Of a stretch of DNA of 64,000 bases, positions 1 to 64,000 are shown piece by piece. The stretch lies in assembly GCA_902826455.1 (NCBI GenBank), contig CADEEV010000001.1, positions 184,955 through 248,954 of the forward strand, read 5' to 3'. A model generated the notes under the pieces. That model was not told where the DNA came from. It did no database searches and worked only from the letters and a program-made list of their open reading frames with translations. The stretch's first letter is position 1. Each line of letters starts with the position of its first letter. This DNA is from an uncultured Acidobacteriota bacterium. GTDB taxonomy: Bacteria; Acidobacteriota; Vicinamibacteria; Fen-336. Both the position numbers and the translations under genes were made by a program.

Positions 1-456
1 CCGGGCCGCGAGGTGCGCCTGCGGGCGGCGTACTTCATCACCTGCAACGAGGTGGTGAAGGCGGCCGACGGCAGCGTCGCGGAGCTGCGCTGCACCTACG
101 ACCCCGGGTCCCGTGGCGGGAGCACGCCCGACGGGCGCTCGCCGAAGGCGACGCTCCACTGGGTGTCGGCGGCGCGCGCGTCGACGGGCGAGGTGCGCCT
201 CTACGACCAGCTGTTCGTGCGGCCCGACCCCGGCGCGGAGCGGGACCTCCTCGAGGACCTGAACCCCGCGTCCGAGGAGATCCTGACCGACTGCCGTCTC
301 GAGCCCTCTCTCGCGGAGCTCGCTCCCGGCACGCGCGTGCAGTTCGAGAGGCTCGGCTACTTCTGCGTCGATCGCGACTCGCAGCCCGGGCGGCCCGTCT
401 TCAATCGAACCGTGACGCTTCGCGACACGTGGGCGAAGGTTCAGGCGAAGGCCTAG
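1..456 (+). CDS. glnS: Glutaminyl-tRNA synthetase, C-terminal end (partial)
   Basis: The reading frame is already open at base 1 and ends with TAG at 454-456, so only the last 151 residues are present. They match the C-terminal beta-barrel anticodon-binding domain of GlnRS: a stretch reading ITCNEVVK near the start, then [21 protein letters not shown], then ERLGYFCVD and [13 protein letters not shown] at the end. The full enzyme attaches glutamine to tRNA-Gln in the cytoplasm; the catalytic Rossmann domain lies upstream of the window. The last 28 bases overlap the start of the acyltransferase gene in another frame, which suggests co-transcription. Identification is firm because this domain is strongly conserved. 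Confidence 0.95.
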
Positions 457-2423
457 GGGCCTACCGCCGGGACATCGACGGCCTGCGGGCCGTCGCGGTC
501 CTCGCGGTCGTCGCGTTTCACGTCGGCCTCCCGGGCACGTCGGGCGGCTTCGTGGGCGTCGACGTGTTCTTCGTGATCTCCGGCTTCCTCATCACCGGCC
601 TGCTGGCGAAGGAAGTCGCGCTCACGGGAACGATTGCCCTCGCCGCGTTCTACGCGCGCCGCGTGCGTCGCCTGCTCCCGGCGCTGGCCGTGGTGCTGCT
701 GACGACCCTCGCCCTGGGCGCCCTGGTCCTGTCGCCGCGCGACGCGGCGACCCTGGCGCGCTCGGGCCTCGCGACCGCGGCGTTCGTCTCGAACCTGTTC
801 TTCTCGCGCGCGGCCGGCGACTACTTCGCGGGCGAGACGGGACGCATGCCGCTGCTCCACACCTGGTCCCTCGCGGTCGAGGAGCAGTTCTACATGGTCT
901 GGCCCGCGCTCCTCCTGGGGGTGGCGCTCTCGGTGCGCCGGCGCCCCGGCGCGTTCCGGTCGCGAACGCTCGCGGTCCTGACGCTGGTCGTCGCGGCGTC
1001 GCTCCTCGCTTCCTGGTGGGGCACCGCGCGCGTGCCGCTCGCGGCCTTCTACATGACCCCGTTCCGCGCCTGGGAGTTCGGTCTCGGAGGGCTCCTGGCG
1101 CTGTCGGGATACGTGGCCCGCCGCCGGTGGGAGGGCGAAGCTCTCGGGCTCGCCGGGCTGGCCGCTATCGGGGCCTCGACCGTCGCCTTCGATTCGGAGA
1201 CCCCGTTTCCGGGCCTGGCAGCCCTGGTTCCCGTGCTGGGCACGCTCGCGGTGATCGCCGGCGGCTCGCGCGGGGAAGGACAGGTCTGGCGGGGCCTGGG
1301 TTCGGCCCCGCTCGTCCGCATCGGCCAGCTCTCGTATTCCTGGTACCTGTGGCACTGGCCGCTGCTGACGCTCGGGCGGATCCACGCCCTCGGGGAGCCC
1401 TCGCGTGCTCGCGACCTGGCGCTGGCTCTTCTCGCGCTCGCCCTGGCCGAGCTCACGTACCGGCTCGTGGAGGATCCCGTGCGGCGCCGCAAGCCCTGGC
1501 TGTTCGCGAGCACCCGCGGCTCCCTGGCCATGGGCGCCGCGATCTCCGTGAGCCTCGCGGGCGTCGCCGCGGCCAGCCTCCACCAGGCGCGGTCGAACGT
1601 CGACGACGTGGATGACGCCGCCCCCATCAACCCGGGCTGCAACGGCTTCGTGGCTCGCGACCAGTGCACGCGAGGCGCCTGGGGCGGCTCGCCCGGGCTC
1701 GTGATCTGGGGCGACTCCCACGCGCGCCGTCTCGCCTCCCTCGTCGACGCCTTCGCGACCGAGGGCCGGCTCCCCATGCTGCAGCGCACCCACATCGCCT
1801 GCCCGCCCCTCGAGGGCGTCACGTCGACGGGGCCCAACCGGCGGCCCAACCTGAGCTGCAGCGCCTTCAACCGCTCCGTCCAGGAGGAGATCGCCGGCGA
1901 GGCCCGCCTCCACCGGGTGACGGGCGTCGTGCTCGCCGCGCGCTGGGCGAACTACCTCGACAACCCCGACGACGATCGCACCGAGACGCGCCGCAGTCTC
2001 GTCGCCGGCGGGACCGTCCTCGACCACGCGGGAGCCGTTTCGGCCCTGCGCACGAGCCTGCAGCGGCGCGTCGATGGCCTCTCACGGGCGGGCTTGCGCG
2101 TCCTGATCGTCGCCGACCTGCCGGAGTTCCCGTGGCCCGTTCCCGAGTGCGTGCGCTTGCGCGGCGCGGCCGCCTGCGGTGTGGCGCGCGCCGAGGTCGA
2201 GACGTGGCGTGCGGAGGCCCTCGCGGTCCTGCGCGAGGTCGCGAGCGGGCGCGAGAACGTCCGCCTCTTCGACGCTGTCGAGGCGTTCTGCTCGAGCGAG
2301 CGCTGCGAGAGCGTCATCGGCGGCGAGGTGATGTACGCGGACCGGCACCACCTCACCCATCGCGCCGCGGTCTCGCTGCTGCCGCGAGCGCGGTCCGATC
2401 TGCGCTGGCTCGCCGGACCCTAG
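429..2423 (+). CDS. Acyltransferase 3 / SGNH-hydrolase fusion (OafA/YrhL type)
   Basis: This 664-residue membrane protein has the usual OafA-type architecture. The first 370 residues or so form the acyltransferase-3 domain, with about ten hydrophobic helices and the typical opening [17 protein letters not shown], plus [16 protein letters not shown] periplasmic SGNH domain follows, with GDSHA (Asp429, Ser430) near its start and the Asp-x-x-His pair (D638, H641) near its end. Such proteins move an acyl group, usually acetyl, from the cytoplasm onto surface polysaccharide, lipopolysaccharide or peptidoglycan. The GTG start at 429 is the only start that keeps the conserved N-terminus; it lies inside glnS. 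The substrate cannot be told from sequence. The gene ends tail-to-tail with the next gene, sharing a CTAG. Confidence 0.9.
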
Positions 2424-2785
2424 GCGGAAACCCCGTGGAAGACCTCGGCCGACACCACCCGCCCCGCCGCGTCGAACGTCAGGTTCTCGGAGACCCGCAC
2501 GCTCTTGCCGTTGGCGTTCGACGTGTAGAGGATCGCGAGCTCGCGCCGCTCCGGGTCCCACAAGGTACGGTCGACCGTGAAGTGCAGCGTCGTGAGGCGC
2601 GCGAGGGCCGTGTTCCAGTAGGCGCGCAGCGCCTCCTTGCCATGGACGGTCGGCGTGCCGACCACGGCCAGGGCCGTCGGGCTCGTGAACGCGACGTCGT
2701 CGCGGAAGTGGGTGAGCACGTGTTCCACGTCCCGGCGATTCCAGGCCGCGGCCCAGTCCGCCGCGAACGACGCCGCGTCGAGCAT
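2420..2785 (-). CDS. SnoaL/NTF2-like nuclear transport factor 2 family protein
   Basis: A 121-residue protein with the size and pattern of the NTF2-like alpha+beta cone fold: an N-terminal helix with AAAWNRRDVEHVLTHFRDDVAFTSP, a HGKEALRAYW segment, and beta strands ending in ENLTFDAAGRVVSAEVFHG. Members act as small isomerases, hydrolases or ligand-binding proteins; no catalytic assignment is possible here. It starts with ATG at 2785, 5 bases after the stop of the upstream secreted protein on the same strand, so the two are probably one transcript. Its TAG stop overlaps the acyltransferase stop on the other strand through the palindrome CTAG at 2420-2423. Confidence 0.8.
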   Translation of the reverse strand: MLDAASFAADWAAAWNRRDVEHVLTHFRDDVAFTSPTALAVVGTPTVHGKEALRAYWNTALARLTTLHFTVDRTLWDPERRELAILYTSNANGKSVRVSENLTFDAAGRVVSAEVFHGVSA

Positions 2786-2790
2786 CGCGG

Positions 2791-3651
2791 CTAGTCCCTG
2801 GGGATCGTGAGGGGCTTCTCGAGGCGCAGGGTCAGGATCGTCCCGGCCGGCAGCTCCACGTCGTCGCCCTTGGTTCCCGCGACGGCGCCGCCGCCGCCGA
2901 GCACGACGCCCAGGATCGCCGCGTCCTTGCCACCGAGGATCCCGCCGAGCACGCCGCCCAGGACGGCCCCGATGCCGGCCTTCTTGGCGGTGTCGGAGTT
3001 CTTCGTCTCACCTACGGACGTGACCGTGCCCGAGATGTCGATGCGGGTGCGGTCGAGATACAGCGCGTCGAACTGCAGGTCGATGCGGCCGGCCTGGGAC
3101 GGCCGACGCGCGGGCTCGACGGCCCGAACCACGCCGCGCACGCGCGAGCCCGCCGGGATCGCCACGTTGCCGTCGCTGCGCATGGGCTCGACGACCGAGG
3201 CCTCGAAGCGGTCCTCGACGCGGGCCGTCTTGGAGGAGAGCGCGGTCTCGAGGCGCACGTCGATCTCGGTGCCCTCGCGGACGCGCAGGTCCTGGCCGAC
3301 CCGGCCGAAGGACGCGTCGATGTCCTCGCGCAGGTCGCGGATCGAACGCTGCAGGTCCTGCACCTCGCCCCAGCCGACGCCGGTGCCCGGGTCGCCGGTG
3401 CGCTCGTGCTTGCGCATCTTCACCTTGAGGTAGATCACCTCTTCCCGGATCTCCTCGCCGCGGGCCCGGAAGTCCTCGGCCTTGCGGTCGCCGGTCTCGA
3501 GGGGCGCCAGGTCGGCGTCGAGGTTCGCGAGATCCTCCTGCAGGCGCTGAAGGTCTCGCGGCCGCGCGTCGCCGCTGTCGGCGGCGTGCGCGTTCCCGGA
3601 GACGACGAGGCCCAGCAGCACGGCGAACGTCAGATAGGAAAGTCGTTTCAT
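2791..3651 (-). CDS. Secreted coiled-coil protein with glycine-zipper segment, unknown function
   Basis: No family is recognised with certainty. The 286-residue product starts with a clear signal peptide (MKRLSYLTFAVLLGLVVSG, cleavage near AHA-AD). A charged, probably coiled-coil region follows (about residues 22-115). Next is a beta-rich part with EIDVRLETALSSKTARVEDRFEASV, an AGSRVRGVVRAVEPA segment, then a glycine-zipper stretch (GAVLGGVLGGILGG and a second GVVLGGGGAVAG), and finally PAGTILTLRLEKPL. Two beta segments of the 'ELPAGT.L.LRLE' kind suggest a repeated fold. ATG 3651 was chosen over an in-frame start 18 bases upstream because GAGGG sits at the right distance and it begins the signal peptide. 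It is probably periplasmic or outer-membrane associated. Confidence 0.65.
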   Translation of the reverse strand: MKRLSYLTFAVLLGLVVSGNAHAADSGDARPRDLQRLQEDLANLDADLAPLETGDRKAEDFRARGEEIREEVIYLKVKMRKHERTGDPGTGVGWGEVQDLQRSIRDLREDIDASFGRVGQDLRVREGTEIDVRLETALSSKTARVEDRFEASVVEPMRSDGNVAIPAGSRVRGVVRAVEPARRPSQAGRIDLQFDALYLDRTRIDISGTVTSVGETKNSDTAKKAGIGAVLGGVLGGILGGKDAAILGVVLGGGGAVAGTKGDDVELPAGTILTLRLEKPLTIPRD

Positions 3652-3747
3652 GAAGCCCTCCGCCCCCAATCTAACCCGAGCCCGCCCGTTTCCGTGTGGG
3701 GCCTGCCGCTTGAACGACGGCGGGGAAATCCTGTAGTATTTCGGTAC

Positions 3748-3822
3748 GGCGCTATCGTCTAGGGGTTAGGACGGTTGGTTCTCAGCCATCAAACCGGGGT
3801 TCGAATCCCCGTAGCGCTACCA
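3748..3822 (+). tRNA. tRNA-Glu (anticodon CTC)
   Basis: A cloverleaf can be folded. The acceptor stem pairs 3748-3754 (GGCGCTA) with 3812-3818 (TAGCGCT); its first pair is G-U. The D-arm contains TCTAGGGGTTAGGA. The anticodon loop is TTCTCAG, with CTC as anticodon. The T-arm is CGGGG-TTCGAAT-CCCCG, and the discriminator A is followed by an encoded CCA at 3820-3822. The overall sequence resembles bacterial tRNA-Glu (GTCTAG.GG D-arm). The anticodon stem as I align it has one T-T mismatch, at the second pair. The gene stands alone between a minus-strand gene and the amidohydrolase promoter. Confidence 0.93.
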
Positions 3823-3880
3823 ACTCCCGCCAGCCTGCAACTCTCCGCCTGACAAGAATTTAACGCCTCCCACTCGGGCG

Positions 3881-3945
3881 TTGACTTTGGGACTTGGCCT
3901 CGGCTATAAGAAACCCAAAGCGCAATATTTCGCAACGAAACGCAA
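3881..3945 (+). promoter_or_regulatory. Promoter plus tandem 10-bp operator array upstream of the amidohydrolase
   Basis: TTGACT at 3881-3886 and TATAAG at 3905-3910 are separated by 18 bases, a near-consensus sigma70 promoter in a very GC-rich genome. Directly downstream lie three 8-base half-sites at exact 10-base spacing: AAGCGCAA (3918-3925), TTTCGCAA (3928-3935) and AAACGCAA (3938-3945). A poorer AAACCCAA lies at 3911. Tandem half-sites one helical turn apart covering the transcription start are typical of DeoR-family operators. A deoR gene lies three genes downstream, probably in the same transcript. Related arrays precede the genes starting at 8646 and 35345. Confidence 0.75.
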
Positions 3946-3971
3946 GACACATCTCGTCTCGCGGAGGAATC

Positions 3972-5186
3972 ATGAGCGATTGGAATCGTCGCCGCTGGCT
4001 GCAGAGCCTCGGCCTGGGCGCCCTCGGTGTCGGGAGCGGCGGCTTGCTGCGCGCGGACGACGCGAAGCCGTGCCCGTCGGGCCCCGGCCTGCAGCTCCAG
4101 GACTTCCGGCCGAAGAGCGCGCTGCACGTGAAGCAGACCTTCGTGCCGAAGGCGAAGTTCCCCGTCATCGACGTCCACACGCACCTGAGCTGGACGGCGC
4201 AGAACAAGGGCGGCGTGCCCGTGGGCGAGAAGGTCGCGGCGCAGATCACCGCCAAGGACGCGCTCGTGGTCATGGACCGCAAGAACGTGCGCGCGATGGT
4301 CAACCTCACCGGAGGCACCGGCAAGGGGCTCGAGGAGAACATCGCGGCCTTCGACAAGGCGGCGCCCGGGCGCTTCCTGACCTGCACCGAGCCGTCGTAC
4401 GGCGACTTCCTCGATCCGAAGTACCCGCAGCTCCAGGCCGACGCCATCGAGCACGCGGCGAAGGCCGGCGCCCGCGGCCTCAAGATCCTGAAGGCCCTGG
4501 GCCTGGTGCTGCGCGAGCGCATCTCCGAGGGGCCGCTCGTGAAGGTGGACGACAAGCGCTTCGATCCCATGTGGGAGGCCTGCGCCGCCCACAAGCTGCC
4601 CGTGATGATCCATGTGGCTGATCCCGAAGCGTTCTTCACGCCCATCGACTGCACGAACGAGCGCTGGGACGAGCTCGGACACCATCCCGACTGGTCCTTC
4701 TACGGGAAGGACTACCCGAGCTTCAAGGAGATCATGGAGGCGCGCGACCGGATGTTCGCCCGGCACCCGAAGACCTCGTTCGTCGGCCTCCACGTGGGCC
4801 ACGACGCCGAGAACCTCGAGTTCGTGGGCCAGTCCCTCGACAAGTTCCCGAACATGACCGTCGAGATCGGAGCGCGCATCGGCGAGCTCGGCCGCCAGCC
4901 GCGCACGGCCGGCCGCTTCTTCGACAAGTACCAGGACCGCATCCTGTTCGGCACCGACGCGGTGCCGCCGCCCGACGGCGAGAACTATCCCCAGCAGGTC
5001 TTCAAGGACGAACTCTACGAGATCTACTACCGCTTCCTCGAGACCGAGGACGAGGCCTTCGACTACGCGCCCGCGCCCGTGCCGCCCCAGGGCCGCTGGC
5101 AGATCTACGGCCTGGGCCTGTCCGACGCGATCCTGAAGAAGGTCTACAACGGCAACGCGATGCGCGTGCTGGGCATCAACGCATGA
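3972..5186 (+). CDS. Tat-exported amidohydrolase (amidohydrolase_2 family)
   Basis: A 404-residue TIM-barrel metal hydrolase of the amidohydrolase-related family. It begins with a Tat signal: NRRRWLQSLGLGALG follows MSDW, so it should be exported folded. After the signal, FPVIDVHTHLSW gives the first metal-binding His-x-His motif. MIHVADPEAFFTPID and GLHVGHDAENLEF supply further likely metal-binding histidines, and ILFGTDAVPP gives the catalytic Asp near the C-terminus. Such enzymes hydrolyse or decarboxylate ring or amide substrates, or act as lactonases on sugar acids; the substrate is unknown. The start at 3972 is preceded by GGAGGA. It overlaps the next gene by ATGA, and its promoter carries the tandem operator array. 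Confidence 0.85.
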   Translation: MSDWNRRRWLQSLGLGALGVGSGGLLRADDAKPCPSGPGLQLQDFRPKSALHVKQTFVPKAKFPVIDVHTHLSWTAQNKGGVPVGEKVAAQITAKDALVVMDRKNVRAMVNLTGGTGKGLEENIAAFDKAAPGRFLTCTEPSYGDFLDPKYPQLQADAIEHAAKAGARGLKILKALGLVLRERISEGPLVKVDDKRFDPMWEACAAHKLPVMIHVADPEAFFTPIDCTNERWDELGHHPDWSFYGKDYPSFKEIMEARDRMFARHPKTSFVGLHVGHDAENLEFVGQSLDKFPNMTVEIGARIGELGRQPRTAGRFFDKYQDRILFGTDAVPPPDGENYPQQVFKDELYEIYYRFLETEDEAFDYAPAPVPPQGRWQIYGLGLSDAILKKVYNGNAMRVLGINA

Positions 5187-5881
5187 TCGCCGGCGCGCTG
5201 TTGACCCTGGCCCTTGCCGCGGCCGAGCCCGCGGGCTACGACGTCGCGCGGGCCGGCTCCGATCGCGCGGCGCTCCTCGAGGGAGCCGACGCCACGTGGG
5301 CGAAGGCGAGCCCGATCTCCTGGGGACCGGAGAGGTACACGACGTCTTTCCGCGCGCTGTGGGACGACGCCGGTCTCTACCTGCGCTGGGACGCCACCGA
5401 CCCCGATCCGTGGTGGACCATGACGAAACGCGACGAGTGGCTCTGGCAGCAGGAGGTCGTCGAGATCTTCCTCGACATCGACGGCTCGGGCACGAACTAC
5501 GCCGAGGTCGAGGTCTCCCCGGGCAACGTGATCTGCGACGTGCGCATGGTCACGCCATGGCCCAACAAGCAGATGGACTACGCCTGGAACCTCGACGGCC
5601 TCGAGAGCCGCGTCCACTTCGCGACCGACGCCCAGGGTCAGAAGACGGGCTGGAAGGCCACCGCGTTCCTGCCCTGGAGCGGCTTCAAGTCGCTGCCCTC
5701 GGCCGCGAAGGTGACGCTGCCGCCCAGGGAAGGGCAGTCCTTCCGCTTCAACGTGTTCCGCGTCGAGCGTCCGAACCGGAAGGATCCCGAGAAGGACGCG
5801 GTCGAGGTCGCATGGTCGAAGCCGCCCGTCGAGAGCTTCCACGTGCCGTCGGCGTTCCGGAGCTTCGTCTTCCGCAAGTGA
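5183..5881 (+). CDS. Secreted carbohydrate-binding CBM9-like protein
   Basis: A 232-residue protein with a short hydrophobic leader (MIAGALLTLALAAAEPAG), so probably exported. The rest resembles the CBM9-like/DOMON-related beta-sandwich: ALWDDAGLYLRWDATDPDPWWT, then EVVEIFLDIDGSGTNYAEVEVSPGNVICDVR, GWKATAFLPWSGF and FRFNVFRVERPN. In this family the fold binds sugar ends. The ATG overlaps the amidohydrolase stop (ATGA) and its own stop overlaps the next gene (GTGA), so translation is likely coupled. Together with the exported amidohydrolase this suggests extracytoplasmic handling of a carbohydrate-derived substrate. A purely structural role in ligand capture is also possible. Confidence 0.75.
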   Translation: MIAGALLTLALAAAEPAGYDVARAGSDRAALLEGADATWAKASPISWGPERYTTSFRALWDDAGLYLRWDATDPDPWWTMTKRDEWLWQQEVVEIFLDIDGSGTNYAEVEVSPGNVICDVRMVTPWPNKQMDYAWNLDGLESRVHFATDAQGQKTGWKATAFLPWSGFKSLPSAAKVTLPPREGQSFRFNVFRVERPNRKDPEKDAVEVAWSKPPVESFHVPSAFRSFVFRK

Positions 5882-6747
5882 TCCAACCGGCCACGGGCGG
5901 CGTCGCGCTCCGGGACATGGCCCCGAGGGACGTCCCGTCGGGGCTGCGCCTGTGCCGCCTCGCCCATTGGAACCAGCGGGCCGAGGACTGGCAGGCGTTG
6001 CTCGCGAACGGCTCCTTCCGGCTCGCGATGCGCGGCGACGACTGCATCGGCTCGGGCGGCGCGGTTCACTACGAGCAGCGCCTGGCCTGGATCGCGATGA
6101 TCCTGGTCGACCCGTCCGAGCGGGGCCGCGGCATCGCGACGCGCCTCGTGGCGGACCAGCTGCAGCGCCTGCAGCGCTTCGCCGTCGTGGGCCTCGACGC
6201 GACGCCCCAGGGCGTCGCCGTCTACACCCGCCACGGGTTCACCGATCGCAGCGGCTTCGCGCGCATGGAGCGGCCCGCGGACGCCCCGGCCGTGCGCGAG
6301 TTCCACGATCCCGCGGTCGTGCCGCTCCAGGTGGGGGAGCTGCCGCGTCTGGCCGCCGTCGACCGGTCCGTTTTCGGGGCAGACCGCATGGCCGCCCTGC
6401 GCTGGGCCGCGGAGCAGGCGCCGGAGTACGCGTTCCGGCTCGACGCGGTCGCCTCCGGCGGGGCCCCGAGCTACCTGTTCGGCCGGCACGGCCATCGCAC
6501 CGAGCACCTCGGACCGCTCGTCGCCCCTCACGAGGGCGCCGCGTCGGCCCTCGTGTCCGCGGTGCTGGCCGCGCACCCCGGCCGGGCCTTCACCCTCGAC
6601 GCCCCCGAACGGCCGGCGTGGATCGAGCGGCTCGGCCGCCTCGGCTTCAAGCTGCAGCGGCCCTTCCGCCGCATGATCCTCGGCAACGGCGAGGTACCGG
6701 GGGATCCCGAGCAGGTCTACGCGCTCTTCGGGCCGGAGTTCGGGTGA
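5878..6747 (+). CDS. Tandem GNAT-domain N-acetyltransferase
   Basis: 289 residues with two GNAT-type halves. The first, about residues 10-140, has the acetyl-CoA pyrophosphate-binding signature in VDPSERGRGIATRLV and the strand-turn GLDATPQGVAVYTRHGF. The second half, after residue 150, resembles the C-terminal acetyltransferase-like domain often paired with GNATs (ELPRLAAVDRSVFGADR and AWIERLGRLGFKLQRPFRRM). The GTG start at 5878 overlaps the upstream stop as GTGA; an ATG at 5917 is an alternative. It may acetylate a small amine such as an amino sugar or antibiotic-like compound. Its position between catabolic genes and deoR favours a metabolic substrate, but that is inference. Confidence 0.75.
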   Translation: MIQPATGGVALRDMAPRDVPSGLRLCRLAHWNQRAEDWQALLANGSFRLAMRGDDCIGSGGAVHYEQRLAWIAMILVDPSERGRGIATRLVADQLQRLQRFAVVGLDATPQGVAVYTRHGFTDRSGFARMERPADAPAVREFHDPAVVPLQVGELPRLAAVDRSVFGADRMAALRWAAEQAPEYAFRLDAVASGGAPSYLFGRHGHRTEHLGPLVAPHEGAASALVSAVLAAHPGRAFTLDAPERPAWIERLGRLGFKLQRPFRRMILGNGEVPGDPEQVYALFGPEFG

Positions 6748-6811
6748 AGGCCCGCGTGGGATTGCGCATAAGATGGCCGGCGCCTCACGGGCCGGAGAAG
6801 GAGAGCGGCAC

Positions 6812-7606
6812 ATGACCAGGGCGTCGAAGAAACCGCGACTGCTCGTCGAAGAGCGGCGGCGCCGCATCACGGAGATGCTCGAGGCCCAGGAGCGCGTCAC
6901 GGTCGAGGAGCTGGTCGCCCGCTTCGACGTCTCCGCGGTGACGATCCGCGGCGACCTCGACGCCCTCGCGAAGTCCGGCGCCGTGATCCGTTCCCACGGC
7001 GGGGCCCTGAAGCGCATCGAGGACCCCGAGGACATCCCGATCACGGTGAAGGAGACGCTGCACCACGCCGAGAAAGTGCGCATCGGCCACGCGGCCGCCC
7101 ACATGATCAAGGACGGCGAGACGATCATGCTGGACTCGGGCTCCACGACCATGGAGATCGCGCGCCAGGTCAAGTTCCTCAAGCTGAAGTCCCTGAACGT
7201 GATCACGAACGCGCTCAACGTCGCCATGGAGCTCGCGAGCCTGCCCCACGTGCGGCTCATCATGATCGGCGGGATCCTGCGCCAGATGTCGTACTCGCTG
7301 GCCGGGCCCCACGCCGAGCAGACGCTGCGGGCGCTCTACGCCGACCGGCTGTTCCTGGGCGTCGACGGCCTCGATCCCGAGATCGGCCTGATGACGCCCG
7401 ACGTGCTCGAGGCGCAACTGAACGCCGTGATGATCCAGGTCTCGCGCGAGGTGGTGGTGGTCGCCGACCACACGAAATTCCAGCGCCGCAGTCTGTCGGT
7501 GATCGCACGCATCGACGCCGTGCACAAGGTCATCACGGACTCGGCGGTGGCGCCGGAGATCGTGACGGCGGTGCGCGGCAAGAACGTCGAGGTCGTGCTG
7601 GTCTAG
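6812..7606 (+). CDS. DeoR/GlpR-family transcriptional repressor
   Basis: A 264-residue regulator of the usual DeoR length. The N-terminal winged helix has the family signature ITEMLEAQERVTVEELVARF with recognition helix SAVTIRGDLDAL and the wing RSHGGALKR. The C-terminal sugar-phosphate-sensing domain, which resembles ribose-5-phosphate isomerase, contains IMLDSGSTTMEIARQ, NVITNALNVAMELA, GGILRQMSYSLAGP and VVVADHTKFQRRS. Such proteins usually repress sugar or amino-sugar catabolic genes and release DNA on binding a phosphorylated sugar. ATG 6812 is preceded by GGAGAAGGAGAG. It lies 64 bases behind the GNAT gene and probably belongs to the amidohydrolase transcript. It is the natural candidate to bind the 10-bp arrays near 3918, 8636 and 35371. 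Confidence 0.9.
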   Translation: MTRASKKPRLLVEERRRRITEMLEAQERVTVEELVARFDVSAVTIRGDLDALAKSGAVIRSHGGALKRIEDPEDIPITVKETLHHAEKVRIGHAAAHMIKDGETIMLDSGSTTMEIARQVKFLKLKSLNVITNALNVAMELASLPHVRLIMIGGILRQMSYSLAGPHAEQTLRALYADRLFLGVDGLDPEIGLMTPDVLEAQLNAVMIQVSREVVVVADHTKFQRRSLSVIARIDAVHKVITDSAVAPEIVTAVRGKNVEVVLV

Positions 7607-8646
7607 CGCAGCCAGGCGTCGAGGTTCGCGGCCACGAACGCGTCGTCGCGGAGCTCGGGGTAGGTCGCGTGGACGCGGTCGATCTCGTCCTGCTGGCCCG
7701 GCGACAGGCCTTCCTTCGGGTCCAGGCACCACAGGCCTCGCAGCAGGCCCTGGCGCCGCAGCGCCTCGTGGATGCCTGCGATGCAGCCGTGATAGGCGTT
7801 GCGCGCGTCGAACAATGCCGCGTTCGCGTCGGTGAGCTTCTGGCCGAGCGTCAGCAGCTCGAGAGTGCCGGCGCCTCCCTGGGCACGGCAGCGCTTCACG
7901 GCCTCGAGCATCTCGACCGCCCGGGCCGTCCACGTGGCCCACTGGCCGAGCAGCCCGCCGGAGAAGCCCACGCGCTTCCCGCCGAAGTCGTAGTCCGTCA
8001 GGAGGTCCGCCAGGATCGCGTCGTCGTTGCCGGTGTAGAGCGCCACCTCGTGAGCGCGGCCGCTGTCGGCCAGGGCCCGGGCCACGTCGGCGGTCTTGTA
8101 GCGATCGAAGGGCGCGACCTTGATGCCGACCACGTTCCCGATCTCGAGGAAGCGGCGCCAGAAGCCGTAGTCGAGGAGGCGACCGCCGACGGCCGGCTGG
8201 AGGTAGAAGCCGAGCAGCGGGATCTCGTCCGCGACGCGCGCACAGTGCGCGACGAGCTCGTCGGTGGACGCCGTGCGGAGCGCGCCGAGGCTCAGCAGGC
8301 CCACGTCGTAGCCGAGCTCGCGGGCCAGCACCGCCTCGGAGACGGCCTGCGGCGTGGGGCCGCACACGCCGGCCACCTTCAGCAGGGGCCGTTCCTGGGC
8401 ATCGACGACCTCGGCGGCGAGCGAGAGCACCGGCTTCAGCAGGCCCACTCCCGGGTCGCGGATCTGGAACTGGGTGGTGTGGACGGCCACAGCCACGCCG
8501 CCCGCGCCCGAGGCACAGTAGTAGCGGGTCAGCGCCCGCTGGTGCCGCTCGTCGAGCTTCCGCTCGGCCGTGAGCGCCAAGGGGTGGGCGGGAATCACGA
8601 TGCCGGCCAGCAGCGTGTCCCGCAGGCTTTGCGTCTTGCGTTTCAT
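7603..8646 (-). CDS. Dihydrodipicolinate synthase (DapA)-family lyase/aldolase
   Basis: A 347-residue class I aldolase-type TIM barrel. The start reads LLAGIVIPAHPLALTAERKLD, as in the DapA/NanA superfamily. The likely Schiff-base lysine is K176 in VVGIKVAPFDRYK and the supporting tyrosine is Y148 in LLGFYLQP. The usual GxxGE motif of true DapA is not obvious, and the protein is longer than the roughly 290-residue DapA, so lysine synthesis is unlikely. A keto-sugar-acid aldolase or dehydratase role is more plausible. The start codon lies inside the operator array with no clear ribosome-binding site. Its stop overlaps that of deoR in a CTAG. The epimerase (11912-12952) and GH20 gene nearby suggest one pathway. 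Confidence 0.8.
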   Translation of the reverse strand: MKRKTQSLRDTLLAGIVIPAHPLALTAERKLDERHQRALTRYYCASGAGGVAVAVHTTQFQIRDPGVGLLKPVLSLAAEVVDAQERPLLKVAGVCGPTPQAVSEAVLARELGYDVGLLSLGALRTASTDELVAHCARVADEIPLLGFYLQPAVGGRLLDYGFWRRFLEIGNVVGIKVAPFDRYKTADVARALADSGRAHEVALYTGNDDAILADLLTDYDFGGKRVGFSGGLLGQWATWTARAVEMLEAVKRCRAQGGAGTLELLTLGQKLTDANAALFDARNAYHGCIAGIHEALRRQGLLRGLWCLDPKEGLSPGQQDEIDRVHATYPELRDDAFVAANLDAWLR

Positions 8647-8700
8647 TTCGTTAGTCTTTGGTCTCTTGCGTTTATAGCTGCCGGCCGTTGCCGCTGTCAA
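8636..8700 (-). promoter_or_regulatory. Promoter plus tandem 10-bp operator array upstream of the DapA-like gene
   Basis: Read on the minus strand, TTGACA (8700-8695) and TATAAA (8676-8671) are 18 bases apart. From the -10 box into the start codon run four 8-base blocks at exact 10-base period. On the plus strand they are TTGCGTTT at 8636, TTTCGTTA at 8646, CTTTGGTC at 8656 and TTGCGTTT at 8666. The two outer blocks are identical and are the complement of AAACGCAA found before the amidohydrolase. The array covers the expected transcription and translation start, so bound protein would block both polymerase and initiation. The same stretch is the 5' side of the divergent lipoprotein gene. Confidence 0.75.
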
Positions 8701-8714
8701 CCGAGGGGGTCGTC

Positions 8715-9716
8715 GTGCAGAGGTTCCTTCCGCTACTCCTGGTCCTCGCGAGCTGTGGCTCCGCCTCGACCGCCGAGCCCACTCCCGACCCGCGTAGTCC
8801 GTCCGGAATCGGCGCCGGGGGCTATTTCCCCGCGGCCAGCGTCTGGTACCGCGACGTCTCGGCGGCGCCCCTGGACCGCGAGTCGGGAGCGGTGATCGCC
8901 TACCTTGACCGCGTCGGCTGGGGCACGGGCCGGATGCAGATCGACTTTTCAATCGAGGTGCTGCAGGCCGCGACCGACACTCCGATCCTCGCCTTTCGAC
9001 CCACCGAGGACCACTTCCTGCCCGATTGCGACCTCGACCCCGTGCCGGTTCCCGCCGGCGGCAACCTCGAAGGCGAGAGCGGCTATCAGTGCGCCGGGGA
9101 CGGCGACTGCCACCTGATCGTGGTGGATCGGGCTCGTCAACGCCTGTTCGAGATGTGGCGCGCCGACATTCGCGGCGACACGTTCCGCGGCGGCTGCCTC
9201 GCGATCTGGGACCTCGCGAAGACCTATCCTGCGAGCGGCCGCGGCGAGCAGTGCACGAGCGCCGACGCGGCGGGCTACCCGATCGCGCCGCTGCTGTTCA
9301 GCGCCGACGAGGTGGCCGCAGGCTCCATCGGCCACGCGATCCGCTTCATCCTGCCGAACGCCCGCATCCGCAAGGGCCAGTACGTGCACCCCGCGACTCA
9401 CGGGACCCGCTCCACGAGCGGTCCGCCGGACGCGCCGCCCTACGGCGCGCGTCTGCGCCTGCGCGCGAACTACCCGCTCGACCGGCTGCCGAACGAGGGC
9501 GCCCGGGTCGTGGCGCGCGCGATGCAGCGCTACGGGATCCTGCTGTCCGACGGCGGCAACATCGCGCTCACCGCCCAGAGCGATCGCCACACCACGGCGA
9601 AGTGGGCGGGCCTGCTCGGTCCCGGTGACCTCGCCGCGCTCCGCCCGGGAGACTTCGAGATGGTGGACGGCGGCGATCGGATCCCGCTGACCCTCGACTG
9701 CGTCCGCAACCCCTGA
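8715..9716 (+). CDS. Conserved-looking secreted lipoprotein, unknown function
   Basis: No family recognised. The GTG start at 8715 follows GAGGGGG and opens a lipoprotein signal with lipobox LASC (acylated Cys14), so the 333-residue protein should be membrane-anchored outside the cytoplasm. The mature part is rich in Trp, Asp and Cys pairs and has the ordered feel of an enzyme or binding domain. Recognisable stretches are DFSIEVLQAATDTPILAF, DCHLIVVDRARQRLFEMW, a GYPIAPLLFSADEVAAGSI segment followed by HAIRFILPNARIR, and RYGILLSDGGNIALTAQ near the end. It is divergent from the DapA-like gene and shares its control region. The convergent stop pair with the GH20 gene is embedded in a hairpin. 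Confidence 0.7.
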   Translation: MQRFLPLLLVLASCGSASTAEPTPDPRSPSGIGAGGYFPAASVWYRDVSAAPLDRESGAVIAYLDRVGWGTGRMQIDFSIEVLQAATDTPILAFRPTEDHFLPDCDLDPVPVPAGGNLEGESGYQCAGDGDCHLIVVDRARQRLFEMWRADIRGDTFRGGCLAIWDLAKTYPASGRGEQCTSADAAGYPIAPLLFSADEVAAGSIGHAIRFILPNARIRKGQYVHPATHGTRSTSGPPDAPPYGARLRLRANYPLDRLPNEGARVVARAMQRYGILLSDGGNIALTAQSDRHTTAKWAGLLGPGDLAALRPGDFEMVDGGDRIPLTLDCVRNP

Positions 9717-9730
9717 GGCTTCGGCCTCAG
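9713..9730. terminator. UUCG-loop hairpin formed by the two convergent stop codons
   Basis: CTGAGGC (9713-9719), TTCG and GCCTCAG (9724-9730) form a perfect 7-bp stem with a TTCG tetraloop. The stem contains the TGA of the lipoprotein gene (9714-9716) on one strand and the TGA of the GH20 gene (9727-9729) on the other, so it can act in both transcripts. There is no strong T-run on either side, so it may be a weak terminator or an mRNA 3'-end stabiliser. Confidence 0.55.
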
Positions 9731-11925
9731 CGATAGTCTTCGACGCGGGGCTTCGCGACCGCCGTGACGCCGAAGAGCAGCGGCTCGGCCCTCGAGGGCC
9801 CGGGGGTTCCGACCAGCGTGACGGCGACGATCGGCACGTCCGGCCGCGGGTTCACCCACTCGCTCGCCCACAGCACGGCCTTTCCGCCGCTCGGCAGCTG
9901 TCCCGCCAGCACTGGCCGGGCCATGTAGTAGGTCCGCGAGAGACCGGCGTTCCACGGCCCCACGGTCTCGTCGAAGCGGATCTCGTGGGTGGCGACGAGA
10001 TCGTCCGCGTAGCGCACCTCGTAGTACCCGAGCAGCTCCGAGGACTCGTGGGGAAAGTGCGTCTGGTCTCCGGCGTGGATCGAGGGTCGTCCTTCGCCGG
10101 TCGCGGACTGGACGAACAGCAGCGACGCCCAACGGCCGCCGACCGGCAGCGCGACCCGCGTCGGCCGATCGCCGGCGCGGCGCGCCACGCCCACCGCCGA
10201 CGGGCCGCGAGCCGGATCGGCGATCGCGAACGGGAGCTCGTGGGAGTAGCCGCGGCCCGGCTTGAGGCCCGTCAGGTCCCAGCCTTCGCCGCGCGGGGCC
10301 TGGTTGAACGCCGACGCAAGATCCTGGACCTCGAAGCGCATGGGATTCGCGGTCGCCGACGGCACGGGCTTCGCGGCCAGGAGCCCGCGCACCACAGCCA
10401 TCGCCGCGGCGGTGTGCTCGAGGGCGTCGTCCTTCTTCGTGAGGATCTTCGACCACAGCAGGTTCGCGCTGAAGACGGCCTCGGGAATCTGGAGCTTGCC
10501 GAGGACGAACTCCTCGAACGCGCCCCAGGAGGACACCTCGCCGCCGAGGGTGCCGGAGCGCGCGACGCGGCCGGGCCAGTCCTTCTGCTCCGTGCCGACG
10601 AAGTTGCCGACGATGAATGGCCAGCCCAGCGTGCGGAACGTCGCGTCGCCGGCCTCTCCCGACCAGTTGAGGATGTGCAGCGGCTTGCCGGCCGCCAGGA
10701 TGTCGCGTGCCTTGCGCGTGTCGGGCCGGTCGTAGAGCACCGGCCCCGTTTCCGTCCAGCGCTTTCCGAAGCGGTTGTGGCCATCGACGAAGTGGTCGCC
10801 CCAGAGCCACGTCTCGATGCCCTTCGCGTCGAGGTGCTCGCGGACCTTCGTGACGTCGCGCGCGAAGAGCTCGCCGGTGTCCTGGCCGTGGCAGCGGGCG
10901 CAGAACGCGCCGGCGCGCCACTCGTCGTGGCCGATGTGGACCCGCTTCGGCTTCAGCACGTCGAGGTACTCGTCCATGACCTCGAACAGGATCCGATAGG
11001 ACTCCGGGTTCGACGGGCAGTACGAGTCCGGCCAGGTCATGTCCGGGTCTTCCGCGATCGCGCGATGCGCCGAGGCAAGGTAGTACGCATGGGAGAGGGA
11101 CTGGATCTCGGGGACGATCTCGAGGCCGTACTGATCGGCCCACGCGGCGAACTGCCGCACGTCGCCCTTCTCGATGTACGAGCCGTCGCCGACTCCGACG
11201 TGGAGCGAGGCCGCGAAGCGGTTCGCAGTGCCCAGGGGGATGCCTTCGGCCAGTGCGTCCATCGTCTCGCCGTGGGCGTACCACTCGCGGACGGTGCGGC
11301 GCCACCCCGTGCTGATCTCGGGGTGGGACTCGAGGCGCATGGCGCCGCCGACCTCGAGCACGATGCCGTTGTACTTGTAGCGCAGCAGGAAATCGCGCAG
11401 GTAGCGGCGCGCGAAGGGGAGCTGATCGCGGCCGGGGAGGTACAGGTGCACCCACCGGATCGGCAGCGCGGGCCCGTCGCGGACGGTCGCCTCCCTCACG
11501 AAAGCGCTCTGGTGGCCCCAGGGGGCGACGAGCTGGACGAAGGACGACACCGCGTAGAGCGTGCCCCGGTAGTCGCGTCCGGCGAGCACCGCGCGGTCGT
11601 CGCCCACCTGCAGGAGATAGCTCTCGTCCTGGCTCGGCGCCTCGGTCGAGACGCCGACCGTGATGGGCCTTCGACCCGTGGGCGCGGCGCCGACCGCCAC
11701 GGGAACCACGACGCCGAACTGGTCCGCGATCAGCTCCGCGAGAAGCCGGCCCGGATACTGAGCCCGCGCCTCTCCCTCCGGAACCACGATCGTGGCGTCG
11801 GCCAGGAAGAAGCGGCCGTCGCCGTAGCGCGCCTCTTGCGGCACGGGCCAGATGGGGAAGTCCGCGGCTCGCGCCAGCGGCGCGAAGACGAGCAGGCCGA
11901 GCGCAAGGAGCCTAGAAGCGCCCAT
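9727..11925 (-). CDS. Secreted GH20-family beta-N-acetylhexosaminidase-like protein
   Basis: 732 residues with a signal peptide (MGASRLLALGLLVFAPLARA). The N-terminal domain, about residues 25-150, resembles the small alpha/beta domain found before GH20 barrels (IWPVPQEARYGDGRF, then YLLQVGDDRAVLAGRDYRG). The barrel follows, with GIVLEVGGAMR, VPEIQSLSH and HIGHDEWRAGAFC; D334-E335 fit the GH20 catalytic Asp-Glu pair that uses the substrate acetamido group. A cysteine pair, CARCHG, is inserted after the catalytic motif. The C-terminal 200 residues form an additional beta-rich domain. The family releases terminal GlcNAc or GalNAc from glycans. It overlaps the upstream epimerase gene by 14 bases, so the two are one operon. 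Confidence 0.85.
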   Translation of the reverse strand: MGASRLLALGLLVFAPLARAADFPIWPVPQEARYGDGRFFLADATIVVPEGEARAQYPGRLLAELIADQFGVVVPVAVGAAPTGRRPITVGVSTEAPSQDESYLLQVGDDRAVLAGRDYRGTLYAVSSFVQLVAPWGHQSAFVREATVRDGPALPIRWVHLYLPGRDQLPFARRYLRDFLLRYKYNGIVLEVGGAMRLESHPEISTGWRRTVREWYAHGETMDALAEGIPLGTANRFAASLHVGVGDGSYIEKGDVRQFAAWADQYGLEIVPEIQSLSHAYYLASAHRAIAEDPDMTWPDSYCPSNPESYRILFEVMDEYLDVLKPKRVHIGHDEWRAGAFCARCHGQDTGELFARDVTKVREHLDAKGIETWLWGDHFVDGHNRFGKRWTETGPVLYDRPDTRKARDILAAGKPLHILNWSGEAGDATFRTLGWPFIVGNFVGTEQKDWPGRVARSGTLGGEVSSWGAFEEFVLGKLQIPEAVFSANLLWSKILTKKDDALEHTAAAMAVVRGLLAAKPVPSATANPMRFEVQDLASAFNQAPRGEGWDLTGLKPGRGYSHELPFAIADPARGPSAVGVARRAGDRPTRVALPVGGRWASLLFVQSATGEGRPSIHAGDQTHFPHESSELLGYYEVRYADDLVATHEIRFDETVGPWNAGLSRTYYMARPVLAGQLPSGGKAVLWASEWVNPRPDVPIVAVTLVGTPGPSRAEPLLFGVTAVAKPRVEDYR

Positions 11926-12952
11926 CCGTCCGCTCGTACTTCGTCGGCTTGCCCAGAGACCGCCCGCCGCTCTCCACCCAGTGCGCGCACCACTCGAACA
12001 GCGTGTCGAGGGGAACCGATGCCTCGCCGAGGCGTTCGCGGCAGCGCGCCGTGTTGCCGAGCAACGACACCGGACCTTCCGTGCCCGTGAACGTCACGGA
12101 CTTTCCAAGGCGCGCGCCGAAGCGCTCGGCCACGGCTCGTATCGACACCGTCTCGGGTCCCGTGACGTTGAGCGCCACGACCGGCGCCGCCGCGAGACCC
12201 AGGCTGCGCAGCGCGTAGGAGTTGGCGTCGCCTTGCCAGATCACGTTCGCGTGGCCGATCGAGAGGTCGATCGGCTCGCCGGCGAGCACCTTGCGGGCGA
12301 CGTCCACCAGCACGCCGTAGCGCAGGTCCACGGCGTAGAACAGACGATAGAGCACGACGCGCGTCCGGTGCTCGTTCGCGAAGTGCTCGAACACGCGCTC
12401 GCGTCCCAGGCACGACTGCGCGTACTCGCCCACGGGAGCCGTGGCGTCGCCCTCGCGGGCTCCGCCGCTCGCCGGAGGCGTCAGCGGATAGACGTTGCCG
12501 GTGGAGAAGGCCACGATCCGCGCGTCCGCGTAGCGGCGTGCCACGTGAGCGGGGACGATCGTGTTCATGGCCCAGGTGAGGTCGGGCCGCGCCGAGGCCC
12601 CGAACTTCATACCGGCCAGGAACAGCACGTTGTCGAAGCGGGGAAGCTTCTGGACCTGAGCGGGGTCGAGAAGGTCGCAGGCGAGCGTCTCGATGCCCGC
12701 GTCGTTCAGAGGTTGCGTCAGGCTCGTGTCGGAGAAGCGCGAGACCGCGGCGACCCGGCGCTTCGTCCCGGCCTCGTCCGCGGCTCGCCGCGCGAGCCGC
12801 GCGAGGGACGGGCCCATCTTGCCGCCGGCGCCCACGATGGCGACGTCGCCCTCGAGGGTCTTCATGAAGGCGACGTCCGCCGGCGACGGACGCGAGAGCC
12901 TTTCCTCGAGCTGGTCCTCGGTGTCGATCGAATCGGGCCGTGAGCTGGGCAT
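11912..12952 (-). CDS. NAD-dependent epimerase/dehydratase family protein
   Basis: A 346-residue extended-SDR-type protein. After a leading helix (DTEDQLEERLSRPSPADV) comes the Rossmann start DVAIVGAGGKMGPSLARLARR. NVLFLAGMKFG and AFSTGNVYPL follow, and later segments fit sugar-nucleotide or sugar epimerases (NVTGPETVSIRAVAERFG). The usual YxxxK is not obvious in the expected place (EYAQSCLGRERVFEHF), so catalysis may differ. The N-terminal helix before the Rossmann core is a feature I associate with a subgroup seen next to DapA-like genes, which supports ATG 12952 as start despite no clear ribosome-binding site. It probably acts on the sugar released by the GH20 enzyme; this is inference. 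Confidence 0.8.
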   Translation of the reverse strand: MPSSRPDSIDTEDQLEERLSRPSPADVAFMKTLEGDVAIVGAGGKMGPSLARLARRAADEAGTKRRVAAVSRFSDTSLTQPLNDAGIETLACDLLDPAQVQKLPRFDNVLFLAGMKFGASARPDLTWAMNTIVPAHVARRYADARIVAFSTGNVYPLTPPASGGAREGDATAPVGEYAQSCLGRERVFEHFANEHRTRVVLYRLFYAVDLRYGVLVDVARKVLAGEPIDLSIGHANVIWQGDANSYALRSLGLAAAPVVALNVTGPETVSIRAVAERFGARLGKSVTFTGTEGPVSLLGNTARCRERLGEASVPLDTLFEWCAHWVESGGRSLGKPTKYERTDGRF

Positions 12953-12999
12953 CGGAAGGATTTCGGAGGATTTCCCGCCCGTCGCCGGGCGTCAAGGAC

Positions 13000-13040
13000 A
13001 AAAGAAAAAGGGCGTGGCCCCTTTGACGGGGACCACGCCC
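13000..13040 (-). terminator. Rho-independent terminator after the Oar-like gene
   Basis: On the minus strand GGGCGTGG (13040-13033) pairs with CCACGCCC (13017-13010). The stem is extended by CCCC/GGGG around a six-base loop with one bulge, and is followed by CTTTTTCTTTTG. It lies 14 bases past the TAG of the receptor gene and separates it from the epimerase-GH20 operon on the same strand. Confidence 0.9.
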
Positions 13041-13054
13041 GGGAACGAGGTGGT

Positions 13055-16000
13055 CTAGAAGGTGGCTCTTATTCCGAGCCGGAACTGTCGACCCGGTGCG
13101 AAGCCTTCCTGGTTGGCGATCGACCCCTCACCGAGCACACCCGTCGTGCCGTTGTTGAGGTCCCCCTCGAGGAGGGCGCTGTCGAGCTGCGAGAAGCCGT
13201 CGCCGTAGAACTGGTAGAACTGCGGGTGGTTGAACGCGTTGTCGAGCAGCGCCGTGAGCTGCAGCTTGAAGTTGTTGCGCTGGATGATGTCCTTGTACAT
13301 CGCGAAGTTGACGACCCAGGTGCCGGGTCCCTTCAGGCTGCCCTTCTTGGCGTTGCCGAGCTGGCCGGGCGCCGGCAGGGCGTAGGCGCCCTGGTTGTAG
13401 AAGGACTCACGCGTCCCGCCCGTGTTGGGATCGCTGACCTGGTCGGGCCGCCACGCGCAACAGAAGAAGTTGCCGAGGCCGTCGAGGGGCTTGCCGGTGT
13501 TCCAGGGGCTCGTGGTGTAGAAGCTCGAGAAGAACGGCGTCAGGTTGTTGCCGGTCTTGGCCTGGAACAGCGACGACACGGTCCAGCCGCCGAACAGGGC
13601 GTTCGCCCAGCCGGGCATGTTGGAGCCATGGCTGCGGTTCTTGCCGAACGGGATCTCCCACGTACCGTTCATCACGACACGGTGCCGCACGACGTTCGGG
13701 TCGGGACCGCGATCCTTCTCGATGTCGTACGGATCGAACTGCACGCCGCCGAGGCTGCTGTTGCCCACGTCGGGAGCGTTGCTGTCGGAGTCGGCGAGGG
13801 TGTAGGCCACGTTGAAGGCGAGGCCGCCCTTGAAGCGCCGGGTCAGCTCGACCTGCAGGGAGTTGAACTGGCCGGAGCCGCCGTTGTTGACGTCGTCCGC
13901 GTAGAAGCCGTAGAGCGGCAGCGGCAGGCGGGCCTTCGTGTCGGGATTGCTGAGGTCCCCGTCGAAGAACTCGGTGTTGGCCGGGATCGTGTTGCGGTCG
14001 GTGTCCACGATGATCTTCCGCATCGACGAGCCCAGGTAGCTCACGCGCACCCCGAAGGCGTCGCTGATCGCGTGCTCGAGGGTCAGGTTGTACTGGTAGG
14101 TGTCCGGCGCCTTCAGGTTCGGGTCGATGCCCTGGTTGCCGAAGTCCGCCGGGTCCACGAACGGCGCGCCACCCGTGAAGCCATGCTGCAGGGGCGCCGA
14201 GCGGCGCGTGCTGCTGAAGCGGAACATGTTGGACGCGAACAGGTCGCGCACGCCCTGCACCGCGACGGTCGGGTGGAACAGGCCGGCGCCGCCGCGCAGC
14301 ACCGTCTTGTCGTTGCCGCCGAAGCGGTACGCGAAGCCGATGCGCGGCGAGAAGTTGTTCTTGTCCTGGTTGATGAGCTGGTCGCTGATGCCGAGGTCCG
14401 AGGCGATGCGGGTGCGGCCGAGAGCCTGGACGCCGGGCGGCAGGAGCGCCGCGATCTGGGCGTTCGGAACCACGTGGTAGCCGCCGTCGTCGGGACGGAA
14501 GTTGCCGAGAATGTTGCTCTTCTCGTGCCAGTTGCCGACGAGCTCGTAGCGCAGGCCGAGGAACACCGTGAGGTTGCGGCTGGCCTTCCAGTCGTCCTGC
14601 AGGAAGACTGCGAAGTCGTTGGAATACCCGTCGAGGTCGCTGCGGTTCGTGACCTGGTCGGTCACGTCACGCGTAGCGCCCAACAGGAAATCCGCGAAGG
14701 CATTGGTGGTCGCGACGCCGCTGAAGCGGTAGCGGCCGCGGAAGTTGACGCCGCGTCCGCGACCGTCGAGGGCCGAGTTGCGCGTGTAGAGGCCGCCGGC
14801 CTTCAGCGAGTGGCCGCCCATGATCCAGGTCACGTTGTCGCTGATCGAGAACGAGTTCTGCTTGACCGTGCGGTCCGCGTTGATGCCGCCGTCGGAGATG
14901 TTGATCGGCCGCGTGGCCGCCGAGCCGCCGGTGAACTGGAAGGCCGGGAAGCCGACGCGTGAGCCGTCGACGCTCGGAGCGGTCTCGAGGCCCAGGGCCG
15001 CGTTGACCTGCTGGACGTTGTAGTTGCTCTGGCGGAACGACTTGTCGTAGTTGTAGCCGATGCGCAGCTCGTTCACGACGGTGCTCGAGAAGATGCGCGT
15101 CCAGCCGCCGATCAACGTCGCCGTATCCAGCTTGCGGTTCTGGATGCCCCCGTTGGTCAGGGCGTTGCCCGCCACTTCGAACGAGACGGTCGCGGGATCA
15201 CGGTGCTGGAAGCCGCCGCGCAGGAACACCGAGTCGTTCTTTGTGAGCTCGTGGTCGATGCGCAGATCCGCGCGCTGGCGCTTGGTGGTCTGGGGGACGA
15301 ACTGCTGGTAGACGCCGAAGCCGCTCGAGAGCTGGCCCGCGTTCGGCAGCGGGTAGAAGAAGTCCATGATCTTCTGGGCCGACGGGTCGAGGCGGTTCGA
15401 CGGGATCACGTTGCCCGGGAACGGCAGGCCCGTGAGCGGGTCGTTGACCGTGAAGCTCGAGCCCGAGAAGTCGCCGGCGCGCTGGGCCGCGCTCGGCACG
15501 GTGGCCCGGCCGCCGCCGAAGATGGCCTTGCTGTTGGAGCCCTCGTAGTTGGCGTAGAAGAACGTCTTGTTGCTCTTCACGGGACCGCCGATGCCGAAGC
15601 CCCAGCGGTGCTGGTGCGTGTCGGCGTTGGGATCGCCGCGCTCGGCGCCCGCCAGCTTCTGGTTGTAGGTGAGGGCGTTCAGGTTGTCCGAGTTGAAGTC
15701 GTAGAAGCCCGTGCCGTGGAACTGGTTGCCGCCGCGCTTGGTCGTGACGACGACGCCGGCGAGACCGCCGTACTCGGCGCTGTACGAGTTCGAGAGCACG
15801 GTCATCTCGGCGATGGCGTCGAGGCCGGGCGCCGAGTTGCCGATCGTGCCGAAGATCGCGTTGGTCGAGGCCTGACCGTCCTGCACGTAGCTGACGCCGT
15901 AGGTGCGGCCGCCCAGGAACTGGATGTCGTCGCTGCCGCCGATGACGTTCGGGTTCAGGAGCAGGAAATCCTGGATGTCGCGGCTCGCGCGCGGCAGGTC

Positions 16001-16471
16001 GTGGAGCTGCTGCTGGTCGAGGCCCGAGGCGACGGCCTGGCTCTCCAGCGTGATGTTTGACGTCGTCTCGGCGGCGACCGTCACGGTCTCGGTGAGGGCG
16101 CCCAGCTCGAGCTTGATGTCGGCGCGGGCGATGCCGCTGGCGCGCAGCACGACGCCGGTCTGCTCGGCCTTCTTGAAGTTCGTGGTCACGACCTCGATCC
16201 GGTAGCTGCCCGGCCGCAGGTTGGTGGCCTCGAAACGTCCCTCCGCATCGGTTTCGACCGTGCGGGGCACGCCCGTGGCCTCGTCCACGATCAGGACGGT
16301 CGCTCCCTGGACGGCGGAGCCCTGGGGGTCTGCCACGGTGCCACGAATGGCTCCGAGGAAGGACTGGGCCATCGCCGGGCCGGCGACCATCGCCGCGACC
16401 AGCATGAGCAGCGCCCAGAACCGGGGAGCCGACCGCGCCCCGGACGCGGTTACGAACGAGTGTCCCTGCAT
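13055..16471 (-). CDS. Oar-like TonB-dependent outer-membrane receptor with carboxypeptidase-regulatory domain
   Basis: 1138 residues. A signal peptide ends near AMA-QS. Next comes an Ig-like CarboxypepD_reg domain (residues about 30-115: GAIRGTVADPQGSAVQGATV and GSYRIEVVTTNFKK). A plug domain follows (QLHDLPRASRDIQDFLLLNP, then GGRTYGVSYVQDG and SAEYGGLAGVVV). A long beta-barrel rich in aromatic/Gly/Asn strands ends in GIRATF with the C-terminal Phe expected of an outer-membrane barrel. Oar-type receptors probably import large oligomers (glycans or peptides) or bind surface ligands using TonB energy. The ATG follows GAGGAGGAAGAG. A promoter lies about 110-140 bases upstream and a strong terminator follows. 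It is transcribed alone, divergent from the sulfatase-like gene. Confidence 0.92.
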   Translation of the reverse strand: MQGHSFVTASGARSAPRFWALLMLVAAMVAGPAMAQSFLGAIRGTVADPQGSAVQGATVLIVDEATGVPRTVETDAEGRFEATNLRPGSYRIEVVTTNFKKAEQTGVVLRASGIARADIKLELGALTETVTVAAETTSNITLESQAVASGLDQQQLHDLPRASRDIQDFLLLNPNVIGGSDDIQFLGGRTYGVSYVQDGQASTNAIFGTIGNSAPGLDAIAEMTVLSNSYSAEYGGLAGVVVTTKRGGNQFHGTGFYDFNSDNLNALTYNQKLAGAERGDPNADTHQHRWGFGIGGPVKSNKTFFYANYEGSNSKAIFGGGRATVPSAAQRAGDFSGSSFTVNDPLTGLPFPGNVIPSNRLDPSAQKIMDFFYPLPNAGQLSSGFGVYQQFVPQTTKRQRADLRIDHELTKNDSVFLRGGFQHRDPATVSFEVAGNALTNGGIQNRKLDTATLIGGWTRIFSSTVVNELRIGYNYDKSFRQSNYNVQQVNAALGLETAPSVDGSRVGFPAFQFTGGSAATRPINISDGGINADRTVKQNSFSISDNVTWIMGGHSLKAGGLYTRNSALDGRGRGVNFRGRYRFSGVATTNAFADFLLGATRDVTDQVTNRSDLDGYSNDFAVFLQDDWKASRNLTVFLGLRYELVGNWHEKSNILGNFRPDDGGYHVVPNAQIAALLPPGVQALGRTRIASDLGISDQLINQDKNNFSPRIGFAYRFGGNDKTVLRGGAGLFHPTVAVQGVRDLFASNMFRFSSTRRSAPLQHGFTGGAPFVDPADFGNQGIDPNLKAPDTYQYNLTLEHAISDAFGVRVSYLGSSMRKIIVDTDRNTIPANTEFFDGDLSNPDTKARLPLPLYGFYADDVNNGGSGQFNSLQVELTRRFKGGLAFNVAYTLADSDSNAPDVGNSSLGGVQFDPYDIEKDRGPDPNVVRHRVVMNGTWEIPFGKNRSHGSNMPGWANALFGGWTVSSLFQAKTGNNLTPFFSSFYTTSPWNTGKPLDGLGNFFCCAWRPDQVSDPNTGGTRESFYNQGAYALPAPGQLGNAKKGSLKGPGTWVVNFAMYKDIIQRNNFKLQLTALLDNAFNHPQFYQFYGDGFSQLDSALLEGDLNNGTTGVLGEGSIANQEGFAPGRQFRLGIRATF

Positions 16472-16543
16472 CTCTTCCTCCTCGGCCAAGAGCCGATCAC
16501 CGGGGCGTGGCCCCAACGTCCTGAGAAGCGAACCTTCGTACCG

Positions 16544-16612
16544 CCGCAAGACAACAATCGCAAGTAAAAGATAGTTGAACGGCTTTTTAGTCCTTTTTGT
16601 TCCTGGTGTCAA
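16544..16612 (-). promoter_or_regulatory. Promoter of the Oar-like receptor with two CGCAA-type half-sites
   Basis: On the minus strand TTGACA (16612-16607) and TAAAAA (16589-16584) are 17 bases apart. Downstream lie two TTGCG motifs: on the plus strand AATCGCAA at 16556-16563 and CCGCAAG at 16544-16550. They resemble the half-sites of the DeoR-type arrays but are spaced 14 bases, not 10, so membership in that regulon is doubtful. The remaining leader to the ATG at 16471 is about 100 bases with no other structure I can name. Confidence 0.5.
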
Positions 16613-16678
16613 TGCCTTTGAGTTTGTGTCTCCGCTTGAGCCTCCCGGCCGCCATCCGATAGGCTTCGAGCGTTCCCG

Positions 16679-18862
16679 ATGCGGCCCACCAAGCCCGTTC
16701 TGCTCGTCGTTGCCGGTTTGCTTGCGGTCGCCGGTGCTGTGACGTTCCTGCGACGGCCGGCGGCGGCGCCGAAGTCCGGCCTTCGACCCCACATCCTGCT
16801 CGTCACCCTCGACACCGTTCGCGCCGATCACATCGGCTGCTACGGCGCCCGCGGGGCGTCCACGCCCACGCTCGACGGCCTGGCCGCGCGCGGCGTGCGC
16901 TTCGCGACGGCCGTGGCCCACGCTCCGCTGACCGCGCCGTCGCATGCGTCCATCCTCACGAGCCGCACCCCGTTGGGCCACGGGGTACGCGACAACGGCG
17001 CCTATGTCCTGCCGGAAGGCGTGCCCACCGTCGCCGAGGACCTCAAGCGCGCCGGGTACAGGACCGCGGCGTTCGTCTCTGGCTTTCCCCTGACGCGCCG
17101 CTTCGGCCTCGACCGGGGCTTCGACACGTACGACGACCACCTGCCGCGGGGCACGGATCCGCGGCGCACCGCCTACGTCGAACGCAGTGCCGACCGCACG
17201 ACGGACGCGGCGCTGCAGTGGCTCGACTCCACGCCGGCCGGTTCGGACCCGCTCTTCCTCTGGGTCCACTACTTCGACGCCCATGCGCCCTACGAGCCGC
17301 CGGCCGAGTTCCTGTCGCGGGTCGGCTCGGCCTACGCCGGAGAGATCTCCTTCGTCGATGCGCAGCTCGCGCGGCTGCTGGCTCGCATCGAGGGCCGCGG
17401 GCCGACGCTCGTCCTGGTCACGGCGGACCATGGCGAGAGCCTCGGCGAGCACGGCGAGGACACCCACGGCATCTTCCTGTACGACTCGACGCTGCGCGTC
17501 CCGTTCGTCGTGGCGGGCCCCGGAGTGCCGTCGGGACAAGTCGCGACGACCGTGGCGCGCGGCATCGACGTGGCCCCGACGCTTCTCGACTACGCGGGCC
17601 TCGAAGCGAAGGGCGCCGAGGGCCGCTCGCTGCGCACCGCGGCCGCGGGCCAGCGCCTGGACGACGCTCCGACCTATTCCGAGTCGCTGCACTCGCAGCT
17701 CCAGTACGGCTGGGCGCCCCTGCATGCCTGGCGCACGGCCCGCTACAAGTTCATCGAGGCGCCGCGCGCCGAGCTCTACGACCTCCAGGACGACCCGCAG
17801 GAGGCGAAGGACCGGGGCCGGGAGGATGCCGCCAAGCTCGAGACGCTGCGCGGCCAGCTCCAGAAGGTGATGGCCACGACGACGCCCATCGCCACCCAGG
17901 CGATCGACGCCGAGACCGCGGCGCGCCTCGACGCGCTCGGCTACCTGGGCGGCGGCGGCGGTGCCGTGGCGCCCGTGCTCACCGGCCGCGACCCGAAGGA
18001 CGGCATCGGTCTCGTCACGCGCCTCGGCCGCAACGGCATGTCCGTGGCGCGGACCGACCCGCAGAAGGCCATCAAGGAGCTGACGACGTTGCTCGCCGAG
18101 GACCCGGGCATGCTCGTGGTCCTGCGCACGCGCGCCGTGGCCTACGAGACCGCCGGCCAGTACGAAGCCGCGGTGCGCGACCTGCGCACCCTCGAGAAGA
18201 AGGGGGCGCTCAGCGCCGAGGACAGCGTCGTGCTGGGCGACAGCCTGCGCCTGGCGGGACGTACCAAGGAGGCTGTCGCAGTCCTCGAGGCCACGGCTCG
18301 CAAGAATCCCCGCTTCGCACAGCCCTGGCTATCCCTCGCCGCCGTGCACGTGGCCGAACGCCGCTTCGACGAGGCGGCCAAGGCCTACACCAGCGTGCTC
18401 GCGATCACCCCCGACCAGACCGAGGCGCTGCGCGGACTCGGCGACCTCGCGATCATCCAGGGCGACAACGCGGAGGCCGGCAAGCGCTACGGGCGCATCC
18501 TCGAGATCGATGCGGCCGACCCGGGCGCGCTCGCGAAGCTGGGCGTCGTGCGCATGCGCGAGGGCCGCGCGGAGGACGCCATCGGGCTGTTCCGCAAGGC
18601 GATCGAGCGCGAGCCGAAGAACGCCGAGACGCTCCTGTACCTCGCGGGGGCGCTGGCGTCCACGGGCCGCGGAAGCGAGGCCCTGCCCTACTTCGACCGC
18701 TCGATCGCGGCGGCACCGACCGCCATGGCCCTGAACGGCCTGGCCTTCACGAAGATGCAGCTGGGCGACGCCGCCGGGGCCGCGGCGGCGTTCCGTCGCT
18801 CGCTGAAGCTGGAGTCCGACCAGCCCGACGTCGTGCAGGCGCTGCGCAGCCTGCCGCGCTGA
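16679..18862 (+). CDS. Sulfatase-like (alkaline-phosphatase superfamily) protein with C-terminal TPR repeats
   Basis: 727 residues. An N-terminal hydrophobic segment (residues 7-24) anchors or exports it. The superfamily domain spans roughly residues 36-400: [19 protein letters not shown] with metal-binding Asp45, nucleophile region [15 protein letters not shown], then [18 protein letters not shown]. Where true sulfatases have Cys/Ser-x-Pro-Ser-Arg, this has T85-A-P-S-H89. It therefore cannot carry formylglycine and may act as a phosphatase, phosphotransferase or an unusual sulfatase. After residue 420 there are about six TPR-like units (for example [20 protein letters not shown] and [20 protein letters not shown]), a scaffold for protein contacts. 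The ATG start has no strong ribosome-binding site. It converges with the VWA gene at TGATCA. Confidence 0.88.
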
Positions 18863-20941
18863 TCAAGGTACCGCGGCCACGATCGTGAACGGCTCGCGGA
18901 TCTCGGCCACCTGGCCCGCGGCCAGGTCGGTCACGAGCACGATCATCTCGTAGCGTCCCGGCGGCGCGCCCTCGATGCCGGTGCCGAAAGTGCGGGACAG
19001 GCTGCCGTCCGCCGCCGGCCGCAGCGGCGTCTCGGCCACGGCGGTCAGGAAGCGCCCGTCGCTGCGCCGGATCGAGAAGCCGGCCGTGACGTTGGGCGCG
19101 CCGGTCTTGGGGTCCTTGGCGGCGCCGTAGACCTCGAAGCGGCAGTGCAGCACGCCCCTCGGCGCGAACTCACGGCGGGCCGTCGGCTCCGGGACGCGGG
19201 CCTCGGCGGCGCCTTCGCGCAGGCGATCGCTGAGGATCGGCGTCGAGAGACGCAGGCCCGCGGCGTCGGGCACGTCGAAGTCGTGGGTGAGGCTGCCGAC
19301 GCGCCCGTCGTTCTTGTCGCGCACGATGATGCGGGCCTGGTACGGCCCCGGCACGAGCTCGAGGGTGCGCGGGATCGGGAACCAGTTCTGCTCGTAGCGG
19401 GCGCGGGTCTCGGGCTTCAGGTTCATCTCGAACTGCTGGTCGAAGCGGAAGAACTCGGCGCTGTCGCGGTTCGTGACCACGAGCATCAGCTCGAGGGTGT
19501 CGCGCGCCGCCCCGCCCTCGTTGCGGAAGGCGAAGCCCCGTACGTCGGCCTCGGCCGTGATGGCGACGCTGCGCTTGCCCGCGGCCACGGGACCGAGCAC
19601 GTGGGTCGTGGCGCGCAGCGGCACGTCGGGCAGCTCGAAGGGAGAGTCGAGGGCGCGCTGGATGGCGGCATCGCGCGGCTCGGGCGCTTTCGCGGCCCCG
19701 TCGGGCGCGTAGTAGCCGCGCCGCGCGCCGACGCGCACGCCGGGGCGCGTCACCTTGACCTCGATCTTCCGGAAGCGGCCGTCGGCTCTCGCGTCCGTGG
19801 GCTTGTAGCCGAGCAGGTAATAGCTCGCGGATTCTCGGCCGATCCGCTGCAGACCGCCCAGGAGGTCGTTGTCCCGCACGGTGAAGCCGCCGGTGTCCAT
19901 CGCGAGGCCGTCGCTGCCCTCGCTGTCGTTGCGCGCCTCGGCCAACCCGGCGCCGAGGTCGTTGAACTCCAGGGTGGTGCCGTTGTCGGCCTGCAGTCCC
20001 GAAGACGCCGCCGAGAGGCCGCGGGCGTCGACGAAGTAGAGCGCCACGTTCGCGCGTCGGGCCGCGGTGACGACGCGCCGGAACGCGGCGATGTGGGAAT
20101 CCTGGATGAGGCCGCCGGACACGAGGATCAGCGATTTGCGGCCGCGACCCGCGGCGAGCCCGCCCATGGCCCGCTCGATCACGGAGAGCGTGGCTTCGTT
20201 GTCGAGGGTGGCCTTGGCGTAGACCTGGGCCGCGCGAGCCCGGGTCATGCCGCGTTCGCTCTCGAGGTTGCTGGTGCCGTCGTTGTTCGGATCCCGCGGC
20301 AGCACCGCGTCGCGTCGGATGTAGTTCGTCGCGACCAGGCGCCGCGTGACGCGATCGATCACGATCCAGTCGGTCTCGCGATCGATGCGCATGGCCTCGT
20401 AGTCGCTGATCGCGTCGCGCACCAGATCGCCGGCGCGCCGGCCCTGGAGCTTGTCGAGGATCTGCAGCAGCGCCGTGCGGCCCTCGGGCAGCCGCGCCGT
20501 CCAGGTGGCGCCCGTCTGGGTTCCCGCGAGCGTCACCCGGTCGCCGTCGCCCGTGCTGCCCTCGAGGAACTGCTTCAGGGCCTTGCGGCCGCGGGCGGCC
20601 TCGGCGACGTCGAGATGGCGCTCGTCGAACACGATCACGAAGCTGCGGGCGGCGCGGGCGGCCGCGTCGACGTTGGACGAGGTGCGCGGCTCGCCCAGGG
20701 GCGCCGCGGCCTTCGCAGCGGCCTGCAGGCCCGGCCGATCCACGGCCTCGAACGCCACGATCTCCTGGGCCACGCCGCCCTCGAGGACGGTGAAGTCGGC
20801 GGCGGTCAGGCCCAGGATCGGCTGGCCGTCCTTGTCCTGGACGACCGCGTCCACGGTGACGAGCTCGGTGCCCGCCGGAAACGACGGGGTCTGGGCGAGC
20901 ACCGGCGCCGCCAGCAGGACCGCCGCCAGGGCGATCCTCAA
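18863..20941 (-). CDS. VWFA-related (von Willebrand type A) secreted protein
   Basis: 692 residues with a signal peptide (MRIALAAVLLAAPVLA). A short beta domain typical of this group comes first (VTVDAVVQDKDGQPILGLTAADFTVLEGG). Next is a VWA-like domain with SFVIVFDERHLDV, where the usual MIDAS DxSxS is FDERH and so degenerate. A second VWA landmark is KSLILVSGGL. YYLLGYKPTDARADGRFRKIEVKV and GVRVGARRGYYAPD follow, a hallmark of the VWFA-related family frequent in Acidobacteria. The C-terminal 250 residues are beta-rich. The function of the family is unknown. It starts with TTG overlapping the stop of the upstream GWxTD gene (TTGA), so it is translationally coupled to it. Confidence 0.85.
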   Translation of the reverse strand: MRIALAAVLLAAPVLAQTPSFPAGTELVTVDAVVQDKDGQPILGLTAADFTVLEGGVAQEIVAFEAVDRPGLQAAAKAAAPLGEPRTSSNVDAAARAARSFVIVFDERHLDVAEAARGRKALKQFLEGSTGDGDRVTLAGTQTGATWTARLPEGRTALLQILDKLQGRRAGDLVRDAISDYEAMRIDRETDWIVIDRVTRRLVATNYIRRDAVLPRDPNNDGTSNLESERGMTRARAAQVYAKATLDNEATLSVIERAMGGLAAGRGRKSLILVSGGLIQDSHIAAFRRVVTAARRANVALYFVDARGLSAASSGLQADNGTTLEFNDLGAGLAEARNDSEGSDGLAMDTGGFTVRDNDLLGGLQRIGRESASYYLLGYKPTDARADGRFRKIEVKVTRPGVRVGARRGYYAPDGAAKAPEPRDAAIQRALDSPFELPDVPLRATTHVLGPVAAGKRSVAITAEADVRGFAFRNEGGAARDTLELMLVVTNRDSAEFFRFDQQFEMNLKPETRARYEQNWFPIPRTLELVPGPYQARIIVRDKNDGRVGSLTHDFDVPDAAGLRLSTPILSDRLREGAAEARVPEPTARREFAPRGVLHCRFEVYGAAKDPKTGAPNVTAGFSIRRSDGRFLTAVAETPLRPAADGSLSRTFGTGIEGAPPGRYEMIVLVTDLAAGQVAEIREPFTIVAAVP

Positions 20942-22341
20942 GGCTTCACCTCGAACGCCGCCTCACGGGTCTCCTGCGTGGCCGCCACCGCATCCTTGAC
21001 CTCCAGCCGGACCTGGTACGTTCCGGGACCGTACTCCGTGAGCGGGATCGGGCCGACGGACGCGACCGCCATCGCCGTCTCGAAGACCTCTTCCTGGCCC
21101 TTCGCCACGGGCTTGCCGTCCTTCGAGATCGTGAAGGTGGCGCGCAGCGTCGCGTGGCCGGCGGCGCCATCGATCTTCCCGCCGTAGAGCATGGCGATCA
21201 CGTTGAGGCGATCCGCGCGTGCGAACACGTTGCCGAGGCGCGGTGCGATCGCGGTGGAGCCGAGGGTGAAGGCCGCGTACGGCCCCTGGGGATCGGGTGC
21301 CGCTCCGGAGCCTTCGGGATAGACGAGCAGCGGGCTGACCGAGAGCTGCGGCGCGTCGAAGTCGGGCACGTCGAAGGCCTCGCTGCTGGCGGTCGCCGTT
21401 CCGCCCGCCACGGAGGCCGTCACGCGCAGGGAGTAGCGGCCCGGCTTCACGGGAATGCCGTAGGAGCCGACGAGGGCGCCGTCGCTCTCGAGGCCGACCG
21501 ACAGCGTTCGTTCGGCCGTGCCCGCGACCGCCCCGCTCGCGTCGAGGGCCTCGGTCCTGACCTTGACCGAGCGGGCCGCGCCGCTCGCGTCTGCCGAGGC
21601 GTTCGGCAGCGGGCCGATGCGCACCAGCCCCGCGGCGTAGGCCGTCCCGGGCTTCGCGCGCAGCAGCAGCTTGGGCTCGAGGCGGAGCGGGAACGTGAGC
21701 GCCGCCGGCTCGGTCCAGGGCGTGAGCTTGCCCGCCGGCCCCCGCGCGTAGTTGATCTCGGGCCGTACGATGTTGCGCTTCGCGACGGCGGCGAGCTCCT
21801 CGAGCCCGCGGCCACCCTCGCCGAACCGGCAGTGGTCGTCGAAGGAGAGGCTCAGCTCGCCTCCCACGAACTGCACCGGATCGGTCGGTCGGGATCGGTA
21901 GATCCAGACCTCGGGTCGCCGCGGTCCTTCCCGCGAGTACTGCTGGTTGTCGAACTTCTGCGTCGTCTCGCGGCCTGCCACCTCGTGGGGATCGCCGAGC
22001 AGCGTCAGCACCTGGCCGCAGCCGGTCTCCGAGCCGGGCGTGCCGTCCAGGGAGAAGAGCGTGTCCGCGCGCTTCCAGAGAGCCTCGACGCGCTGCTGGA
22101 ATCCGCCGTCGCCGGCCACCGAGCGCCGTGCCCAGAACTGGCGCTGGAACTCTTCCTTGTCCGCGAGATCCTTGAGGTCCTTCAGGATCTTCTCTTCGTC
22201 CGCGGTGGCGAGAAGGTGGACGCGCCGCGCCCAGTGCTGCGCGTCGGACTTCGTGATCTCGGCCCACAGGGGGCTCACGAAGGCGGGGGTCGCGAGCAGT
22301 GCGACGAGGCCGAGGGGCAGAACGCCGGTTGGAATCTTCAT
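20938..22341 (-). CDS. GWxTD-domain secreted protein
   Basis: 467 residues with signal peptide MKIPTGVLPLGLVALLATPA. The region LLATADEEKILKDLKDLADKEEFQRQFWARRSV and the following GFQQRVEALWKRAD fit the GWxTD-domain pattern (helical, with an 'F.A.RD'-type turn). The segment GCGQVLTLLGDPHEVAGRE followed by RRPEVWIYRS is the conserved 'GD.RG..ylllGpP' part. The remainder is beta-rich. The family's biochemical role is not known; it commonly occurs beside VWFA-related genes, as here. ATG 22341 follows GGAGAACGT. The stop codon overlaps the TTG start of the VWFA gene, making a two-gene operon. Confidence 0.8.
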   Translation of the reverse strand: MKIPTGVLPLGLVALLATPAFVSPLWAEITKSDAQHWARRVHLLATADEEKILKDLKDLADKEEFQRQFWARRSVAGDGGFQQRVEALWKRADTLFSLDGTPGSETGCGQVLTLLGDPHEVAGRETTQKFDNQQYSREGPRRPEVWIYRSRPTDPVQFVGGELSLSFDDHCRFGEGGRGLEELAAVAKRNIVRPEINYARGPAGKLTPWTEPAALTFPLRLEPKLLLRAKPGTAYAAGLVRIGPLPNASADASGAARSVKVRTEALDASGAVAGTAERTLSVGLESDGALVGSYGIPVKPGRYSLRVTASVAGGTATASSEAFDVPDFDAPQLSVSPLLVYPEGSGAAPDPQGPYAAFTLGSTAIAPRLGNVFARADRLNVIAMLYGGKIDGAAGHATLRATFTISKDGKPVAKGQEEVFETAMAVASVGPIPLTEYGPGTYQVRLEVKDAVAATQETREAAFEVKP

Positions 22342-22367
22342 ACGTTCTCCGAGCTTAACCCAGGCCC

Positions 22368-22395
22368 TTTCGTTTGGCATTGCTTCCTTGCTTTT
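22368..22395. promoter_or_regulatory. Possible degenerate DeoR-type 10-bp array between divergent genes
   Basis: In the 85-base gap between the GWxTD gene and the beta-helix/deacetylase gene lie TTTCGTTT (22368), CATTGCTT (22378) and TTGCTTTT (22388), spaced exactly 10 bases. They resemble the TTGCGTTT/TTTCGTTA blocks at 8636-8673 but are less regular, and I see no good -35/-10 pair. The gap is otherwise T-rich with nothing recognisable. Confidence 0.35.
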
Positions 22396-22426
22396 GGCTG
22401 TCATCGCCTCTATCGTCGCGGCCAGC

Positions 22427-24976
22427 ATGCTGAAGAGCGCACTCCTTTCTCTTCTGGGGCTGGCGGCGCTCGCTTCCCCGGCCCCCTCTCCCGCGTTCCA
22501 CCGCACGCTCGATTCCGACGCCTGGGTACGCGCGTCGTTCGTGGTCCAGACAGCCTACGCGCGCGTGCTGGTCGTCAGCGCGACGGGCGCGGCGCCGAAG
22601 ACGGTGCGGTTGGCGCCCCTCGACCTCAACGCGCGCGCCGCCGGAGCCTTGCAAGCGCTGCCCGTGTCCCAGGTCTTCACCACCCTGCAGGCGGCCGTCG
22701 ATGCGGCTCGCGGCGGAGACCTCGTCGCGGTGCTGCCGGGGCGCTATGCCGGTTTCGTGATGGGTCCCAAGGACGACGCCGGCGACGGCCGCTACGTCCA
22801 CGTGAAGGCCCTGGGCCGGCCCGGGGACGTGACGATCGATCGGCCCGGCCCCGACCCCGACTGGATGGTCCTCTTCAAGACGGCCCACCACGCCGTCCTC
22901 GAGGGGTTCAACCTCGAAGGTCATACCGGCCCCGGCCTGCCTCTCGCCGGTCCGCGCGCCGGGATCATGCTCGACGGCGACTTCGGCCGCAGCGGCCTGC
23001 AGACCCACCACGTCGCGATCGTGGGCAACTTCTCCCACAACCACCGCAAGTGGGGGCTCCACAGCACCGACACCCACACGGTCCTGATCCAGGACAACCT
23101 GTTCGCGTTCTCGGCGCAGGAACACGGCGCCTACGCCTCGGACGGCTCGGACGACTACGTGATCCGGCGCAACGTCTTCTTCGGCAACAACGCGGGCGGC
23201 CTGCAGTGCAACATCGACACCGTGTCGTCGTTCCACGAGGTGCTGAAGAACGACGCGTTCCGCGACTACCCGGCCGAGCGGCCGAGCCGCGCCTGGGCCC
23301 TCGGCCTCGTGCGGCGGGCGACCGCCCTCTTCGGCGCCGACAACTTTCCCGACGGCAGGGGCACCGGCTTCATCATCGAAGACAACGTGATGAACGGGAA
23401 CGGCAAGGCGGGCGGCGGGTCGCTGAACCTGGCCGGCCTCCAGGACTCGCTGATCCAGAACAACCTGATCTACGGGAACGTCAACCACGGCATCGCGGAG
23501 TGGAACGACGCGAACCCGTACGACGAAGCGCTCGTGGAGCCGGGGCCGCAAGCGGCCTCGGAGGTCGAGGGCCCGGACGACCTTCCGCTCTGGGGCTGCC
23601 ACTCCAACCGCATCCGCAACAACACCGTGCTGCTCGCGAACAAGGACCGGGCGGCCTTGCAGTTCCGCAACGGGAGCTGGGGCAACCGGGTGCGCAACAA
23701 CGTCCTCGTCAACGACGGCGGCCCGGCGCTGCAGGTCTACAACACGAGCGTCTACCGGCTCGATTCCACGGCGAACGTCGTGGGCCGGCTCGACGACACC
23801 GGCATGAGCGCCGACGTGAAGACGCTCGCGACGCGCCTCGACGCGGTCCCGGGGTCGCTACTCGACGAGACGCGCGCGAGCCTCGGCGCAGAGTTCGTCC
23901 GCGACGGCGACCAGCCGTGGGTGCTCGTCGAAGGGACCTGGTGGAGGCTCAATCCGGAGCGACCCGACTTCCGTCCCCGGCCGGGCTCGCGTCTCGCGGG
24001 CTGGGGCGACGCGTCGGACCTGCCGGCGCGCGACCTCTCCGGCACGGCGCGCGTGTTGCCGGACGCCGGCGCGTTCGCGGCTTCCGCTCCGGCACCCGCT
24101 CCGAAGACGAGCCGGACGCTCGCCGAACGCCTGGGCTATGCCCGCGACGCGAAGCTCGTGATCGTCCACGGCGACGACATGGGCGAATGGCACGCCGTGA
24201 ACACCGCCTCGATCCGGGCCCTGGAGTCCGGCGCCATCAACTCCGGCGTGCTGATGGTGCCCTGCCCGTGGTTTCCCGAGATGGCGGCCTGGGCCAGGGC
24301 GCATCCCGAGGCGGATCTCGGCCTGCACATCACGATGACGAGCGAGCGGACGGCCTATCGCTGGGGGCCCGTGGCTTCGCGCCACCAGGTCCCATCGCTC
24401 CTCGACCCCCAGGGCTATCTCCGCCTGATCCAGTTCGAGGCGGCCCGCGAGATCGACGCGCGCGAAGCCGAAGTGGAGATCCGCGCGCAGGTCGAGCGCG
24501 CGCTGGCGTTCGGGCTGAGGCCGACTCATCTGGATTCGCACCAGGCGGTCCTCTACCAGCGGCCGGATCTGTTCGAGGCCCTGGTGCGGGTCTCCCGGGA
24601 CTACCGCATCCCCATCGGCCTCTCCCGCGACCACCTGGTGCAGTTCCCGTTCCTGCAGCAGGCGCTTCCCGCGAACGCGCCGCTCATCGACCACAGCTTC
24701 GACATCACGCCCGACACGCCCCCGGACAAATGGGGCGACTGGTACGAGGCGCGCATCCGGGCCATCGGCCCGGGCGTCACCGCGATCGTGTTCCACCTGG
24801 GAATCGCCGACGCCGAGCTCCGCGCGGGAACGGCCGAGCGGCCGACGTGGGGAGCGGAGTGGCGGCAGCGTGACTTCGACTTCTTCACGAGCGAGCGCTT
24901 CAAGCGCCTTCTCGCCGAGAATGGCCTCGAGCTCGTGACGTGGCGGCAGGTCGCCGCGGCAGCCCAGGAGGAGTGA
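22427..24976 (+). CDS. Fusion of right-handed parallel beta-helix protein and ChbG/YdjC-family deacetylase
   Basis: 849 residues in one continuous frame. A leader (MLKSALLSLLGLAALASP) suggests export. Residues about 70-500 form a parallel beta-helix: VFTTLQAAVDAARGGDLVAVLPGRY, then repeated turns such as HHVAIVGNFSHNHRKWG, DYVIRRNVFFGNNAGG and DSLIQNNLIYGNVNHG. This fold is typical of polysaccharide lyases and right-handed glycoside hydrolases. Residues about 570-845 form a ChbG/YdjC-like domain with HGDDMG (His581, Asp583, Asp584), LGLHITM (His634) and LDSHQ (His705), the metal-site pattern of carbohydrate deacetylases such as chitooligosaccharide deacetylase. The pairing suggests binding or cleavage of an acetylated glycan together with its deacetylation; the substrate is unknown. 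AGGAGGAG overlaps its end and serves the esterase. Confidence 0.85.
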   Translation: MLKSALLSLLGLAALASPAPSPAFHRTLDSDAWVRASFVVQTAYARVLVVSATGAAPKTVRLAPLDLNARAAGALQALPVSQVFTTLQAAVDAARGGDLVAVLPGRYAGFVMGPKDDAGDGRYVHVKALGRPGDVTIDRPGPDPDWMVLFKTAHHAVLEGFNLEGHTGPGLPLAGPRAGIMLDGDFGRSGLQTHHVAIVGNFSHNHRKWGLHSTDTHTVLIQDNLFAFSAQEHGAYASDGSDDYVIRRNVFFGNNAGGLQCNIDTVSSFHEVLKNDAFRDYPAERPSRAWALGLVRRATALFGADNFPDGRGTGFIIEDNVMNGNGKAGGGSLNLAGLQDSLIQNNLIYGNVNHGIAEWNDANPYDEALVEPGPQAASEVEGPDDLPLWGCHSNRIRNNTVLLANKDRAALQFRNGSWGNRVRNNVLVNDGGPALQVYNTSVYRLDSTANVVGRLDDTGMSADVKTLATRLDAVPGSLLDETRASLGAEFVRDGDQPWVLVEGTWWRLNPERPDFRPRPGSRLAGWGDASDLPARDLSGTARVLPDAGAFAASAPAPAPKTSRTLAERLGYARDAKLVIVHGDDMGEWHAVNTASIRALESGAINSGVLMVPCPWFPEMAAWARAHPEADLGLHITMTSERTAYRWGPVASRHQVPSLLDPQGYLRLIQFEAAREIDAREAEVEIRAQVERALAFGLRPTHLDSHQAVLYQRPDLFEALVRVSRDYRIPIGLSRDHLVQFPFLQQALPANAPLIDHSFDITPDTPPDKWGDWYEARIRAIGPGVTAIVFHLGIADAELRAGTAERPTWGAEWRQRDFDFFTSERFKRLLAENGLELVTWRQVAAAAQEE

Positions 24977-24978
24977 GC

Positions 24979-25842
24979 ATGCGCGGTCGTGTCCTCGTCG
25001 CACTCGCAGCGGTCGCCCTCGCCGGAACTGTGCCCGCCCACGCGGCGGCCTCCGAACGCGTCGAGACGGTCGCGTTCAAGAGTCCGACCTTCGGCGCCAC
25101 GAAGGCCTACCACGTGATCCTGCCCGTGGAGTACGCGACGTCGCCCTCGACGCGCTATCCCGTGCTGTACCTGCTCCACGGCCTGAGCGACAACGCGGCG
25201 ACCTGGACCGAGCGCACGAACGTCGTGGACTCCGCCGCCGGCCACCGCTTCATCGTGGTGATGCCCGAAGGCGGCGCCGGCTGGTACACGGACAGCGCGA
25301 GCGTCCCGACGGACCGCTACGAGTCGTACCTGTTGGACGAGATCGTCCCGGACGTCCAGAAGCGCTACCGCACGATCGAGGAAGGCTACGCGCGCGGCAT
25401 CGCGGGGCTCTCCATGGGGGGCTACGGCTCGCTGAAAATGGCGCTGAAGCACCCCGACGAGTTCGCCCTGGCGGCGTCGATGAGCGGCTCCGTGAACGCC
25501 GCGCGCTACTCGGACAAGGACGCCGCGGACTGGGAGCTCCACGCGCAGTCGATCGCCCGTACGTTCGGGCCGGCCGACAGCCCCACGCGCGCCGCCAACG
25601 ATCTGTTCGCGCTGGTGAGGGCGCGCGCCCCCGGCCGCCCCACGACGTTCCCCTACATCTACATGGACTGCGGCACCGAGGACGGCCTGGTGACGGCCAA
25701 TCGCAACTTCGCCGCCCTGCTCACGGAGAAGCAGATCGTCCACGAGTTCCACGAGATCCCGGGCATCCACAACTGGGACCTGTGGGAGAAGCGCATCCGC
25801 GTCATCTTCGCCCTGGCCGACGACAAGCTGCCGCGCCGCTAG
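24979..25842 (+). CDS. Secreted esterase D/S-formylglutathione-hydrolase-like esterase
   Basis: 287 residues with signal peptide MRGRVLVALAAVALAGTVPAHA. The alpha/beta-hydrolase fold of the esterase (PF00756) family is clear: YPVLYLLHGLSDNAATW (oxyanion loop), nucleophile elbow GLSMGGYG with Ser145, an acidic residue around YIYMDCGTEDGL, and catalytic His in GIHNWDLW. Family members remove acetyl or feruloyl esters from carbohydrates or hydrolyse small esters. The gene starts 2 bases after the beta-helix/deacetylase stop and uses AGGAGGAG. It is therefore in the same operon and probably removes O-acyl groups from the same glycan, which is inference. Confidence 0.88.
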   Translation: MRGRVLVALAAVALAGTVPAHAAASERVETVAFKSPTFGATKAYHVILPVEYATSPSTRYPVLYLLHGLSDNAATWTERTNVVDSAAGHRFIVVMPEGGAGWYTDSASVPTDRYESYLLDEIVPDVQKRYRTIEEGYARGIAGLSMGGYGSLKMALKHPDEFALAASMSGSVNAARYSDKDAADWELHAQSIARTFGPADSPTRAANDLFALVRARAPGRPTTFPYIYMDCGTEDGLVTANRNFAALLTEKQIVHEFHEIPGIHNWDLWEKRIRVIFALADDKLPRR

Positions 25843-25846
25843 AGCC

Positions 25847-26395
25847 ATGAAGGCGCTCGACGTCCTGCTCCAGAACTGGCGGATCGCCAAGGCGCGCCCC
25901 TACGTGGCTCCGGGGGCCAACGTCCTCGACATCGGCAGCGCCGACGGCGCGCTCTACCGGCGCATCCCGGGGATCGGCGCCTACACGGGCCTCGATCCCG
26001 AGGCCCCGCCGGGCCGCGAACAGGGCCCGATGAAGCTGCTCAAGGGCGCCTTCCCCGACGACCTGCCGCCCCTGGACGTGCCGTTCGACGCGATCACGAT
26101 GCTCGCGGTGCTCGAGCACTTCCCGGCCGCGGCTCAGAAGCGACTCGGGGCCTTCTGCGCCGACAGCCTCAAGCCCGGCGGCTTCGTGGTCGTGACGGTG
26201 CCCGACCCGGCGGTCGACCGCATCCTCGACGTCCTCATCGCGCTCCGCGTCCTCGACGGCATGGAGGCCGACGAGCACTACGGCTTCGACGTGCGCGAGA
26301 CGCCGTCGATCTTCGTCGGCGCGGGCCTGTCCCAGGTCACCCACGAGCGGTTCCAGCTGGGGCTCAACAACCTGTTCGTCTTCCGGAAGCCCTAG
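25847..26395 (+). CDS. Class I SAM-dependent methyltransferase
   Basis: 182 residues, the size of a minimal Rossmann methyltransferase. Motif I is NVLDIGSADGALYRRI (SAM-binding glycine loop), the acidic end of strand 2 is YTGLDPE, the motif near FDAITMLAVLEHFP corresponds to post-motif II, and LKPGGFVVVTVP is motif III. No target-recognition domain is present. The ATG lies 4 bases after the esterase stop, so it is likely co-transcribed with the upstream two genes. The substrate is not inferable; small metabolites or glycan modification are options. Confidence 0.82.
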   Translation: MKALDVLLQNWRIAKARPYVAPGANVLDIGSADGALYRRIPGIGAYTGLDPEAPPGREQGPMKLLKGAFPDDLPPLDVPFDAITMLAVLEHFPAAAQKRLGAFCADSLKPGGFVVVTVPDPAVDRILDVLIALRVLDGMEADEHYGFDVRETPSIFVGAGLSQVTHERFQLGLNNLFVFRKP

Positions 26396-26424
26396 CGGCC
26401 GCGCTCCCTTTATGATGCGGCGAG

Positions 26425-28374
26425 ATGTTCGCCGCCCTGGTTCTCGCCGCCGCCCTCGACAACGCCGAGGCGATCCGGCGTGTCGCGCCCGAGGAGGCCC
26501 GCACGGGGCGGGAGGTCGCGATCCACGGCGTCGTCACTGCCGTGTCGGGCTGGAAGAACTCGTTCTTCGTGCAGGACGAGACGGCGGGAATCTCGGTCGA
26601 CCGCGACGACCCGGAACCCGCGGTGAGGCCGGGCGACGCAGTGACGGTGAAGGGCGTGACGGGCCCGGGTCTGTTCGCGCCGGTTGTGGTTGCCCGCGAA
26701 GTGCGCGTCACGGGCCGGCGGTCTCTCCCGAAGGCCCCGTCGTTCCGCTTCGACGAGCTGATGGGCGGCGCCCAGGACAGCCAGTGGGTCGAGCTCCGCG
26801 GCGTCGTGCGCGCCGCGCAGGTGGCCGACAGCTGGGGTCATGCGGCACTGTTCCTCGACGTCGACGTGAACGGCGGCACGGTCTCGGCGCGGGTGCGTGC
26901 CTTCGAGGCGGGCGAAGCCGGAACGCTCGTCGACGCGGAGGTGCGCGTGCGCGGCGTCTGCGGCACCGCCTTCAACGATCGCCAGCAGCTCGTCGGCTTG
27001 CGGCTCTTCGTGAACGAGCTGCGTGACGTCGAGGTGCTGACCCCGGCCCCTCAGGATCCGTGGGCGTTGCCGCCGCAGTCTCCCGACAGCCTGATGCGCT
27101 TCGGGGCGCGGCGCGCCGCGAACCACAGGATCCGCGTCCAGGGCACGGTGACCCAGCAGCGGCCCGGCCGCTCGCTCTACGTCCAGGGCGGCGACCAGGG
27201 CGTGTACGTCCAGACCGACCAGGACACGCGCGTGGACCCGGGGACCGAGGTGGACGTCATCGGCTTCAGCGCGCCCGGGGCGTACTCGCCGGCCCTCGAG
27301 GCGGCGGAGTTCCGCGTGATCGGTCCCCACGCGCCGCCGCGGCCCGTTCGGGTCGACGCCGCGGCCGTGATCCGTACCAGCCCCGAAGGTTTTCCGGTGA
27401 CGCCCTACGACGGGCGTCTCGTGACCGTCGAGGGCACGCTGATCGCGCGCGTCCCGGGCACGGAGGACGAGCTGTTGCTGCTCCAGCAAGGCCACACGCT
27501 CTTCCGTGCGCGTCTGTTGAGCGCCAACGGCGCCGCCCTCGCCGACGTCGAGACCGGAAGCGCGCTCGATCTGACGGGGGTGTGCGCCGTGCGCACCGAT
27601 CGCCTGCGCGAGCCCAAGTCCTTCGAGCTGCAGCTGCGCACGCCGCGCGACGTCGTGCTGCGCCGCGCGCCGGGCTTCTGGACCACGAGTCGCACCTTGC
27701 GCATCCTCGCGATCGCGGTCGGCGGAGTGCTGTCGGCCCTCGCATGGGTAGTTCTGCTTCGCCGCCGAGTCCACACGCAGACCCGGGTCATCCGCGAGCA
27801 GGTGGGGGCGCTCACCGAGCGCGAGGCGGAGCTGCAGCGGGCTCAAGAGGAGCTCCGGGCGTCCCTCGCCCGCGAGCAGGACGCGGCGCGCGAGGACTTC
27901 CTGACCCGGCTGCGCAACCGGCGTGCCTTCAGCGAGGCCGGGGAGGACGAGATGCGCCGCAGCCAGCGCTACCCGCGGCCGATGGCCCTCGCGTACATCG
28001 ACCTCGACAACTTCAAGGGCGTCAACGACGGGCTCGGCCACGAGGCCGGCGATGCGCTGCTCCAGACCGTGGGCGCCGTGATGCGCGAGACCTTGCGCGC
28101 CACCGACGTGTGCGCGCGCCTCGGTGGCGACGAGTTCGCGGTGTTGCTGCCCGAGACCGATGCGGCGGCTGCGCGGGCGGTTCTCGAGAAGCTGCGTGGG
28201 GCGCTCCTTGAAGCCATGACCCGCCATGCCTGGCCCGTCACCTTCAGCATCGGCGCCGTGGTCTTGCCGCGGCCCCGCGGCTCTTTCGACGACCTCGTGC
28301 GCGACGCCGACAAGCGGATGTACGAGGTGAAGGCCGGCGGCAAGAACCGCCTGTCGCTCGTCGAGCTCGGCTAG
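26425..28374 (+). CDS. Membrane diguanylate cyclase with N-terminal OB-fold-like sensory region
   Basis: 649 residues. The N-terminal 420 residues contain several OB-fold-like beta units (GREVAIHGVVTAVSGWKNSF followed by FVQDETAGISV, and RIRVQGTVTQQRPGRSLYVQ), probably periplasmic. A single transmembrane helix lies at about 425-446 (LRILAIAVGGVLSALAWVVL), then a coiled coil (VIREQVGALTEREAELQRAQ), then a GGDEF domain. LARLRNRRAF-type FLTRLRNRRAF opens that domain, AYIDLDNFKGVNDGLGHEAGD gives metal- and substrate-binding residues, and the intact active-site GGDEF is at 567-571. It should make cyclic di-GMP in response to an extracytoplasmic cue. The ATG start is 29 bases downstream of the methyltransferase. 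It converges with the next operon at a CTAG. Confidence 0.9.
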   Translation: MFAALVLAAALDNAEAIRRVAPEEARTGREVAIHGVVTAVSGWKNSFFVQDETAGISVDRDDPEPAVRPGDAVTVKGVTGPGLFAPVVVAREVRVTGRRSLPKAPSFRFDELMGGAQDSQWVELRGVVRAAQVADSWGHAALFLDVDVNGGTVSARVRAFEAGEAGTLVDAEVRVRGVCGTAFNDRQQLVGLRLFVNELRDVEVLTPAPQDPWALPPQSPDSLMRFGARRAANHRIRVQGTVTQQRPGRSLYVQGGDQGVYVQTDQDTRVDPGTEVDVIGFSAPGAYSPALEAAEFRVIGPHAPPRPVRVDAAAVIRTSPEGFPVTPYDGRLVTVEGTLIARVPGTEDELLLLQQGHTLFRARLLSANGAALADVETGSALDLTGVCAVRTDRLREPKSFELQLRTPRDVVLRRAPGFWTTSRTLRILAIAVGGVLSALAWVVLLRRRVHTQTRVIREQVGALTEREAELQRAQEELRASLAREQDAAREDFLTRLRNRRAFSEAGEDEMRRSQRYPRPMALAYIDLDNFKGVNDGLGHEAGDALLQTVGAVMRETLRATDVCARLGGDEFAVLLPETDAAAARAVLEKLRGALLEAMTRHAWPVTFSIGAVVLPRPRGSFDDLVRDADKRMYEVKAGGKNRLSLVELG

Positions 28375-29978
28375 AGCCGGGCCAGCGCCTGCTGGACGGG
28401 CTCTGGCGCCCAGGGCGCCGCGAGCCCCAGGTCGGCGAGCAGCACCTGGGCGCTGTTGTAGCCCGGCAGGCCGGTGACGTTGCCCCCCGGATGCGAGCTG
28501 GAGGCGCAGAGGTAGAGGCCTTCCACGATGGTGCGGTAGTGACCCGCGCCGGGGAATGGCCGATCGGCCCCGATCTGGCCGTGGCTGAAGGCCCCGACGA
28601 GAAGGTCGCCGCCCCGCATGTTCACGAGGGTGCGCTCGGTGTCGAGGGGGCTGCGCGTGAACCAGCCGCTCACGGCGCCCTCGAGGTTGGGCGCGTACTC
28701 GGTCCAGAGCTTCAGCATGGCGCGGCCATGCTCGTCGCGGGCCGCGTCCCAGTTCCTCGGGTCGCCGCCGAGTCGATAGGGCAGCTTCTCCCACATGAAC
28801 GCGGTGTGCTTGCCCGCCGGCGCCTGGCTCGGGTCGAACAGCGTCGGCGTCGCGCCCCACATCACGGTCGGCGGGATGGTACCGGCCTCGTGGTGCCGCA
28901 CGATCTGCGAGTGCTGGGCGAAGTCCTGCAGCCCCAGGATGACCATGAAGGCCTTGTCGAGCTGCGGGTGCGTCTCCGCGGCGCGATAGCGCGGGGCCTC
29001 GTCGAGGCAAACGTTCAACGCGAACAGGGGTGCCAGCAGGTTGTACTGGAACGCCTCGGCTCCCTGTCGCCACTCCGCCGGCAGCTGCGCGGGCTCGAGC
29101 AGCTCGAGGAAGGTCTGCTGCGGGTTGAGACCGGAGGCGACGAAGCGTCGCGCGCGGATCACCTCGCCCTCGCTCGTCTCGACGCCGACCGCGCGGCCGT
29201 TCTCCACGACGATGCGCTTCGGCTCGACGCCGGTGCGCACGACGCCGCCGCTCTCGACGACGGCCGACACCAGGGCCTTGCCCAGGGCGGCGCTGCCCCC
29301 GCGGCAGAGCTGCGCCTTGCCGGGGGATGCCAGCAGCATCGGGATGTGATGGCCGAAGCCGGGGCAGCGCAGGTCTACTTCGCGCAGGCCGTTGAAGAAC
29401 AGCAGCCCTGCCTTGACCGTCGGGTGCTCGAACTCGCGCTCGACGAACTCGAGAGGCGACAGCGCGCTCGTCTCGAGGAGGGTGCGGCCGAGGGGGCTCT
29501 TCTCCAGGAGCCGGCGGCGCTCCGCGGCCGGCAGCGGGGGATTGCGGCTCTCGGGCACCAGGATCTTCTCGAGGATCGGCAGGAAGGTCTCGCGCCAGCG
29601 ACGCAGCGTCGCCGCGTCGCGGCGGCTGAACGCCTCGAACGACGCCACCGTCTTCTCGAAGTCGCACCACCACTCGAGGGGCTCGCCCTGGGGCGGGATG
29701 AGCGCGACGTTCAGCTCGGGCTCGATGTAGCTCGCTCCATGCCGCTCGAGCTCGAGGTCCGCGTACCAGGGCGCCTGGCGGATCGCACGATGGAAGAACG
29801 AGTGGGTGTTGTGCAGGTAGCCGGGGAAGCGCGGGTCCTCCATCGTCGCGAGGCCGCCGCCCGCCTCGTGGCGCCGCTCCAGGCACACGGTGCGCAATCC
29901 CGCCTTGCCGAGGTAGGCCTGCAGCACGAGGCTGTTGTGCCCGGCGCCGATGAGGATGCCGTCGAAGTCGTCCGTCAC
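28371..29978 (-). CDS. Phytoene-dehydrogenase-like FAD-dependent oxidoreductase
   Basis: 535 residues. The N-terminal dinucleotide-binding fold is GILIGAGHNSLVLQAYLGKAG, then CLERRHEAGGGLATME. The body matches the phytoene desaturase/retinol saturase-like family (PRFPGYLHNTHSFFHRAI, GGSAALGKALVSAVVESGG and VRTGVEPKRIVVENGRAVGV). The C-terminal FAD-contact motif is LYLCASSSHPGGNVTGLPGYNSA. Carotenoid synthesis is unlikely because no other crt gene is present; oxidation or saturation of another substrate is more plausible. It begins with GTG at 29978 overlapping the upstream stop (GTGA) and is the last gene of the six-gene operon. Confidence 0.85.
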   Translation of the reverse strand: MTDDFDGILIGAGHNSLVLQAYLGKAGLRTVCLERRHEAGGGLATMEDPRFPGYLHNTHSFFHRAIRQAPWYADLELERHGASYIEPELNVALIPPQGEPLEWWCDFEKTVASFEAFSRRDAATLRRWRETFLPILEKILVPESRNPPLPAAERRRLLEKSPLGRTLLETSALSPLEFVEREFEHPTVKAGLLFFNGLREVDLRCPGFGHHIPMLLASPGKAQLCRGGSAALGKALVSAVVESGGVVRTGVEPKRIVVENGRAVGVETSEGEVIRARRFVASGLNPQQTFLELLEPAQLPAEWRQGAEAFQYNLLAPLFALNVCLDEAPRYRAAETHPQLDKAFMVILGLQDFAQHSQIVRHHEAGTIPPTVMWGATPTLFDPSQAPAGKHTAFMWEKLPYRLGGDPRNWDAARDEHGRAMLKLWTEYAPNLEGAVSGWFTRSPLDTERTLVNMRGGDLLVGAFSHGQIGADRPFPGAGHYRTIVEGLYLCASSSHPGGNVTGLPGYNSAQVLLADLGLAAPWAPEPVQQALARL

Positions 29979-30832
29979 GCGTGCCGCTCCAGGTCGCTCT
30001 CGGTGAATCGCTCGCCGCACTCGAGAACCCGCACCGCCTGACCCAGACGGCCCGCCTCGGCCAGCAGCGCCGCGGGCGAGGCGGTGTTGAACTCGAACAT
30101 GTCGTAGTGCATCGGGATCACGAGACGCGCGCCGATGGCGTGGCCCAGCCGCGCCGCCTCGACGCCGGTGAAGTTGCCGGGCACACGCCGCTCGGGAGCG
30201 CGGCCGTTGATGGGCAAGAGGGCGAGGTCCACCGCGAACGGACGCAGGCGCTCGACCTGGCCCTGGTACGGGATGCAGTCGCCGGGATGGTAGAGGCTGT
30301 AGCGTCCGAAGCGCACCACGTAGCCCATGTGGCGGCAGCGTCCCCGCTCGTCGTACTCGACGTCTTCGTGGGCGGCGGGCACGCCCGTGACGCGGAAACC
30401 GGCGACCTCCAACTCCCGGCCGACGTCGAGGCCGCGCGGCCACTCGAGCGGGCACTGCAGCCGCTCGGCGACGAAGGCGCGGTTGGCCTCGGGGATCACG
30501 AGGGTGAGATCCGGGTTCGCGGCGCGCAGCGGTCCCAGGGTCTCGCCGTCGAGGTGGTCGGTGTGGTTGTGGCTCGAGGTCACGAGGTCGATGAAGTCCA
30601 GCCGCCCCGGGGCGACGCTGCGACGCGTCATGCGCACGTGGGGCTTGTCGGTCGTCGCGTACTTCTTCGTGAGCGACTCGGAGAGGTAGGGGTCGAGGAG
30701 CAGGTGCCGGCCCGCGTGCTGCACGAGGAAGCCGCTCTGTCCCAGCCACCACATGCGGAAGCCCTCCGCCGTCGACGCATCCTTGCGGATGGAGTCGAGC
30801 AGGGCGTCGTCGGCGAGGCGCGGCTCGATCAC
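29975..30832 (-). CDS. Metallo-beta-lactamase-fold hydrolase (UlaG/L-ascorbate-6-phosphate lactonase-like)
   Basis: 285 residues. The fold begins with MWWLGQSGFLVQHAGRHLLLDPYLSES, and the metal motif is H88-N-H90-T-D92-H93 (SSHNHTDHLD). Further ligands are likely in VPAAHEDVEYDE, LYHPGDC and VIPMHYDMFEF. This arrangement fits the UlaG/NAPE-PLD-like branch, whose members open sugar lactones or cleave phosphodiesters. In an operon with a Gfo/Idh dehydrogenase, which can make a lactone from a sugar, a lactonase role is attractive but unproven. The start is GTG at 30832 overlapping the previous stop as GTGA; the stop at 29975 likewise overlaps the next start. Confidence 0.82.
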   Translation of the reverse strand: MIEPRLADDALLDSIRKDASTAEGFRMWWLGQSGFLVQHAGRHLLLDPYLSESLTKKYATTDKPHVRMTRRSVAPGRLDFIDLVTSSHNHTDHLDGETLGPLRAANPDLTLVIPEANRAFVAERLQCPLEWPRGLDVGRELEVAGFRVTGVPAAHEDVEYDERGRCRHMGYVVRFGRYSLYHPGDCIPYQGQVERLRPFAVDLALLPINGRAPERRVPGNFTGVEAARLGHAIGARLVIPMHYDMFEFNTASPAALLAEAGRLGQAVRVLECGERFTESDLERHA

Positions 30833-31866
30833 GAAAGGCCGAGCTCCCGACGCACGATGGCGACGCCCGCGACCATGTTCTCGAGCTTCGCGCGAGAGGC
30901 CCAGCGCGCGGTCTGGCTGAGCCCGCAGTCGGGCGCGAAGCCGAGGCGCTCGGCCGGAGCGTGCTTCAGGCAGCGCCGCACGCGGTCCGCGATCTCTTCC
31001 TTCGGCTCGACCCAGTAGTTCTTGACGTCGATGATCCCGACCACGACGTCCTTCGCGGCGGCGATCTCCGCGATCACCTCGAGCTCGGCGAACTCGCGGC
31101 TCGCCATCTCCACGTGGATCTCGTCGACGTTGGCTTCGAGGAACGCCGGGAACAGCGGCGCGTAGCGCCGGGGCGCCACGGCGCGCCCCTTGTAGTTTCC
31201 GAAGCAGAGGTGAGTCGAGAGCCGGCAGCGGCCCACGACCGGCGCGATCGTGCGATTCAGGAAGTTCACGAGGCGCGCCGGATCCTCGCGGTGGGCGTAA
31301 CAGCTCATGGACGGCTCGTCGACGCAGATCTCGGCGCAGCCGGCCTTCACGAGCGCCTCGAGCTCGGCGCGCACGAGGGGCAGCAGCGCGTCGGTCAGCG
31401 CGTAGCGATCGGCGTAGCGGCCGCCGGGAGCGAGGCGCCCGCTCAGGGTGTACGGACCGGGAACGCTCGCCTTCAGGGCGACGCCGTCCGGGGCCAGGCG
31501 CTTCAGCCGCTCGAACTCCGCGACGACACCCAGGCCGCGCGGCGCCCGCAGCTCGCCGGTCATTGCATGGCGCCCGCGCTGGTCATGGCCCGGAGGACCG
31601 AAGCGGCGGGGCAGCGCCGTCTCGCGGTCGATGCCCTCGAGGAACCCGTAGAAGGAGAGGTTGAAGTCGAGACGGGTCTGCTCCCCGTCGGTCACCACGT
31701 CGAGCCCGGCGCGCATCTGGTCGTGGAGCGCCGCGACCACCGCGTCGTCGAAGAGCTCGGCGCGATCCGCCTCGCCGAGCTCCGGGAGGTGTTGGGCGGC
31801 GAGCTCCAGCCACGCGGGCAGGGGATAGCTGCCGATGACGTTGGTGCGCAGCGGCCGTTCCTTCAT
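30829..31866 (-). CDS. MetE-like (cobalamin-independent methionine synthase C-terminal type) methyltransferase
   Basis: 345 residues, corresponding to only the catalytic barrel of MetE. The start TNVIGSYPLPAWL and GLDVVTDGEQTRLDF are typical. The zinc ligands are all present: His219 and Cys221 (THLCFGNYKG), Glu253 (IHVEMAS) and Cys314 (APDCGLSQTA). EICVDEPSMS is also conserved. Lacking the N-terminal half, it is unlikely to be the housekeeping methionine synthase. Stand-alone versions transfer methyl groups between unusual donors and thiols. Its place in a sugar-type operon suggests demethylation of a methylated sugar or related compound; this is inference. ATG 31866 overlaps the upstream stop (ATGA). 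Confidence 0.85.
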   Translation of the reverse strand: MKERPLRTNVIGSYPLPAWLELAAQHLPELGEADRAELFDDAVVAALHDQMRAGLDVVTDGEQTRLDFNLSFYGFLEGIDRETALPRRFGPPGHDQRGRHAMTGELRAPRGLGVVAEFERLKRLAPDGVALKASVPGPYTLSGRLAPGGRYADRYALTDALLPLVRAELEALVKAGCAEICVDEPSMSCYAHREDPARLVNFLNRTIAPVVGRCRLSTHLCFGNYKGRAVAPRRYAPLFPAFLEANVDEIHVEMASREFAELEVIAEIAAAKDVVVGIIDVKNYWVEPKEEIADRVRRCLKHAPAERLGFAPDCGLSQTARWASRAKLENMVAGVAIVRRELGLS

Positions 31867-33545
31867 TTCTTGTCCTCGCGTCCCAGATCCTGGTAGAGGC
31901 GCGCCAGGCGCCGCGCATGCTCGTCGTAGGCGGCCTCGAACAGCGCCTCGGAGCGTTCCTTGCCGACGACGGCGCCCGCGGTGAGGACCTTCGGGGGCTG
32001 GCCGGCGGCGGTGAGACGCGCGGCCACCTCGGCCTTGATCGCGTTCACGAGCAGGCAGCCGCCCAGCGTCGAGCCGGGGGCCACCGGCGTCGCGAGATCG
32101 CGGATGTGGACCATCGCGTCGCCCACCGGGGCGCCGGTGTCGAGCACGAGGTCCGCGCAGTCCATGAGCTTCAGGCCTCGCGCGTGGCGGGTCGTGGACG
32201 CCTCGGCGTGAGCGCTGCTCACGAGGGCCACGACCCTGACGCCGCGGCGCTGCAGGCCCTCGGCCATTTCCACCGACACGACGCTCCCGCCGCCCGACGA
32301 GATCACGAGCGCCGAGTCCTCGGGCTTCACGTCGAAGTTGCGCAGGATGCGCTCCGCGAAGCCCGGCGTGTTCTCGAGGAACATGGCCTGGCGCTGGCCG
32401 TTGGCGCCCACCACCAGGTTGTGGAACGTGAGGGACAGCTCGACGATCGGGTTCCAGCCCGGGAACGAGCCGTAGCGCGGCCACATCTCCTCGACCAGGA
32501 TCCGGCTGTGGCCGGAGCCGAAGACATGGACCATCCGGCCGGCCAGGATCGTCTCCGCGAACCAGTCGGCGGCCTGGCCGATCGCGTCGGCCTGGCTCTC
32601 GACCGTGGTCAGGATGTCGCGGGCCTTGTCGAGGTACTGGCCCGCGGGACCCGCGAGCATCGCGGCGCGCGCGACACCCAGGGCGCCGGCGGTGTCCCCG
32701 AGCGCCGCCGGAACCACCGGGATCGCCTTCCCGTACGGACGCCACTCCACCTGGTCGAGGAAGCGCGCGAGGGGCTCGAAGAGCGCGGCGCCGGCGCGCG
32801 CGATGCCGCCGCCGATCACGACGATCTCCGGATCCACCGTGTTCAGGATGGAGGAGACCCCGCACGCCAGCCGGTGCACCGACTTCATCCAGATCGCCGT
32901 CGCCTCGGCGTCGCCCGCGAGGTGGGCGGCCACGAGCGCGCCGGTGTCGGTGAAGCGCCCGCCCGAGCGCCGCGCCAGCGTCGAGTTCGCGATCATCGTC
33001 TCGAGAGCCCCGGGCACGGGCGTCGTGGCGGGGGGGTAGCCTTCGGGGTCGAGGCACAGATGGCCCATGTGGCCCGCCCGGCCCAGGTAGCCGGCCACGA
33101 GGCGTCCCTGGCTGAGGATGGCGCCGCCGACGCCGGTACCGAGCGTCAACAGTGCCGCATAGCGGCGACCGGCCGCTGCGCCCTTCCAGGCCTCGCCGAC
33201 GAGGGCGGCCTGGGCGTCGTTCAGGACGCGGATCGTCGCGCGTGTGGCGAGGAGCTCGGTCCAGGAGAGTCCCGTGAGTCCCGGGAGCCGGCCCTGGAGA
33301 GTCGCCACCGTCTGGCCGTCGTCGCTGGGCAGCCCGGGCGTCGCGATGCCGATCCAGCTGGCCCGGGCGCCACGCCGTGCCTCCATGGCGTGTACGGCCT
33401 CGCGGACGTTGCCGGCCCAGTCGCTGCCGGGCTCGTCCTTCGTGGGGAAGCTGCCCTCCTCGAGGACGGTGCCGTCCGAGGTGACGGCCGTCATCTTGAC
33501 GTTGGTGCCGCCGAGGTCGATGCCGATCGCGTAGCGCAGGCTCAT
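31863..33545 (-). CDS. Fusion of ROK-family sugar kinase and SIS-domain sugar-phosphate isomerase
   Basis: 560 residues. Residues 1-300 are a ROK kinase: IGIDLGGTNVKMTAV (ATP phosphate loop), catalytic Asp111 in RVLNDAQAALVGEAWKG, and TLGTGVGGAIL. The usual zinc motif CxCGxxGCxE is replaced by H160-MGHLCLDPEG, so the structural zinc is probably lost. From about 305, a SIS domain of the UPF0309-like type follows (YLDKARDILTTVESQADAIG, FGSGHSRILVEEMWPRYGSF, VISSGGGSVVSVEMAE and VALVSSAHAE). The protein could phosphorylate a hexose or amino sugar and then isomerise or deaminate it in one polypeptide. Start and stop overlap both neighbours (ATGA each). Confidence 0.88.
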   Translation of the reverse strand: MSLRYAIGIDLGGTNVKMTAVTSDGTVLEEGSFPTKDEPGSDWAGNVREAVHAMEARRGARASWIGIATPGLPSDDGQTVATLQGRLPGLTGLSWTELLATRATIRVLNDAQAALVGEAWKGAAAGRRYAALLTLGTGVGGAILSQGRLVAGYLGRAGHMGHLCLDPEGYPPATTPVPGALETMIANSTLARRSGGRFTDTGALVAAHLAGDAEATAIWMKSVHRLACGVSSILNTVDPEIVVIGGGIARAGAALFEPLARFLDQVEWRPYGKAIPVVPAALGDTAGALGVARAAMLAGPAGQYLDKARDILTTVESQADAIGQAADWFAETILAGRMVHVFGSGHSRILVEEMWPRYGSFPGWNPIVELSLTFHNLVVGANGQRQAMFLENTPGFAERILRNFDVKPEDSALVISSGGGSVVSVEMAEGLQRRGVRVVALVSSAHAEASTTRHARGLKLMDCADLVLDTGAPVGDAMVHIRDLATPVAPGSTLGGCLLVNAIKAEVAARLTAAGQPPKVLTAGAVVGKERSEALFEAAYDEHARRLARLYQDLGREDKK

Positions 33546-34321
33546 CGCGGGCTCCCATCGCTGACCGACCAGCCGCCGTCCACCGCCAGCGCCTGCCCCG
33601 TCACGAAACGCGCGGCGTCGGAAAGGAAGAACACCACCGCGTCGTCGAGATCGGCGGGGGCGCCCGGCCGCCCGCCGTCCAGGGGTTGCTTGTCGCGGAC
33701 GAAGGCCAGGATCCGCGGATCCTGCATGGCCCGCGCGCTCATGGGCGTCTCGGTGAGGCCCGGCAGCAGGGCGTTGAAGCGGATCCCCTGGGGCGCATAG
33801 AACGCCGCCGAGGTCGTGACGAGCCCCACGATGGCCGCCTTGGCCGCGGCGTAGGCGTGGGTGTCGAAGAAGCCGGGCGAGGGCGACCGCCCGAGCACCG
33901 AGCCCATGAGCAGCACACTGCCGGGCTGCTTGCGCTCGAGCAGGGCTCGCGTCGCGGCGCGGGCCGAGTAGAACGACGAGCTCAGGTTGAGGCGCAGCGT
34001 CTCGTCCCAGCCGGCGTCGGTCACCGCGTGCAAGGGACCATCGCCGAAGCGACGGCCGCTGCCGCCGGCCACGTGATAGAGGGCGTCGAAGCCGCCGAAC
34101 GCGTCGAGGGCGAGGCGGATCGCCTGGAGCGCCGTGTGCGGATCGCGCGCATCGCCCACGTGCGTCCGCACGCCGTCGGAGTCGGCAGGGATCGGCCCCG
34201 TCGGACTCACGCCTACGACGCGGGCCCCGGCGGCGAGACAGGCCTGGAGCGCGGACAGGCCGAGGCCGCTGGAGGCGCCCACGATCACGACGACCTTGCC
34301 CGCGAGCGCTCCGTGCGGCAT
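33542..34321 (-). CDS. Short-chain dehydrogenase/reductase (SDR)
   Basis: 259 residues of classical SDR type. The cofactor loop GASSGLG lies in GKVVVIVGASSGLGLSA, followed by HVAGGSGR in place of NNAG, catalytic Ser in VLLMGSVLG, and YxxxK in THAYAAAKAAIVG. The C-terminal DLDDAVVFFLSDAARFVTGQALAVDGGWS is typical. It should oxidise or reduce a hydroxyl/keto group with NAD(P). I chose ATG 34321; a GTG at 34330 in the same frame is an alternative and neither has a good ribosome-binding site. The stop overlaps the ROK-SIS start; the Gfo/Idh gene ends 16 bases upstream. Confidence 0.88.
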   Translation of the reverse strand: MPHGALAGKVVVIVGASSGLGLSALQACLAAGARVVGVSPTGPIPADSDGVRTHVGDARDPHTALQAIRLALDAFGGFDALYHVAGGSGRRFGDGPLHAVTDAGWDETLRLNLSSSFYSARAATRALLERKQPGSVLLMGSVLGRSPSPGFFDTHAYAAAKAAIVGLVTTSAAFYAPQGIRFNALLPGLTETPMSARAMQDPRILAFVRDKQPLDGGRPGAPADLDDAVVFFLSDAARFVTGQALAVDGGWSVSDGSPR

Positions 34322-34337
34322 GCCGCTCACGCGAGGC

Positions 34338-35345
34338 TTAGGGCTTGGCCGTCGCCGGCGCCGGCTGGGCCGTGGGGTGCGCGGTGGCGTAGAGCGCCAG
34401 CTCGAGGTCGCGGAACGCTTCCTGGGCGCTCGACTCCAACGGCCGACCCGCTTCGATGTCCGCCACGTAGCGATCGTACAGGGTCAGGGGCGGTGCTTCG
34501 ACGGGGTAGAGGCGCGCCTGGCCGTCACGCGTCGCGCACAGCACCGGCCGGCCCTCGCGCGTCTCGAAGCGCAGCAGGTAGCGCTGGTCCGTGATCACGA
34601 AGTTCACGTTGATGCGCTCGCGGTCGTTGGCCTTGCGGTCGTAGATCGCGAGGTCCGCCGCCCAGCTGATGGAGAGGTGCGCGGTGGCGCCCGAGGCGAA
34701 GTCGAGGACCAGCAGCTCGGTGTCGGGAATGCCGAAGGTCTGGGCCAGCCGATACCCGTGGTAGCCGAACGTCACCACCTCGGACTGTGCCAGGTGGCGG
34801 GCGGTGTTGAGGTTGTGGATCACGGCGTCCACCAGCGGGCCGCCGTTCTTCGTCGGGTCGATGGCCCAGGGCGCCCAGTACGGGAAATGATGGATCCAGT
34901 CGTGCTTGTAGAGCTTGAGCGCGCCCACCTCCCCCGAGTCGAGGACCTTCTTGAGCGTGTGGACCTGCGGGTCGCCCGTGCGCTTGTAGATGACCAGGCA
35001 CCGGCCGTCCTTCGTGGCGTCGCAGATCGCCCGCGCGTCCTCGAGGTTCGGCGCCAGGGGCTTGGTGGTGATGATGCGCTTGCCGCGCGAGGCGGCGTGC
35101 TCGACGAGGGCCCGGCGCGTGAAGGGCGGCGTGAAGACCAGGGCGATGTCGATCGAGGGGTCGTCGAGGATCGCTTCGGCCGACGCGGCGACCGGCGCGC
35201 CCAGGCGCTGCGAGGCCAGGGCCGCGGCTTCCGGGTTCGGGTCGTAGACGGCACTCACACGCACGCGCTCGCTGCGGGTGAGGATCGGCGTCTGGATGCG
35301 CGTGAAATCCCCACAGCCCAACAGCCCGGCCCGGTACACCTTCAT
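34338..35345 (-). CDS. Gfo/Idh/MocA-family oxidoreductase
   Basis: 335 residues. The N-terminal Rossmann part starts YRAGLLGCGDFTRIQTPIL; the substrate/cofactor motif usually EKP is TKP (ITTKPLAPN). The C-terminal domain has GALKLYKHDW and the conserved GGPLVDAVIHNLNTARHL, whose Asp and His are the usual catalytic pair. Enzymes of this family oxidise sugars, inositols or their derivatives with NAD(P), often as the first step of a catabolic route. It is the first gene of the six-gene operon; ATG 35345 follows GGAGAAA. A strong promoter and tandem operator array precede it. Confidence 0.88.
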   Translation of the reverse strand: MKVYRAGLLGCGDFTRIQTPILTRSERVRVSAVYDPNPEAAALASQRLGAPVAASAEAILDDPSIDIALVFTPPFTRRALVEHAASRGKRIITTKPLAPNLEDARAICDATKDGRCLVIYKRTGDPQVHTLKKVLDSGEVGALKLYKHDWIHHFPYWAPWAIDPTKNGGPLVDAVIHNLNTARHLAQSEVVTFGYHGYRLAQTFGIPDTELLVLDFASGATAHLSISWAADLAIYDRKANDRERINVNFVITDQRYLLRFETREGRPVLCATRDGQARLYPVEAPPLTLYDRYVADIEAGRPLESSAQEAFRDLELALYATAHPTAQPAPATAKP

Positions 35346-35370
35346 TTTCTCCGCGCTCTCTCGAATAGGA

Positions 35371-35432
35371 AACCAAACGCAACCAAACGGCGATTGCGAA
35401 GTCTTATACGCTCTTTCGAGCGGCAGGGTCAA
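35371..35432 (-). promoter_or_regulatory. Promoter plus DeoR-type half-site array upstream of the six-gene operon
   Basis: On the minus strand TTGACC (35432-35427) and TATAAG (35408-35403) are 18 bases apart, the same spacing as at 3881 and 8700. Downstream, the plus strand shows a 10-base direct repeat, AACCAAACGC/AACCAAACGG (35371-35390). It contains AAACGCAA at 35375 and AAACGGCG at 35385, next to an inverted TTGCGAA at 35394. The half-site nearest the -10 box reads CTTCGCAA in the direction of transcription, as in the amidohydrolase promoter. Confidence 0.72.
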
Positions 35433-35539
35433 CCGCGTGCGGCCCCAGCCCGGCGACGCACCGCATAAAGTCTTGCCGCGCTGCGTCTTGGCGTTGAATT
35501 TGGCCAGGACATGGGCTACCGTCCGATCCGTCCAACGAC

Positions 35540-37663
35540 ATGGTCGAACTCCTCCATCGCGAACGGACGATCAAGGTCAAGATCGTCTACTACGGCCCGG
35601 CGGTCGGCGGCAAGACCACGAACCTGCAGGTCCTCCACCAGCACACCCACGCAGCCCGGCGCGGCGAGTTCGTGTCGATCAACTCGGCCCAGGACCGCAC
35701 GATCCTCTTCGACCTGCTGCCGATCCGCGCGCCGGGCTTCCGGGGCTTCGACATCCGCCTGCAGATCCTGGCGGTGCCGGGCCAGGCCATGTACGCCGCC
35801 ACGCGCCGCCTGGTCGTGCGCGGGGCGGACGCCTGCGTGTTCGTGGCCAACTCCGCGGCCGACCGCTGGGAAGACAACGTCCAGAGCTTCCGCGAGATGG
35901 CGCAGAACCTGATCACGCACCAGCTCGATCCGTCCACGATGCCGCTCGTGCTGCAGTACAACAAGCGCGACCTGCCCGACGTGACGCCCATCGACTTCAT
36001 GGACCGGACATTGAACGCGCGCAGGGTCGACGCGTTCCCGGCCGTGGCCGTCCGGGGAGAGGGCGTCCTCGAGACCTTCTCGGCGATCCTGCTCCGGACC
36101 ATGCAGGATCTCGCGAATCGCTACCAGATCGTCGAGACCCAGCGCGGCCAGACGCTCAGCCAGTGGACCCAGACCGCCGTCGCCGGCATGTTCGGGACGA
36201 ACTCGCTGGCCCTCGAGCCCCACTCGATCTCGGTCGAGCCGCCCCCACTCGTCGTCCCGCCCGCGCCGGCGGCCCCACCGGCTCCGCCGCCGCTCGTGGC
36301 CGAGACCCGGGCTCCGTCCGCCCCCGTCGTTGCGGAGTCCCCGCTTCCCGAGCCGGCTCCCGACACCGACGCCGAGCCCGCGGTGCGGCGCCTCGTCCGC
36401 GTCACGCTGCCGGCCGAGGCGGTTCGCATGTCGGGCGCCGGCCCCGACGCCCGCGCCAACGAGACCCTGGTCGAGTCGTATGCCCAGGCCTCCTCGCAGC
36501 TCTCGACTGCCCTCACAGAGGTCCGAGAGGACCGGGACGTCATGAAGCGCCGCGTCGAGGACCTGCAGCAGATCCTGAGCACCGCCCAGGGCTTCCTCGC
36601 GGGGCAGCCGCTCGAGGCGACGCTGCGCGCGGTGCTCACGCGCATGGCGCGCTCGGCCGCGTGCACCCATGCCACGTTCCTGCTGGCGGGCCCCGACAAG
36701 ACGCTGCGCCTCGCGGCCTATTTCGGAAGGCTGACCGAGGATCCGCTGCTGCGGACCGATACCGGGCGGCGCTACATCCAGGCCCGGCTGCTGAACGACG
36801 CCGAGCCCCACGTGCATCCCGGCGCCGACGCCCTCGACCTCGGCGACGCGCTCGATTCCGTGGAGCCGCGCTTCGCCGCGGTGACGCCGGTGCCGGTGCG
36901 CACGCCGCGAGGGCTGCTGGGACTCGGAATGCTCTACTACACCCACGACGACGCGCTGCCCTCGGCCGACACCCTGGGCCACCTGGGAATGCTCGCGCGC
37001 GCGATGTCCGCGTCGCTCGAGCTGTCGTCCACCCTGGAGACCTTGAAGAGCGCCGAGCGGACGATGGAGCTCGCCGTCTCGGGCACCGCTTCGGTCCGCG
37101 GCCTGGGCGAGGTCGTGGACTTCCTCGGTTCGTTGCGTGACGAGTTCGGCGCCATGCGCCGGCGGGGAGACCTGCCACCGTGGTTCCTCCAGGAATTCCT
37201 GAAGCTGTCGCCCGGCCTGGCCGGCGCCCTGGCCGCCGCCCGCGCTCTCGTCGCCTTCGGCCGGGGCGAGGTGGCCCACGAGCCCATCGCGATCGACGAG
37301 GTGGCGGCGGACCTCGCGACGGAGCCGGTCGAGGTGCAGGTAGTGGGCGGCGCCACTGGCGTGATCGGCGACCGCGTGCTGCTGCGGTTGGCCCTGAAGG
37401 CGCTGATCGATCAGGCCGGCATCACCGCCGACGGCGGCGTCGCGCCCCTGCGCGTGACGTTCGGCGGCGGCCGCGTGCGCTTCTCGCTCGGCGAGGCGCC
37501 GCCGCCGATCGGGGTCGTCGGCGCGCCCACCGAGGCGCCGCGTCCGAACCCCGTGGCCAGCCTGAGCTTCGTGAAGCGCGTGGCCGAGCTCCACGACGGC
37601 ACGCTCAGCGTGGAAGAGACGAGCCTCGGCCGGCGCTACACGCTGGCGCTGCCGCCCGGCTAG
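35540..37663 (+). CDS. MglA-like Ras-type GTPase fused to a GAF domain and a degenerate kinase-like module
   Basis: 707 residues. Residues 1-205 are an MglA-family GTPase: P-loop GPAVGGKTTN (19-28), switch-II-like VPGQAMYAATRRLVVRGAD, and N141-K-R-D144 for guanine recognition. A proline-rich linker (about 235-290) and a coiled coil (residues 320-360) follow. A GAF-like domain comes next (LEATLRAVLTRMARSAACTHATFLLAGP through GLLGLGMLYY). Last is a C-terminal region resembling a histidine-kinase dimerisation/ATPase part (GDRVLLRLALKALIDQA and RRYTLALPPG at the very end), but without clear G boxes. MglA proteins direct polarity and motility switching; here the GTPase may be linked in cis to a sensory module. 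Convergent with the NYN gene. Confidence 0.82.
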   Translation: MVELLHRERTIKVKIVYYGPAVGGKTTNLQVLHQHTHAARRGEFVSINSAQDRTILFDLLPIRAPGFRGFDIRLQILAVPGQAMYAATRRLVVRGADACVFVANSAADRWEDNVQSFREMAQNLITHQLDPSTMPLVLQYNKRDLPDVTPIDFMDRTLNARRVDAFPAVAVRGEGVLETFSAILLRTMQDLANRYQIVETQRGQTLSQWTQTAVAGMFGTNSLALEPHSISVEPPPLVVPPAPAAPPAPPPLVAETRAPSAPVVAESPLPEPAPDTDAEPAVRRLVRVTLPAEAVRMSGAGPDARANETLVESYAQASSQLSTALTEVREDRDVMKRRVEDLQQILSTAQGFLAGQPLEATLRAVLTRMARSAACTHATFLLAGPDKTLRLAAYFGRLTEDPLLRTDTGRRYIQARLLNDAEPHVHPGADALDLGDALDSVEPRFAAVTPVPVRTPRGLLGLGMLYYTHDDALPSADTLGHLGMLARAMSASLELSSTLETLKSAERTMELAVSGTASVRGLGEVVDFLGSLRDEFGAMRRRGDLPPWFLQEFLKLSPGLAGALAAARALVAFGRGEVAHEPIAIDEVAADLATEPVEVQVVGGATGVIGDRVLLRLALKALIDQAGITADGGVAPLRVTFGGGRVRFSLGEAPPPIGVVGAPTEAPRPNPVASLSFVKRVAELHDGTLSVEETSLGRRYTLALPPG

Positions 37664-37678
37664 CGGACGGCTCCCGGA

Positions 37679-38977
37679 CTACTCGTCGCTCTCGGGCTTG
37701 CGGGCCGGCTCCGGCGCGGGCGCCGACGCCTCGGCCTCACGGGGCGGATCGCGTCGCAGCCACGAGAACAACGAGAACGCCGCGCGCTCCTCGGCGTCCT
37801 CGCGCCGCTCCACGGGAGCGGCCGCAGGGGACTCGTGGGAGTGACCGTCGTGGTCGTCGTGATGCGCGTCGTGGCTGTCGTGGGACTCGTGGCCGTCGTC
37901 GGCCGACAGGTCGTCGTCGTTGTCGTCGTCGGGTCCCTCGTCGAGCAGCGGCTGGCTCGGATCGGCGCCGGCGCCGGGCGCGAGCGGCGTTCCGGTGCGC
38001 GAGCGACGGCCCCTTCCGCCGCGGCGCCGACGCGGGCCGCGGGTGGCGGTGGCCGTCGCCGCGCCTTCGGCCGAGGCGGCCTCGCCGTTGGCGGGAGGCG
38101 CCACGACCGCGATCCCGTTCGCCGGGGTCGTCTCGACCAGGCGCGGCCCGACCGGGGCGTTCCCGGACGTCGCCGGCGCGTTCGAGGACGCGCTGGAGGC
38201 CGCGGCGCCGGAGCCCGCGCCCAGGTCCTCGACCACGTAGGAGCCCGACTTCTGGTCGCGCCGCAGCGTCACGATGTTCTTGCGCTGGGCCTCTTCGAGC
38301 AGGTGGCTGAAGGTGCGGAAGCCGTAGTAGGTCTCGTTGAAGCTGGGCTTCTTGCGCTTCATGGTTTCCTTGACCATGGAGCCCCAGAGGACTTCCTTGC
38401 TCTCGCGCTGGAGCGCGAGCACGGAGTCGACGAGGAGGGCGAAGCACTCCTGGACCTTCTCGGGCAGGTTGCCGATCTGCGGCATCGGGCGCTGCTGCCC
38501 GCGGACGAGGTCCTCGTAGAAGATGAACTCGTCGCAGTTCTCGATCAGCAGGTCGGAGGTCGAGTTCTTGACCCCGAGGCCGATCACGTACTTGTTGTTC
38601 TCTTTGAGCTTCGAGACGAGCGGGGAGAAGTCGGAGTCTCCCGACGCCACCACGAAGCAGTTGATGTGGTCCTTCTGGAAGGACATGTCCATGGCGTCCA
38701 CCACGAGTCGGATGTCCGCCGAGTTCTTGCCGCCGATGGACTTCTGGGGGACCTCGATCAGCTCGATGGCCGCCTCGTGGAAGCTGCGCTTGTAGTCCGA
38801 GTAGCGGCTCCAGTCGGCGTAGGCCTTCTTGACGAGCAGCTTGCCCTTGTCGAGCAGGCGCTCCAGCACGAGGTTGACGTCGAATTTGCGGTAGTGGGCG
38901 TCTCTGACGCCGATCGCGATGTTCTCGAAATCGATGAATAGAGCGAGACGCTGCTCGTCCGAATGGTTCGTAGCCAA
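37679..38977 (-). CDS. NYN-domain (PIN-like) nuclease with OST-HTH/LOTUS domain and Asp/His-rich tail
   Basis: 432 residues. The LabA-like NYN domain spans residues 8-165 with ALFIDFENIAIGV (first acidic residue), SADIRLVVDAMDM and VVASGDSDFSPLV, matching PIN-like RNase active-site aspartates. A LOTUS/OST-HTH winged helix follows (about 170-255: VQECFALLVDSVLALQRESK through VTLRRDQKSGSYVVED). The tail holds a basic block (RRRRGGRGRRSR), then an acidic, His-rich run beginning DDDNDDDLSADDG, which may bind metal. It is probably an RNA-binding or RNA-cleaving protein in the cytoplasm. The TTG start at 38977, giving ATNHSDEQRLALF, is preferred because GGAGG lies just upstream; a TTG at 39001 has none. 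Confidence 0.83.
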   Translation of the reverse strand: MATNHSDEQRLALFIDFENIAIGVRDAHYRKFDVNLVLERLLDKGKLLVKKAYADWSRYSDYKRSFHEAAIELIEVPQKSIGGKNSADIRLVVDAMDMSFQKDHINCFVVASGDSDFSPLVSKLKENNKYVIGLGVKNSTSDLLIENCDEFIFYEDLVRGQQRPMPQIGNLPEKVQECFALLVDSVLALQRESKEVLWGSMVKETMKRKKPSFNETYYGFRTFSHLLEEAQRKNIVTLRRDQKSGSYVVEDLGAGSGAAASSASSNAPATSGNAPVGPRLVETTPANGIAVVAPPANGEAASAEGAATATATRGPRRRRGGRGRRSRTGTPLAPGAGADPSQPLLDEGPDDDNDDDLSADDGHESHDSHDAHHDDHDGHSHESPAAAPVERREDAEERAAFSLFSWLRRDPPREAEASAPAPEPARKPESDE

Positions 38978-39040
38978 ACTGCCTCCAAGGGGGTGTTTCA
39001 ACGCGGGACTTTAGGCTAACACAGGTCTCTCCCGCCGCCG

Positions 39041-39075
39041 TTGACGAATCTGGGGAACCGGTATACCGTCCGGTA
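39041..39075 (+). promoter_or_regulatory. Promoter region and palindromic operator for TetR-RND operon
   Basis: TTGACG at 39041 is a likely -35 box. TACCG-TC-CGGTA at 39064-39075 is a perfect 5+5 inverted repeat 14 bases before the TetR start, overlapping the expected -10 region. GGTATACC at 39060-39067 is an overlapping second palindrome. TACCG...CGGTA elements are common in front of TetR genes that control RND pumps, so autoregulation is likely. Confidence 0.6.
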
Positions 39076-39089
39076 CGTACAGAGACTCG

Positions 39090-39680
39090 ATGGCCACTGC
39101 AGAGATCCGCTCGAACGATCGCATCCTCAGGGAAGCACTGCAGTTGTTCTCCACCAAGGGCTACGACGCCACTTCGGTCCGCGAGATCTGCGAGGCCGCC
39201 GGCATTACCAAGCCGACGCTCTATCATTTCTATGGAAGCAAGGAAGGCGTATACCACGCCCTGGTCGACGGGACCCTGGAGGCCTTCCATCGCGACCTGG
39301 TCCGCGACCTGTCGTCGTCGCTGGCCGTCGAGGAGAAGCTCCGGCAGGTGGCACGCGGGTACTTCGAGAACGCGCGTCAGCACCGGGAGCTGATGCGCTT
39401 CATCTTCTCCCTCATCCACAACCCCGCCGGCTCGGCTCCGCCCACCGACTTCCCGCGCTTCTACGAGCAGACCGTGGCCCTGATCGCCCGCTGCGTCGAC
39501 GAGGGCGTCGGGCGCGGGGAGATCGCTCCCGGCCCCACGGACGTGCGCATGCTGATATTCATGGGGGCCCTCGGCGAGGCGCTGTGCGGCCACGTCATCA
39601 CCGGCCACCCCGATCTCACTCCCGATCTCGCCGACGCCATCGTCGACGCGATCCTCCAGGGCTGGCGCCAGAATCCATGA
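39090..39680 (+). CDS. TetR/AcrR-family transcriptional regulator
   Basis: 196 residues. The N-terminal helix-turn-helix is classical: ILREALQLFSTKGYDATSVR, then EICEAAGITKPTLYHFYGSK. The C-terminal ligand/dimerisation domain is helical (RQVARGYFENARQHRELMRF and TDVRMLIFMGALGEALCGHV). It is the first gene of a four-gene efflux operon, and its TGA overlaps the ATG of the tolC-like gene (ATGA). A palindromic site just upstream suggests it represses its own operon until an effector, probably an exported toxic compound, binds. Confidence 0.92.
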   Translation: MATAEIRSNDRILREALQLFSTKGYDATSVREICEAAGITKPTLYHFYGSKEGVYHALVDGTLEAFHRDLVRDLSSSLAVEEKLRQVARGYFENARQHRELMRFIFSLIHNPAGSAPPTDFPRFYEQTVALIARCVDEGVGRGEIAPGPTDVRMLIFMGALGEALCGHVITGHPDLTPDLADAIVDAILQGWRQNP

Positions 39681-41029
39681 AGAGACTCGCTTTCCTGTTC
39701 GCACTCGCGGCCCTGGCTTCCGGCACTGCCGCGGCCGAATCCCTCTCCCGCGCCGACGCGGTCGCGCGCGCCCTCCAGGCGAACCCCGACGTCCAGAAGA
39801 GCCTGGAGGACCGGCGCCGGCTGGACGGGATCATCCTCGAGGCGCGGGCCGATGCCCTGCCGGAGCTCACGCTCTACGGCTCCTGGAACCGCTACCGGGA
39901 CCCCGGCCTCCTCAACAGCTCGAGCTTCGACGCCTTTCCGCCCGACCTGCGCGAGAGCCTGATCCCGGTGCCGGCCAACCTCTACGAGGGCCAGGCCGCT
40001 CTCAAGCAGACCCTCTTCAGCTTCAAGCTGGGCCACGCGATCAAGGCCGCGAAGTTCGGTCGCAGCTTCGGCGAGGAGGAGATCCGCCGGGTGCAGCAGG
40101 CCGTCGCCCTGCGCGCCGTGCGGGCCTACGACAACTACCTGCTCGCGATCGAGAAGGTGAAGGTGGGCGCGAAGGCGGTGGTCCAGAAGGAGAAGCACCT
40201 CGAGCAGGCGCAGAACCGCTACACCTCCGGAGTCGCGACCGAGCTCGACGTGCTCCGCTCGAAGGTGGACCTCGAGAACCAGCGCACGGCCCTGCTGCGC
40301 TTCCAGGGCGAGGCCGAGCTCGCGCGGGGCACGTTGAACGCGGTGATGATGCGGCCGATCGAGACGCCCCTCGAGCCGACGGACCATCTCGAATACCGGC
40401 CCGTCACGGTCGACGTGGCCCAGGCCGTCCACATCGCCTGGGAGAACCGGCCAGAAGCGAAGGCCGTGGCGCTGCAGGAGAAGATCCAGAACGAGCTCGT
40501 GGGCGTCGCGAAGAGCGAGGGACGGCCCAGCCTGGACTTCAACGGGGCCTATGGTTGGTCGGTCCGCGAGCCCTCGAACTTCCTGGACAGCGACTTCAAG
40601 AAGTGGAACGCCGGCATCGTCCTCAAGATCCCGATCTTCGACGGCCTGCGCACGGCCGGCAAGGTGGCCCAGGCGGAGTCCGAGCGCAACAAGGTCGGCC
40701 AGGACCGCCTCGACCTCGAGAACCAGATCCGCCTCGAGGCCAAGAACGCCGTCGACGTGCTGAACGTGGCGAAGAGCGTGTATGAAGCGTCCGAGCTGAA
40801 CGTCTCCCAGGCCGACAAGGCCCTCGCCATGACCCAGGCCAACTACAGCTACGGGGCCGCCACGCTGCTCGACGTGCTCGACGCCCAGGCAGCCCTGACC
40901 CTCGCCGAGAGCAACCGCATCGAAGCCCTCTACACCCACGGCATTGCCCGCGCGACCCTGCGCTACACGATGGCCCAGGATCCCCTCGAACCCGCTGCGA
41001 CCGAAGCGTCGGAAGGAAGCCCGCGATGA
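39677..41029 (+). CDS. TolC-family outer-membrane efflux protein
   Basis: 450 residues. Signal peptide MKRLAFLFALAALASGTAAA. The OEP fold shows as two similar halves of alternating long helices and beta strands: SLSRADAVARALQANPDVQK, ALKQTLFSFKLGHAIKAAKF and HLEQAQNRYTSGVATELDVL in the first half, with NAGIVLKIPIFDGLRTAGKV and QANYSYGAATLLDVLDAQAA in the second. The product forms the trimeric outer-membrane channel of the tripartite pump with the next two genes. It overlaps tetR and the adaptor gene by ATGA at both ends, indicating coupled translation. Confidence 0.93.
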   Translation: MKRLAFLFALAALASGTAAAESLSRADAVARALQANPDVQKSLEDRRRLDGIILEARADALPELTLYGSWNRYRDPGLLNSSSFDAFPPDLRESLIPVPANLYEGQAALKQTLFSFKLGHAIKAAKFGRSFGEEEIRRVQQAVALRAVRAYDNYLLAIEKVKVGAKAVVQKEKHLEQAQNRYTSGVATELDVLRSKVDLENQRTALLRFQGEAELARGTLNAVMMRPIETPLEPTDHLEYRPVTVDVAQAVHIAWENRPEAKAVALQEKIQNELVGVAKSEGRPSLDFNGAYGWSVREPSNFLDSDFKKWNAGIVLKIPIFDGLRTAGKVAQAESERNKVGQDRLDLENQIRLEAKNAVDVLNVAKSVYEASELNVSQADKALAMTQANYSYGAATLLDVLDAQAALTLAESNRIEALYTHGIARATLRYTMAQDPLEPAATEASEGSPR

Positions 41030-42126
41030 GCGCCAGGACCCGTCGTTCCCTCCAGTGTGCCGTGCTCCTCGCGGCGGGCCTCGCCGCCGGCTGCGGCGGC
41101 AAGGCCGAGACCGTCGTCGAGAAGCCTCGCGGCGTGCCGGTGAAGACCGTCGCCGTCGAGGCCAGGGACATCGACGACGTCCTGGTCCTGAACGGCTCGC
41201 TGCGCCCGCGCGCCCAGGTGCAGGTCGTCGCGGAGGTCGGGGCGCGCCTCGTGGGCGTCGTGAAGGACGAGGGGGCCCGCGCCCAGGCCGGCGAGACCCT
41301 GGCGCTGCTCGACGACACCGACGCGCGGCTCTCCCACGACCGCGCCAAGGCGTCCCTCGCCGTGGCCGAGGCCAATCGGGCCCACGCCCAAGCCGAGAAG
41401 GAGCGCGCCGAGAACCTGCGCAAGACCGGCGGCATCACCGACAAGGACCAGCTCGCGGCCCAGGTCGGGCTGCAGGTCGCCGACGCCAGCCTCGGCCAGG
41501 CCCGCGCCGAGACGGCGATCGCAGCCGAGCAGCTCGCACGCTGCACGGTGAAGGCTCCCTTCACCGGTCGCGTCGCGAAGCGCCTGACCGACCCGGGGGC
41601 CATGCTCACCCACGGCACGCCGATCTTCACCTTCGTCGACGACGCCGTCCTGGAGTTCCGCGCGGCGGTGCCCTCCACCGACTACGCCCGCGCGAAGGTG
41701 GGCGCCCCCGCCGCCATCACCGTGGACGCCCTGCCCGACGAGCGCATCGCGGGCAAGGTCAGCCGTGTCACGCCTCTCGTGGCCGAGCGCACGCGCTCCT
41801 TCGAGGTCGTGATCGAGGTGCCCGGCAGCCGCGACCTGGTGGGCGGCCTGTTCGGCCGCGCCGAGGTGCGCACCGGGCGCGTCGAAGGCGCCCTGGTGGT
41901 GCCGCCGTCCTCCCTCGCCCGCGACGGCCAGAATCCGACCGAGGCCCAGATCTTCGTGGTGAGCGGGGGCAAGGCCGAGCGCCGCACCGTCACCCTGGGC
42001 GTCGAGGCGGCGAACGCCGTCCAGGTCACGAAGGGCCTCGCGGCCGGGGACCGGGTCGTGCTCGATCCGCCCGCGGCGCTCTCGTCGGGGGCCCCGGTCG
42101 ACGTGCAGAACGGCGCGGGGAACTAG
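41026..42126 (+). CDS. RND efflux periplasmic adaptor subunit (membrane fusion lipoprotein)
   Basis: 366 residues. A lipoprotein signal ends LAAGC with Cys23 acylated, so the adaptor is anchored in the inner membrane. Biotinyl-lipoyl-like half motifs surround a short helical hairpin (VVAEVGARLVGVVKDEGARA and CTVKAPFTGRVAKRLTDPGA). A beta-barrel (AVPSTDYARAKVGAPAAITV) and a membrane-proximal domain (GRVEGALVVPPSSLARDGQN) follow. It links the RND pump to the TolC channel. The ATG overlaps the TolC stop; the pump gene starts 2 bases after its own stop. Confidence 0.93.
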   Translation: MSARTRRSLQCAVLLAAGLAAGCGGKAETVVEKPRGVPVKTVAVEARDIDDVLVLNGSLRPRAQVQVVAEVGARLVGVVKDEGARAQAGETLALLDDTDARLSHDRAKASLAVAEANRAHAQAEKERAENLRKTGGITDKDQLAAQVGLQVADASLGQARAETAIAAEQLARCTVKAPFTGRVAKRLTDPGAMLTHGTPIFTFVDDAVLEFRAAVPSTDYARAKVGAPAAITVDALPDERIAGKVSRVTPLVAERTRSFEVVIEVPGSRDLVGGLFGRAEVRTGRVEGALVVPPSSLARDGQNPTEAQIFVVSGGKAERRTVTLGVEAANAVQVTKGLAAGDRVVLDPPAALSSGAPVDVQNGAGN

Positions 42127-42128
42127 CC

Positions 42129-45100
42129 ATGTTCCTCAGCGACCTGTCGATCAAGCAGCCCGTCTTCGCCACCATGATGATGGTGGCGCTCGCCGTCCTG
42201 GGCTTCACCTCTTATCAGCAGCTGAACGTCGACCAGTTCCCCAAGGTCGAGTTCCCGATCGTCACCGTCACGACGCAGTACCCGGGCGCCTCGCCGGAAA
42301 CGGTCGAGCGCGAGGTGACGAAGAAGATCGAGGAGGCGATCAACACGGTCGAGGGCATCAAGCACGTCGAGTCGACGTCGCAGGAAGGCCTCTCGAACAT
42401 CCTGATCACGTTCCGCCTCGAGGTCTCGACCCAGGTCGCGTCCCAGGACATCCGCGGCAAGGTAGCGGCGATCCGCGGCAACCTGCCCCGCGAGATCGAG
42501 GAGCCGATCGTGCAGCGCCTCGATCCCAACGCGCTGCCGATCGTGTCGATCGCCGTGAACGCCCCCGGGCTCTCGCCCCAGGCCGCCACCAACCTGGCCG
42601 ACAAGGTCATCAAGCGGCGCTTCGAGAACGTGGGCGGCGTCGGGGCCGTGAACCTGGTGGGGGAGTCGACCCGCGAGATCCAGGTGGTGGTGGACCGCGT
42701 GCGCCTCGAGGCCTACTCCCTGTCTCTCGCCCAGGTCGTCGACGCCCTGCGCATGGAGAACATCGACTTCCCTGCCGGCTCGGCCGACCGGGGCTCGACC
42801 GAGGCCCTCGTGCGCGTCGCGGCGCGCGGCAAGAGCGCCCGCGACATCGAGCAGATTCCCGTGAAGCGCGCGGGCGACACGACGATCCACGTGGGCGACG
42901 TGGCCCAGGTGGTGGACGGCGTCGAGGAGCCCAAGAACCTGGCCTTCCTCGACGAGAAGCCGGCCCTGGCCCTCGACATCCTGAAGCAGTCCGGTGCCAA
43001 CACCGTGGCGGTGGCCGACGGCGTGCGGGCCATGGTCGACAAGATGAAGAACGACCTGCCCGCGGGCGTCTCGCTGCAGATCGTGCGCGACGACTCGACG
43101 TTCATCCGCGAGTCGATCCACGACGTCAACACCACGATGATCGTGGGCGGCATCCTGACGGTGCTGATCGTCTTCCTGTTCCTCAACTCCTGGCGCTCGA
43201 CGGTCATCACGGGCCTGACGCTGCCGATCTCGGTCATCGCGGCCTTCACGGTCATGCGCGCCTTCGGCTTCACGATCAACATGATGACGCTCATGGGCCT
43301 GTCCCTGGCCATCGGCATGCTGATCGACGACGCCATCGTGGTGCGCGAGAACATCGTGCGGCACCTGCAGCGCGGCAAGGACCACTTCGAGGCGGCCCGC
43401 GACGGCACGGCCGAGATCGGCCTCGCGGTCATGGCCACGACCTTCACGATTGTGGCCGTGTTCATCCCGGTCGCGTTCATGGGAGGCCTGGTCGGCCGCT
43501 TCTTCTACGAGTTCGGCATCACGGTCGCGGCCGCGGTGCTCGTGTCGCTGTTCGTCAGCTTCACCCTGGATCCCATGCTGTCGTCGCGCTGGGTCGATCC
43601 CGACATCGACGAGGAGCGTCACGGCAACTGGATCCACACGGCGCTGCAGCGCTTCAACCACTGGTTCGACACCCTGCACGTCCGCTACGAGAAGCTGCTC
43701 GCGTGGTCCCTGACCCACCGGCCGGCGGTGCTGCTCCTGGCCCTCGTCGCGTTCCTCGGAAGCTTCCCGATCTTCGGCGTGCTGGGCGGCGACTTCATGC
43801 CCGACTTCAACCGCGGCGAGTACCAGATCGCCCTCAAGGCGACGCCGGGCGCGACGCTGCGCGAGACCGGCGCGCGGGCCCAGGAGATGGTGCGGCGCCT
43901 CAAGAGCCTCCCCGACGTGGAATACACCTACACGACCCTGGGCGAGGCGGGCACCACGTTCCGACCCGTCACCGAGGGGACGACCTACGTGAAGCTCAAG
44001 ACCGCCGAGGGCAAGACGTTCAGCCAGGTCCTACGCGAGGCGCGTGCCGTGATCACCGACGTCCCCGGGCTGACCTTCGGCCTGTTCGAGGCCGGCCCGT
44101 TCGGGCAGAAGCCGATCCAGATCAGCGTGCGCGGCAGCGACGTGGACGAGCTCGATCGCGTCTCCAGGGAGCTGATGACCGCGATGGCGAAGATCCCCGG
44201 CATCGCGGACCTCGAGACGAGCCTCGAGAAGTCCAAGCCGGAGCTCAAGGTGCGCCTCGACCGCGCGCGCGTCAGCGACCTCGAGCTCAAGGCCGGAGCC
44301 ATCGGCACGACGCTGCGCGCGGCCGTGGCCGGGGAGGTCGCCTCCGTGATCGAGGACGAGGTCGGCGACTCCCACGACGTCCGCGTGCGGCTCCGGCCCG
44401 ACCAGCGCCGCTTCGCCGACGACCTGCTGCGCCTCAACGTCCCGAGCGAGCGCGAGAACGACGACCACGACAAGGTGCTCGTGCCGCTGCGCGAGGTGGC
44501 GAGCGCCGACCCCGGCAGCGGGCCCTCGACGATCCGCCGCAAGGACCTGCAGCGCGAGGTGCGCGTCTCGGCGAACCCCGACGGCCGGGCGCTCGGCGAC
44601 ATCACGGCGGACATCGAGGCCGCGGCCAAGGGCATCAAGCTCCAGCCCGGCTACGACCTCCTGCAGGGCGGCGACGCCGAGGAGCTGAAGGACATGTTCA
44701 ACAACATGTTCCAGGCGCTGTTCCTCGCCGTGGTGTTCATCTACCTGATCCTCGCGTCGCAGTTCGGCTCGTTCACGCAGCCGTTCTCGATCATGCTGTC
44801 CCTGCCGCTGTCGCTGTTCGGCGTCGCGGTCGCGCTCTTCCTCACCCGCGACACCCTCAACATCATGAGCATGATCGGGCTGATCATGCTGATGGGCCTG
44901 GTCACCAAGAACGCCATCCTGCTGGTGGACTTCACGAACCAGGCGCGGGCCACGGGCCTGGCGCGCAACGAAGCGCTCATCAAGGCCGGCTCGACGCGCC
45001 TGCGGCCCATCGTCATGACGACGCTCGCGATGATCTTCGGCATGCTGCCGCTGGCCCTCGCGATCGGCGCCGGCGCCGAGATGCGGGCGCCCATGGCCCG

Positions 45101-45275
45101 GGCCGTGATCGGCGGCCTCATCACCTCGACGCTGCTGACGCTGATCGTCGTGCCGGTCGTCTACACGTACCTGGACGGCCTGCGGCCCGAGAGCGTGCGC
45201 GACTTGTTCAAGGCACGACGCGAGCGCAAGCGCGAGCTCGCCGCGATCCCGGGAGCGGCCGCGATCGGCGACTGA
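42129..45275 (+). CDS. RND-family (HAE1-type) inner-membrane efflux transporter
   Basis: 1048 residues, the usual length for an AcrB-like pump. The N-terminus MFLSDLSIKQPVFATMMMVA and the first porter domain (PIVTVTTQYPGASPETVERE) are typical. The proton-relay Asp pair lies in transmembrane helix 4 (GMLIDDAIVVREN, D400-D401). The second half repeats the pattern (FLAVVFIYLILASQFGSFTQ, GLVTKNAILLVDFTNQARAT and GMLPLALAIGAGAEMRAPMA). It exports hydrophobic or amphipathic compounds by proton antiport together with the two preceding genes. The substrate range cannot be read from sequence, though the HAE1 signature favours drugs, solvents or lipids over metal ions. Confidence 0.94.
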   Translation: MFLSDLSIKQPVFATMMMVALAVLGFTSYQQLNVDQFPKVEFPIVTVTTQYPGASPETVEREVTKKIEEAINTVEGIKHVESTSQEGLSNILITFRLEVSTQVASQDIRGKVAAIRGNLPREIEEPIVQRLDPNALPIVSIAVNAPGLSPQAATNLADKVIKRRFENVGGVGAVNLVGESTREIQVVVDRVRLEAYSLSLAQVVDALRMENIDFPAGSADRGSTEALVRVAARGKSARDIEQIPVKRAGDTTIHVGDVAQVVDGVEEPKNLAFLDEKPALALDILKQSGANTVAVADGVRAMVDKMKNDLPAGVSLQIVRDDSTFIRESIHDVNTTMIVGGILTVLIVFLFLNSWRSTVITGLTLPISVIAAFTVMRAFGFTINMMTLMGLSLAIGMLIDDAIVVRENIVRHLQRGKDHFEAARDGTAEIGLAVMATTFTIVAVFIPVAFMGGLVGRFFYEFGITVAAAVLVSLFVSFTLDPMLSSRWVDPDIDEERHGNWIHTALQRFNHWFDTLHVRYEKLLAWSLTHRPAVLLLALVAFLGSFPIFGVLGGDFMPDFNRGEYQIALKATPGATLRETGARAQEMVRRLKSLPDVEYTYTTLGEAGTTFRPVTEGTTYVKLKTAEGKTFSQVLREARAVITDVPGLTFGLFEAGPFGQKPIQISVRGSDVDELDRVSRELMTAMAKIPGIADLETSLEKSKPELKVRLDRARVSDLELKAGAIGTTLRAAVAGEVASVIEDEVGDSHDVRVRLRPDQRRFADDLLRLNVPSERENDDHDKVLVPLREVASADPGSGPSTIRRKDLQREVRVSANPDGRALGDITADIEAAAKGIKLQPGYDLLQGGDAEELKDMFNNMFQALFLAVVFIYLILASQFGSFTQPFSIMLSLPLSLFGVAVALFLTRDTLNIMSMIGLIMLMGLVTKNAILLVDFTNQARATGLARNEALIKAGSTRLRPIVMTTLAMIFGMLPLALAIGAGAEMRAPMARAVIGGLITSTLLTLIVVPVVYTYLDGLRPESVRDLFKARRERKRELAAIPGAAAIGD

Positions 45276-45342
45276 GGGCGTCTCCAATCGGCTGGACAGG
45301 AGGCGGAATCCGCGGCCGGACGGCCGTGTTAAGGTGCCGCCC

Positions 45343-48186
45343 ATGCAAAGTCCTCTTTCCACCGGCGCGCTCGCGCTGGCCATGAGTGTGTTCGCCATGA
45401 CTTCCCACGCCGAGCCGGCCGCGGAGCTCTTGCCCTTCAAGGCCACCGAGCGCACGCTGCCGAACGGGCTGCGCGTGATCGTAGTGCCGACGGGCTTCCC
45501 GAACCTGGTCTCGATCCAGATCCCGGTGCAGACCGGCGCGCGCAACGAGGTCGAGCCGGGGAAGTCGGGCTTCGCCCACTTCTTCGAGCACATGATGTTC
45601 CGCGGGACGAAGGCGTTTCCGCCCGAGAAGTACCAGGCGCTCATGACGAAGGCCGGCGCGCGCTCCAACGCCTTCACCGCCGACGACTTCACGAACTACC
45701 ACACCACGTTCGCGAAGGAGGACCTGGAAGCGATCCTGGCCGCCGAGGCCGACCGCTTCCAGAACCTGGAGTACAGCGAAGAGGCGTTCAAGACCGAGTC
45801 GCGCGCGGTGCTGGGCGAGTACAACAAGAACAGCACGAACCCGATCCGCAAGATCCTCGAGGTGCAGCGCGACCACGCGTTCGCGGTCCACACCTACAAG
45901 CACACCGGCATGGGCTTCCTCAAAGACATCGAGGACATGCCCAACCAGTTCGAGTACTCGAAGACGTTCTTCAGCCGCTGGTACCGGCCCGAGCACACGA
46001 CGGTGATCGTGGCCGGCGACGTGACGCCCGAGGCCGTGTTCCCGCTCGTGGAGAAGTACTGGGGCGGCTGGAAGAGCGGCAGCCAGACCGTGGCGATCCC
46101 GCAGGAGCCGGCGCCCACCGCCGCGGTCTACGCCAACGTGTCTTGGGAACAGCCGACGCTGCCGTACGTGAGCGTCGCGTTCCACAGCCCGGCGTTCTCC
46201 GAGACGGCCAAGGACTTCGCGGCCGTGGACATCCTCGTCAACCTCGCGTTCGGCCCGACCTCCGACCTTTACAAGCGCCTCGTGGAGCAGGAGCAGAAGG
46301 TCGACCAGCTCCAGACCTATTTTCCCGACCTGGCCGATCCCGGTCTCGCCACGGTCTTCGCGCGCGTGAAGAAGCCCGAGGATGCCGTCTATGTTCGCGA
46401 CGAGATCCTCAAGGCCTTCGCCGACGCGAAGGCGAGCCCGGTGGGCGCGCGGCGTCTCGCGGAGGCCAAGGCCAATGGCCGGTACTCGCTGATGCGCGGC
46501 TTCGACAACACCGAAGCCATCGCCTCGACCCTCGCGACGTTCGTGCGCTACCGCCGTTCCTTCGACACGCTGAACGCGCTCTTCCGCGTCTACGATTCGC
46601 TGACGCCTGCCGATCTCCAGGCGGCGGCCCAACGCTACTTCACCGACAACGCCCTCGTCGTCACGACCCTCGCGAAGGATCCGCTTCCCGAGGCGATCGC
46701 GACCCTCCCGACGCTCGCCCAGCTGCGGCCGGCCGCCGCGGCGGGCGGCGACGTGAAGACCGTGCTCCTGCCGTCGAGCGTGCCGCAGCTCAACATCAAG
46801 CTGCTGTTCGCCGCGGGCTCGGCCCACGACCCCAAGGGCAAGGAGGGGCTCGCGGCACTCTCCGCGGCGATGATCGCCCAGGCCGGCTCGCGCTCGATGC
46901 GCATCGACGAGATCAAGACCGCGCTGTTCCCGATCGCCGCGAGCTTCCAGCAGCAGGTCGACAAGGAGATGACGACGTTCACCGGCATCGTCCACCGCGA
47001 CAACGTCCAGGCGTTCCTCGACGTGGCGCTGCCGCAGCTGCTCGATCCGGGGTTTCGCGCCGAGGATTTCCAGCGCCTGAAGGACGCCCAGAAGAACGCG
47101 CTCCAGGACGACCTCAAGTCGGGCAACGACGAGGAGCTCGGCAAGGAAGAGCTGCAGGCCGGGTTGTTCTCCGGGACGCCCTACGGCCACCCGGTGCTCG
47201 GCACCGTCGCGGGCATCGACAGCATCACCCTCGACGACGTGAAGGCGTTCGTGAAGTCCGCCTACAGCACGCCGAACCTCACCTTCGGCTTGTCCGGCGC
47301 CTTCTCGGATGAGCTCAAGGCCCAGTTGATCCGAGCCCTCGGGCCGCTGTCGACCGCGCCGAAACTCGCGGCGCCGGCCGGTGTCGTGGCGCACCGGCCC
47401 GTCGGCCGCGAGGTCGAGATCGTCCAGAAGGAGACGCGGGCTACCGCCATCTCCGTCGGCTTCCCGATTCCCGTGACGCGCTCCCACGCCGACTATCCCG
47501 CCCTGGCCCTCGTCCGCTCGTGGCTCGGCGAGCATCGCGCCTCGATGGCGCAGCTCTTCAAGCGCATCCGCGAGGAGCGCGGCATGAACTACGGCGACTA
47601 CGCCTACATCGAAGCGTTCCCCAGGGGCATGTTCCAGTTCTTTCCGGACCCGAACATCGCGCGCCGCGCGCAGCTCTTCGAGGTCTGGATCCGGCCGCTG
47701 CGCACTGACGAGGACGCCCACTTCGCGCTGCGTGTCGCGATCCACGAGCTCGACCAGCTCGCGAAGAAGGGGCTCACCCAGGAGCAGTTCGAGAACGTGC
47801 GCAACTACCTGATGAAGAACGTCTACCTGCTGACCTCGACGCAGGACCAGGCGCTCGGCTACGCCCTCGACGCCCAGTGGTACGGCACGCCCGAGTTCAC
47901 GGCGACGATGCGCGGCGCGCTCACGAAGCTGACGCTCGCGGAGGTGAACCGGGTCGTGAAGAAGTACGTCCAGACGAAAGACCTGCGCATCGTGATGGTC
48001 ACGAAGGACGCCGAGGGCCTGAAGAAGCGTCTCACCACCGACGCCGTGGCCAGGATCACCTACGACGGCGAGAAGCCGGCGACGCTCCTGGCCGAGGACA
48101 CGGTGATCGGCGCGCTGCCCCTCGGCATCAAGGCCGAGGCCGTGCGCATCGTTCCCATCGACGAGGTGTTCGCCCGGGTCCAGTGA
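45343..48186 (+). CDS. Periplasmic M16-family zinc metallopeptidase (two-domain pitrilysin type)
   Basis: 947 residues with a signal-like leader (ALALAMSVFAMTSHA). The inverted zinc motif HxxEH is H79-FFE-H83 in FAHFFEHMMFRGTK, and the distal Glu is in the following EEAFKTESRAVLGEYNK. The C-terminal half is a second M16-like domain without zinc ligands (LPSSVPQLNIKLLFAAGSAH and GTPYGHPVLGTVAGIDSITL), as in two-domain enzymes that enclose peptides in a chamber. ATG 45343 was chosen over GTG 45334 because AAGGTG lies 6 bases before it. It likely degrades small peptides in the periplasm. The glycosyltransferase gene begins 1 base after its stop. Confidence 0.9.
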   Translation: MQSPLSTGALALAMSVFAMTSHAEPAAELLPFKATERTLPNGLRVIVVPTGFPNLVSIQIPVQTGARNEVEPGKSGFAHFFEHMMFRGTKAFPPEKYQALMTKAGARSNAFTADDFTNYHTTFAKEDLEAILAAEADRFQNLEYSEEAFKTESRAVLGEYNKNSTNPIRKILEVQRDHAFAVHTYKHTGMGFLKDIEDMPNQFEYSKTFFSRWYRPEHTTVIVAGDVTPEAVFPLVEKYWGGWKSGSQTVAIPQEPAPTAAVYANVSWEQPTLPYVSVAFHSPAFSETAKDFAAVDILVNLAFGPTSDLYKRLVEQEQKVDQLQTYFPDLADPGLATVFARVKKPEDAVYVRDEILKAFADAKASPVGARRLAEAKANGRYSLMRGFDNTEAIASTLATFVRYRRSFDTLNALFRVYDSLTPADLQAAAQRYFTDNALVVTTLAKDPLPEAIATLPTLAQLRPAAAAGGDVKTVLLPSSVPQLNIKLLFAAGSAHDPKGKEGLAALSAAMIAQAGSRSMRIDEIKTALFPIAASFQQQVDKEMTTFTGIVHRDNVQAFLDVALPQLLDPGFRAEDFQRLKDAQKNALQDDLKSGNDEELGKEELQAGLFSGTPYGHPVLGTVAGIDSITLDDVKAFVKSAYSTPNLTFGLSGAFSDELKAQLIRALGPLSTAPKLAAPAGVVAHRPVGREVEIVQKETRATAISVGFPIPVTRSHADYPALALVRSWLGEHRASMAQLFKRIREERGMNYGDYAYIEAFPRGMFQFFPDPNIARRAQLFEVWIRPLRTDEDAHFALRVAIHELDQLAKKGLTQEQFENVRNYLMKNVYLLTSTQDQALGYALDAQWYGTPEFTATMRGALTKLTLAEVNRVVKKYVQTKDLRIVMVTKDAEGLKKRLTTDAVARITYDGEKPATLLAEDTVIGALPLGIKAEAVRIVPIDEVFARVQ

Positions 48187-48187
48187 C

Positions 48188-49906
48188 ATGAAGCGACGGC
48201 TGGCGCTCGCCGCGATCCTCCTGGTGGCGATCGCCCTGCGCTTCACGGCGCTCGGCTGGGGCCTGCGCCACCTGCCCCACAACGACGAGCGGGCTTTCGT
48301 CGAGAGCGTGAGCGCCATGCTCGCCGCGGGCGACCTCGACCACCGCTTCTACCAGTACCCGGGCCTGTTCAGCTATTTCCTGGCCGGCGCGCTGCGCTTC
48401 CTGGCGGCGCCCCAAACGTCGCCAGAGGCGTACCTGTGGGCCCGGGGCGTGAACGCCGCGTTCGGCGTGCTGAGCGTGCTGCTCGTGTATCGCCTGGGCC
48501 GCCGCGTCGCGGGCGTGCCGGCCGGCCTGTTCGCGGCCGCGCTGCTCGCGGTCTCTCCACCCGAGGTCCGCACGGCCCACATGGTCCGGCCCGACGTGAC
48601 GCTGCACGCCTTCGTGCTCCTGGCGCTGCTCGCCTTCACCCGCCTCGGCATCCGGCTTCGCGACGACGTCCTCTCCGGCCTGGCCATCGGCGCCGCGACC
48701 GCCGTGAAGTTCTCGGCCCCGCTCGTGGCGCCGGCCTATCTCGTGCGCCGCCTGTCCGCCGAGGGCTTCCGCTGGTGGAAGCCGCTGCTCAGCGCCGCCG
48801 TATCGCTCCTGACGTTCGCGCTGCTCTCGCCCTACACGCTCCTGTCGCCGGACTCGTCGGCGGGCCTCGAGAAGCAGTTCGGCTTCCACTACCGGCCGCG
48901 CCCCGGGGCGCTCGACTATGGCGACACGGCCGCGGCCTACGGCCAGCTCCTGCTCCTCGCCGTCGGACCGGCGGGTCTGCTCCTGGGCCTCGTCGGCGCC
49001 TGGCTCGGCCGCCGGAGCTGGCGCGATACGCTGCCGCTCGTGGTCCTGCCCCTCACGTTCGTCGCCGTGTTCTCGACCGCCGACGTGCGCCAGGAGCGCT
49101 TCCTGGTTCCGTGCCTCGGAGCCGTCTGCGTCCTGGCGGGGCTCGCCGTGCAACGCGTCGCGTCCTGGCGTGGGCCGGCGGGGCTCGCGCTGGCGGCTCT
49201 TGCGCTCGCCTCGCCCGCCTTCGAGTCGACCTCCTACGTGCGCGCCGTCTCGCGTCCGATCAACAAGGACCGTGCGGCGGACTGGATTGCCGAGCACTAC
49301 CCGCGCGGAGCCCGCGTGCTCGTGACGGCGGCCACCGATATGGGCCTCGACCGGTCGCGGTTCGAAGTCACCTCCGTCCACGACCTGCGCACGACGAGGT
49401 CGCTCCTGCTCGACGAGCAGGACCTGTTGATCGCCGGTCTTCGTGACCGCGCGTTCCGTGAAGGCCTCGAGCGCATCGCGGTCGTCAAGAGCGCGACGCC
49501 CTACGCCGGCGATTCCGTGTTCATCCTCGCGCCGGCGCCGGCCGATCGGCCGACGTACCGGCTGGTCGACCTGACGAAGGCCGTCGTCTCGGGTGGCACC
49601 CTCGCCACGACGGCGCCGCTCGAGGTGCAGCTCCCGGCGAGCGTCACGCTCGGCCGCATCGAGCTCGTGCCGGCTCCCGACGCGGCCGAAGCGGCTCTCG
49701 AGCTGTCGGTGAAACGGCCCGGCGGCTCCGAGTTCGAGCGGGTCCCGTTCGTCCCGGGCCGTCCGTCGTTCGCGGAGCAGGTCGCGCCCCGGAGCCGGGT
49801 GTTCGTGCTCGAGGGCGAGAGCGCGGTCGCGCTCCGGCTGACGCCACGCGGCCCCTGGCCCGCCGGCTGGGCGGGCGCGAGGCTCGAGGTGAAGTGCCGG
49901 AACTGA
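48188..49906 (+). CDS. GT39/ArnT-like integral membrane glycosyltransferase
   Basis: 572 residues. The GT-C fold is indicated by about ten hydrophobic helices in residues 5-345 and by the first luminal loop with NDERAFVESVSAMLAAGDLD followed by FYQYPGLFSYFL; the acidic D-E there matches the catalytic acid of dolichyl/undecaprenyl-phosphate sugar transferases. AHMVRPDVTLHAF and TAVKFSAPLVAPAYLVRR are also typical. The last 200 residues are soluble, with beta-rich segments. It should transfer a sugar from a polyprenyl-phosphate donor to lipid A, protein or another acceptor on the periplasmic side. It is co-transcribed with the M16 gene and converges with the suf regulator. Confidence 0.85.
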   Translation: MKRRLALAAILLVAIALRFTALGWGLRHLPHNDERAFVESVSAMLAAGDLDHRFYQYPGLFSYFLAGALRFLAAPQTSPEAYLWARGVNAAFGVLSVLLVYRLGRRVAGVPAGLFAAALLAVSPPEVRTAHMVRPDVTLHAFVLLALLAFTRLGIRLRDDVLSGLAIGAATAVKFSAPLVAPAYLVRRLSAEGFRWWKPLLSAAVSLLTFALLSPYTLLSPDSSAGLEKQFGFHYRPRPGALDYGDTAAAYGQLLLLAVGPAGLLLGLVGAWLGRRSWRDTLPLVVLPLTFVAVFSTADVRQERFLVPCLGAVCVLAGLAVQRVASWRGPAGLALAALALASPAFESTSYVRAVSRPINKDRAADWIAEHYPRGARVLVTAATDMGLDRSRFEVTSVHDLRTTRSLLLDEQDLLIAGLRDRAFREGLERIAVVKSATPYAGDSVFILAPAPADRPTYRLVDLTKAVVSGGTLATTAPLEVQLPASVTLGRIELVPAPDAAEAALELSVKRPGGSEFERVPFVPGRPSFAEQVAPRSRVFVLEGESAVALRLTPRGPWPAGWAGARLEVKCRN

Positions 49907-49909
49907 AGG

Positions 49910-50386
49910 CTAGTGGCGGGCGGCGACGGGAAGCGTCACGGCCCTGGACCCGGCCTGCGGGAGCATCACCTGGCCTTCGCTGCCCAGCAGGCTCGCGAGC
50001 GTCATCCGGCCCAGGACCTGGTCGATCGCCGCCTGGAGCTGCTTCAGCACGGGACGGATGGAGCAGTCGCCGAGATTGATGCACATCGACTCGATCCCGG
50101 AATGCTGCTCGCAGAACTTCGCGTCGAAGATGCGGCCGCCGAGCGTCGCGAGGACCTCGCCGATCGAGACCTCTCCGGGAGCTCGCGAGAGCGTGTAGCC
50201 GCCGGACTGGCCGCGGGTGCTGTTGACCAGCCCGCCCCGGCGCAAGACGCGCATGATCTTCGCGACGTTGGGCGTCGAGATGCCCTCGCGCTGGGCGAGC
50301 TCGGCGATGGTGAGGCTCCCGCTGGCTTCGCGGCCGAGCTGGACCAGGCAGCGCAGGCCGTATTCCTCCTGGGTGCTGAGCTTCAT
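49910..50386 (-). CDS. Rrf2-family iron-sulfur-responsive regulator (SufR/IscR-like)
   Basis: 158 residues. The Rrf2 winged helix is MKLSTQEEYGLRCLVQLGRE, then LAQREGISTPNVAKIMRVL and the wing RGQSGGYTLSRAP. Three cysteines, C92, C102 and C108 (FCEQHSGIESMCINLGDCS), fit the Fe-S ligand loop, with spacing C-x9-C-x5-C rather than the C-x5-C-x5-C of E. coli IscR. Such regulators sense cluster supply and repress assembly genes. Unusually it is the last gene of the suf operon, 7 bases after sufT. The shared motif at the sufB and sufC promoters is its likely target. Confidence 0.9.
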   Translation of the reverse strand: MKLSTQEEYGLRCLVQLGREASGSLTIAELAQREGISTPNVAKIMRVLRRGGLVNSTRGQSGGYTLSRAPGEVSIGEVLATLGGRIFDAKFCEQHSGIESMCINLGDCSIRPVLKQLQAAIDQVLGRMTLASLLGSEGQVMLPQAGSRAVTLPVAARH

Positions 50387-50393
50387 CGCCCCC

Positions 50394-50939
50394 TCACATC
50401 ATCCCGAGCTGCAGACGGGCAGCGTCGGACATCATGGCCTGGTTCCACTGCGGGTCGAAGACGACCTGGGCGTCGACTTCCTTGACGCCGGGGATCGCGA
50501 GGAGCTTCGACTTCACGTCCTCGCGCAGGTAGTCGCCCATGCCGCAGCCGGGCGCGGTCAGGGTGAAGCGCACGTCGACCTTGCTGCCGCCGCCCTCGGG
50601 CAGCTCGGAGACGTCGCACTGGTACACGAGGCCCAGGTCCACGATGTTCACGGGGATCTCGGGATCGAAGCAGGTCTTCAGCTGATCCCAGGCCAGGTCC
50701 TGGACGCTGCGGCCCGCCATGTCCTCGGTGCTCGGCGCGGCCGCGACCTGCTCCCCGATCGCGTCCGCGTCCTTGCCCTCGATGCGGACCATGTACCCCA
50801 TGTCCGTCATGACGGTGAACGAGCCGCCCAGGGACTGGGTGAGGAACACCGTGGAGCCCGCCTTCAACGGGATCTTCTCGCCGTAGGGGATGGCCGCGAC
50901 CTCGAGATCACGGGAAACGGTCCGGGACTCACCTCGCAT
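50394..50939 (-). CDS. sufT: Fe-S assembly protein SufT (MIP18/DUF59 family)
   Basis: 181 residues in two parts. The N-terminal part (residues 1-75) has the SufT-type segment IPLKAGSTVFLTQSLGGSFT and YMVRIEGKDADAIG. The C-terminal MIP18-like domain reads CFDPEIPVNIVDLGLVY, then VDVRFTLTAPGCGMGDYLRE with the reactive Cys typical of DUF59, and VKEVDAQVVFDPQWN. SufT helps maturation of Fe-S proteins, probably in transfer rather than scaffold building. ATG 50939 has GGAG 8 bases upstream; an ATG at 50945, overlapping the sufU stop, is possible but has poorer spacing. Confidence 0.9.
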   Translation of the reverse strand: MRGESRTVSRDLEVAAIPYGEKIPLKAGSTVFLTQSLGGSFTVMTDMGYMVRIEGKDADAIGEQVAAAPSTEDMAGRSVQDLAWDQLKTCFDPEIPVNIVDLGLVYQCDVSELPEGGGSKVDVRFTLTAPGCGMGDYLREDVKSKLLAIPGVKEVDAQVVFDPQWNQAMMSDAARLQLGMM

Positions 50940-50944
50940 CGGCA

Positions 50945-51400
50945 TTACTCCGTCGAGACCGGTTCGGGCGCGTTCTCGAGCGCCGCCTTCATCGTGTGCC
51001 ACGGCAGCGCCGCGCACTTCACCCGCACCGGGAACTCGCAGACTCCCGAGAACACGGCAAGCTTGCCGAGGTCCGCGCCGCCGGTGCCGGGCTTCGAGGG
51101 ATCGCCCGTGACGAGATCGTGGAAGCGCTCGAACAACGCCTCGGCCTCGGCCCGCGTCCGGCCCTTGACGGCCTCGGTCATCATCGACGCCGAGGCGGTG
51201 GAGATCGAGCAACCCTTGCCGACGAAGCTCGCGTCCTTCACCACGTCGCCGTCCAGCTCGAGATAGACGGTGGCGCGATCGCCGCACAGCGGGTTCATGC
51301 CGTCGGCCTTCCGGCCGCCGGCGATCTCCCGCAGGTTCCGCGGCTTCTTGCTGTGGTCGAGGATCACTTCCTGGTACAGCTCCCGCAGCTCGCTGCTCAC
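50945..51400 (-). CDS. sufU: SufU sulfur-transfer/scaffold protein
   Basis: 151 residues. It begins LRELYQEVILDHSKKPRNL and has the three conserved metal-binding cysteines, C39 in NPLCGDR (with Asp41), C64 in GKGCSIS and C129 in VKCAALPW. It also has the 18-20-residue insertion between the second and third Cys that separates SufU from IscU (RAEAEALFERFHDLVTGDPS). SufU takes sulfur from the SufS cysteine via its zinc-bound cysteine site. An extra Cys121 lies near the third ligand. GTG 51400 overlaps the sufS stop (GTGA). Confidence 0.92.
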   Translation of the reverse strand: MSSELRELYQEVILDHSKKPRNLREIAGGRKADGMNPLCGDRATVYLELDGDVVKDASFVGKGCSISTASASMMTEAVKGRTRAEAEALFERFHDLVTGDPSKPGTGGADLGKLAVFSGVCEFPVRVKCAALPWHTMKAALENAPEPVSTE

Positions 51401-52641
51401 GCGAACATCTCCTGCACCTTGCGGATGCCCGCCACGAGGGCGTCGATCTCCTCGAAGGTGTTGTAGAGCCCGAACGAGGCGCGCGCGGTTGCCGGGATGC
51501 CGAAGCGGTCCATGACGGGCTGGGCGCAGTGATGGCCCGTGCGGATCGCGATGCCTTCGTAGTCGAGGACGGTGCCGATGTCGTGGGGGTGGATGCCCTC
51601 GAGGGTGAAGGACAGGACGCCGACCTTCTCCCGCGCCGTCCCCACGAGGGTGAGGCCTTCGATCTTCGACGCTTGCTCGGTCGCATAGGCGAGGAGCGCG
51701 TCCTCGTGGGCGGCGATCCGGTCGAGGCCCAGGTGGGTCAGGTAGTCGAGGGCCGCGCCCAGGGCGATGGCGCCGGCGATGTTCGGCGTTCCCGCCTCGA
51801 ACTTGTAGGGAATGTCGTTGTACGTCGTCTTCTCGAACGTGACCGAGAGGATCATGTCGCCGCCGCCCTGGTATGGAGGCATCGCCTTGAGATGCTCGGC
51901 CCTGGCGTACAGCGCGCCGATGCCCGTCGGCCCGTAGGCCTTGTGGCCGGAGAAGCCCAGGAAGTCGCAATCGAGGTCGCGCACGTCGACTGTCATGCGG
52001 GGCACGGACTGGGCCGCGTCCACGAACATCAGGGCGCCGTGGGCGTGGGCGAGCGCCGCGATGCGCTTCACCGGGAGCACGGTACCGAGGGCGTTCGAGA
52101 CGTGGGCGACCGACACGAGCCGGGTGCGCGGCGTGATCGCCTTCTCGATGGCTTCGAGTGCGACCTCGCCCGCATCGCTGATCGGCACGACGCGAAGCTG
52201 CGCGCCCTTCTCCTCGCACAGCAGCTGCCAGGGCACGATGTTCGAGTGGTGCTCGAGGCCCGTGATGAGGATCTCGTCTCCGGCGCCGACGTTCTTGCGG
52301 CCCCACGTCGAGGCCACGAGGTTGACGGCCTCGGTCGTGCCACGGGTATAGACGATCTCCTCGCTGGAGGCAGCCCCCAGGAAGCGCTGGATCACGGCCC
52401 GCGCGCCCTCGTAGGCGTCGGTCGCCTTCATCGACAGCTCGTGGACGCCCCGGTGCACGTTCGCGTAGCACTCTTCGTAGACCCGGCTCTCGGCGTCGAT
52501 CACGGCGCGCGGCTTCTGGGACGACGCCGCGTTGTCGAGGTAGACGAGGGGCTTGTCGTGCACGGACCGGGCCAGGATCGGGAAGTCCGAGCGCACCCGC
52601 GCGAGGTCGTAGGCGTGTTCGCGTCGTTCGGCCGTGCTCAT
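51397..52641 (-). CDS. sufS: Cysteine desulfurase SufS (class V aminotransferase fold)
   Basis: 414 residues, normal for the family. It starts with DFPILARSVHDKPLVYLDNA and has His131 (GLEHHSNIVPW) stacking on PLP and Lys234 (FSGHKAYGPTG) for the internal aldimine. Cys372 (RTGHHCAQP) is the persulfide-forming residue in the short RxGHHCA loop of type II desulfurases. The enzyme takes sulfur from cysteine, giving alanine and an enzyme persulfide passed to SufU. ATG 52641 overlaps the sufD stop (ATGA), and the stop overlaps the sufU GTG. Confidence 0.95.
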   Translation of the reverse strand: MSTAERREHAYDLARVRSDFPILARSVHDKPLVYLDNAASSQKPRAVIDAESRVYEECYANVHRGVHELSMKATDAYEGARAVIQRFLGAASSEEIVYTRGTTEAVNLVASTWGRKNVGAGDEILITGLEHHSNIVPWQLLCEEKGAQLRVVPISDAGEVALEAIEKAITPRTRLVSVAHVSNALGTVLPVKRIAALAHAHGALMFVDAAQSVPRMTVDVRDLDCDFLGFSGHKAYGPTGIGALYARAEHLKAMPPYQGGGDMILSVTFEKTTYNDIPYKFEAGTPNIAGAIALGAALDYLTHLGLDRIAAHEDALLAYATEQASKIEGLTLVGTAREKVGVLSFTLEGIHPHDIGTVLDYEGIAIRTGHHCAQPVMDRFGIPATARASFGLYNTFEEIDALVAGIRKVQEMFA

Positions 52642-53930
52642 GCCGCCTCCGTTCGTCCCGGGCCTCCGGGCAGGAGCGTGCCCAGGACCGTCTCGAGGGA
52701 TCGGCGCAGCGCCGCCACCGGCACGCGGGCCACGAGCTCGCTCGCGAAGGCCCAGGTCAGAAGTCCCCGGGCCTCGTCCTCGCCGATCCCGCGCGAGCGG
52801 AGGTAGAACAGCGCCGTCGCGTCGAGCTGCCCGATCGTCGATCCGTGCTTGCACTTCACGTCGTCGGCCAGGATCTCGAGCTGCGGCGTCGAGTGCACGA
52901 GGGCCTCGCGGGACAGCAGCAGGTTCGGGTTCGACTGCTGCGCGTCCGTCTTCTGGGCGTCCTTCCGGACGGTGATGCGGCCGTGGAAGACGCCGCGGGC
53001 CCGATCGCCCACGATGCCCTTGTAGAGCTCGCGGCTCGAGCAGTGGGGCCTGGCGTGGTCGATGCGGGAGTGGGTGTCGAGGAGCTGGCTACCCCGGCCC
53101 ACGAAGAGGCCGTTGAGGGCGGCCTCGGCACCCTCGCCGTCGAACCTCTGGTCGATGTCGGTGCGCGCCAGAGCCGCTCCCAGCGCGAAGCTGTGGGAGC
53201 TGAACCGGCTGTTCCGGCCCTGGGCGATCGCCAGGGTTCCGACGTGGTAGGCGGCGTCGCCCTCGCGCTGCAGCTTCACGTGGGTCAGGCCCGCGCCGTC
53301 GTCGAGACGGATCTCCGTCACGCCGTTCGTCAGATAGCGGAACGCGTCGTCGCCGACGTAGGTCTCGACGAGGGTCGCCTCGCTGCCGCGGCCCCCGAGG
53401 ACGAGCGCTCGCGGGTAGGAGACCGTGGGCGCGGGGCCGGAGGCCGTGGACATCCAGACGATCTGGATCGGCTCGGCCACGCGCGTGCCCGCCGGAACGT
53501 CGAGGACGACGCCGTCCTCAAGGAAGGCCGTGTTGAGGCAGGCGAAGGCGTTGCGCTCGCCGGTCGCGAGCCGCGTCAGGCTGGACTCGAGGCGGGCCGG
53601 GTCGCTCGCGAGCGCCTCGCGCAGGCGCCTCACCAGGGAGCCCGCCTCGCCCAGCCGCGTGAGCGTGGCCGAGTAGCGCCCGTCCACGAAGACGATCTCG
53701 GGTCCGCCCAGGTCGGGCACGCCCAGGGCGGCGAGCCGCGCGCGATCCGGCTCCTGCGAGTTCTCGGGCCGCGCGAAGGAGGTCCGCGCCAGCTCGGCGA
53801 CGTTCGTCTCGCGCCAGTCCTCGTCGCGCACCGTGGGGAAGCCGCGGGCCTTGAAGCGGGCGAAGGCGGCCGTGCGCGCGCCGCGCACCCACGGTGCGCC
53901 CGTGTCGGTCTGTTCCTCGACGGAGTTCAT
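52638..53930 (-). CDS. sufD: Fe-S cluster assembly protein SufD
   Basis: 430 residues. Start region RFKARGFPTVRDEDWRETNV is typical, as are the beta-helix repeats GVVLDVPAGTRVAEPIQIVW, GFVGRGSQLLDTHSRIDHARP-like LFVGRGSQLLDTHSRIDHA, and the C-terminal ILADDVKCKHGSTIGQLDAT and SRGIGEDEARGLLTWAFASE. SufD pairs with SufB and two SufC ATPases to form the scaffold complex. ATG 53930 was chosen because it lies 5 bases after the sufC stop; an in-frame start at 53972 would lie inside sufC. Confidence 0.93.
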   Translation of the reverse strand: MNSVEEQTDTGAPWVRGARTAAFARFKARGFPTVRDEDWRETNVAELARTSFARPENSQEPDRARLAALGVPDLGGPEIVFVDGRYSATLTRLGEAGSLVRRLREALASDPARLESSLTRLATGERNAFACLNTAFLEDGVVLDVPAGTRVAEPIQIVWMSTASGPAPTVSYPRALVLGGRGSEATLVETYVGDDAFRYLTNGVTEIRLDDGAGLTHVKLQREGDAAYHVGTLAIAQGRNSRFSSHSFALGAALARTDIDQRFDGEGAEAALNGLFVGRGSQLLDTHSRIDHARPHCSSRELYKGIVGDRARGVFHGRITVRKDAQKTDAQQSNPNLLLSREALVHSTPQLEILADDVKCKHGSTIGQLDATALFYLRSRGIGEDEARGLLTWAFASELVARVPVAALRRSLETVLGTLLPGGPGRTEAA

Positions 53931-53935
53931 GGCCG

Positions 53936-54697
<762 letters not shown>

Positions 54698-54706
54698 GAC
54701 TCCGTC

Positions 54707-54736
54707 AGCTTAGGCCAATCCGTACTGTTTGGTCAA
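54707..54736 (-). promoter_or_regulatory. sufC promoter with shared TTGAC-N5-GTACGG motif
   Basis: On the minus strand TTGACC (54736-54731) is followed after five bases by GTACGG (54725-54720). A possible -10 box TAAGCT lies at 54712-54707, giving 18-base spacing. The same arrangement, TTGACT-N5-GTACGG with TAGCAT at the same distance, precedes sufB. The conserved GTACGG inside the spacer is a candidate Rrf2 binding element. Confidence 0.6.
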
Positions 54737-54815
54737 GTTTCTAAAAGGCTGTCCCGTAGCCATTTGTGGATGAGCGGGCTACACTCGCGCCGTCACCGAT
54801 CCCGGGAGGAACAGC

Positions 54816-56492
54816 GTGCTGAGCCTGCTGGCCGTGCTTGCCGCGGCCGATCTCGTTCTCGTCGGCGGACGAGTCCACACGATGGACGCGCGCCCGGCCG
54901 GGGCGACCGCCCTTGCGATCTCGGGCGAGCGCATCGTGGCCGTGGGCAGCGACAGCGAGATGCGGCGACTGGTCGGCCCCGGCACGCGCGTCCTGGATCT
55001 GGGCGGGCGAGCCGTGCTGCCCGGCCTGATCGACACCCATACCCACGCCTTCGACGCGATGCGCAGCCGTGTCGCCGGCAACCTGGATCTCGGCATCCCC
55101 GACGTTCCCTCGCTCGCCGCGGCCGCAGGAATCGTGACCCGGCGCGCGCGCGAGGTCGCGGCGGGCGCCTGGATCGTGGGAGACCGCTGGGACGAGTCGA
55201 AGTGGCCGGAAGGCCGTTACATCCGTCGAACGGACGTCGACGCCGGGACCGAAGGCCGCCCCGTGTACCTCGAGCACATCTCGGGTCACGCCGCGACCGT
55301 GAACGGGGAGGCCCTGAGGCTCGCCGGGCTGACGCGCGACACGCCGGATCCCGTCGGTGGAGCCCTCGAGCGCGACGCGCGAGGCGAGCTGACCGGCGTG
55401 CTGAAGGACACGGCCATGAGCCTCGTCAGCGTGAAGATTCCGGTATCGGCCTTCGGCGCCCGGGAGCGCATCGCCACCGCCGAGCGCGTCAGCCGTGAAG
55501 CGGCGGTCGTCGGTCTCACGACCCTGCACGACTCCGCCCCGACGGCCGAGGCCCTCCGCGGCTACCAGGAAGGCGAGGCGGCCGGGAAGCTGAAGGTCCG
55601 GATCCTCGCGAACCCACTGGTCGCTCCCGAAGACGCCGAACAGACCCTCGATCGGCTCGAGGCCATGGGCGTCCACACGGGCCACGGCAGCGCCCACGTG
55701 CGCTGGGGCGGCGTGAAGTTCTTCACGGACGGCGGCATGGCCGCGAAGACGATCGCCGTCACCGCTCACGGCCCCGTCGGCGACGACGCGAACCTGGGGC
55801 TGACGCGCTGGGAGGAGCCCAGGCTGGCCGCGGCGATGAAGCGCGCCCACGACCTCGGCTGGCAGATCACCGCCCACGCCATCGGCGACCGCGCGATCGG
55901 CCAGGTGCTCGACGCGCTCGAGTCCGCGCTCGGCCCCGAGCCCGGCGACCATCGCAGCCGCATCGTGCACTGCGGGATCACGACGCCGGCGCTGCTCGAG
56001 CGCATCCATCGTCTCGGCGTCTACGTGGACCACAACCCCCCGTTCGTGTACTGGATCGGCGCCTGGTTCCTGAACTACGGACCGGAGCGGGCGGCCATGG
56101 CCTATCGCGGTGCCAGCTACGAGAAGGCGGGCATCGTCGCGTCGGGCGGCAGCGACTTCTCGGTGACGGCGCTCTCGCCGTGGTGGGGAATCGCGGCGGC
56201 GGTCGAGCGCAAGACCTACGGCACAGGCGTCGTCTACGCGCCCGAGGAGCGCGTAGACGTGGCGACGGCGCTTCGCTGGTACACCGTGAACGGCGCCCGA
56301 GCCGGCTTCGAGGAGAAGGAAAAGGGCACGCTCGCCGCGGGGAAGCTCGCCGACCTGATCGTGCTCGATCGCGATCCGCTGACGACCCCGTCAGCCGAAC
56401 TCGCGAAGGTGAAGGTGCTCGCGACCTTCATCGGCGGAGAGATCGTCCACCAGGACGCGGCGCTGCCCTGGAAGCCAGCCGCGTCGCGATAG
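54816..56492 (+). CDS. YtcJ-like metal-dependent amidohydrolase
   Basis: 558 residues. The composite-barrel amidohydrolase pattern is complete: LVLVGGRVHTMDARPAG, LPGLIDTHTHAFDAM (His-x-His), VKFFTDGGMAAKTIAV, ITAHAIGDRAIGQVL (His), SRIVHCGITTP (His), ASGGSDFSV (Asp), and the returning beta domain GTLAAGKLADLIVLDRDP. YtcJ-like enzymes hydrolyse amides, formamides or ring amidines; the substrate is unknown. The GTG at 54816 follows GGGAGGAAC; the N-terminus is only weakly hydrophobic, so export is uncertain. It sits head-to-head with sufC and tail-to-tail with sufB, interrupting the suf genes. Confidence 0.88.
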   Translation: MLSLLAVLAAADLVLVGGRVHTMDARPAGATALAISGERIVAVGSDSEMRRLVGPGTRVLDLGGRAVLPGLIDTHTHAFDAMRSRVAGNLDLGIPDVPSLAAAAGIVTRRAREVAAGAWIVGDRWDESKWPEGRYIRRTDVDAGTEGRPVYLEHISGHAATVNGEALRLAGLTRDTPDPVGGALERDARGELTGVLKDTAMSLVSVKIPVSAFGARERIATAERVSREAAVVGLTTLHDSAPTAEALRGYQEGEAAGKLKVRILANPLVAPEDAEQTLDRLEAMGVHTGHGSAHVRWGGVKFFTDGGMAAKTIAVTAHGPVGDDANLGLTRWEEPRLAAAMKRAHDLGWQITAHAIGDRAIGQVLDALESALGPEPGDHRSRIVHCGITTPALLERIHRLGVYVDHNPPFVYWIGAWFLNYGPERAAMAYRGASYEKAGIVASGGSDFSVTALSPWWGIAAAVERKTYGTGVVYAPEERVDVATALRWYTVNGARAGFEEKEKGTLAAGKLADLIVLDRDPLTTPSAELAKVKVLATFIGGEIVHQDAALPWKPAASR

Positions 56493-57941
<1,449 letters not shown>

Positions 57942-57968
57942 CGCCGGCTCCACCACTGCATGTCTTCG

Positions 57969-57998
57969 ATGCTAGGCGATACCGTACGAAAAAGTCAA
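57969..57998 (-). promoter_or_regulatory. sufB promoter with shared TTGAC-N5-GTACGG motif
   Basis: On the minus strand TTGACT (57998-57993) is followed after five bases by GTACGG (57987-57982). TAGCAT (57974-57969), with 18-base spacing, is a plausible -10. The -35 box overlaps the TGA stop of the upstream ornithine-cyclodeaminase-like gene, so sufB may also receive read-through transcription. The motif matches the sufC promoter. Confidence 0.6.
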
Positions 57999-59005
57999 TG
58001 TTCGGCGGGCCCCGCCAGGTCGAACCACGTCCCGCGGTTCAGGCGGCGGGCGTTCTCGAAGAGGGCCTGCGCCGCGGCCACGTCCTCGACGGCCAGGCCC
58101 AGGGACTTGAACACCGTGATCTCGCGCGGTCCCGTACGGCCGGGGAGGCTCCCGACCAGCACCTCACCGAGCTCCCCGCGGATGTGATCGTCGCCGAAGC
58201 GGCCCTCGGCTTTGGGGATCAGGAAGTCCCCGGCCTCGTTCTGCGCGGACTCGCGGCGATCGACGAAGAGCCGCGAGGCCGCGACCAGGTCGGAGTCGAG
58301 CTCGCGGTCCGTCCGGAGGCTGGCGCCGACCGCGTTCACGTGGGCGCCTTCCGCCACCCAGGCCGCGTGCAGGACGGGCTCGCGCGCCGCGCTGACGGTG
58401 CAGACGATGTCGGCGCCGTCGACCGCGTCCTGCGCGCTGGCGACGCCCTCCACCGCTATCTCCAGCCGCTTGCGCGCGTGCTTCACGAACGTCGCGACGT
58501 TGGCGGGATCGCGGCTCCACGCGCGGACCCGCCTGAGAGGCCGGGCCGCGGCCATCGCCTCGAGATGGGTGAGGGCCTGAACGCCCGAGCCCAGGATCGC
58601 GAGGTCCCCGGCGTCCTCGCGCGCGAGCGCCCGGGTCGCGACGCCCGAGACGGCCGCCGTCCGTAGCGCCGTGATCGAGCTCGCGTCGAGAACCGCCAGC
58701 AGCTCCCCGTGCCCGGCCTCGAAGAGCAGCACCGCGCCCTGGTGGGAATCGAGGGCGGTGCCATGGTTTCCGGGAACGACCGTGATCGCCTTGATGCCGA
58801 CGGCGCCGGTCGCGGTCAGCATCGCCGGCATGGCGGCAAAGGCCCCGTGACCGTCCGGAAACCGGAACACCTGGCGCAGGGGAAGGATCGCCTCGCCGCG
58901 AGCCAGGCCTGCGAGGACGTCGGCCATCGCCGCCATGCAGTCGGGCATGGACAGGAGCCCCGGCACCTCGGCGCGCGAGACGAAGAGGATCGGCATGCCG
59001 GGCAT
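57995..59005 (-). CDS. Ornithine cyclodeaminase/mu-crystallin family protein
   Basis: 336 residues. It begins ILFVSRAEVPGLLSMPDCMA and carries LPLRQVFRFPDGHGAFAAMP, GIKAITVVPGNHG, the Rossmann NAD(P)-binding part LAILGSGVQALTHLEAMAAA, VCTVSAAREPVLHAAW and VNAVGASLRTDRELDSDLV, all standard for the family. Members are ornithine or alanine dehydrogenase-type enzymes, or ketimine/imine reductases. The conserved Lys of OCD fits GIKAITVVPGN. ATG 59005 has AAGG 7 bases upstream. It is divergent from the cNMP protein; sufB lies just downstream on the same strand. Confidence 0.87.
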   Translation of the reverse strand: MPGMPILFVSRAEVPGLLSMPDCMAAMADVLAGLARGEAILPLRQVFRFPDGHGAFAAMPAMLTATGAVGIKAITVVPGNHGTALDSHQGAVLLFEAGHGELLAVLDASSITALRTAAVSGVATRALAREDAGDLAILGSGVQALTHLEAMAAARPLRRVRAWSRDPANVATFVKHARKRLEIAVEGVASAQDAVDGADIVCTVSAAREPVLHAAWVAEGAHVNAVGASLRTDRELDSDLVAASRLFVDRRESAQNEAGDFLIPKAEGRFGDDHIRGELGEVLVGSLPGRTGPREITVFKSLGLAVEDVAAAQALFENARRLNRGTWFDLAGPAEH

Positions 59006-59047
59006 GTTATAACCTTGCGACCCTCTGTCCCGCCGCTAGGAGTTCCG

Positions 59048-60181
59048 ATGCCCGAGTCGGTCCAGGACCACATCAACAGGAAGAGCTACCCGAAGGCCAT
59101 CGATCTCCTCAAGGCGCAGCTCAAGACGCGCCCGAAGGATCAGCGCATCCGCCTGCAGCTCGCGGACGTGCTGGTGCTCGCGAACCGGGGCCGGGAGGCG
59201 GGCCCGATCCTGATGGGCATCGCCGACGAGCACGCGAACGACGGCTTCGCGGCCAAGGCCATCGCGATCCTGAAGCGCATCGAGAAGATCGATCCGGGGC
59301 GCCGCGACGTCGAGGAACGGCTGGCCCACCTGCTGAAGGAGAAGACGCGCCAATCGCCCGCGACCGCGCGGCCGGTGGCGGCGGCCCCGGCCTTCGAGAT
59401 GGGGCTCGAGGAGTTCGATCCCTCGAGCGACCCCATGGCCGGGATGCAGTCCGAGGCGCCGCCCGAGGACTTCCCGGTCGCAGCGCCCGCTCCCGAGCCT
59501 TCCCCCGCTCCGACCGCAACGGTCGACGAGCCGCTCCTCGAAGTGAAGATGCCTTCGGAGCCCGAACCCGACCTCCAGCTGACTCCGGAGCCGGCCCCCG
59601 AGCCGGTCCTCGAGGCCGTGCCGGAAGCCGAGCCGATCCTCGAAGCGGTGCCGGAGGTCGTGCCGGAGGCGACGCCGATCGTCGAGAGCGAGGTCGACGA
59701 GGACATGGCGTTCGTGGCTGCCGGCGAGGACGAGGAGGACGCGCCGAAGGACGGGGACTCGATGCTGTCGACCCCGTTGTTCGCCGGGTTCTCCGAGACC
59801 GACCTGGCCGCCGTGATCCGTGGCCTCGAGCTCCTCACGTTCGAACCGGGCGACGTCCTCGTGGCCGAAGGCGCCCCCGGCGACAGCCTCTTCATCCTCA
59901 GCACCGGCAGCGTGAAGTGCTTCGTCCGCAACCCGAAGGGGCACTACATGAAGGTGCACACGCTGAAAGAGGGCGACTTCTTCGGTGAGATCTCGGTGCT
60001 CACGGGCAAGCCGCGCACGGCGACCCTGGTCGCGGCCGAATACGTCGAGGTGCTCGAGCTCAGCAAGGCGAACCTCGACGCGATCACGAAGACGCACCCG
60101 CAGGTGCGGAAGGTGCTGAAGGAGTTCCACGAGCAACGGGCCCAAAGCACGATCAAGGCCATGATCAAGAACAAGGCCTGA
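59048..60181 (+). CDS. Cyclic-nucleotide-binding (Crp-like sensor) protein with TPR-like N-terminus
   Basis: 377 residues. Residues 5-105 are helical and TPR-like (SYPKAIDLLKAQLKTRPKDQ and RIRLQLADVLVLANRGREAG). A long Pro/Glu/Val-rich linker (about 110-225) follows, with repeats of the kind PEPVLEAVPEAEPILEAVPE. Residues about 240-365 are a cNMP-binding domain: LFAGFSETDLAAVIRGLELL, FEPGDVLVAEGAPGDSLFIL, and the phosphate-binding cassette GDFFGEISVLTGKPRTATLV with the Arg. There is no DNA-binding domain, so it probably acts through protein contacts. ATG 59048 follows AGGAG. Divergent from the OCD-like gene with 42 bases between starts. Confidence 0.85.
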   Translation: MPESVQDHINRKSYPKAIDLLKAQLKTRPKDQRIRLQLADVLVLANRGREAGPILMGIADEHANDGFAAKAIAILKRIEKIDPGRRDVEERLAHLLKEKTRQSPATARPVAAAPAFEMGLEEFDPSSDPMAGMQSEAPPEDFPVAAPAPEPSPAPTATVDEPLLEVKMPSEPEPDLQLTPEPAPEPVLEAVPEAEPILEAVPEVVPEATPIVESEVDEDMAFVAAGEDEEDAPKDGDSMLSTPLFAGFSETDLAAVIRGLELLTFEPGDVLVAEGAPGDSLFILSTGSVKCFVRNPKGHYMKVHTLKEGDFFGEISVLTGKPRTATLVAAEYVEVLELSKANLDAITKTHPQVRKVLKEFHEQRAQSTIKAMIKNKA

Positions 60182-60194
60182 GGACCCGCCCGAA

Positions 60195-61376
60195 CTAGCC
60201 GCCCGAGTCCGCCGTTTCCGCGAGGGCCGAGGGCGGCGTCGCGTCGTCGAGCTCGTCGAGGTAGCCCTCGGGCAGCGCGACCTTCTGGGTACCGCCGGTC
60301 TTGCCACGCGGCACGCGCACCGCGTCCGGCGGGAACGGCTGCGAGCGATCGAGACCGGCCACGACCGTCTCCAGGTCCGCCAGGGTCAGCGCCTTCATGA
60401 GCTGCTCGCGCACGGGCGCGCCGCCGCGGAAGCCCTTCGTGTACCACGTGCTGTGCTTCCGGAACATGCGCATGGCGCCGGCTTCGCCGAGCCACTCCGA
60501 GAGCAGCCGCGCGTGCTCGAGCATCACGTCCACGACCCCGCCCAGGTCGGGTGGATCCCGGGGCTCGCGGCCCGCGAACACGTCGGCGAGATCCCGGAAC
60601 AGCCAGGGCCGGCCGAGGCAGCCGCGGCCGACGACGACACCGTCGCAGCCGGTGGAGCGCATCATGCGCAGCGCGTCCTCGGCTTCCCAGATGTCGCCGT
60701 TGCCGAGCACCGGGATGCGCGTGACCGCCTGCTTGAGCTGAGCGATCGCGTCCCAGTCCGCCTCGCCGTCGTAGAGCTGTGCCGCGGTACGGGCGTGCAG
60801 GCTGACCGCGACGCATCCCTCCTCCTCGCCGATCCTTCCGGCGTCGAGGTAGGTGAGATAGCGGTCGTCGATGCCTTTGCGGAACTTGATCGTCACCGGA
60901 ACCGCGCCCGCGGCGCCGACGGCGGCCCGCACGATGTTCCGCAGCAGGCGCGGCTTGAGCGGGATCGCCGCGCCCCCGCCCTTGCTCGTCACCTTGCGCA
61001 CCGGACAGCCGAAGTTCATGTCGAGGTGGTCGATGCGGCCCTCGCCCACGAGCAGGCGCACGGCCTCGCCCACGTAGTGCGGGTCGACGCCGTAGAGCTG
61101 GAGGCTGCGGATCGTCTCGTCGGGCGTGAAGCTCGATAGCAGCAGGGTCTTGCGATTGCCCTCGACGAGGGCGCGAGCCGTGATCATCTCGCTCACGTAG
61201 AGCCCGGCACCGTACTGCCGGCACAAGGTGCGGAACGGCGGGTTCGTGACGCCGGCCATCGGCGCCAGCACCACCGGCGGGTCGACCGTCAGCGGGCCGA
61301 TCCGCAAGGTCGCGAACTCGCCCGGCCGCGCCGGCGGAACGTCGCGGTTGATCGGGCTGCGGTAGGCCGGGTTCAT
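60195..61376 (-). CDS. tRNA-dihydrouridine synthase (Dus family)
   Basis: 393 residues. The FMN-dependent TIM barrel begins VVLAPMAGVTNPPFRTLCRQ and has LDMNFGCPVRKVTSKGGGAA containing the catalytic Cys of FGCP. VTIKFRKGIDD, VSLHARTAAQLYDGEADW, RIPVLGNGDIWEAEDALRMM and GVVVGRGCLGRPWLF supply the flavin and substrate contacts. A C-terminal helical domain follows. It reduces specific uridines in tRNA. ATG 61376 overlaps the rhomboid stop (ATGA), so the two are co-transcribed. The product is about 50 residues longer than usual, mainly in the C-terminal tail. Confidence 0.92.
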   Translation of the reverse strand: MNPAYRSPINRDVPPARPGEFATLRIGPLTVDPPVVLAPMAGVTNPPFRTLCRQYGAGLYVSEMITARALVEGNRKTLLLSSFTPDETIRSLQLYGVDPHYVGEAVRLLVGEGRIDHLDMNFGCPVRKVTSKGGGAAIPLKPRLLRNIVRAAVGAAGAVPVTIKFRKGIDDRYLTYLDAGRIGEEEGCVAVSLHARTAAQLYDGEADWDAIAQLKQAVTRIPVLGNGDIWEAEDALRMMRSTGCDGVVVGRGCLGRPWLFRDLADVFAGREPRDPPDLGGVVDVMLEHARLLSEWLGEAGAMRMFRKHSTWYTKGFRGGAPVREQLMKALTLADLETVVAGLDRSQPFPPDAVRVPRGKTGGTQKVALPEGYLDELDDATPPSALAETADSGG

Positions 61377-62209
61377 CGAAGCGGGATGAGCAGCGACGCT
61401 CCGACCGCGAGGAGCGCCGCCAGGAGGCACCCGCCAGCGAGCAGGACGTGGTCGCCCCGCTCCGGCAGCAAAGGATCGAGGACCCGCCCGGCCAGGTAGC
61501 CGCCGGCGAGCCCGCCGACGTGCGCCCAGTTGTCGATGCCCGGGATCACGAATCCCATCACCAGCCCGCCCAGCGCCCAGTTCCGGGCGGCGTCGCGGAT
61601 CATGCCGCTGCCGCTGCGCCTGCCATAGTAGAGCAGGGCGCCGATGAGGCCGAAGAGCGAGGCCGATGCGCCGACCGTGAAGCGTGAGCCGCCGATGAGC
61701 CAGACCCCGGGCAGCAGGAATCCAGCAACGCTGCTGGCGACGAAGCCGGTCACTCCGGCCAAGACGTAGACGATCACGGTCCGCGCCGTGCCGTAGAGGT
61801 GGGAGGTGAGCGGCAGGAGGTTCCGCGCCGCCATCATGTTCAAGACGATGTGGGGGATGTTGCCATGGAGCCAGGTGGCCGCGAGGGGCGTCCACCACCG
61901 GCCGAGCCCGAACATGGGAAGGGCGCCGCTCGCCCCGAACCGCACCAGCGCGTAGTCGCTCGGGGCAAGACTCAGCAGGCTGCCCTCGCGTCCCGGGGTC
62001 GCGGCCAGCGTCGCCAGGAAGAGGGCACCGCACGCGAACAGCACGACGGCGAGGAATGCGTTGTCGTCGCCCAGGTTCCGCAGCAGGCCCGCGAAGCCGA
62101 ACAGCCCTGGCCGCACCCGTCCGCAGTTGAGGCAGCGCTCGTCGTTGACGCCGACGAGCTGACCGCACGACGGACACAGCACCGAGCCTTCACGCTTGCG
62201 GCCGAACAT
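61373..62209 (-). CDS. Rhomboid-family intramembrane serine protease with N-terminal zinc ribbon
   Basis: 278 residues. Four cysteines near the start (C12, C15, C26, C29 in CPSCGQLV and CLNCG) form a zinc-ribbon-like module in the cytoplasm. Six or seven hydrophobic helices follow, with the rhomboid signatures HGNIPHIVLNMMA (residues 115-127), catalytic Ser182 in GASASLFGLIGA and catalytic His230 in IDNWAHVGGLAGGYLAG. It cleaves other membrane proteins within or near the bilayer; the substrate is unknown. It is the first gene of the rhomboid-dus pair. Confidence 0.9.
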   Translation of the reverse strand: MFGRKREGSVLCPSCGQLVGVNDERCLNCGRVRPGLFGFAGLLRNLGDDNAFLAVVLFACGALFLATLAATPGREGSLLSLAPSDYALVRFGASGALPMFGLGRWWTPLAATWLHGNIPHIVLNMMAARNLLPLTSHLYGTARTVIVYVLAGVTGFVASSVAGFLLPGVWLIGGSRFTVGASASLFGLIGALLYYGRRSGSGMIRDAARNWALGGLVMGFVIPGIDNWAHVGGLAGGYLAGRVLDPLLPERGDHVLLAGGCLLAALLAVGASLLIPLR

Positions 62210-62246
62210 CCCGGCATCGTACCGGAAGGCGCGGCGGCCTTCGAAT

Positions 62247-62804
62247 TCAGGCGTTGTCGAAGAGGCCCGGCCCGCGCTCGAGGTCGAGCAGCCGTCGCTT
62301 GAGGTCGAGGCCGCCGCCGTAGCCCGTGAGCTTGCCGCTCGCGCCGATCACGCGGTGGCAGGGGATCACGATGGGGATCGGGTTGCTGCCGTTCGCGAGG
62401 CCGACCGCCCGGGAGGCCTCGGGCTTGCCCATGGCCTGCGCCAGCGCGCCATAGGACGTGGTCTCGCCGTACGGGATCCGCAGGAGCGCGTCCCACACCG
62501 AGCGCTGGAACGGCGTGCCTTCGGGACGCAGCGGGAGGTCGAAGGTCCGCAAGCGCCCTGCGAAGTAGGCCGAGAGCTGTTGGGTCGCCTCCCGGAACGT
62601 TGCGGGGCGCTCGCGCCATTCGGGATCGGGGTCGCGCGGCCCGCCGCGCCCGTTCTGGAAGTGGATCAGCGTGAGTGCGTCCGCATCTCCTGCCAGGAGC
62701 AGGGGTCCGATCCGGCTGTCGTTGACACAGTAGTCCATCGCCTCATCCCGCCGGAGCGGCTCTTCGCCCCCGTCGAGTTGCATTGTCCGCCCAGGGCGGG
62801 CCAT
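62247..62804 (-). CDS. ogt: Methylated-DNA--protein-cysteine methyltransferase
   Basis: 185 residues of Ogt type. The core has GTPFQRSVWDALLRIPYGET, then TSYGALAQAMGKPEASRAVG, and the active-site motif IVIPCHRVIG with acceptor Cys149, followed by LTGYGGGLDLKRRLLDLE. It removes O6-alkyl groups from guanine by irreversible transfer to the cysteine. ATG 62804 was chosen because AGGA lies 7 bases upstream; ATGs at 62783 and 62738 are in frame and would give shorter proteins still containing the whole core. Confidence 0.93.
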   Translation of the reverse strand: MARPGRTMQLDGGEEPLRRDEAMDYCVNDSRIGPLLLAGDADALTLIHFQNGRGGPRDPDPEWRERPATFREATQQLSAYFAGRLRTFDLPLRPEGTPFQRSVWDALLRIPYGETTSYGALAQAMGKPEASRAVGLANGSNPIPIVIPCHRVIGASGKLTGYGGGLDLKRRLLDLERGPGLFDNA

Positions 62805-62843
62805 GGTGGGTCCTTCCGATTCCTGAAAACACGGGGGATTCGC

Positions 62844-64000
62844 ATGGACCGATCGACGACCGTCTCCGGAGTCCTGGGAGCCGCCGCCATGCTCGCATGG
62901 ACGAGCCTGGTCTCGGCCGCCGCCGCGCCGAGCTTCGACTACGACGCGGCGCGCGCGTTCGACGTGAGCGAGACGAAAGCCGACACCCGCGACGGGGTCG
63001 GAGTTCGCGAGATCACCTACGTCGGCGCGGCCGGCGTTCGCAACGGCGCGACACTCGTGACTCCCGCGACGCCCGGCCCCCATCCCGCGGTGCTGTTCGT
63101 CCACTGGTACTCGCCGGAATCGCCCGACTCCAACCGGACGCAGTTCCTGACCGAGGCCGTAACCTTCGCGCGCAGCGGCGTCGTCTCGCTGCTGATCGAT
63201 ACCATGTGGTCGCCGCCCGACTACTTCACGACCCGCGATCCCGCGAAGGACTACGAGAGCTCGCTCGCCCAGGTGCGGGAGCTGAGGCGTGCCTTCGACC
63301 TGCTGCTGAAGCAGCCCGGTGTCGATCCGAAGCGGGTGGTCTACGTCGGCCACGACTTCGGCGCCATGTACGGCGCCGTCCTCGCCGGCGTCGACCACCG
63401 GCCGAGCGCGTTCGCGCTGATCGCCGGCACGAAGTCCTTCAGCGACTGGTTCCTGTTCCGGCGACGGCTCGATCCGGCCGCGCGTCAGGCGGTGATCGAC
63501 GAGTTGGCTCCGCTCGACCCTTCGACCCACGTCGCGGCCGCGCGCGCCCCGGTGCTGTTCCAGTTCGGCGACAAGGATCCCTACGTGCCGCGCTCGGCCG
63601 CGGACGTCTTCGCGGGCGCGGCGCCCCAACCCAAGGACGTGCGTTTCTACGACGCGGGTCACGGCATGAACGACGCGGCGGCGAAGGATCGGCGGCAGTG
63701 GCTGAAGACCCGGCTGGGTCTGGCGAAGCTGGAGGAGCCCAAGGCGTCGATCCTGGCGCGCCTCACGGGCTCGTGGAGCGGCAGCGGCAACTGGCAGGGC
63801 CAGCAGGCCCAGGCCACTCTCGTCCTCGAGCCCGTGCTCGGGTCGCGCTTCACGCGCCTGACGTATCGGGTGACCGGCGACGTGGGCTTCGACGGGACCG
63901 CCTACTACCGGCGCTCGAAGGACGGCAAGCCCGAGGCGTCGTGGTTCGACTCCGACGGTGGCATCTACGCGATCAGCGGCACGGAGACGGACAACGCGCT
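62844..64000 (+). CDS. Secreted alpha/beta-hydrolase (dienelactone-hydrolase-like), 3' end beyond window
   Basis: The frame runs open from ATG 62844 (after GGGGGA) to the window end, 385 complete codons. A signal peptide (VLGAAAMLAWTSLVSAAAA) is followed by an alpha/beta hydrolase: GPHPAVLFVHWYSPES, RRAFDLLLKQPGVDPKRVVY, nucleophile elbow GHDFGAMYG, PVLFQFGDKDPYVPRSAADV, and DAGHGMND with the catalytic His. The elbow has Asp171 where dienelactone hydrolases have Cys and esterases Ser, as in epoxide hydrolases and dehalogenases. After about residue 300 a beta-rich, lipocalin-like domain begins (LARLTGSWSGSGNWQGQQAQ). The substrate is unknown. Confidence 0.85.
   Translation, partial: MDRSTTVSGVLGAAAMLAWTSLVSAAAAPSFDYDAARAFDVSETKADTRDGVGVREITYVGAAGVRNGATLVTPATPGPHPAVLFVHWYSPESPDSNRTQFLTEAVTFARSGVVSLLIDTMWSPPDYFTTRDPAKDYESSLAQVRELRRAFDLLLKQPGVDPKRVVYVGHDFGAMYGAVLAGVDHRPSAFALIAGTKSFSDWFLFRRRLDPAARQAVIDELAPLDPSTHVAAARAPVLFQFGDKDPYVPRSAADVFAGAAPQPKDVRFYDAGHGMNDAAAKDRRQWLKTRLGLAKLEEPKASILARLTGSWSGSGNWQGQQAQATLVLEPVLGSRFTRLTYRVTGDVGFDGTAYYRRSKDGKPEASWFDSDGGIYAISGTETDNA

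Follow-up and report, generated by a model that had tools for sequence, protein, structure and literature searches.

The 64,000-nucleotide stretch of DNA from a soil acidobacterium analyzed here, called the window throughout, carries a DapA-like lyase gene and an SDR-fold "epimerase" gene close to a DeoR-type regulator, a lipoprotein and a secreted GH20 enzyme. The open reading frames and domains assigned to these five proteins in the first-pass annotation were confirmed by coordinates, Pfam matches and reading by eye. The features of the locus are as follows:

3927..3947 (-): operator-like site, before the amidohydrolase-CBM9-GNAT-DeoR genes
3972..5186 (+): PF04909 amidohydrolase, twin-arginine-like start by eye
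5183..5881 (+): CBM9-like protein, from the domain scan
5878..6747 (+): two-domain GNAT acetyltransferase, start approximate
6812..7606 (+): DeoR-family regulator, AgaR-like (NF040755, 255.5 bits, just under the cut-off of 260)
7603..8646 (-): DapA-like class I lyase-superfamily protein P0001, 347 aa, first core member
8634..8660 (+): AgaR-type operator-like site; overlaps the start of the DapA-like gene and lies in the region which that gene shares with the lipoprotein gene
8715..9716 (+): lipoprotein of a multicopy acidobacterial family, lipobox by eye
9727..11925 (-): secreted GH20 beta-N-acetylhexosaminidase-type enzyme, a lineage-specific neighbor
11912..12952 (-): SDR-fold "NAD-dependent epimerase/dehydratase" lacking the YxxxK lysine, 346 aa, second core member (PF01370, 34 bits)
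13055..16471 (-): Oar-like TonB-type outer-membrane protein (OMP), PF25183
16553..16574 (-): operator-like site ahead of the OMP-epimerase-GH20 genes, identical to that of relative G003 at 20 of 22 bases
16679..18862 (+): sulfatase-TPR protein

The secreted enzyme matched both the catalytic domain (PF00728, 36.8 bits) and domain b (PF02838, 52 bits) of GH20 above cut-off; a signal peptide and an Asp334-Glu335 pair were read by eye, and the start of its gene and the stop of the epimerase gene overlap by 14 nt. In the relatives G003 and G010, the sulfatase-TPR gene adjoins this same OMP. Antisense ORFs, including 7669-8895 on the plus strand, yielded zero domains on scanning.

The DapA-like protein and its SDR-fold partner

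The DapA-like protein had been described as longer than DapA, with Lys176 and Tyr148 fitting a lyase, and both points hold: it has 347 aa versus 292 aa in E. coli DapA, and Lys176 (the Schiff-base residue), Tyr148 and Asp209 are invariant in 86 of 86 aligned sequences. Near-duplicates (14 loci) were omitted from the alignments, which thus cover 85 of 99 loci plus the window for this family (A3) and 76 of 90 plus the window for the partner (A4). An ungapped phmmer alignment backs Tyr148 as the conserved tyrosine, the position at which MAFFT placed Phe147 via a one-residue gap. The AF2 model (pLDDT 96.1) is a (beta/alpha)8 barrel of the DHDPS/NAL type—with a Foldseek probability of 1.00 and a VIA Z of 33.9 (rmsd 2.2, 296 aligned) against DHDPS/NAL among the matches listed. 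The predicted fold, the lysine and the tyrosine support placing the protein in the class I (Schiff-base) lyase superfamily.

The protein shares with the DHDPS/NAL superfamily (DapA, NanA, KdgA, KdgD, KdaD, CHBPH) a TIM barrel, the Schiff-base lysine and a tyrosine 28 residues earlier, a spacing identical to that in DapA (133/161) and NanA (137/165). It differs in being about 50 residues longer and in forming its own deep clade (stem, 5.44 changes per column), in a comparison without KdaD and CHBPH. A Pfam scan, made with an over-long start, gave zero matches at E 0.001, and the closest characterized relatives by sequence are weak DHDPS/NAL profile matches only (E 3.2e-7). The tree contains long branches (Prescottella DapA2, YagE and NanA) and leaves the nearest subfamily uncertain, with NanA the weakly nearest branch (82/96) against a single NanA sequence. 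Identity to NanA is about 20%; the NanA sugar-contact positions Asp191-Glu192 correspond to Asp208-Asp209 in the DapA-like protein, which, unlike NanA, aligns Ala178 with Thr167 and Gly234 with Ser208. In the alignment, Thr44/Thr45 could be shifted by one residue, the register of HTTQ versus GTTG being ambiguous.

The initial reading of the protein as something other than a DHDPS also stood up, and true dihydrodipicolinate synthase activity is unlikely. Both Arg138 and Tyr107 of DapA are absent: the Arg138 position is Val153 (82 Val, 3 Ala and 1 Ile; n = 86), and the Tyr106/107 stretch has no Tyr. Moreover, a TIGR00674 search of the genome returned C53 above the cut-off and C1:448980 below it, and did not return the DapA-like gene; a true DapA is encoded elsewhere in the genome (302.7 bits, above cut-off).

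The partner has the predicted Rossmann fold and the glycine-rich motif of an extended SDR (Gly41 and Gly44 in 76/77 each, Gly47 in 77/77) and keeps the catalytic tyrosine, Tyr177, in 77/77. Position 181, where YxxxK would place its lysine, is Lys in 0/77 (Cys 57, Ala 12, Val 4, Thr 2, Gly 1, Arg 1), and this missing residue makes the proposed chemistry of the enzyme less certain. Among the matches listed, the closest solved structure is TerB, the polyporic-acid reductase of terfestatin biosynthesis (Z 31.1, rmsd 2.5, 291 aligned, 22% identity), which also surfaced in the sequence search for characterized relatives; by alignment, TerB has the YxxxK lysine that the partner family lacks.

Linkage of the pair and operator-like sites

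The first-pass annotation had proposed the DapA-like protein, the epimerase and the GH20 enzyme as one pathway, which called for linkage of the three genes in relatives. For the first two the linkage is strong: the SDR-fold partner lies in the same stretch as the DapA-like gene in 100 of 109 loci from about a dozen phyla—on the same strand and within 1.2 kb in 98, and within 200 bp in 80. Near-duplicates are included in these 109 loci (95 are non-redundant, 86 of them with the partner), and the genome loci are the best 80 of at least 589 matched stretches, so that the linkage covers close members (at least 54% identity). On plasmids, an annotated partner gene was adjacent or one gene away in 10 of the 10 records examined, out of 20 matches. 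The window genes being single-copy features, chance enters only via linkage. The DapA-like and SDR-fold proteins are thus a conserved two-gene unit, whose members RefSeq names "dihydrodipicolinate synthase family protein" and "NAD(P)-dependent oxidoreductase" or "NAD-dependent epimerase/dehydratase family protein"; no published description of the pair was found in the open-access literature, some of the searches being narrow. GH20, in turn, is not supported as a third member: it occurs at 0 of the 109 other loci, and 75%-identical relatives of the window's enzyme sit on contigs other than the pair's, in G010 too. The lipoprotein, once suspected of belonging to the same system, is not tied to the pair, as its family has 3 copies in this genome and is carried by 1 of 109 pair loci.

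The neighbor-protein scan took in 142 of 164 selected proteins. In other phyla, the pair is accompanied by Gfo/Idh, M20, serine ammonia-lyase, enolase-superfamily and GNAT proteins and by varied transporters; no aga or nag genes were seen among the neighbors examined, so amino sugars may be the use made of the pair in this lineage only.

The DeoR-type array recorded at first pass proved real: AgaR-type operator-like matches at 8636-8660 overlap the DapA-like start, with two matches versus 0.03 expected in dinucleotide shuffles. The OMP-promoter site at 16553-16574 scores 12.5, inside the shuffle range of 9.7-15.2. Across 5.26 Mb, the pattern CTTKCGWTTNRTT has five exact sites and, with one mismatch allowed, 13 sites, where the reversed control has 2. 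This pattern was built from the window's own sites and an E. coli consensus, so its two window matches are not independent. One of the exact sites falls in the gap between an AgaS-like gene and an aldolase gene that are divergently oriented; another, C5, has no sensible target. Additionally, a 72%-identical DeoR protein in G009 is encoded beside a GWxTD-type gene and a GH20 gene, with an operator-like site.

In this genome, the AgaS/PfkB/aldolase set lies on another contig, behind the same operator-like site; in G003, the AgaS|aldolase arrangement adjoins amidohydrolase-GNAT-OMP-epimerase-DapA-like-DeoR within 14 kb. Common to this system and the E. coli aga/gam regulon are an AgaR-like regulator and its operator type, an AgaS-like isomerase, a PfkB kinase and an aldolase. 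The differences are that the AgaS-like protein falls far under its curated cut-off (282.7 vs 529.2 bits)—the AgaR model of a GalNAc regulon being likewise under threshold—that a search for a NagA-type deacetylase above cut-off found none, and that the lyase-SDR pair and GH20 are added. In this lineage, the AgaS/PfkB/aldolase set is thus linked to the AgaR-like DeoR protein and its operator-like sites, to GH20 and to the pair, so that the amino-sugar reading is supported at the regulon level. Of the two origins first suggested for the substrate, the sialic-acid one did not find such support: the NanE family (PF04131) had no match in the genome itself, the control having matched in 8 of 14, and the grouping with NanA is weak.

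Candidate pathway and alternatives

We consider the chances about even that the pair is the two-enzyme core of a widespread, uncharacterized catabolic module, here placed in an N-acetylhexosamine (probably N-acetylgalactosamine) regulon. From the linkage, residues, folds and sites described above, we infer the activities, the order of steps, the substrate and repression by the DeoR protein. The SDR-fold partner would most likely carry out an NAD(P)-dependent oxidation or epimerization of a sugar or sugar acid. The resulting 2-keto acid, most likely derived from a sugar or an amino-sugar acid, would form a Schiff base with Lys176 of the DapA-like enzyme and, with Tyr148 serving as the acid/base, be cleaved or dehydrated. 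The pair would stand under the AgaR-like repressor together with the outer-membrane transporter and the secreted GH20 hexosaminidase, and the same regulon would include, on the other contig, an AgaS-like isomerase/deaminase, PfkB-type kinases and a DeoC/LacD-type aldolase. A bolder version is unlikely: that the pair represents a new branch in the catabolism of amino sugars (or amino-sugar acids), one that does without phosphorylation and has spread through about a dozen bacterial phyla. Here an SDR lacking the lysine, together with a new subfamily of DHDPS/NAL, would take an N-acetylhexosamine-derived acid to a keto acid and on to cleavage.

An oxidation of the uronate type is unlikely, with the SDR acting as a sugar or uronate dehydrogenase and the DapA-like protein as a KdgD-like dehydratase/decarboxylase of a 2-keto-3-deoxy-aldarate from an acidic sugar of the same polymer. 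The cited passages on the oxidative Udh-Gci-KdgD pathway (PMC6353982, PMC13398020) offer a precedent, pairing uronate dehydrogenase with the DHDPS-superfamily KdgD much as in the pair; enolase-superfamily and hydroxyacid-dehydrogenase genes lie near some pairs; and the best NCBIfam matches of the DapA-like protein are KdgD-type models, albeit weak (19.1 and 16.7 bits). The latter score, for TIGR03249, is far under the cut-off of 373.95, however, and two genomes (G163 and G236) carry a true KdgD as well as the DapA-like protein, whose clade is separate in the tree; no uronate lyase or hydrolase was found among the window genes scanned. It is almost equally unlikely that the pair has nothing to do with amino sugars in this genome, with GH20 and the operator-like sites reflecting coincidence or general carbon control. 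Consistent with this, GH20 is missing from the 109 loci and lies on a different contig in G010, the C5 site has no sensible target, and the pair is conserved elsewhere without any aga gene; yet the pattern that picked out the AgaS|aldolase intergenic site had been built without it, and in G003 this site is conserved beside the pair.

Improbable as well, and the more so, is the degradation of an N-acyl or amino-acid-linked (serine-type) compound, helped by an M20 deacylase, GNAT, an MLE-type enolase and L-serine ammonia-lyase. Such genes recur near the pair in several phyla (M20 in 7/109, serine ammonia-lyase in 8/109, MLE-like in 9/109 from two subfamilies of 4 and 5, and relatives of the window's GNAT in 29/109), and a Paenibacillus ammonia-lyase alpha subunit scored above cut-off (315.5 vs 243.2). 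Most pairs lack these helpers, however, which rarely occur all together, and GNAT alone among them is near the window's pair.

A reaction assignment for the pair would help to annotate at least 589 matched stretches at once, and the regulon in this acidobacterial lineage offers a concrete first substrate class for it.

Linkage and spread of the gene pair

Re-examination of the window (64 kb of contig C1, in a genome of 5.26 Mb) showed that the first-pass annotation was a sound observation, with both its gene order and its key residues correct. The genes concerned are:

6812-7606, plus strand: DeoR regulator
7603-8646, minus strand: DapA-like protein, 347 aa
8715-9716, plus strand: lipoprotein
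9727-11925, minus strand: GH20 enzyme
11912-12952, minus strand: SDR-fold 'epimerase'
13055-16471, minus strand, like the SDR-fold gene that it lies upstream of: Oar-like outer-membrane protein

The DapA-like and SDR genes together form the conserved unit. At E 0.001, relatives turned up in seven of 60 near genomes (a count that includes the window's own genome and two marginal hits at E 4e-4). They also occurred in 18 of the 396 genomes searched from the phylum, in at least 589 stretches of a species-level genome collection and on 20 plasmid records. We compared 109 loci—19 from genomes, 10 from plasmids and the best 80 of the at least 589 collection stretches. An SDR relative was found at 100 of them (86 of 95 without 14 near-duplicate loci), on the same strand within 200 bp in 80 loci and within 1.2 kb in 98; in L054 and L043 it is on the opposite strand, at a distance of 3.6-3.8 kb. 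Some of the nine loci lacking it are short or cut near the gene. Judged from record titles, the pair spans Acidobacteriota, Bacillota, Pseudomonadota, Planctomycetota, Verrucomicrobiota, Bacteroidota/Balneolota, Actinomycetota, Chloroflexota and smaller groups.

The proposed linkage of three genes holds in relatives for the DapA-like and SDR genes but not for GH20, no relative of which was detected at E 1e-8 in the 109 loci; a single weaker match (E 3e-6) lies in L119. The near relatives G003 (same family as the window genome), G010 and G009 carry GH20 genes 75% identical to the window's. In G003 and G010, GH20 and the pair sit on different contigs: the G003 contig stops at GH20, and in G010 the 19 kb of sequence surrounding GH20 contain no pair member. 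The pair was not found in G009 (assembly 78% complete); there, GH20 comes after a GWxTD-type gene and a DeoR gene, divergently oriented and 72% identical. The window encodes the same GWxTD-type protein at 20938-22506, and its relatives lie immediately upstream of GH20 in G003 and G009; this protein and the VWFA-type product of 18863-20941, both secreted, were named by eye.

Predicted structures and active sites

The DapA-like protein matched no Pfam model at E 0.001; its best NCBIfam matches were KdgD-type and weak, and a profile search returned DHDPS and NAL as solved relatives (E 3e-7 to 0.01). In its AlphaFold2 model (pLDDT 96.1), the protein is predicted to fold as a barrel of the DHDPS/NAL type (Z 33.9, rmsd 2.2 over 296 residues). 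Lys176, Tyr148, His56, Thr58, Gln59, Phe180, Arg182, Tyr183, Asp208 and Asp209 are kept in 86 of 86 sequences. Unlike DapA, the protein has Val153 in place of Arg138 and has lost the Tyr106/107 pair. Asp208-Asp209 occupy the positions of NanA Asp191-Glu192, which touch the sugar hydroxyls according to passages in PMC3014015. In the tree, the family forms a single clade (100/100) on a long stem, with NanA as a weakly placed nearest neighbour (82/96). A true DapA is encoded on contig C53 of the same genome (302.7 bits, above cut-off), and true KdgD coexists with the DapA-like protein in two genomes.

The model of the SDR-fold partner (pLDDT 95.8) suggests an extended SDR closest to TerB (Z 31.1). 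Tyr177 is kept in all 77 sequences (the window protein and 76 relatives), and the lysine position of YxxxK is filled by Cys (57 sequences), Ala (12), Val (4) or other residues (4) and in no case by Lys; TerB, in contrast, has Lys there in the profile alignment. Because this lysine was never found, a plain SDR mechanism cannot be assumed.

Operator-like sites and a candidate regulon

The DeoR protein scored 255.5 bits against the AgaR model (cut-off 260). An E. coli AgaR consensus, searched with up to three mismatches, matched one place in the 64 kb, the DapA-like start. Combining that site with the site upstream of the amidohydrolase gene yielded a pattern that has five exact genome matches, including both sources, and, with one mismatch allowed, 13 matches versus 2 for the reversed pattern. 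On contig C41 (33478-37638; L182:11479-15639), an exact site separates divergent AgaS-like/PfkB/1-PFK-type genes, with the PfkB-type kinases adjoining AgaS, from a DeoC/LacD-type aldolase gene; the contig also carries hydroxyacid-dehydrogenase, MFS and NagB-like genes. C2 may hold a second locus of the regulon: the exact site at 19077 (L183) precedes another OMP_b-brl_4 gene there, with an amidohydrolase relative (35% identical) about 5 kb upstream. The exact site on C5 has no sensible target. At the cluster edge, a tRNA-Glu gene (anticodon ctc, 3748-3822) directly precedes the amidohydrolase site.

G003 holds, in about 14 contiguous kb, PfkB-AgaS, the same operator-like site, and genes for the aldolase, amidohydrolase, GNAT, sulfatase, OMP, SDR, DapA-like and DeoR proteins. 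The OMP site is identical to the window's at 20 of 22 bases, and the matrix score of the window site alone does not exceed shuffles. Sections of PMC3668189 report that E. coli AgaR binds upstream of agaR, kbaZ and agaS, and propose on genetic grounds that AgaS is a galactosamine-6-phosphate deaminase. No protein of the window's genome passes the NagA or NagB models; three NagB-like matches reach about 128 bits each, two of them on C41. The amino-sugar idea is favoured at the regulon level in this lineage, but not as a conserved three-gene pathway. The suggested sialic-acid substrate is unsupported, and NanE was not found in the genome.

Genomic neighbours and proposed reaction

Among the 109 loci, the pair is accompanied by relatives of the window's GNAT (29 loci), a putative regulator family (13; 'regulator' being our reading of the sequences), one Gfo/Idh subfamily (11), L-serine ammonia-lyase (8), the M20 deacylase family (7), hydroxyacid dehydrogenases (6), Nramp-type transporters (6) and enolase-superfamily proteins that we read from sequence as MLE-like (4 + 5). 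Transport and regulator genes beside the pair varied highly among the ten plasmid records opened. These neighbours point to catabolism, of substrates often nitrogen-bearing or acidic, and no further.

The pair adjoins L-serine ammonia-lyase in two phyla, namely in L094, L100, L110 and L117 (Paenibacillaceae) and in L137 (Prescottella). These five loci share an unnamed regulator family, and all except L110 additionally carry an M20 deacylase gene beside the pair.

The most economical reading is that the SDR-fold partner would oxidise or epimerise the substrate, after which the DapA-like enzyme would cleave or dehydrate a 2-keto acid by way of a Schiff base.

Follow-up and report, generated by a model that had tools for sequence, protein, structure and literature searches.

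The window, a 64,000-nucleotide stretch of one contig of an uncultured soil Acidobacteriota bacterium, carries on its forward strand a gene that joins an MglA-type GTPase to a GAF domain and a histidine-kinase-like tail. The features of this gene, in window positions, are:

35540–37663, forward strand: whole gene, MglA-GAF-pseudo-histidine-kinase, 707 amino acids (ATG open reading frame without internal stop; homologues)
35555–36109, forward strand: MglA G domain, residues 6–190 (6hjh/6h17, E = 2e-44; Foldseek match 3t1o, E = 2e-14)
35594–35617, forward strand: P-loop GPAVGGKT, residues 19–26, with Ala21 at the position of Ras Gly12
35693–35701, forward strand: D52-R53-T54 of switch I, with R53 as intrinsic arginine finger (PMC4316618)
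35771–35785, forward strand: switch II AVPGQ, residues 78–82, with Ala in place of Thr78 and the catalytic Gln82 kept
35960–35971, forward strand: guanine-specificity motif NKRD, residues 141–144
36197–36451, forward strand: proline-rich disordered linker, residues 220–304 (29% Pro in 226–290; pLDDT below 50)
36458–36598, forward strand: coiled-coil helix of 47 residues, 307–353 (structure prediction; conserved VESYAEA motif)
36605–37036, forward strand: GAF domain, residues 356–499 (about 356–500; structure prediction, Foldseek, profile and family HMM)
37094–37264, forward strand: DHp-like two-helix hairpin, residues 519–575, without phospho-acceptor His
37271–37660, forward strand: CA/HATPase_c-like domain, residues 578–707, without the N-box Asn and the G1/G2 glycines

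Upstream lies a divergent gene for a Gfo/Idh/MocA oxidoreductase (34338–35432, reverse strand). The downstream neighbor (37679–38932, reverse strand), which encodes a protein with NYN and OST-HTH/LOTUS domains, is convergent and ends 15 bases past the stop codon of the fusion gene. Genomes G007 and G012 have this NYN/OST-HTH gene at the corresponding position, and the identity of its product to their copies (81–85% over approximately 260–280 residues) is high for the neighborhood. Two relatives keep the downstream order of NYN/OST-HTH, TetR, TolC-like, and RND genes. Operon partners were considered and rejected, as the nearest gene is convergent despite this synteny. We give almost no weight to an assembly chimera or frame artefact: although the assembly is a draft in 108 contigs, several independent assemblies of relatives show the same architecture, which excludes a chance or chimeric reading frame, the downstream synteny is kept in two, and cultured Geothrix also has MglA-kinase fusions.

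The hydropathy maximum of the protein is 1.41 (19-residue window), which indicates that it has no transmembrane segment. Pfam by itself scored neither GAF nor HATPase_c in this protein. The GAF fold was instead recognized from an AlphaFold2 model (pLDDT mostly 80–91 in this domain), from a Foldseek match to 3cit (E = 3e-7), from a family HMM (E = 8e-8), and from a profile of ten relatives, which hit a sensor-kinase GAF domain (3hcy, E = 1.6e-4). The linker, the coiled coil, and the GAF domain had all been named in a sequence-only reading of this DNA, and structure prediction and remote homology bear them out. In the full-chain prediction, run with seven sequences, the GAF domain was confident and confidence elsewhere was low (mean pLDDT 58); since pTM was 0.36, with the linker and inter-domain geometry unpredicted, the model gives no contact between GTPase and tail.

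A Group 1-type G domain with an altered switch II

Residues 6–190 match the structures of Myxococcus xanthus MglA (6hjh, 6h17, and 5ymx) with E about 2.5e-44, so the MglA-like GTPase of the sequence-only reading is secure. That reading had also described the P-loop, NKRD, and switch region as intact, which is true of the P-loop, R53-T54, Gln82, and NKRD but not of Thr78, which is Ala, or of the Ras Gly12 position, also Ala. Measured against the traits of Group 1 MglAs, the protein has the P-loop GxxxxGK[T/S] and [NT]KxD motifs (GPAVGGKT and NKRD) and the Arg adjoining the G2 Thr (R53-T54), whereas its G3 motif is AVPGQ rather than TVPGQ and its 707 residues exceed the single-domain length of at most 240 residues used in the census of this group.

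The change at position 78 marks the clade to which the protein belongs. Thr78 is present in 124 of 124 other MglAs examined and absent from all 15 members of the clade, where it is replaced by Ala in 14 and by Gly in one (GVPGQ). Since the clade is a single lineage, the loss was probably one evolutionary event. In M. xanthus, full MglA function needs Thr78: complementation by a T78A allele is poor, and T78D leaves the protein without function (PMC3000849). Position 21 is Ala or Pro within the clade; Ala21 was rejected as a mark of the fusion, as Ala occupies this position in 67 of the 124 other MglAs sampled, single-domain Verrucomicrobiota proteins among them.

A coupled mglB, typical though not universal for Group 1, does not accompany the fusion gene. 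The sequence-only reading had proposed searching the rest of the genome for an adjacent MglB/roadblock gene; mglB was found on contig C14, where it lies beside a canonical mglA. There are three other roadblock genes in the genome, and no Robl_LC7 match on contig C1, which carries the fusion gene. On contig C47, the same genome encodes another kinase-like fusion (535 amino acids, weak HisKA match), in which the H-box His is present and the CA domain is degenerate. Two further MglA paralogues (L003, C12:11695–12300, and L004, C53:8150–8701, of genome G000) have other extensions, consisting of a linker that is proline-rich or acidic and, at the C-terminus, a beta-rich stretch with a pattern like IPVEVxxxxGxxxxIxLxLxLxL. 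With their relatives (L078, L088, L103, L114, L049, and L138), they represent a second kind of MglA extension, found in Acidobacteriota and Aminicenantes.

The tail keeps a histidine kinase fold and has lost the kinase motifs

A profile of ten relatives, searched against the PDB, matched histidine kinases over DHp and CA (ThkA 3a0r, E = 1.1e-10; ZraS, E = 2.8e-10), and hhalign related the tail to the tails of fused kinases with 97% probability. Residues 476–707 were also modeled separately, using an alignment with three relatives. The model, with a mean pLDDT of 68 (75–88 over most of the CA core), contains a signaling helix, a DHp-like hairpin of two helices, and a CA domain, and it aligned with many histidine kinases at Z about 13 (Foldseek, VIA-align), including HprS (13.6), RetS (13.2), DivL (12.8), and the CA domain of ThkA (Z 13.3, rmsd 3.1 Å over 117 residues). 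As two kinases with conserved CA motifs were in the alignment behind this model, it may be biased toward that fold; the profile evidence for DHp and CA is independent of it. The tail thus has the DHp plus CA fold of a histidine kinase, by both profile matches and structural alignment.

Motif loss was scored against intact relatives (L121, L124, L125, and L077). In alignments to these, the tail has no phospho-acceptor His in the H-box columns or close to them, and no N-box Asn, DxGxG, or GxGxGL boxes, in place of which stand LIDQAG, LGEAPPPI, and NPVASLS. The degenerate kinase-like ATPase end described from the sequence, a kinase fold stripped of its N-box Asn and G-box glycines, is therefore what further analysis found.

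Is such a tail merely a relic in decay, leaving a protein that works as an ordinary MglA? Every kinase motif is gone, one member (L014) seems to have no DHp/CA part, and identity to relative L010, which is 0.81 in the G domain, falls to 0.36–0.39 over DHp and CA, with dN/dS near 1 in that saturated pair. However, the full-length tail is kept across two families of the class, the VESYAEA helix motif and the GAF domain are conserved, and dN/dS over the dead DHp and CA is 0.19 for L007/L008 and 0.10 for L013/L030; these are rough NG86 values at 70% GC, and pairs that include the protein studied here are saturated. The values for the close pairs indicate that purifying selection maintains the dead tail, and we regard a functionless relic as improbable.

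Kinase-fused MglAs form a family in Acidobacteriota

Long MglAs proved common when relatives in 60 genomes were combined with a scan of genome contigs. Pfam identifies MglA-GAF-HisKA-HATPase_c chains in L121 and L124 (HATPase_c, 4e-30 and 8e-29; HisKA, 4e-22 and 3e-21; GAF_2, 5e-15 and 2e-17), and also in L077/L123, L125, and L122, the last with a weak HisKA. Holophagaceae have MglA-PAS-histidine kinase-receiver proteins, for example cultured Geothrix fermentans DSM 14018 (L053), whose MglA-PAS-HATPase_c-receiver chain was likewise identified by Pfam. HMMs derived from the fusions found kinase-like tails after MglA in ten or more additional groups of Acidobacteriota at the family level (f15, f18, f28, f34, f36, f43, f51, f71, f79, and f83), counted beyond the family of the present protein and two other families of its class. 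The HMMs were built from members of f18, f51, f71, and f83 and from two named MAGs, for which Pfam provides the independent support. Several fused relatives carry the complete set of kinase motifs.

The 707-residue protein is therefore not isolated but one member of a phylum-wide family of fusions between MglA and sensor histidine kinases. It shares the order of parts and the side of the G-domain tree with L053, L121, L124, L077, and L125; these have kinase motifs, wholly or in part, and Thr78, whereas our protein lacks both. Because fused relatives, several with complete motifs, make up its family, the tail is best described as a decayed but maintained kinase.

Some members have unusual surroundings. 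In two genomes of one family, an intact MglA-GAF-kinase gene overlaps or adjoins a downstream GAF-HisKA-HATPase_c gene (L154:5711–9329 and L155:4843–8411), making a two-kinase unit possible. DUF4388 (PF14332) genes, which we take to be PATAN-like, lie near MglA-GAF-kinase genes of Thermoanaerobaculia (L077:7274–8689 and L156:4403–6271). PATAN genes near some MglAs were noted in the 2014 census (PMC4316618). In family f16, two frames of 855–1127 amino acids (L181 and L193) place MglA after approximately 400–480 residues and then a GAF domain, with no kinase detected.

No MglA-kinase fusion outside Acidobacteriota was seen in a limited sample, comprising 148 genomes of the phylum of L079 and the other genomes whose loci were checked. 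One chain of the non-Acidobacteriota set (L182, 954 amino acids) has an acidic linker and no kinase. Spread by plasmids was rejected, as Deinococcus gave just a plain MglA-like match.

In two trees of 83 G domains each, branches with support of 100/98 and 100/99 separate the non-fused MglAs from every kinase-fused one. The only rows without a kinase on the fused side are L044 (244 amino acids, in both trees) and L193 (MglA then GAF, in the second tree). These trees, whose root is not fixed, are compatible with a single origin followed by a few losses but do not prove it. L044 and contig C148 of genome G335 (L179) have a 244-residue fused-side MglA with a histidine kinase gene approximately 4 kb away, an arrangement that is perhaps a split or pre-fusion state.

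Proteins of the present type make up one clade (100/100), with members in two families of the class (f1 and f10) and in MAG N075bin57, and this is a kinase-dead clade of the fusion family. Across the family, the phospho-His has been replaced variously by Ala, Asn, Leu, Gln, Asp, and Arg, with at least eight state changes on the tree (8–9 in bootstraps), of which well-supported branches force four. The main GTPase motifs are kept. This combination of repeated phospho-His loss and retained GTPase motifs suggests that the constant function may be the GTPase more than phosphotransfer.

Discussion

The protein is a real, maintained, kinase-dead member of a fusion family that seems not to have been described before. 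Literature searches on MglA with GAF, histidine kinase, pseudokinase, Acidobacteria, and Geothrix, covering mainly open-access papers, found no published MglA-kinase fusion, so the wide prior description that could have undercut the novelty of the sequence-only reading did not turn up. The main census (Wuichet and Sogaard-Andersen, 2014; PMC4316618) removed MglAs longer than 240 residues. The long fusions found here suggest that MglA has come to be viewed as a stand-alone switch in part because of this length cut-off.

How might such a protein work? Of the mechanisms considered, we infer the one suggested by the sequence-only reading to be the best: a ligand or partner that the protein senses would control GTPase output in cis. 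Specifically, the protein would be a cytosolic one-chain switch in which an MglA-type GTPase is tethered, via a flexible proline-rich linker and then a coiled coil, to a GAF sensor and to a histidine-kinase module that, from its fold, is probably a dimer and has lost the residues for phosphorylation. It most likely descends from MglA-GAF-histidine-kinase fusions with complete kinase motifs. A ligand or partner at the GAF domain would change the coiled-coil/DHp dimer, and the changed dimer would determine which nucleotide state the attached GTPase adopts or how accessible it is, the GTPase being the output. The dead kinase would act as dimerizer and also as a relay or a platform for docking. 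Because it carries Ala21 and Ala78, the GTPase probably has a cycle unlike that of M. xanthus MglA, with slower hydrolysis or an altered switch II, which would allow control in cis to dominate. We put the probability of this one-chain switch, with GTPase output set in cis by GAF and a kinase-dead module descended from intact fusions, at roughly one half (0.5). It fits the repeated loss of kinase motifs while GTPase motifs are kept, and the strongest constraint along the protein falls on the G domain (0.81 identity to L010, against 0.39 for DHp and CA).

A less probable alternative, to be considered above all for intact relatives, is that signaling runs the other way. The G domain would then be the input: MglA-GTP, set in trans by MglB or another partner, would change the dimeric tail. 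The tail would be the output and could, for example, control a further sensor kinase by pairing with it, in the way that RetS controls GacS; where relatives are intact, the GTPase would serve as the gate of a genuine kinase. MglA is N-terminal, the usual place of inputs in histidine kinases; some relatives with complete kinase motifs also carry a receiver (L053); two genomes have an overlapping second GAF-kinase gene directly downstream (L154 and L155); and the dead tail matches RetS and DivL, among others, in structure. However, the family repeatedly loses kinase motifs and keeps GTPase motifs, divergence is quicker in the tail than in the G domain, and a second kinase gene was not seen beside the fusion gene.

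A broader reading, which we offer tentatively, would join the two directions. Acidobacteriota may have evolved, across the phylum, a class of single-chain G-protein sensor kinases whose Ras-like GTPase and kinase regulate each other in cis; in one branch, the kinase would have become a dead dimer acting allosterically on a GTPase whose switch II has been rewired.

With the Group 1 MglAs of M. xanthus and Thermus thermophilus (PMC4316618), the protein has in common the P-loop, R53-T54, Gln82, NKRD, and the fold. Those proteins have approximately 195 residues and TVPGQ, whereas the fusion has 707 residues, AVPGQ, a GAF domain, a kinase-like tail, and no mglB nearby. Among the structural matches of the tail, DivL resembles it in having a DHp plus CA fold without the standard phospho-His chemistry, and RetS in acting, as the tail might, by pairing with another kinase; neither has a small GTPase attached. 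More of the nucleotide site survives in DivL and RetS than in the tail.

The protein may also be likened to the actinobacterial conservons, which consist of the histidine kinase CvnA, the roadblock protein CvnB, CvnC, and the GTPase CvnD, with a GAF protein, CvnF8, in Cvn8; CvnA8 autophosphorylates (PMC13343842). Both unite, within one signaling unit, a Ras-like GTPase with a GAF sensor and a protein that resembles a histidine kinase. By its sequence, the fusion protein is not a conservon: in place of a four-gene cvnABCD operon there is a single gene between divergent oxidoreductase and convergent NYN genes, with no adjacent roadblock or CvnC gene, and the kinase motifs are lost. The GTPase is of Group 1 type (NKRD, Arg finger), not Group 2, with neither NxFD nor a C-terminal LPxR, the sole LPxR being at residue 60 within the G domain. 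How a histidine kinase communicates with a Ras-like GTPase is an open question in conservons, where the phosphorylation target is unknown (PMC13343842). Whereas conservons have the kinase, the GAF protein, and the GTPase as individual proteins, the fusions join parts of these kinds in one chain, a one-piece conservon as it might be called, in intact and kinase-dead versions, with one related version in cultured G. fermentans, which makes their coupling testable in one purified protein.
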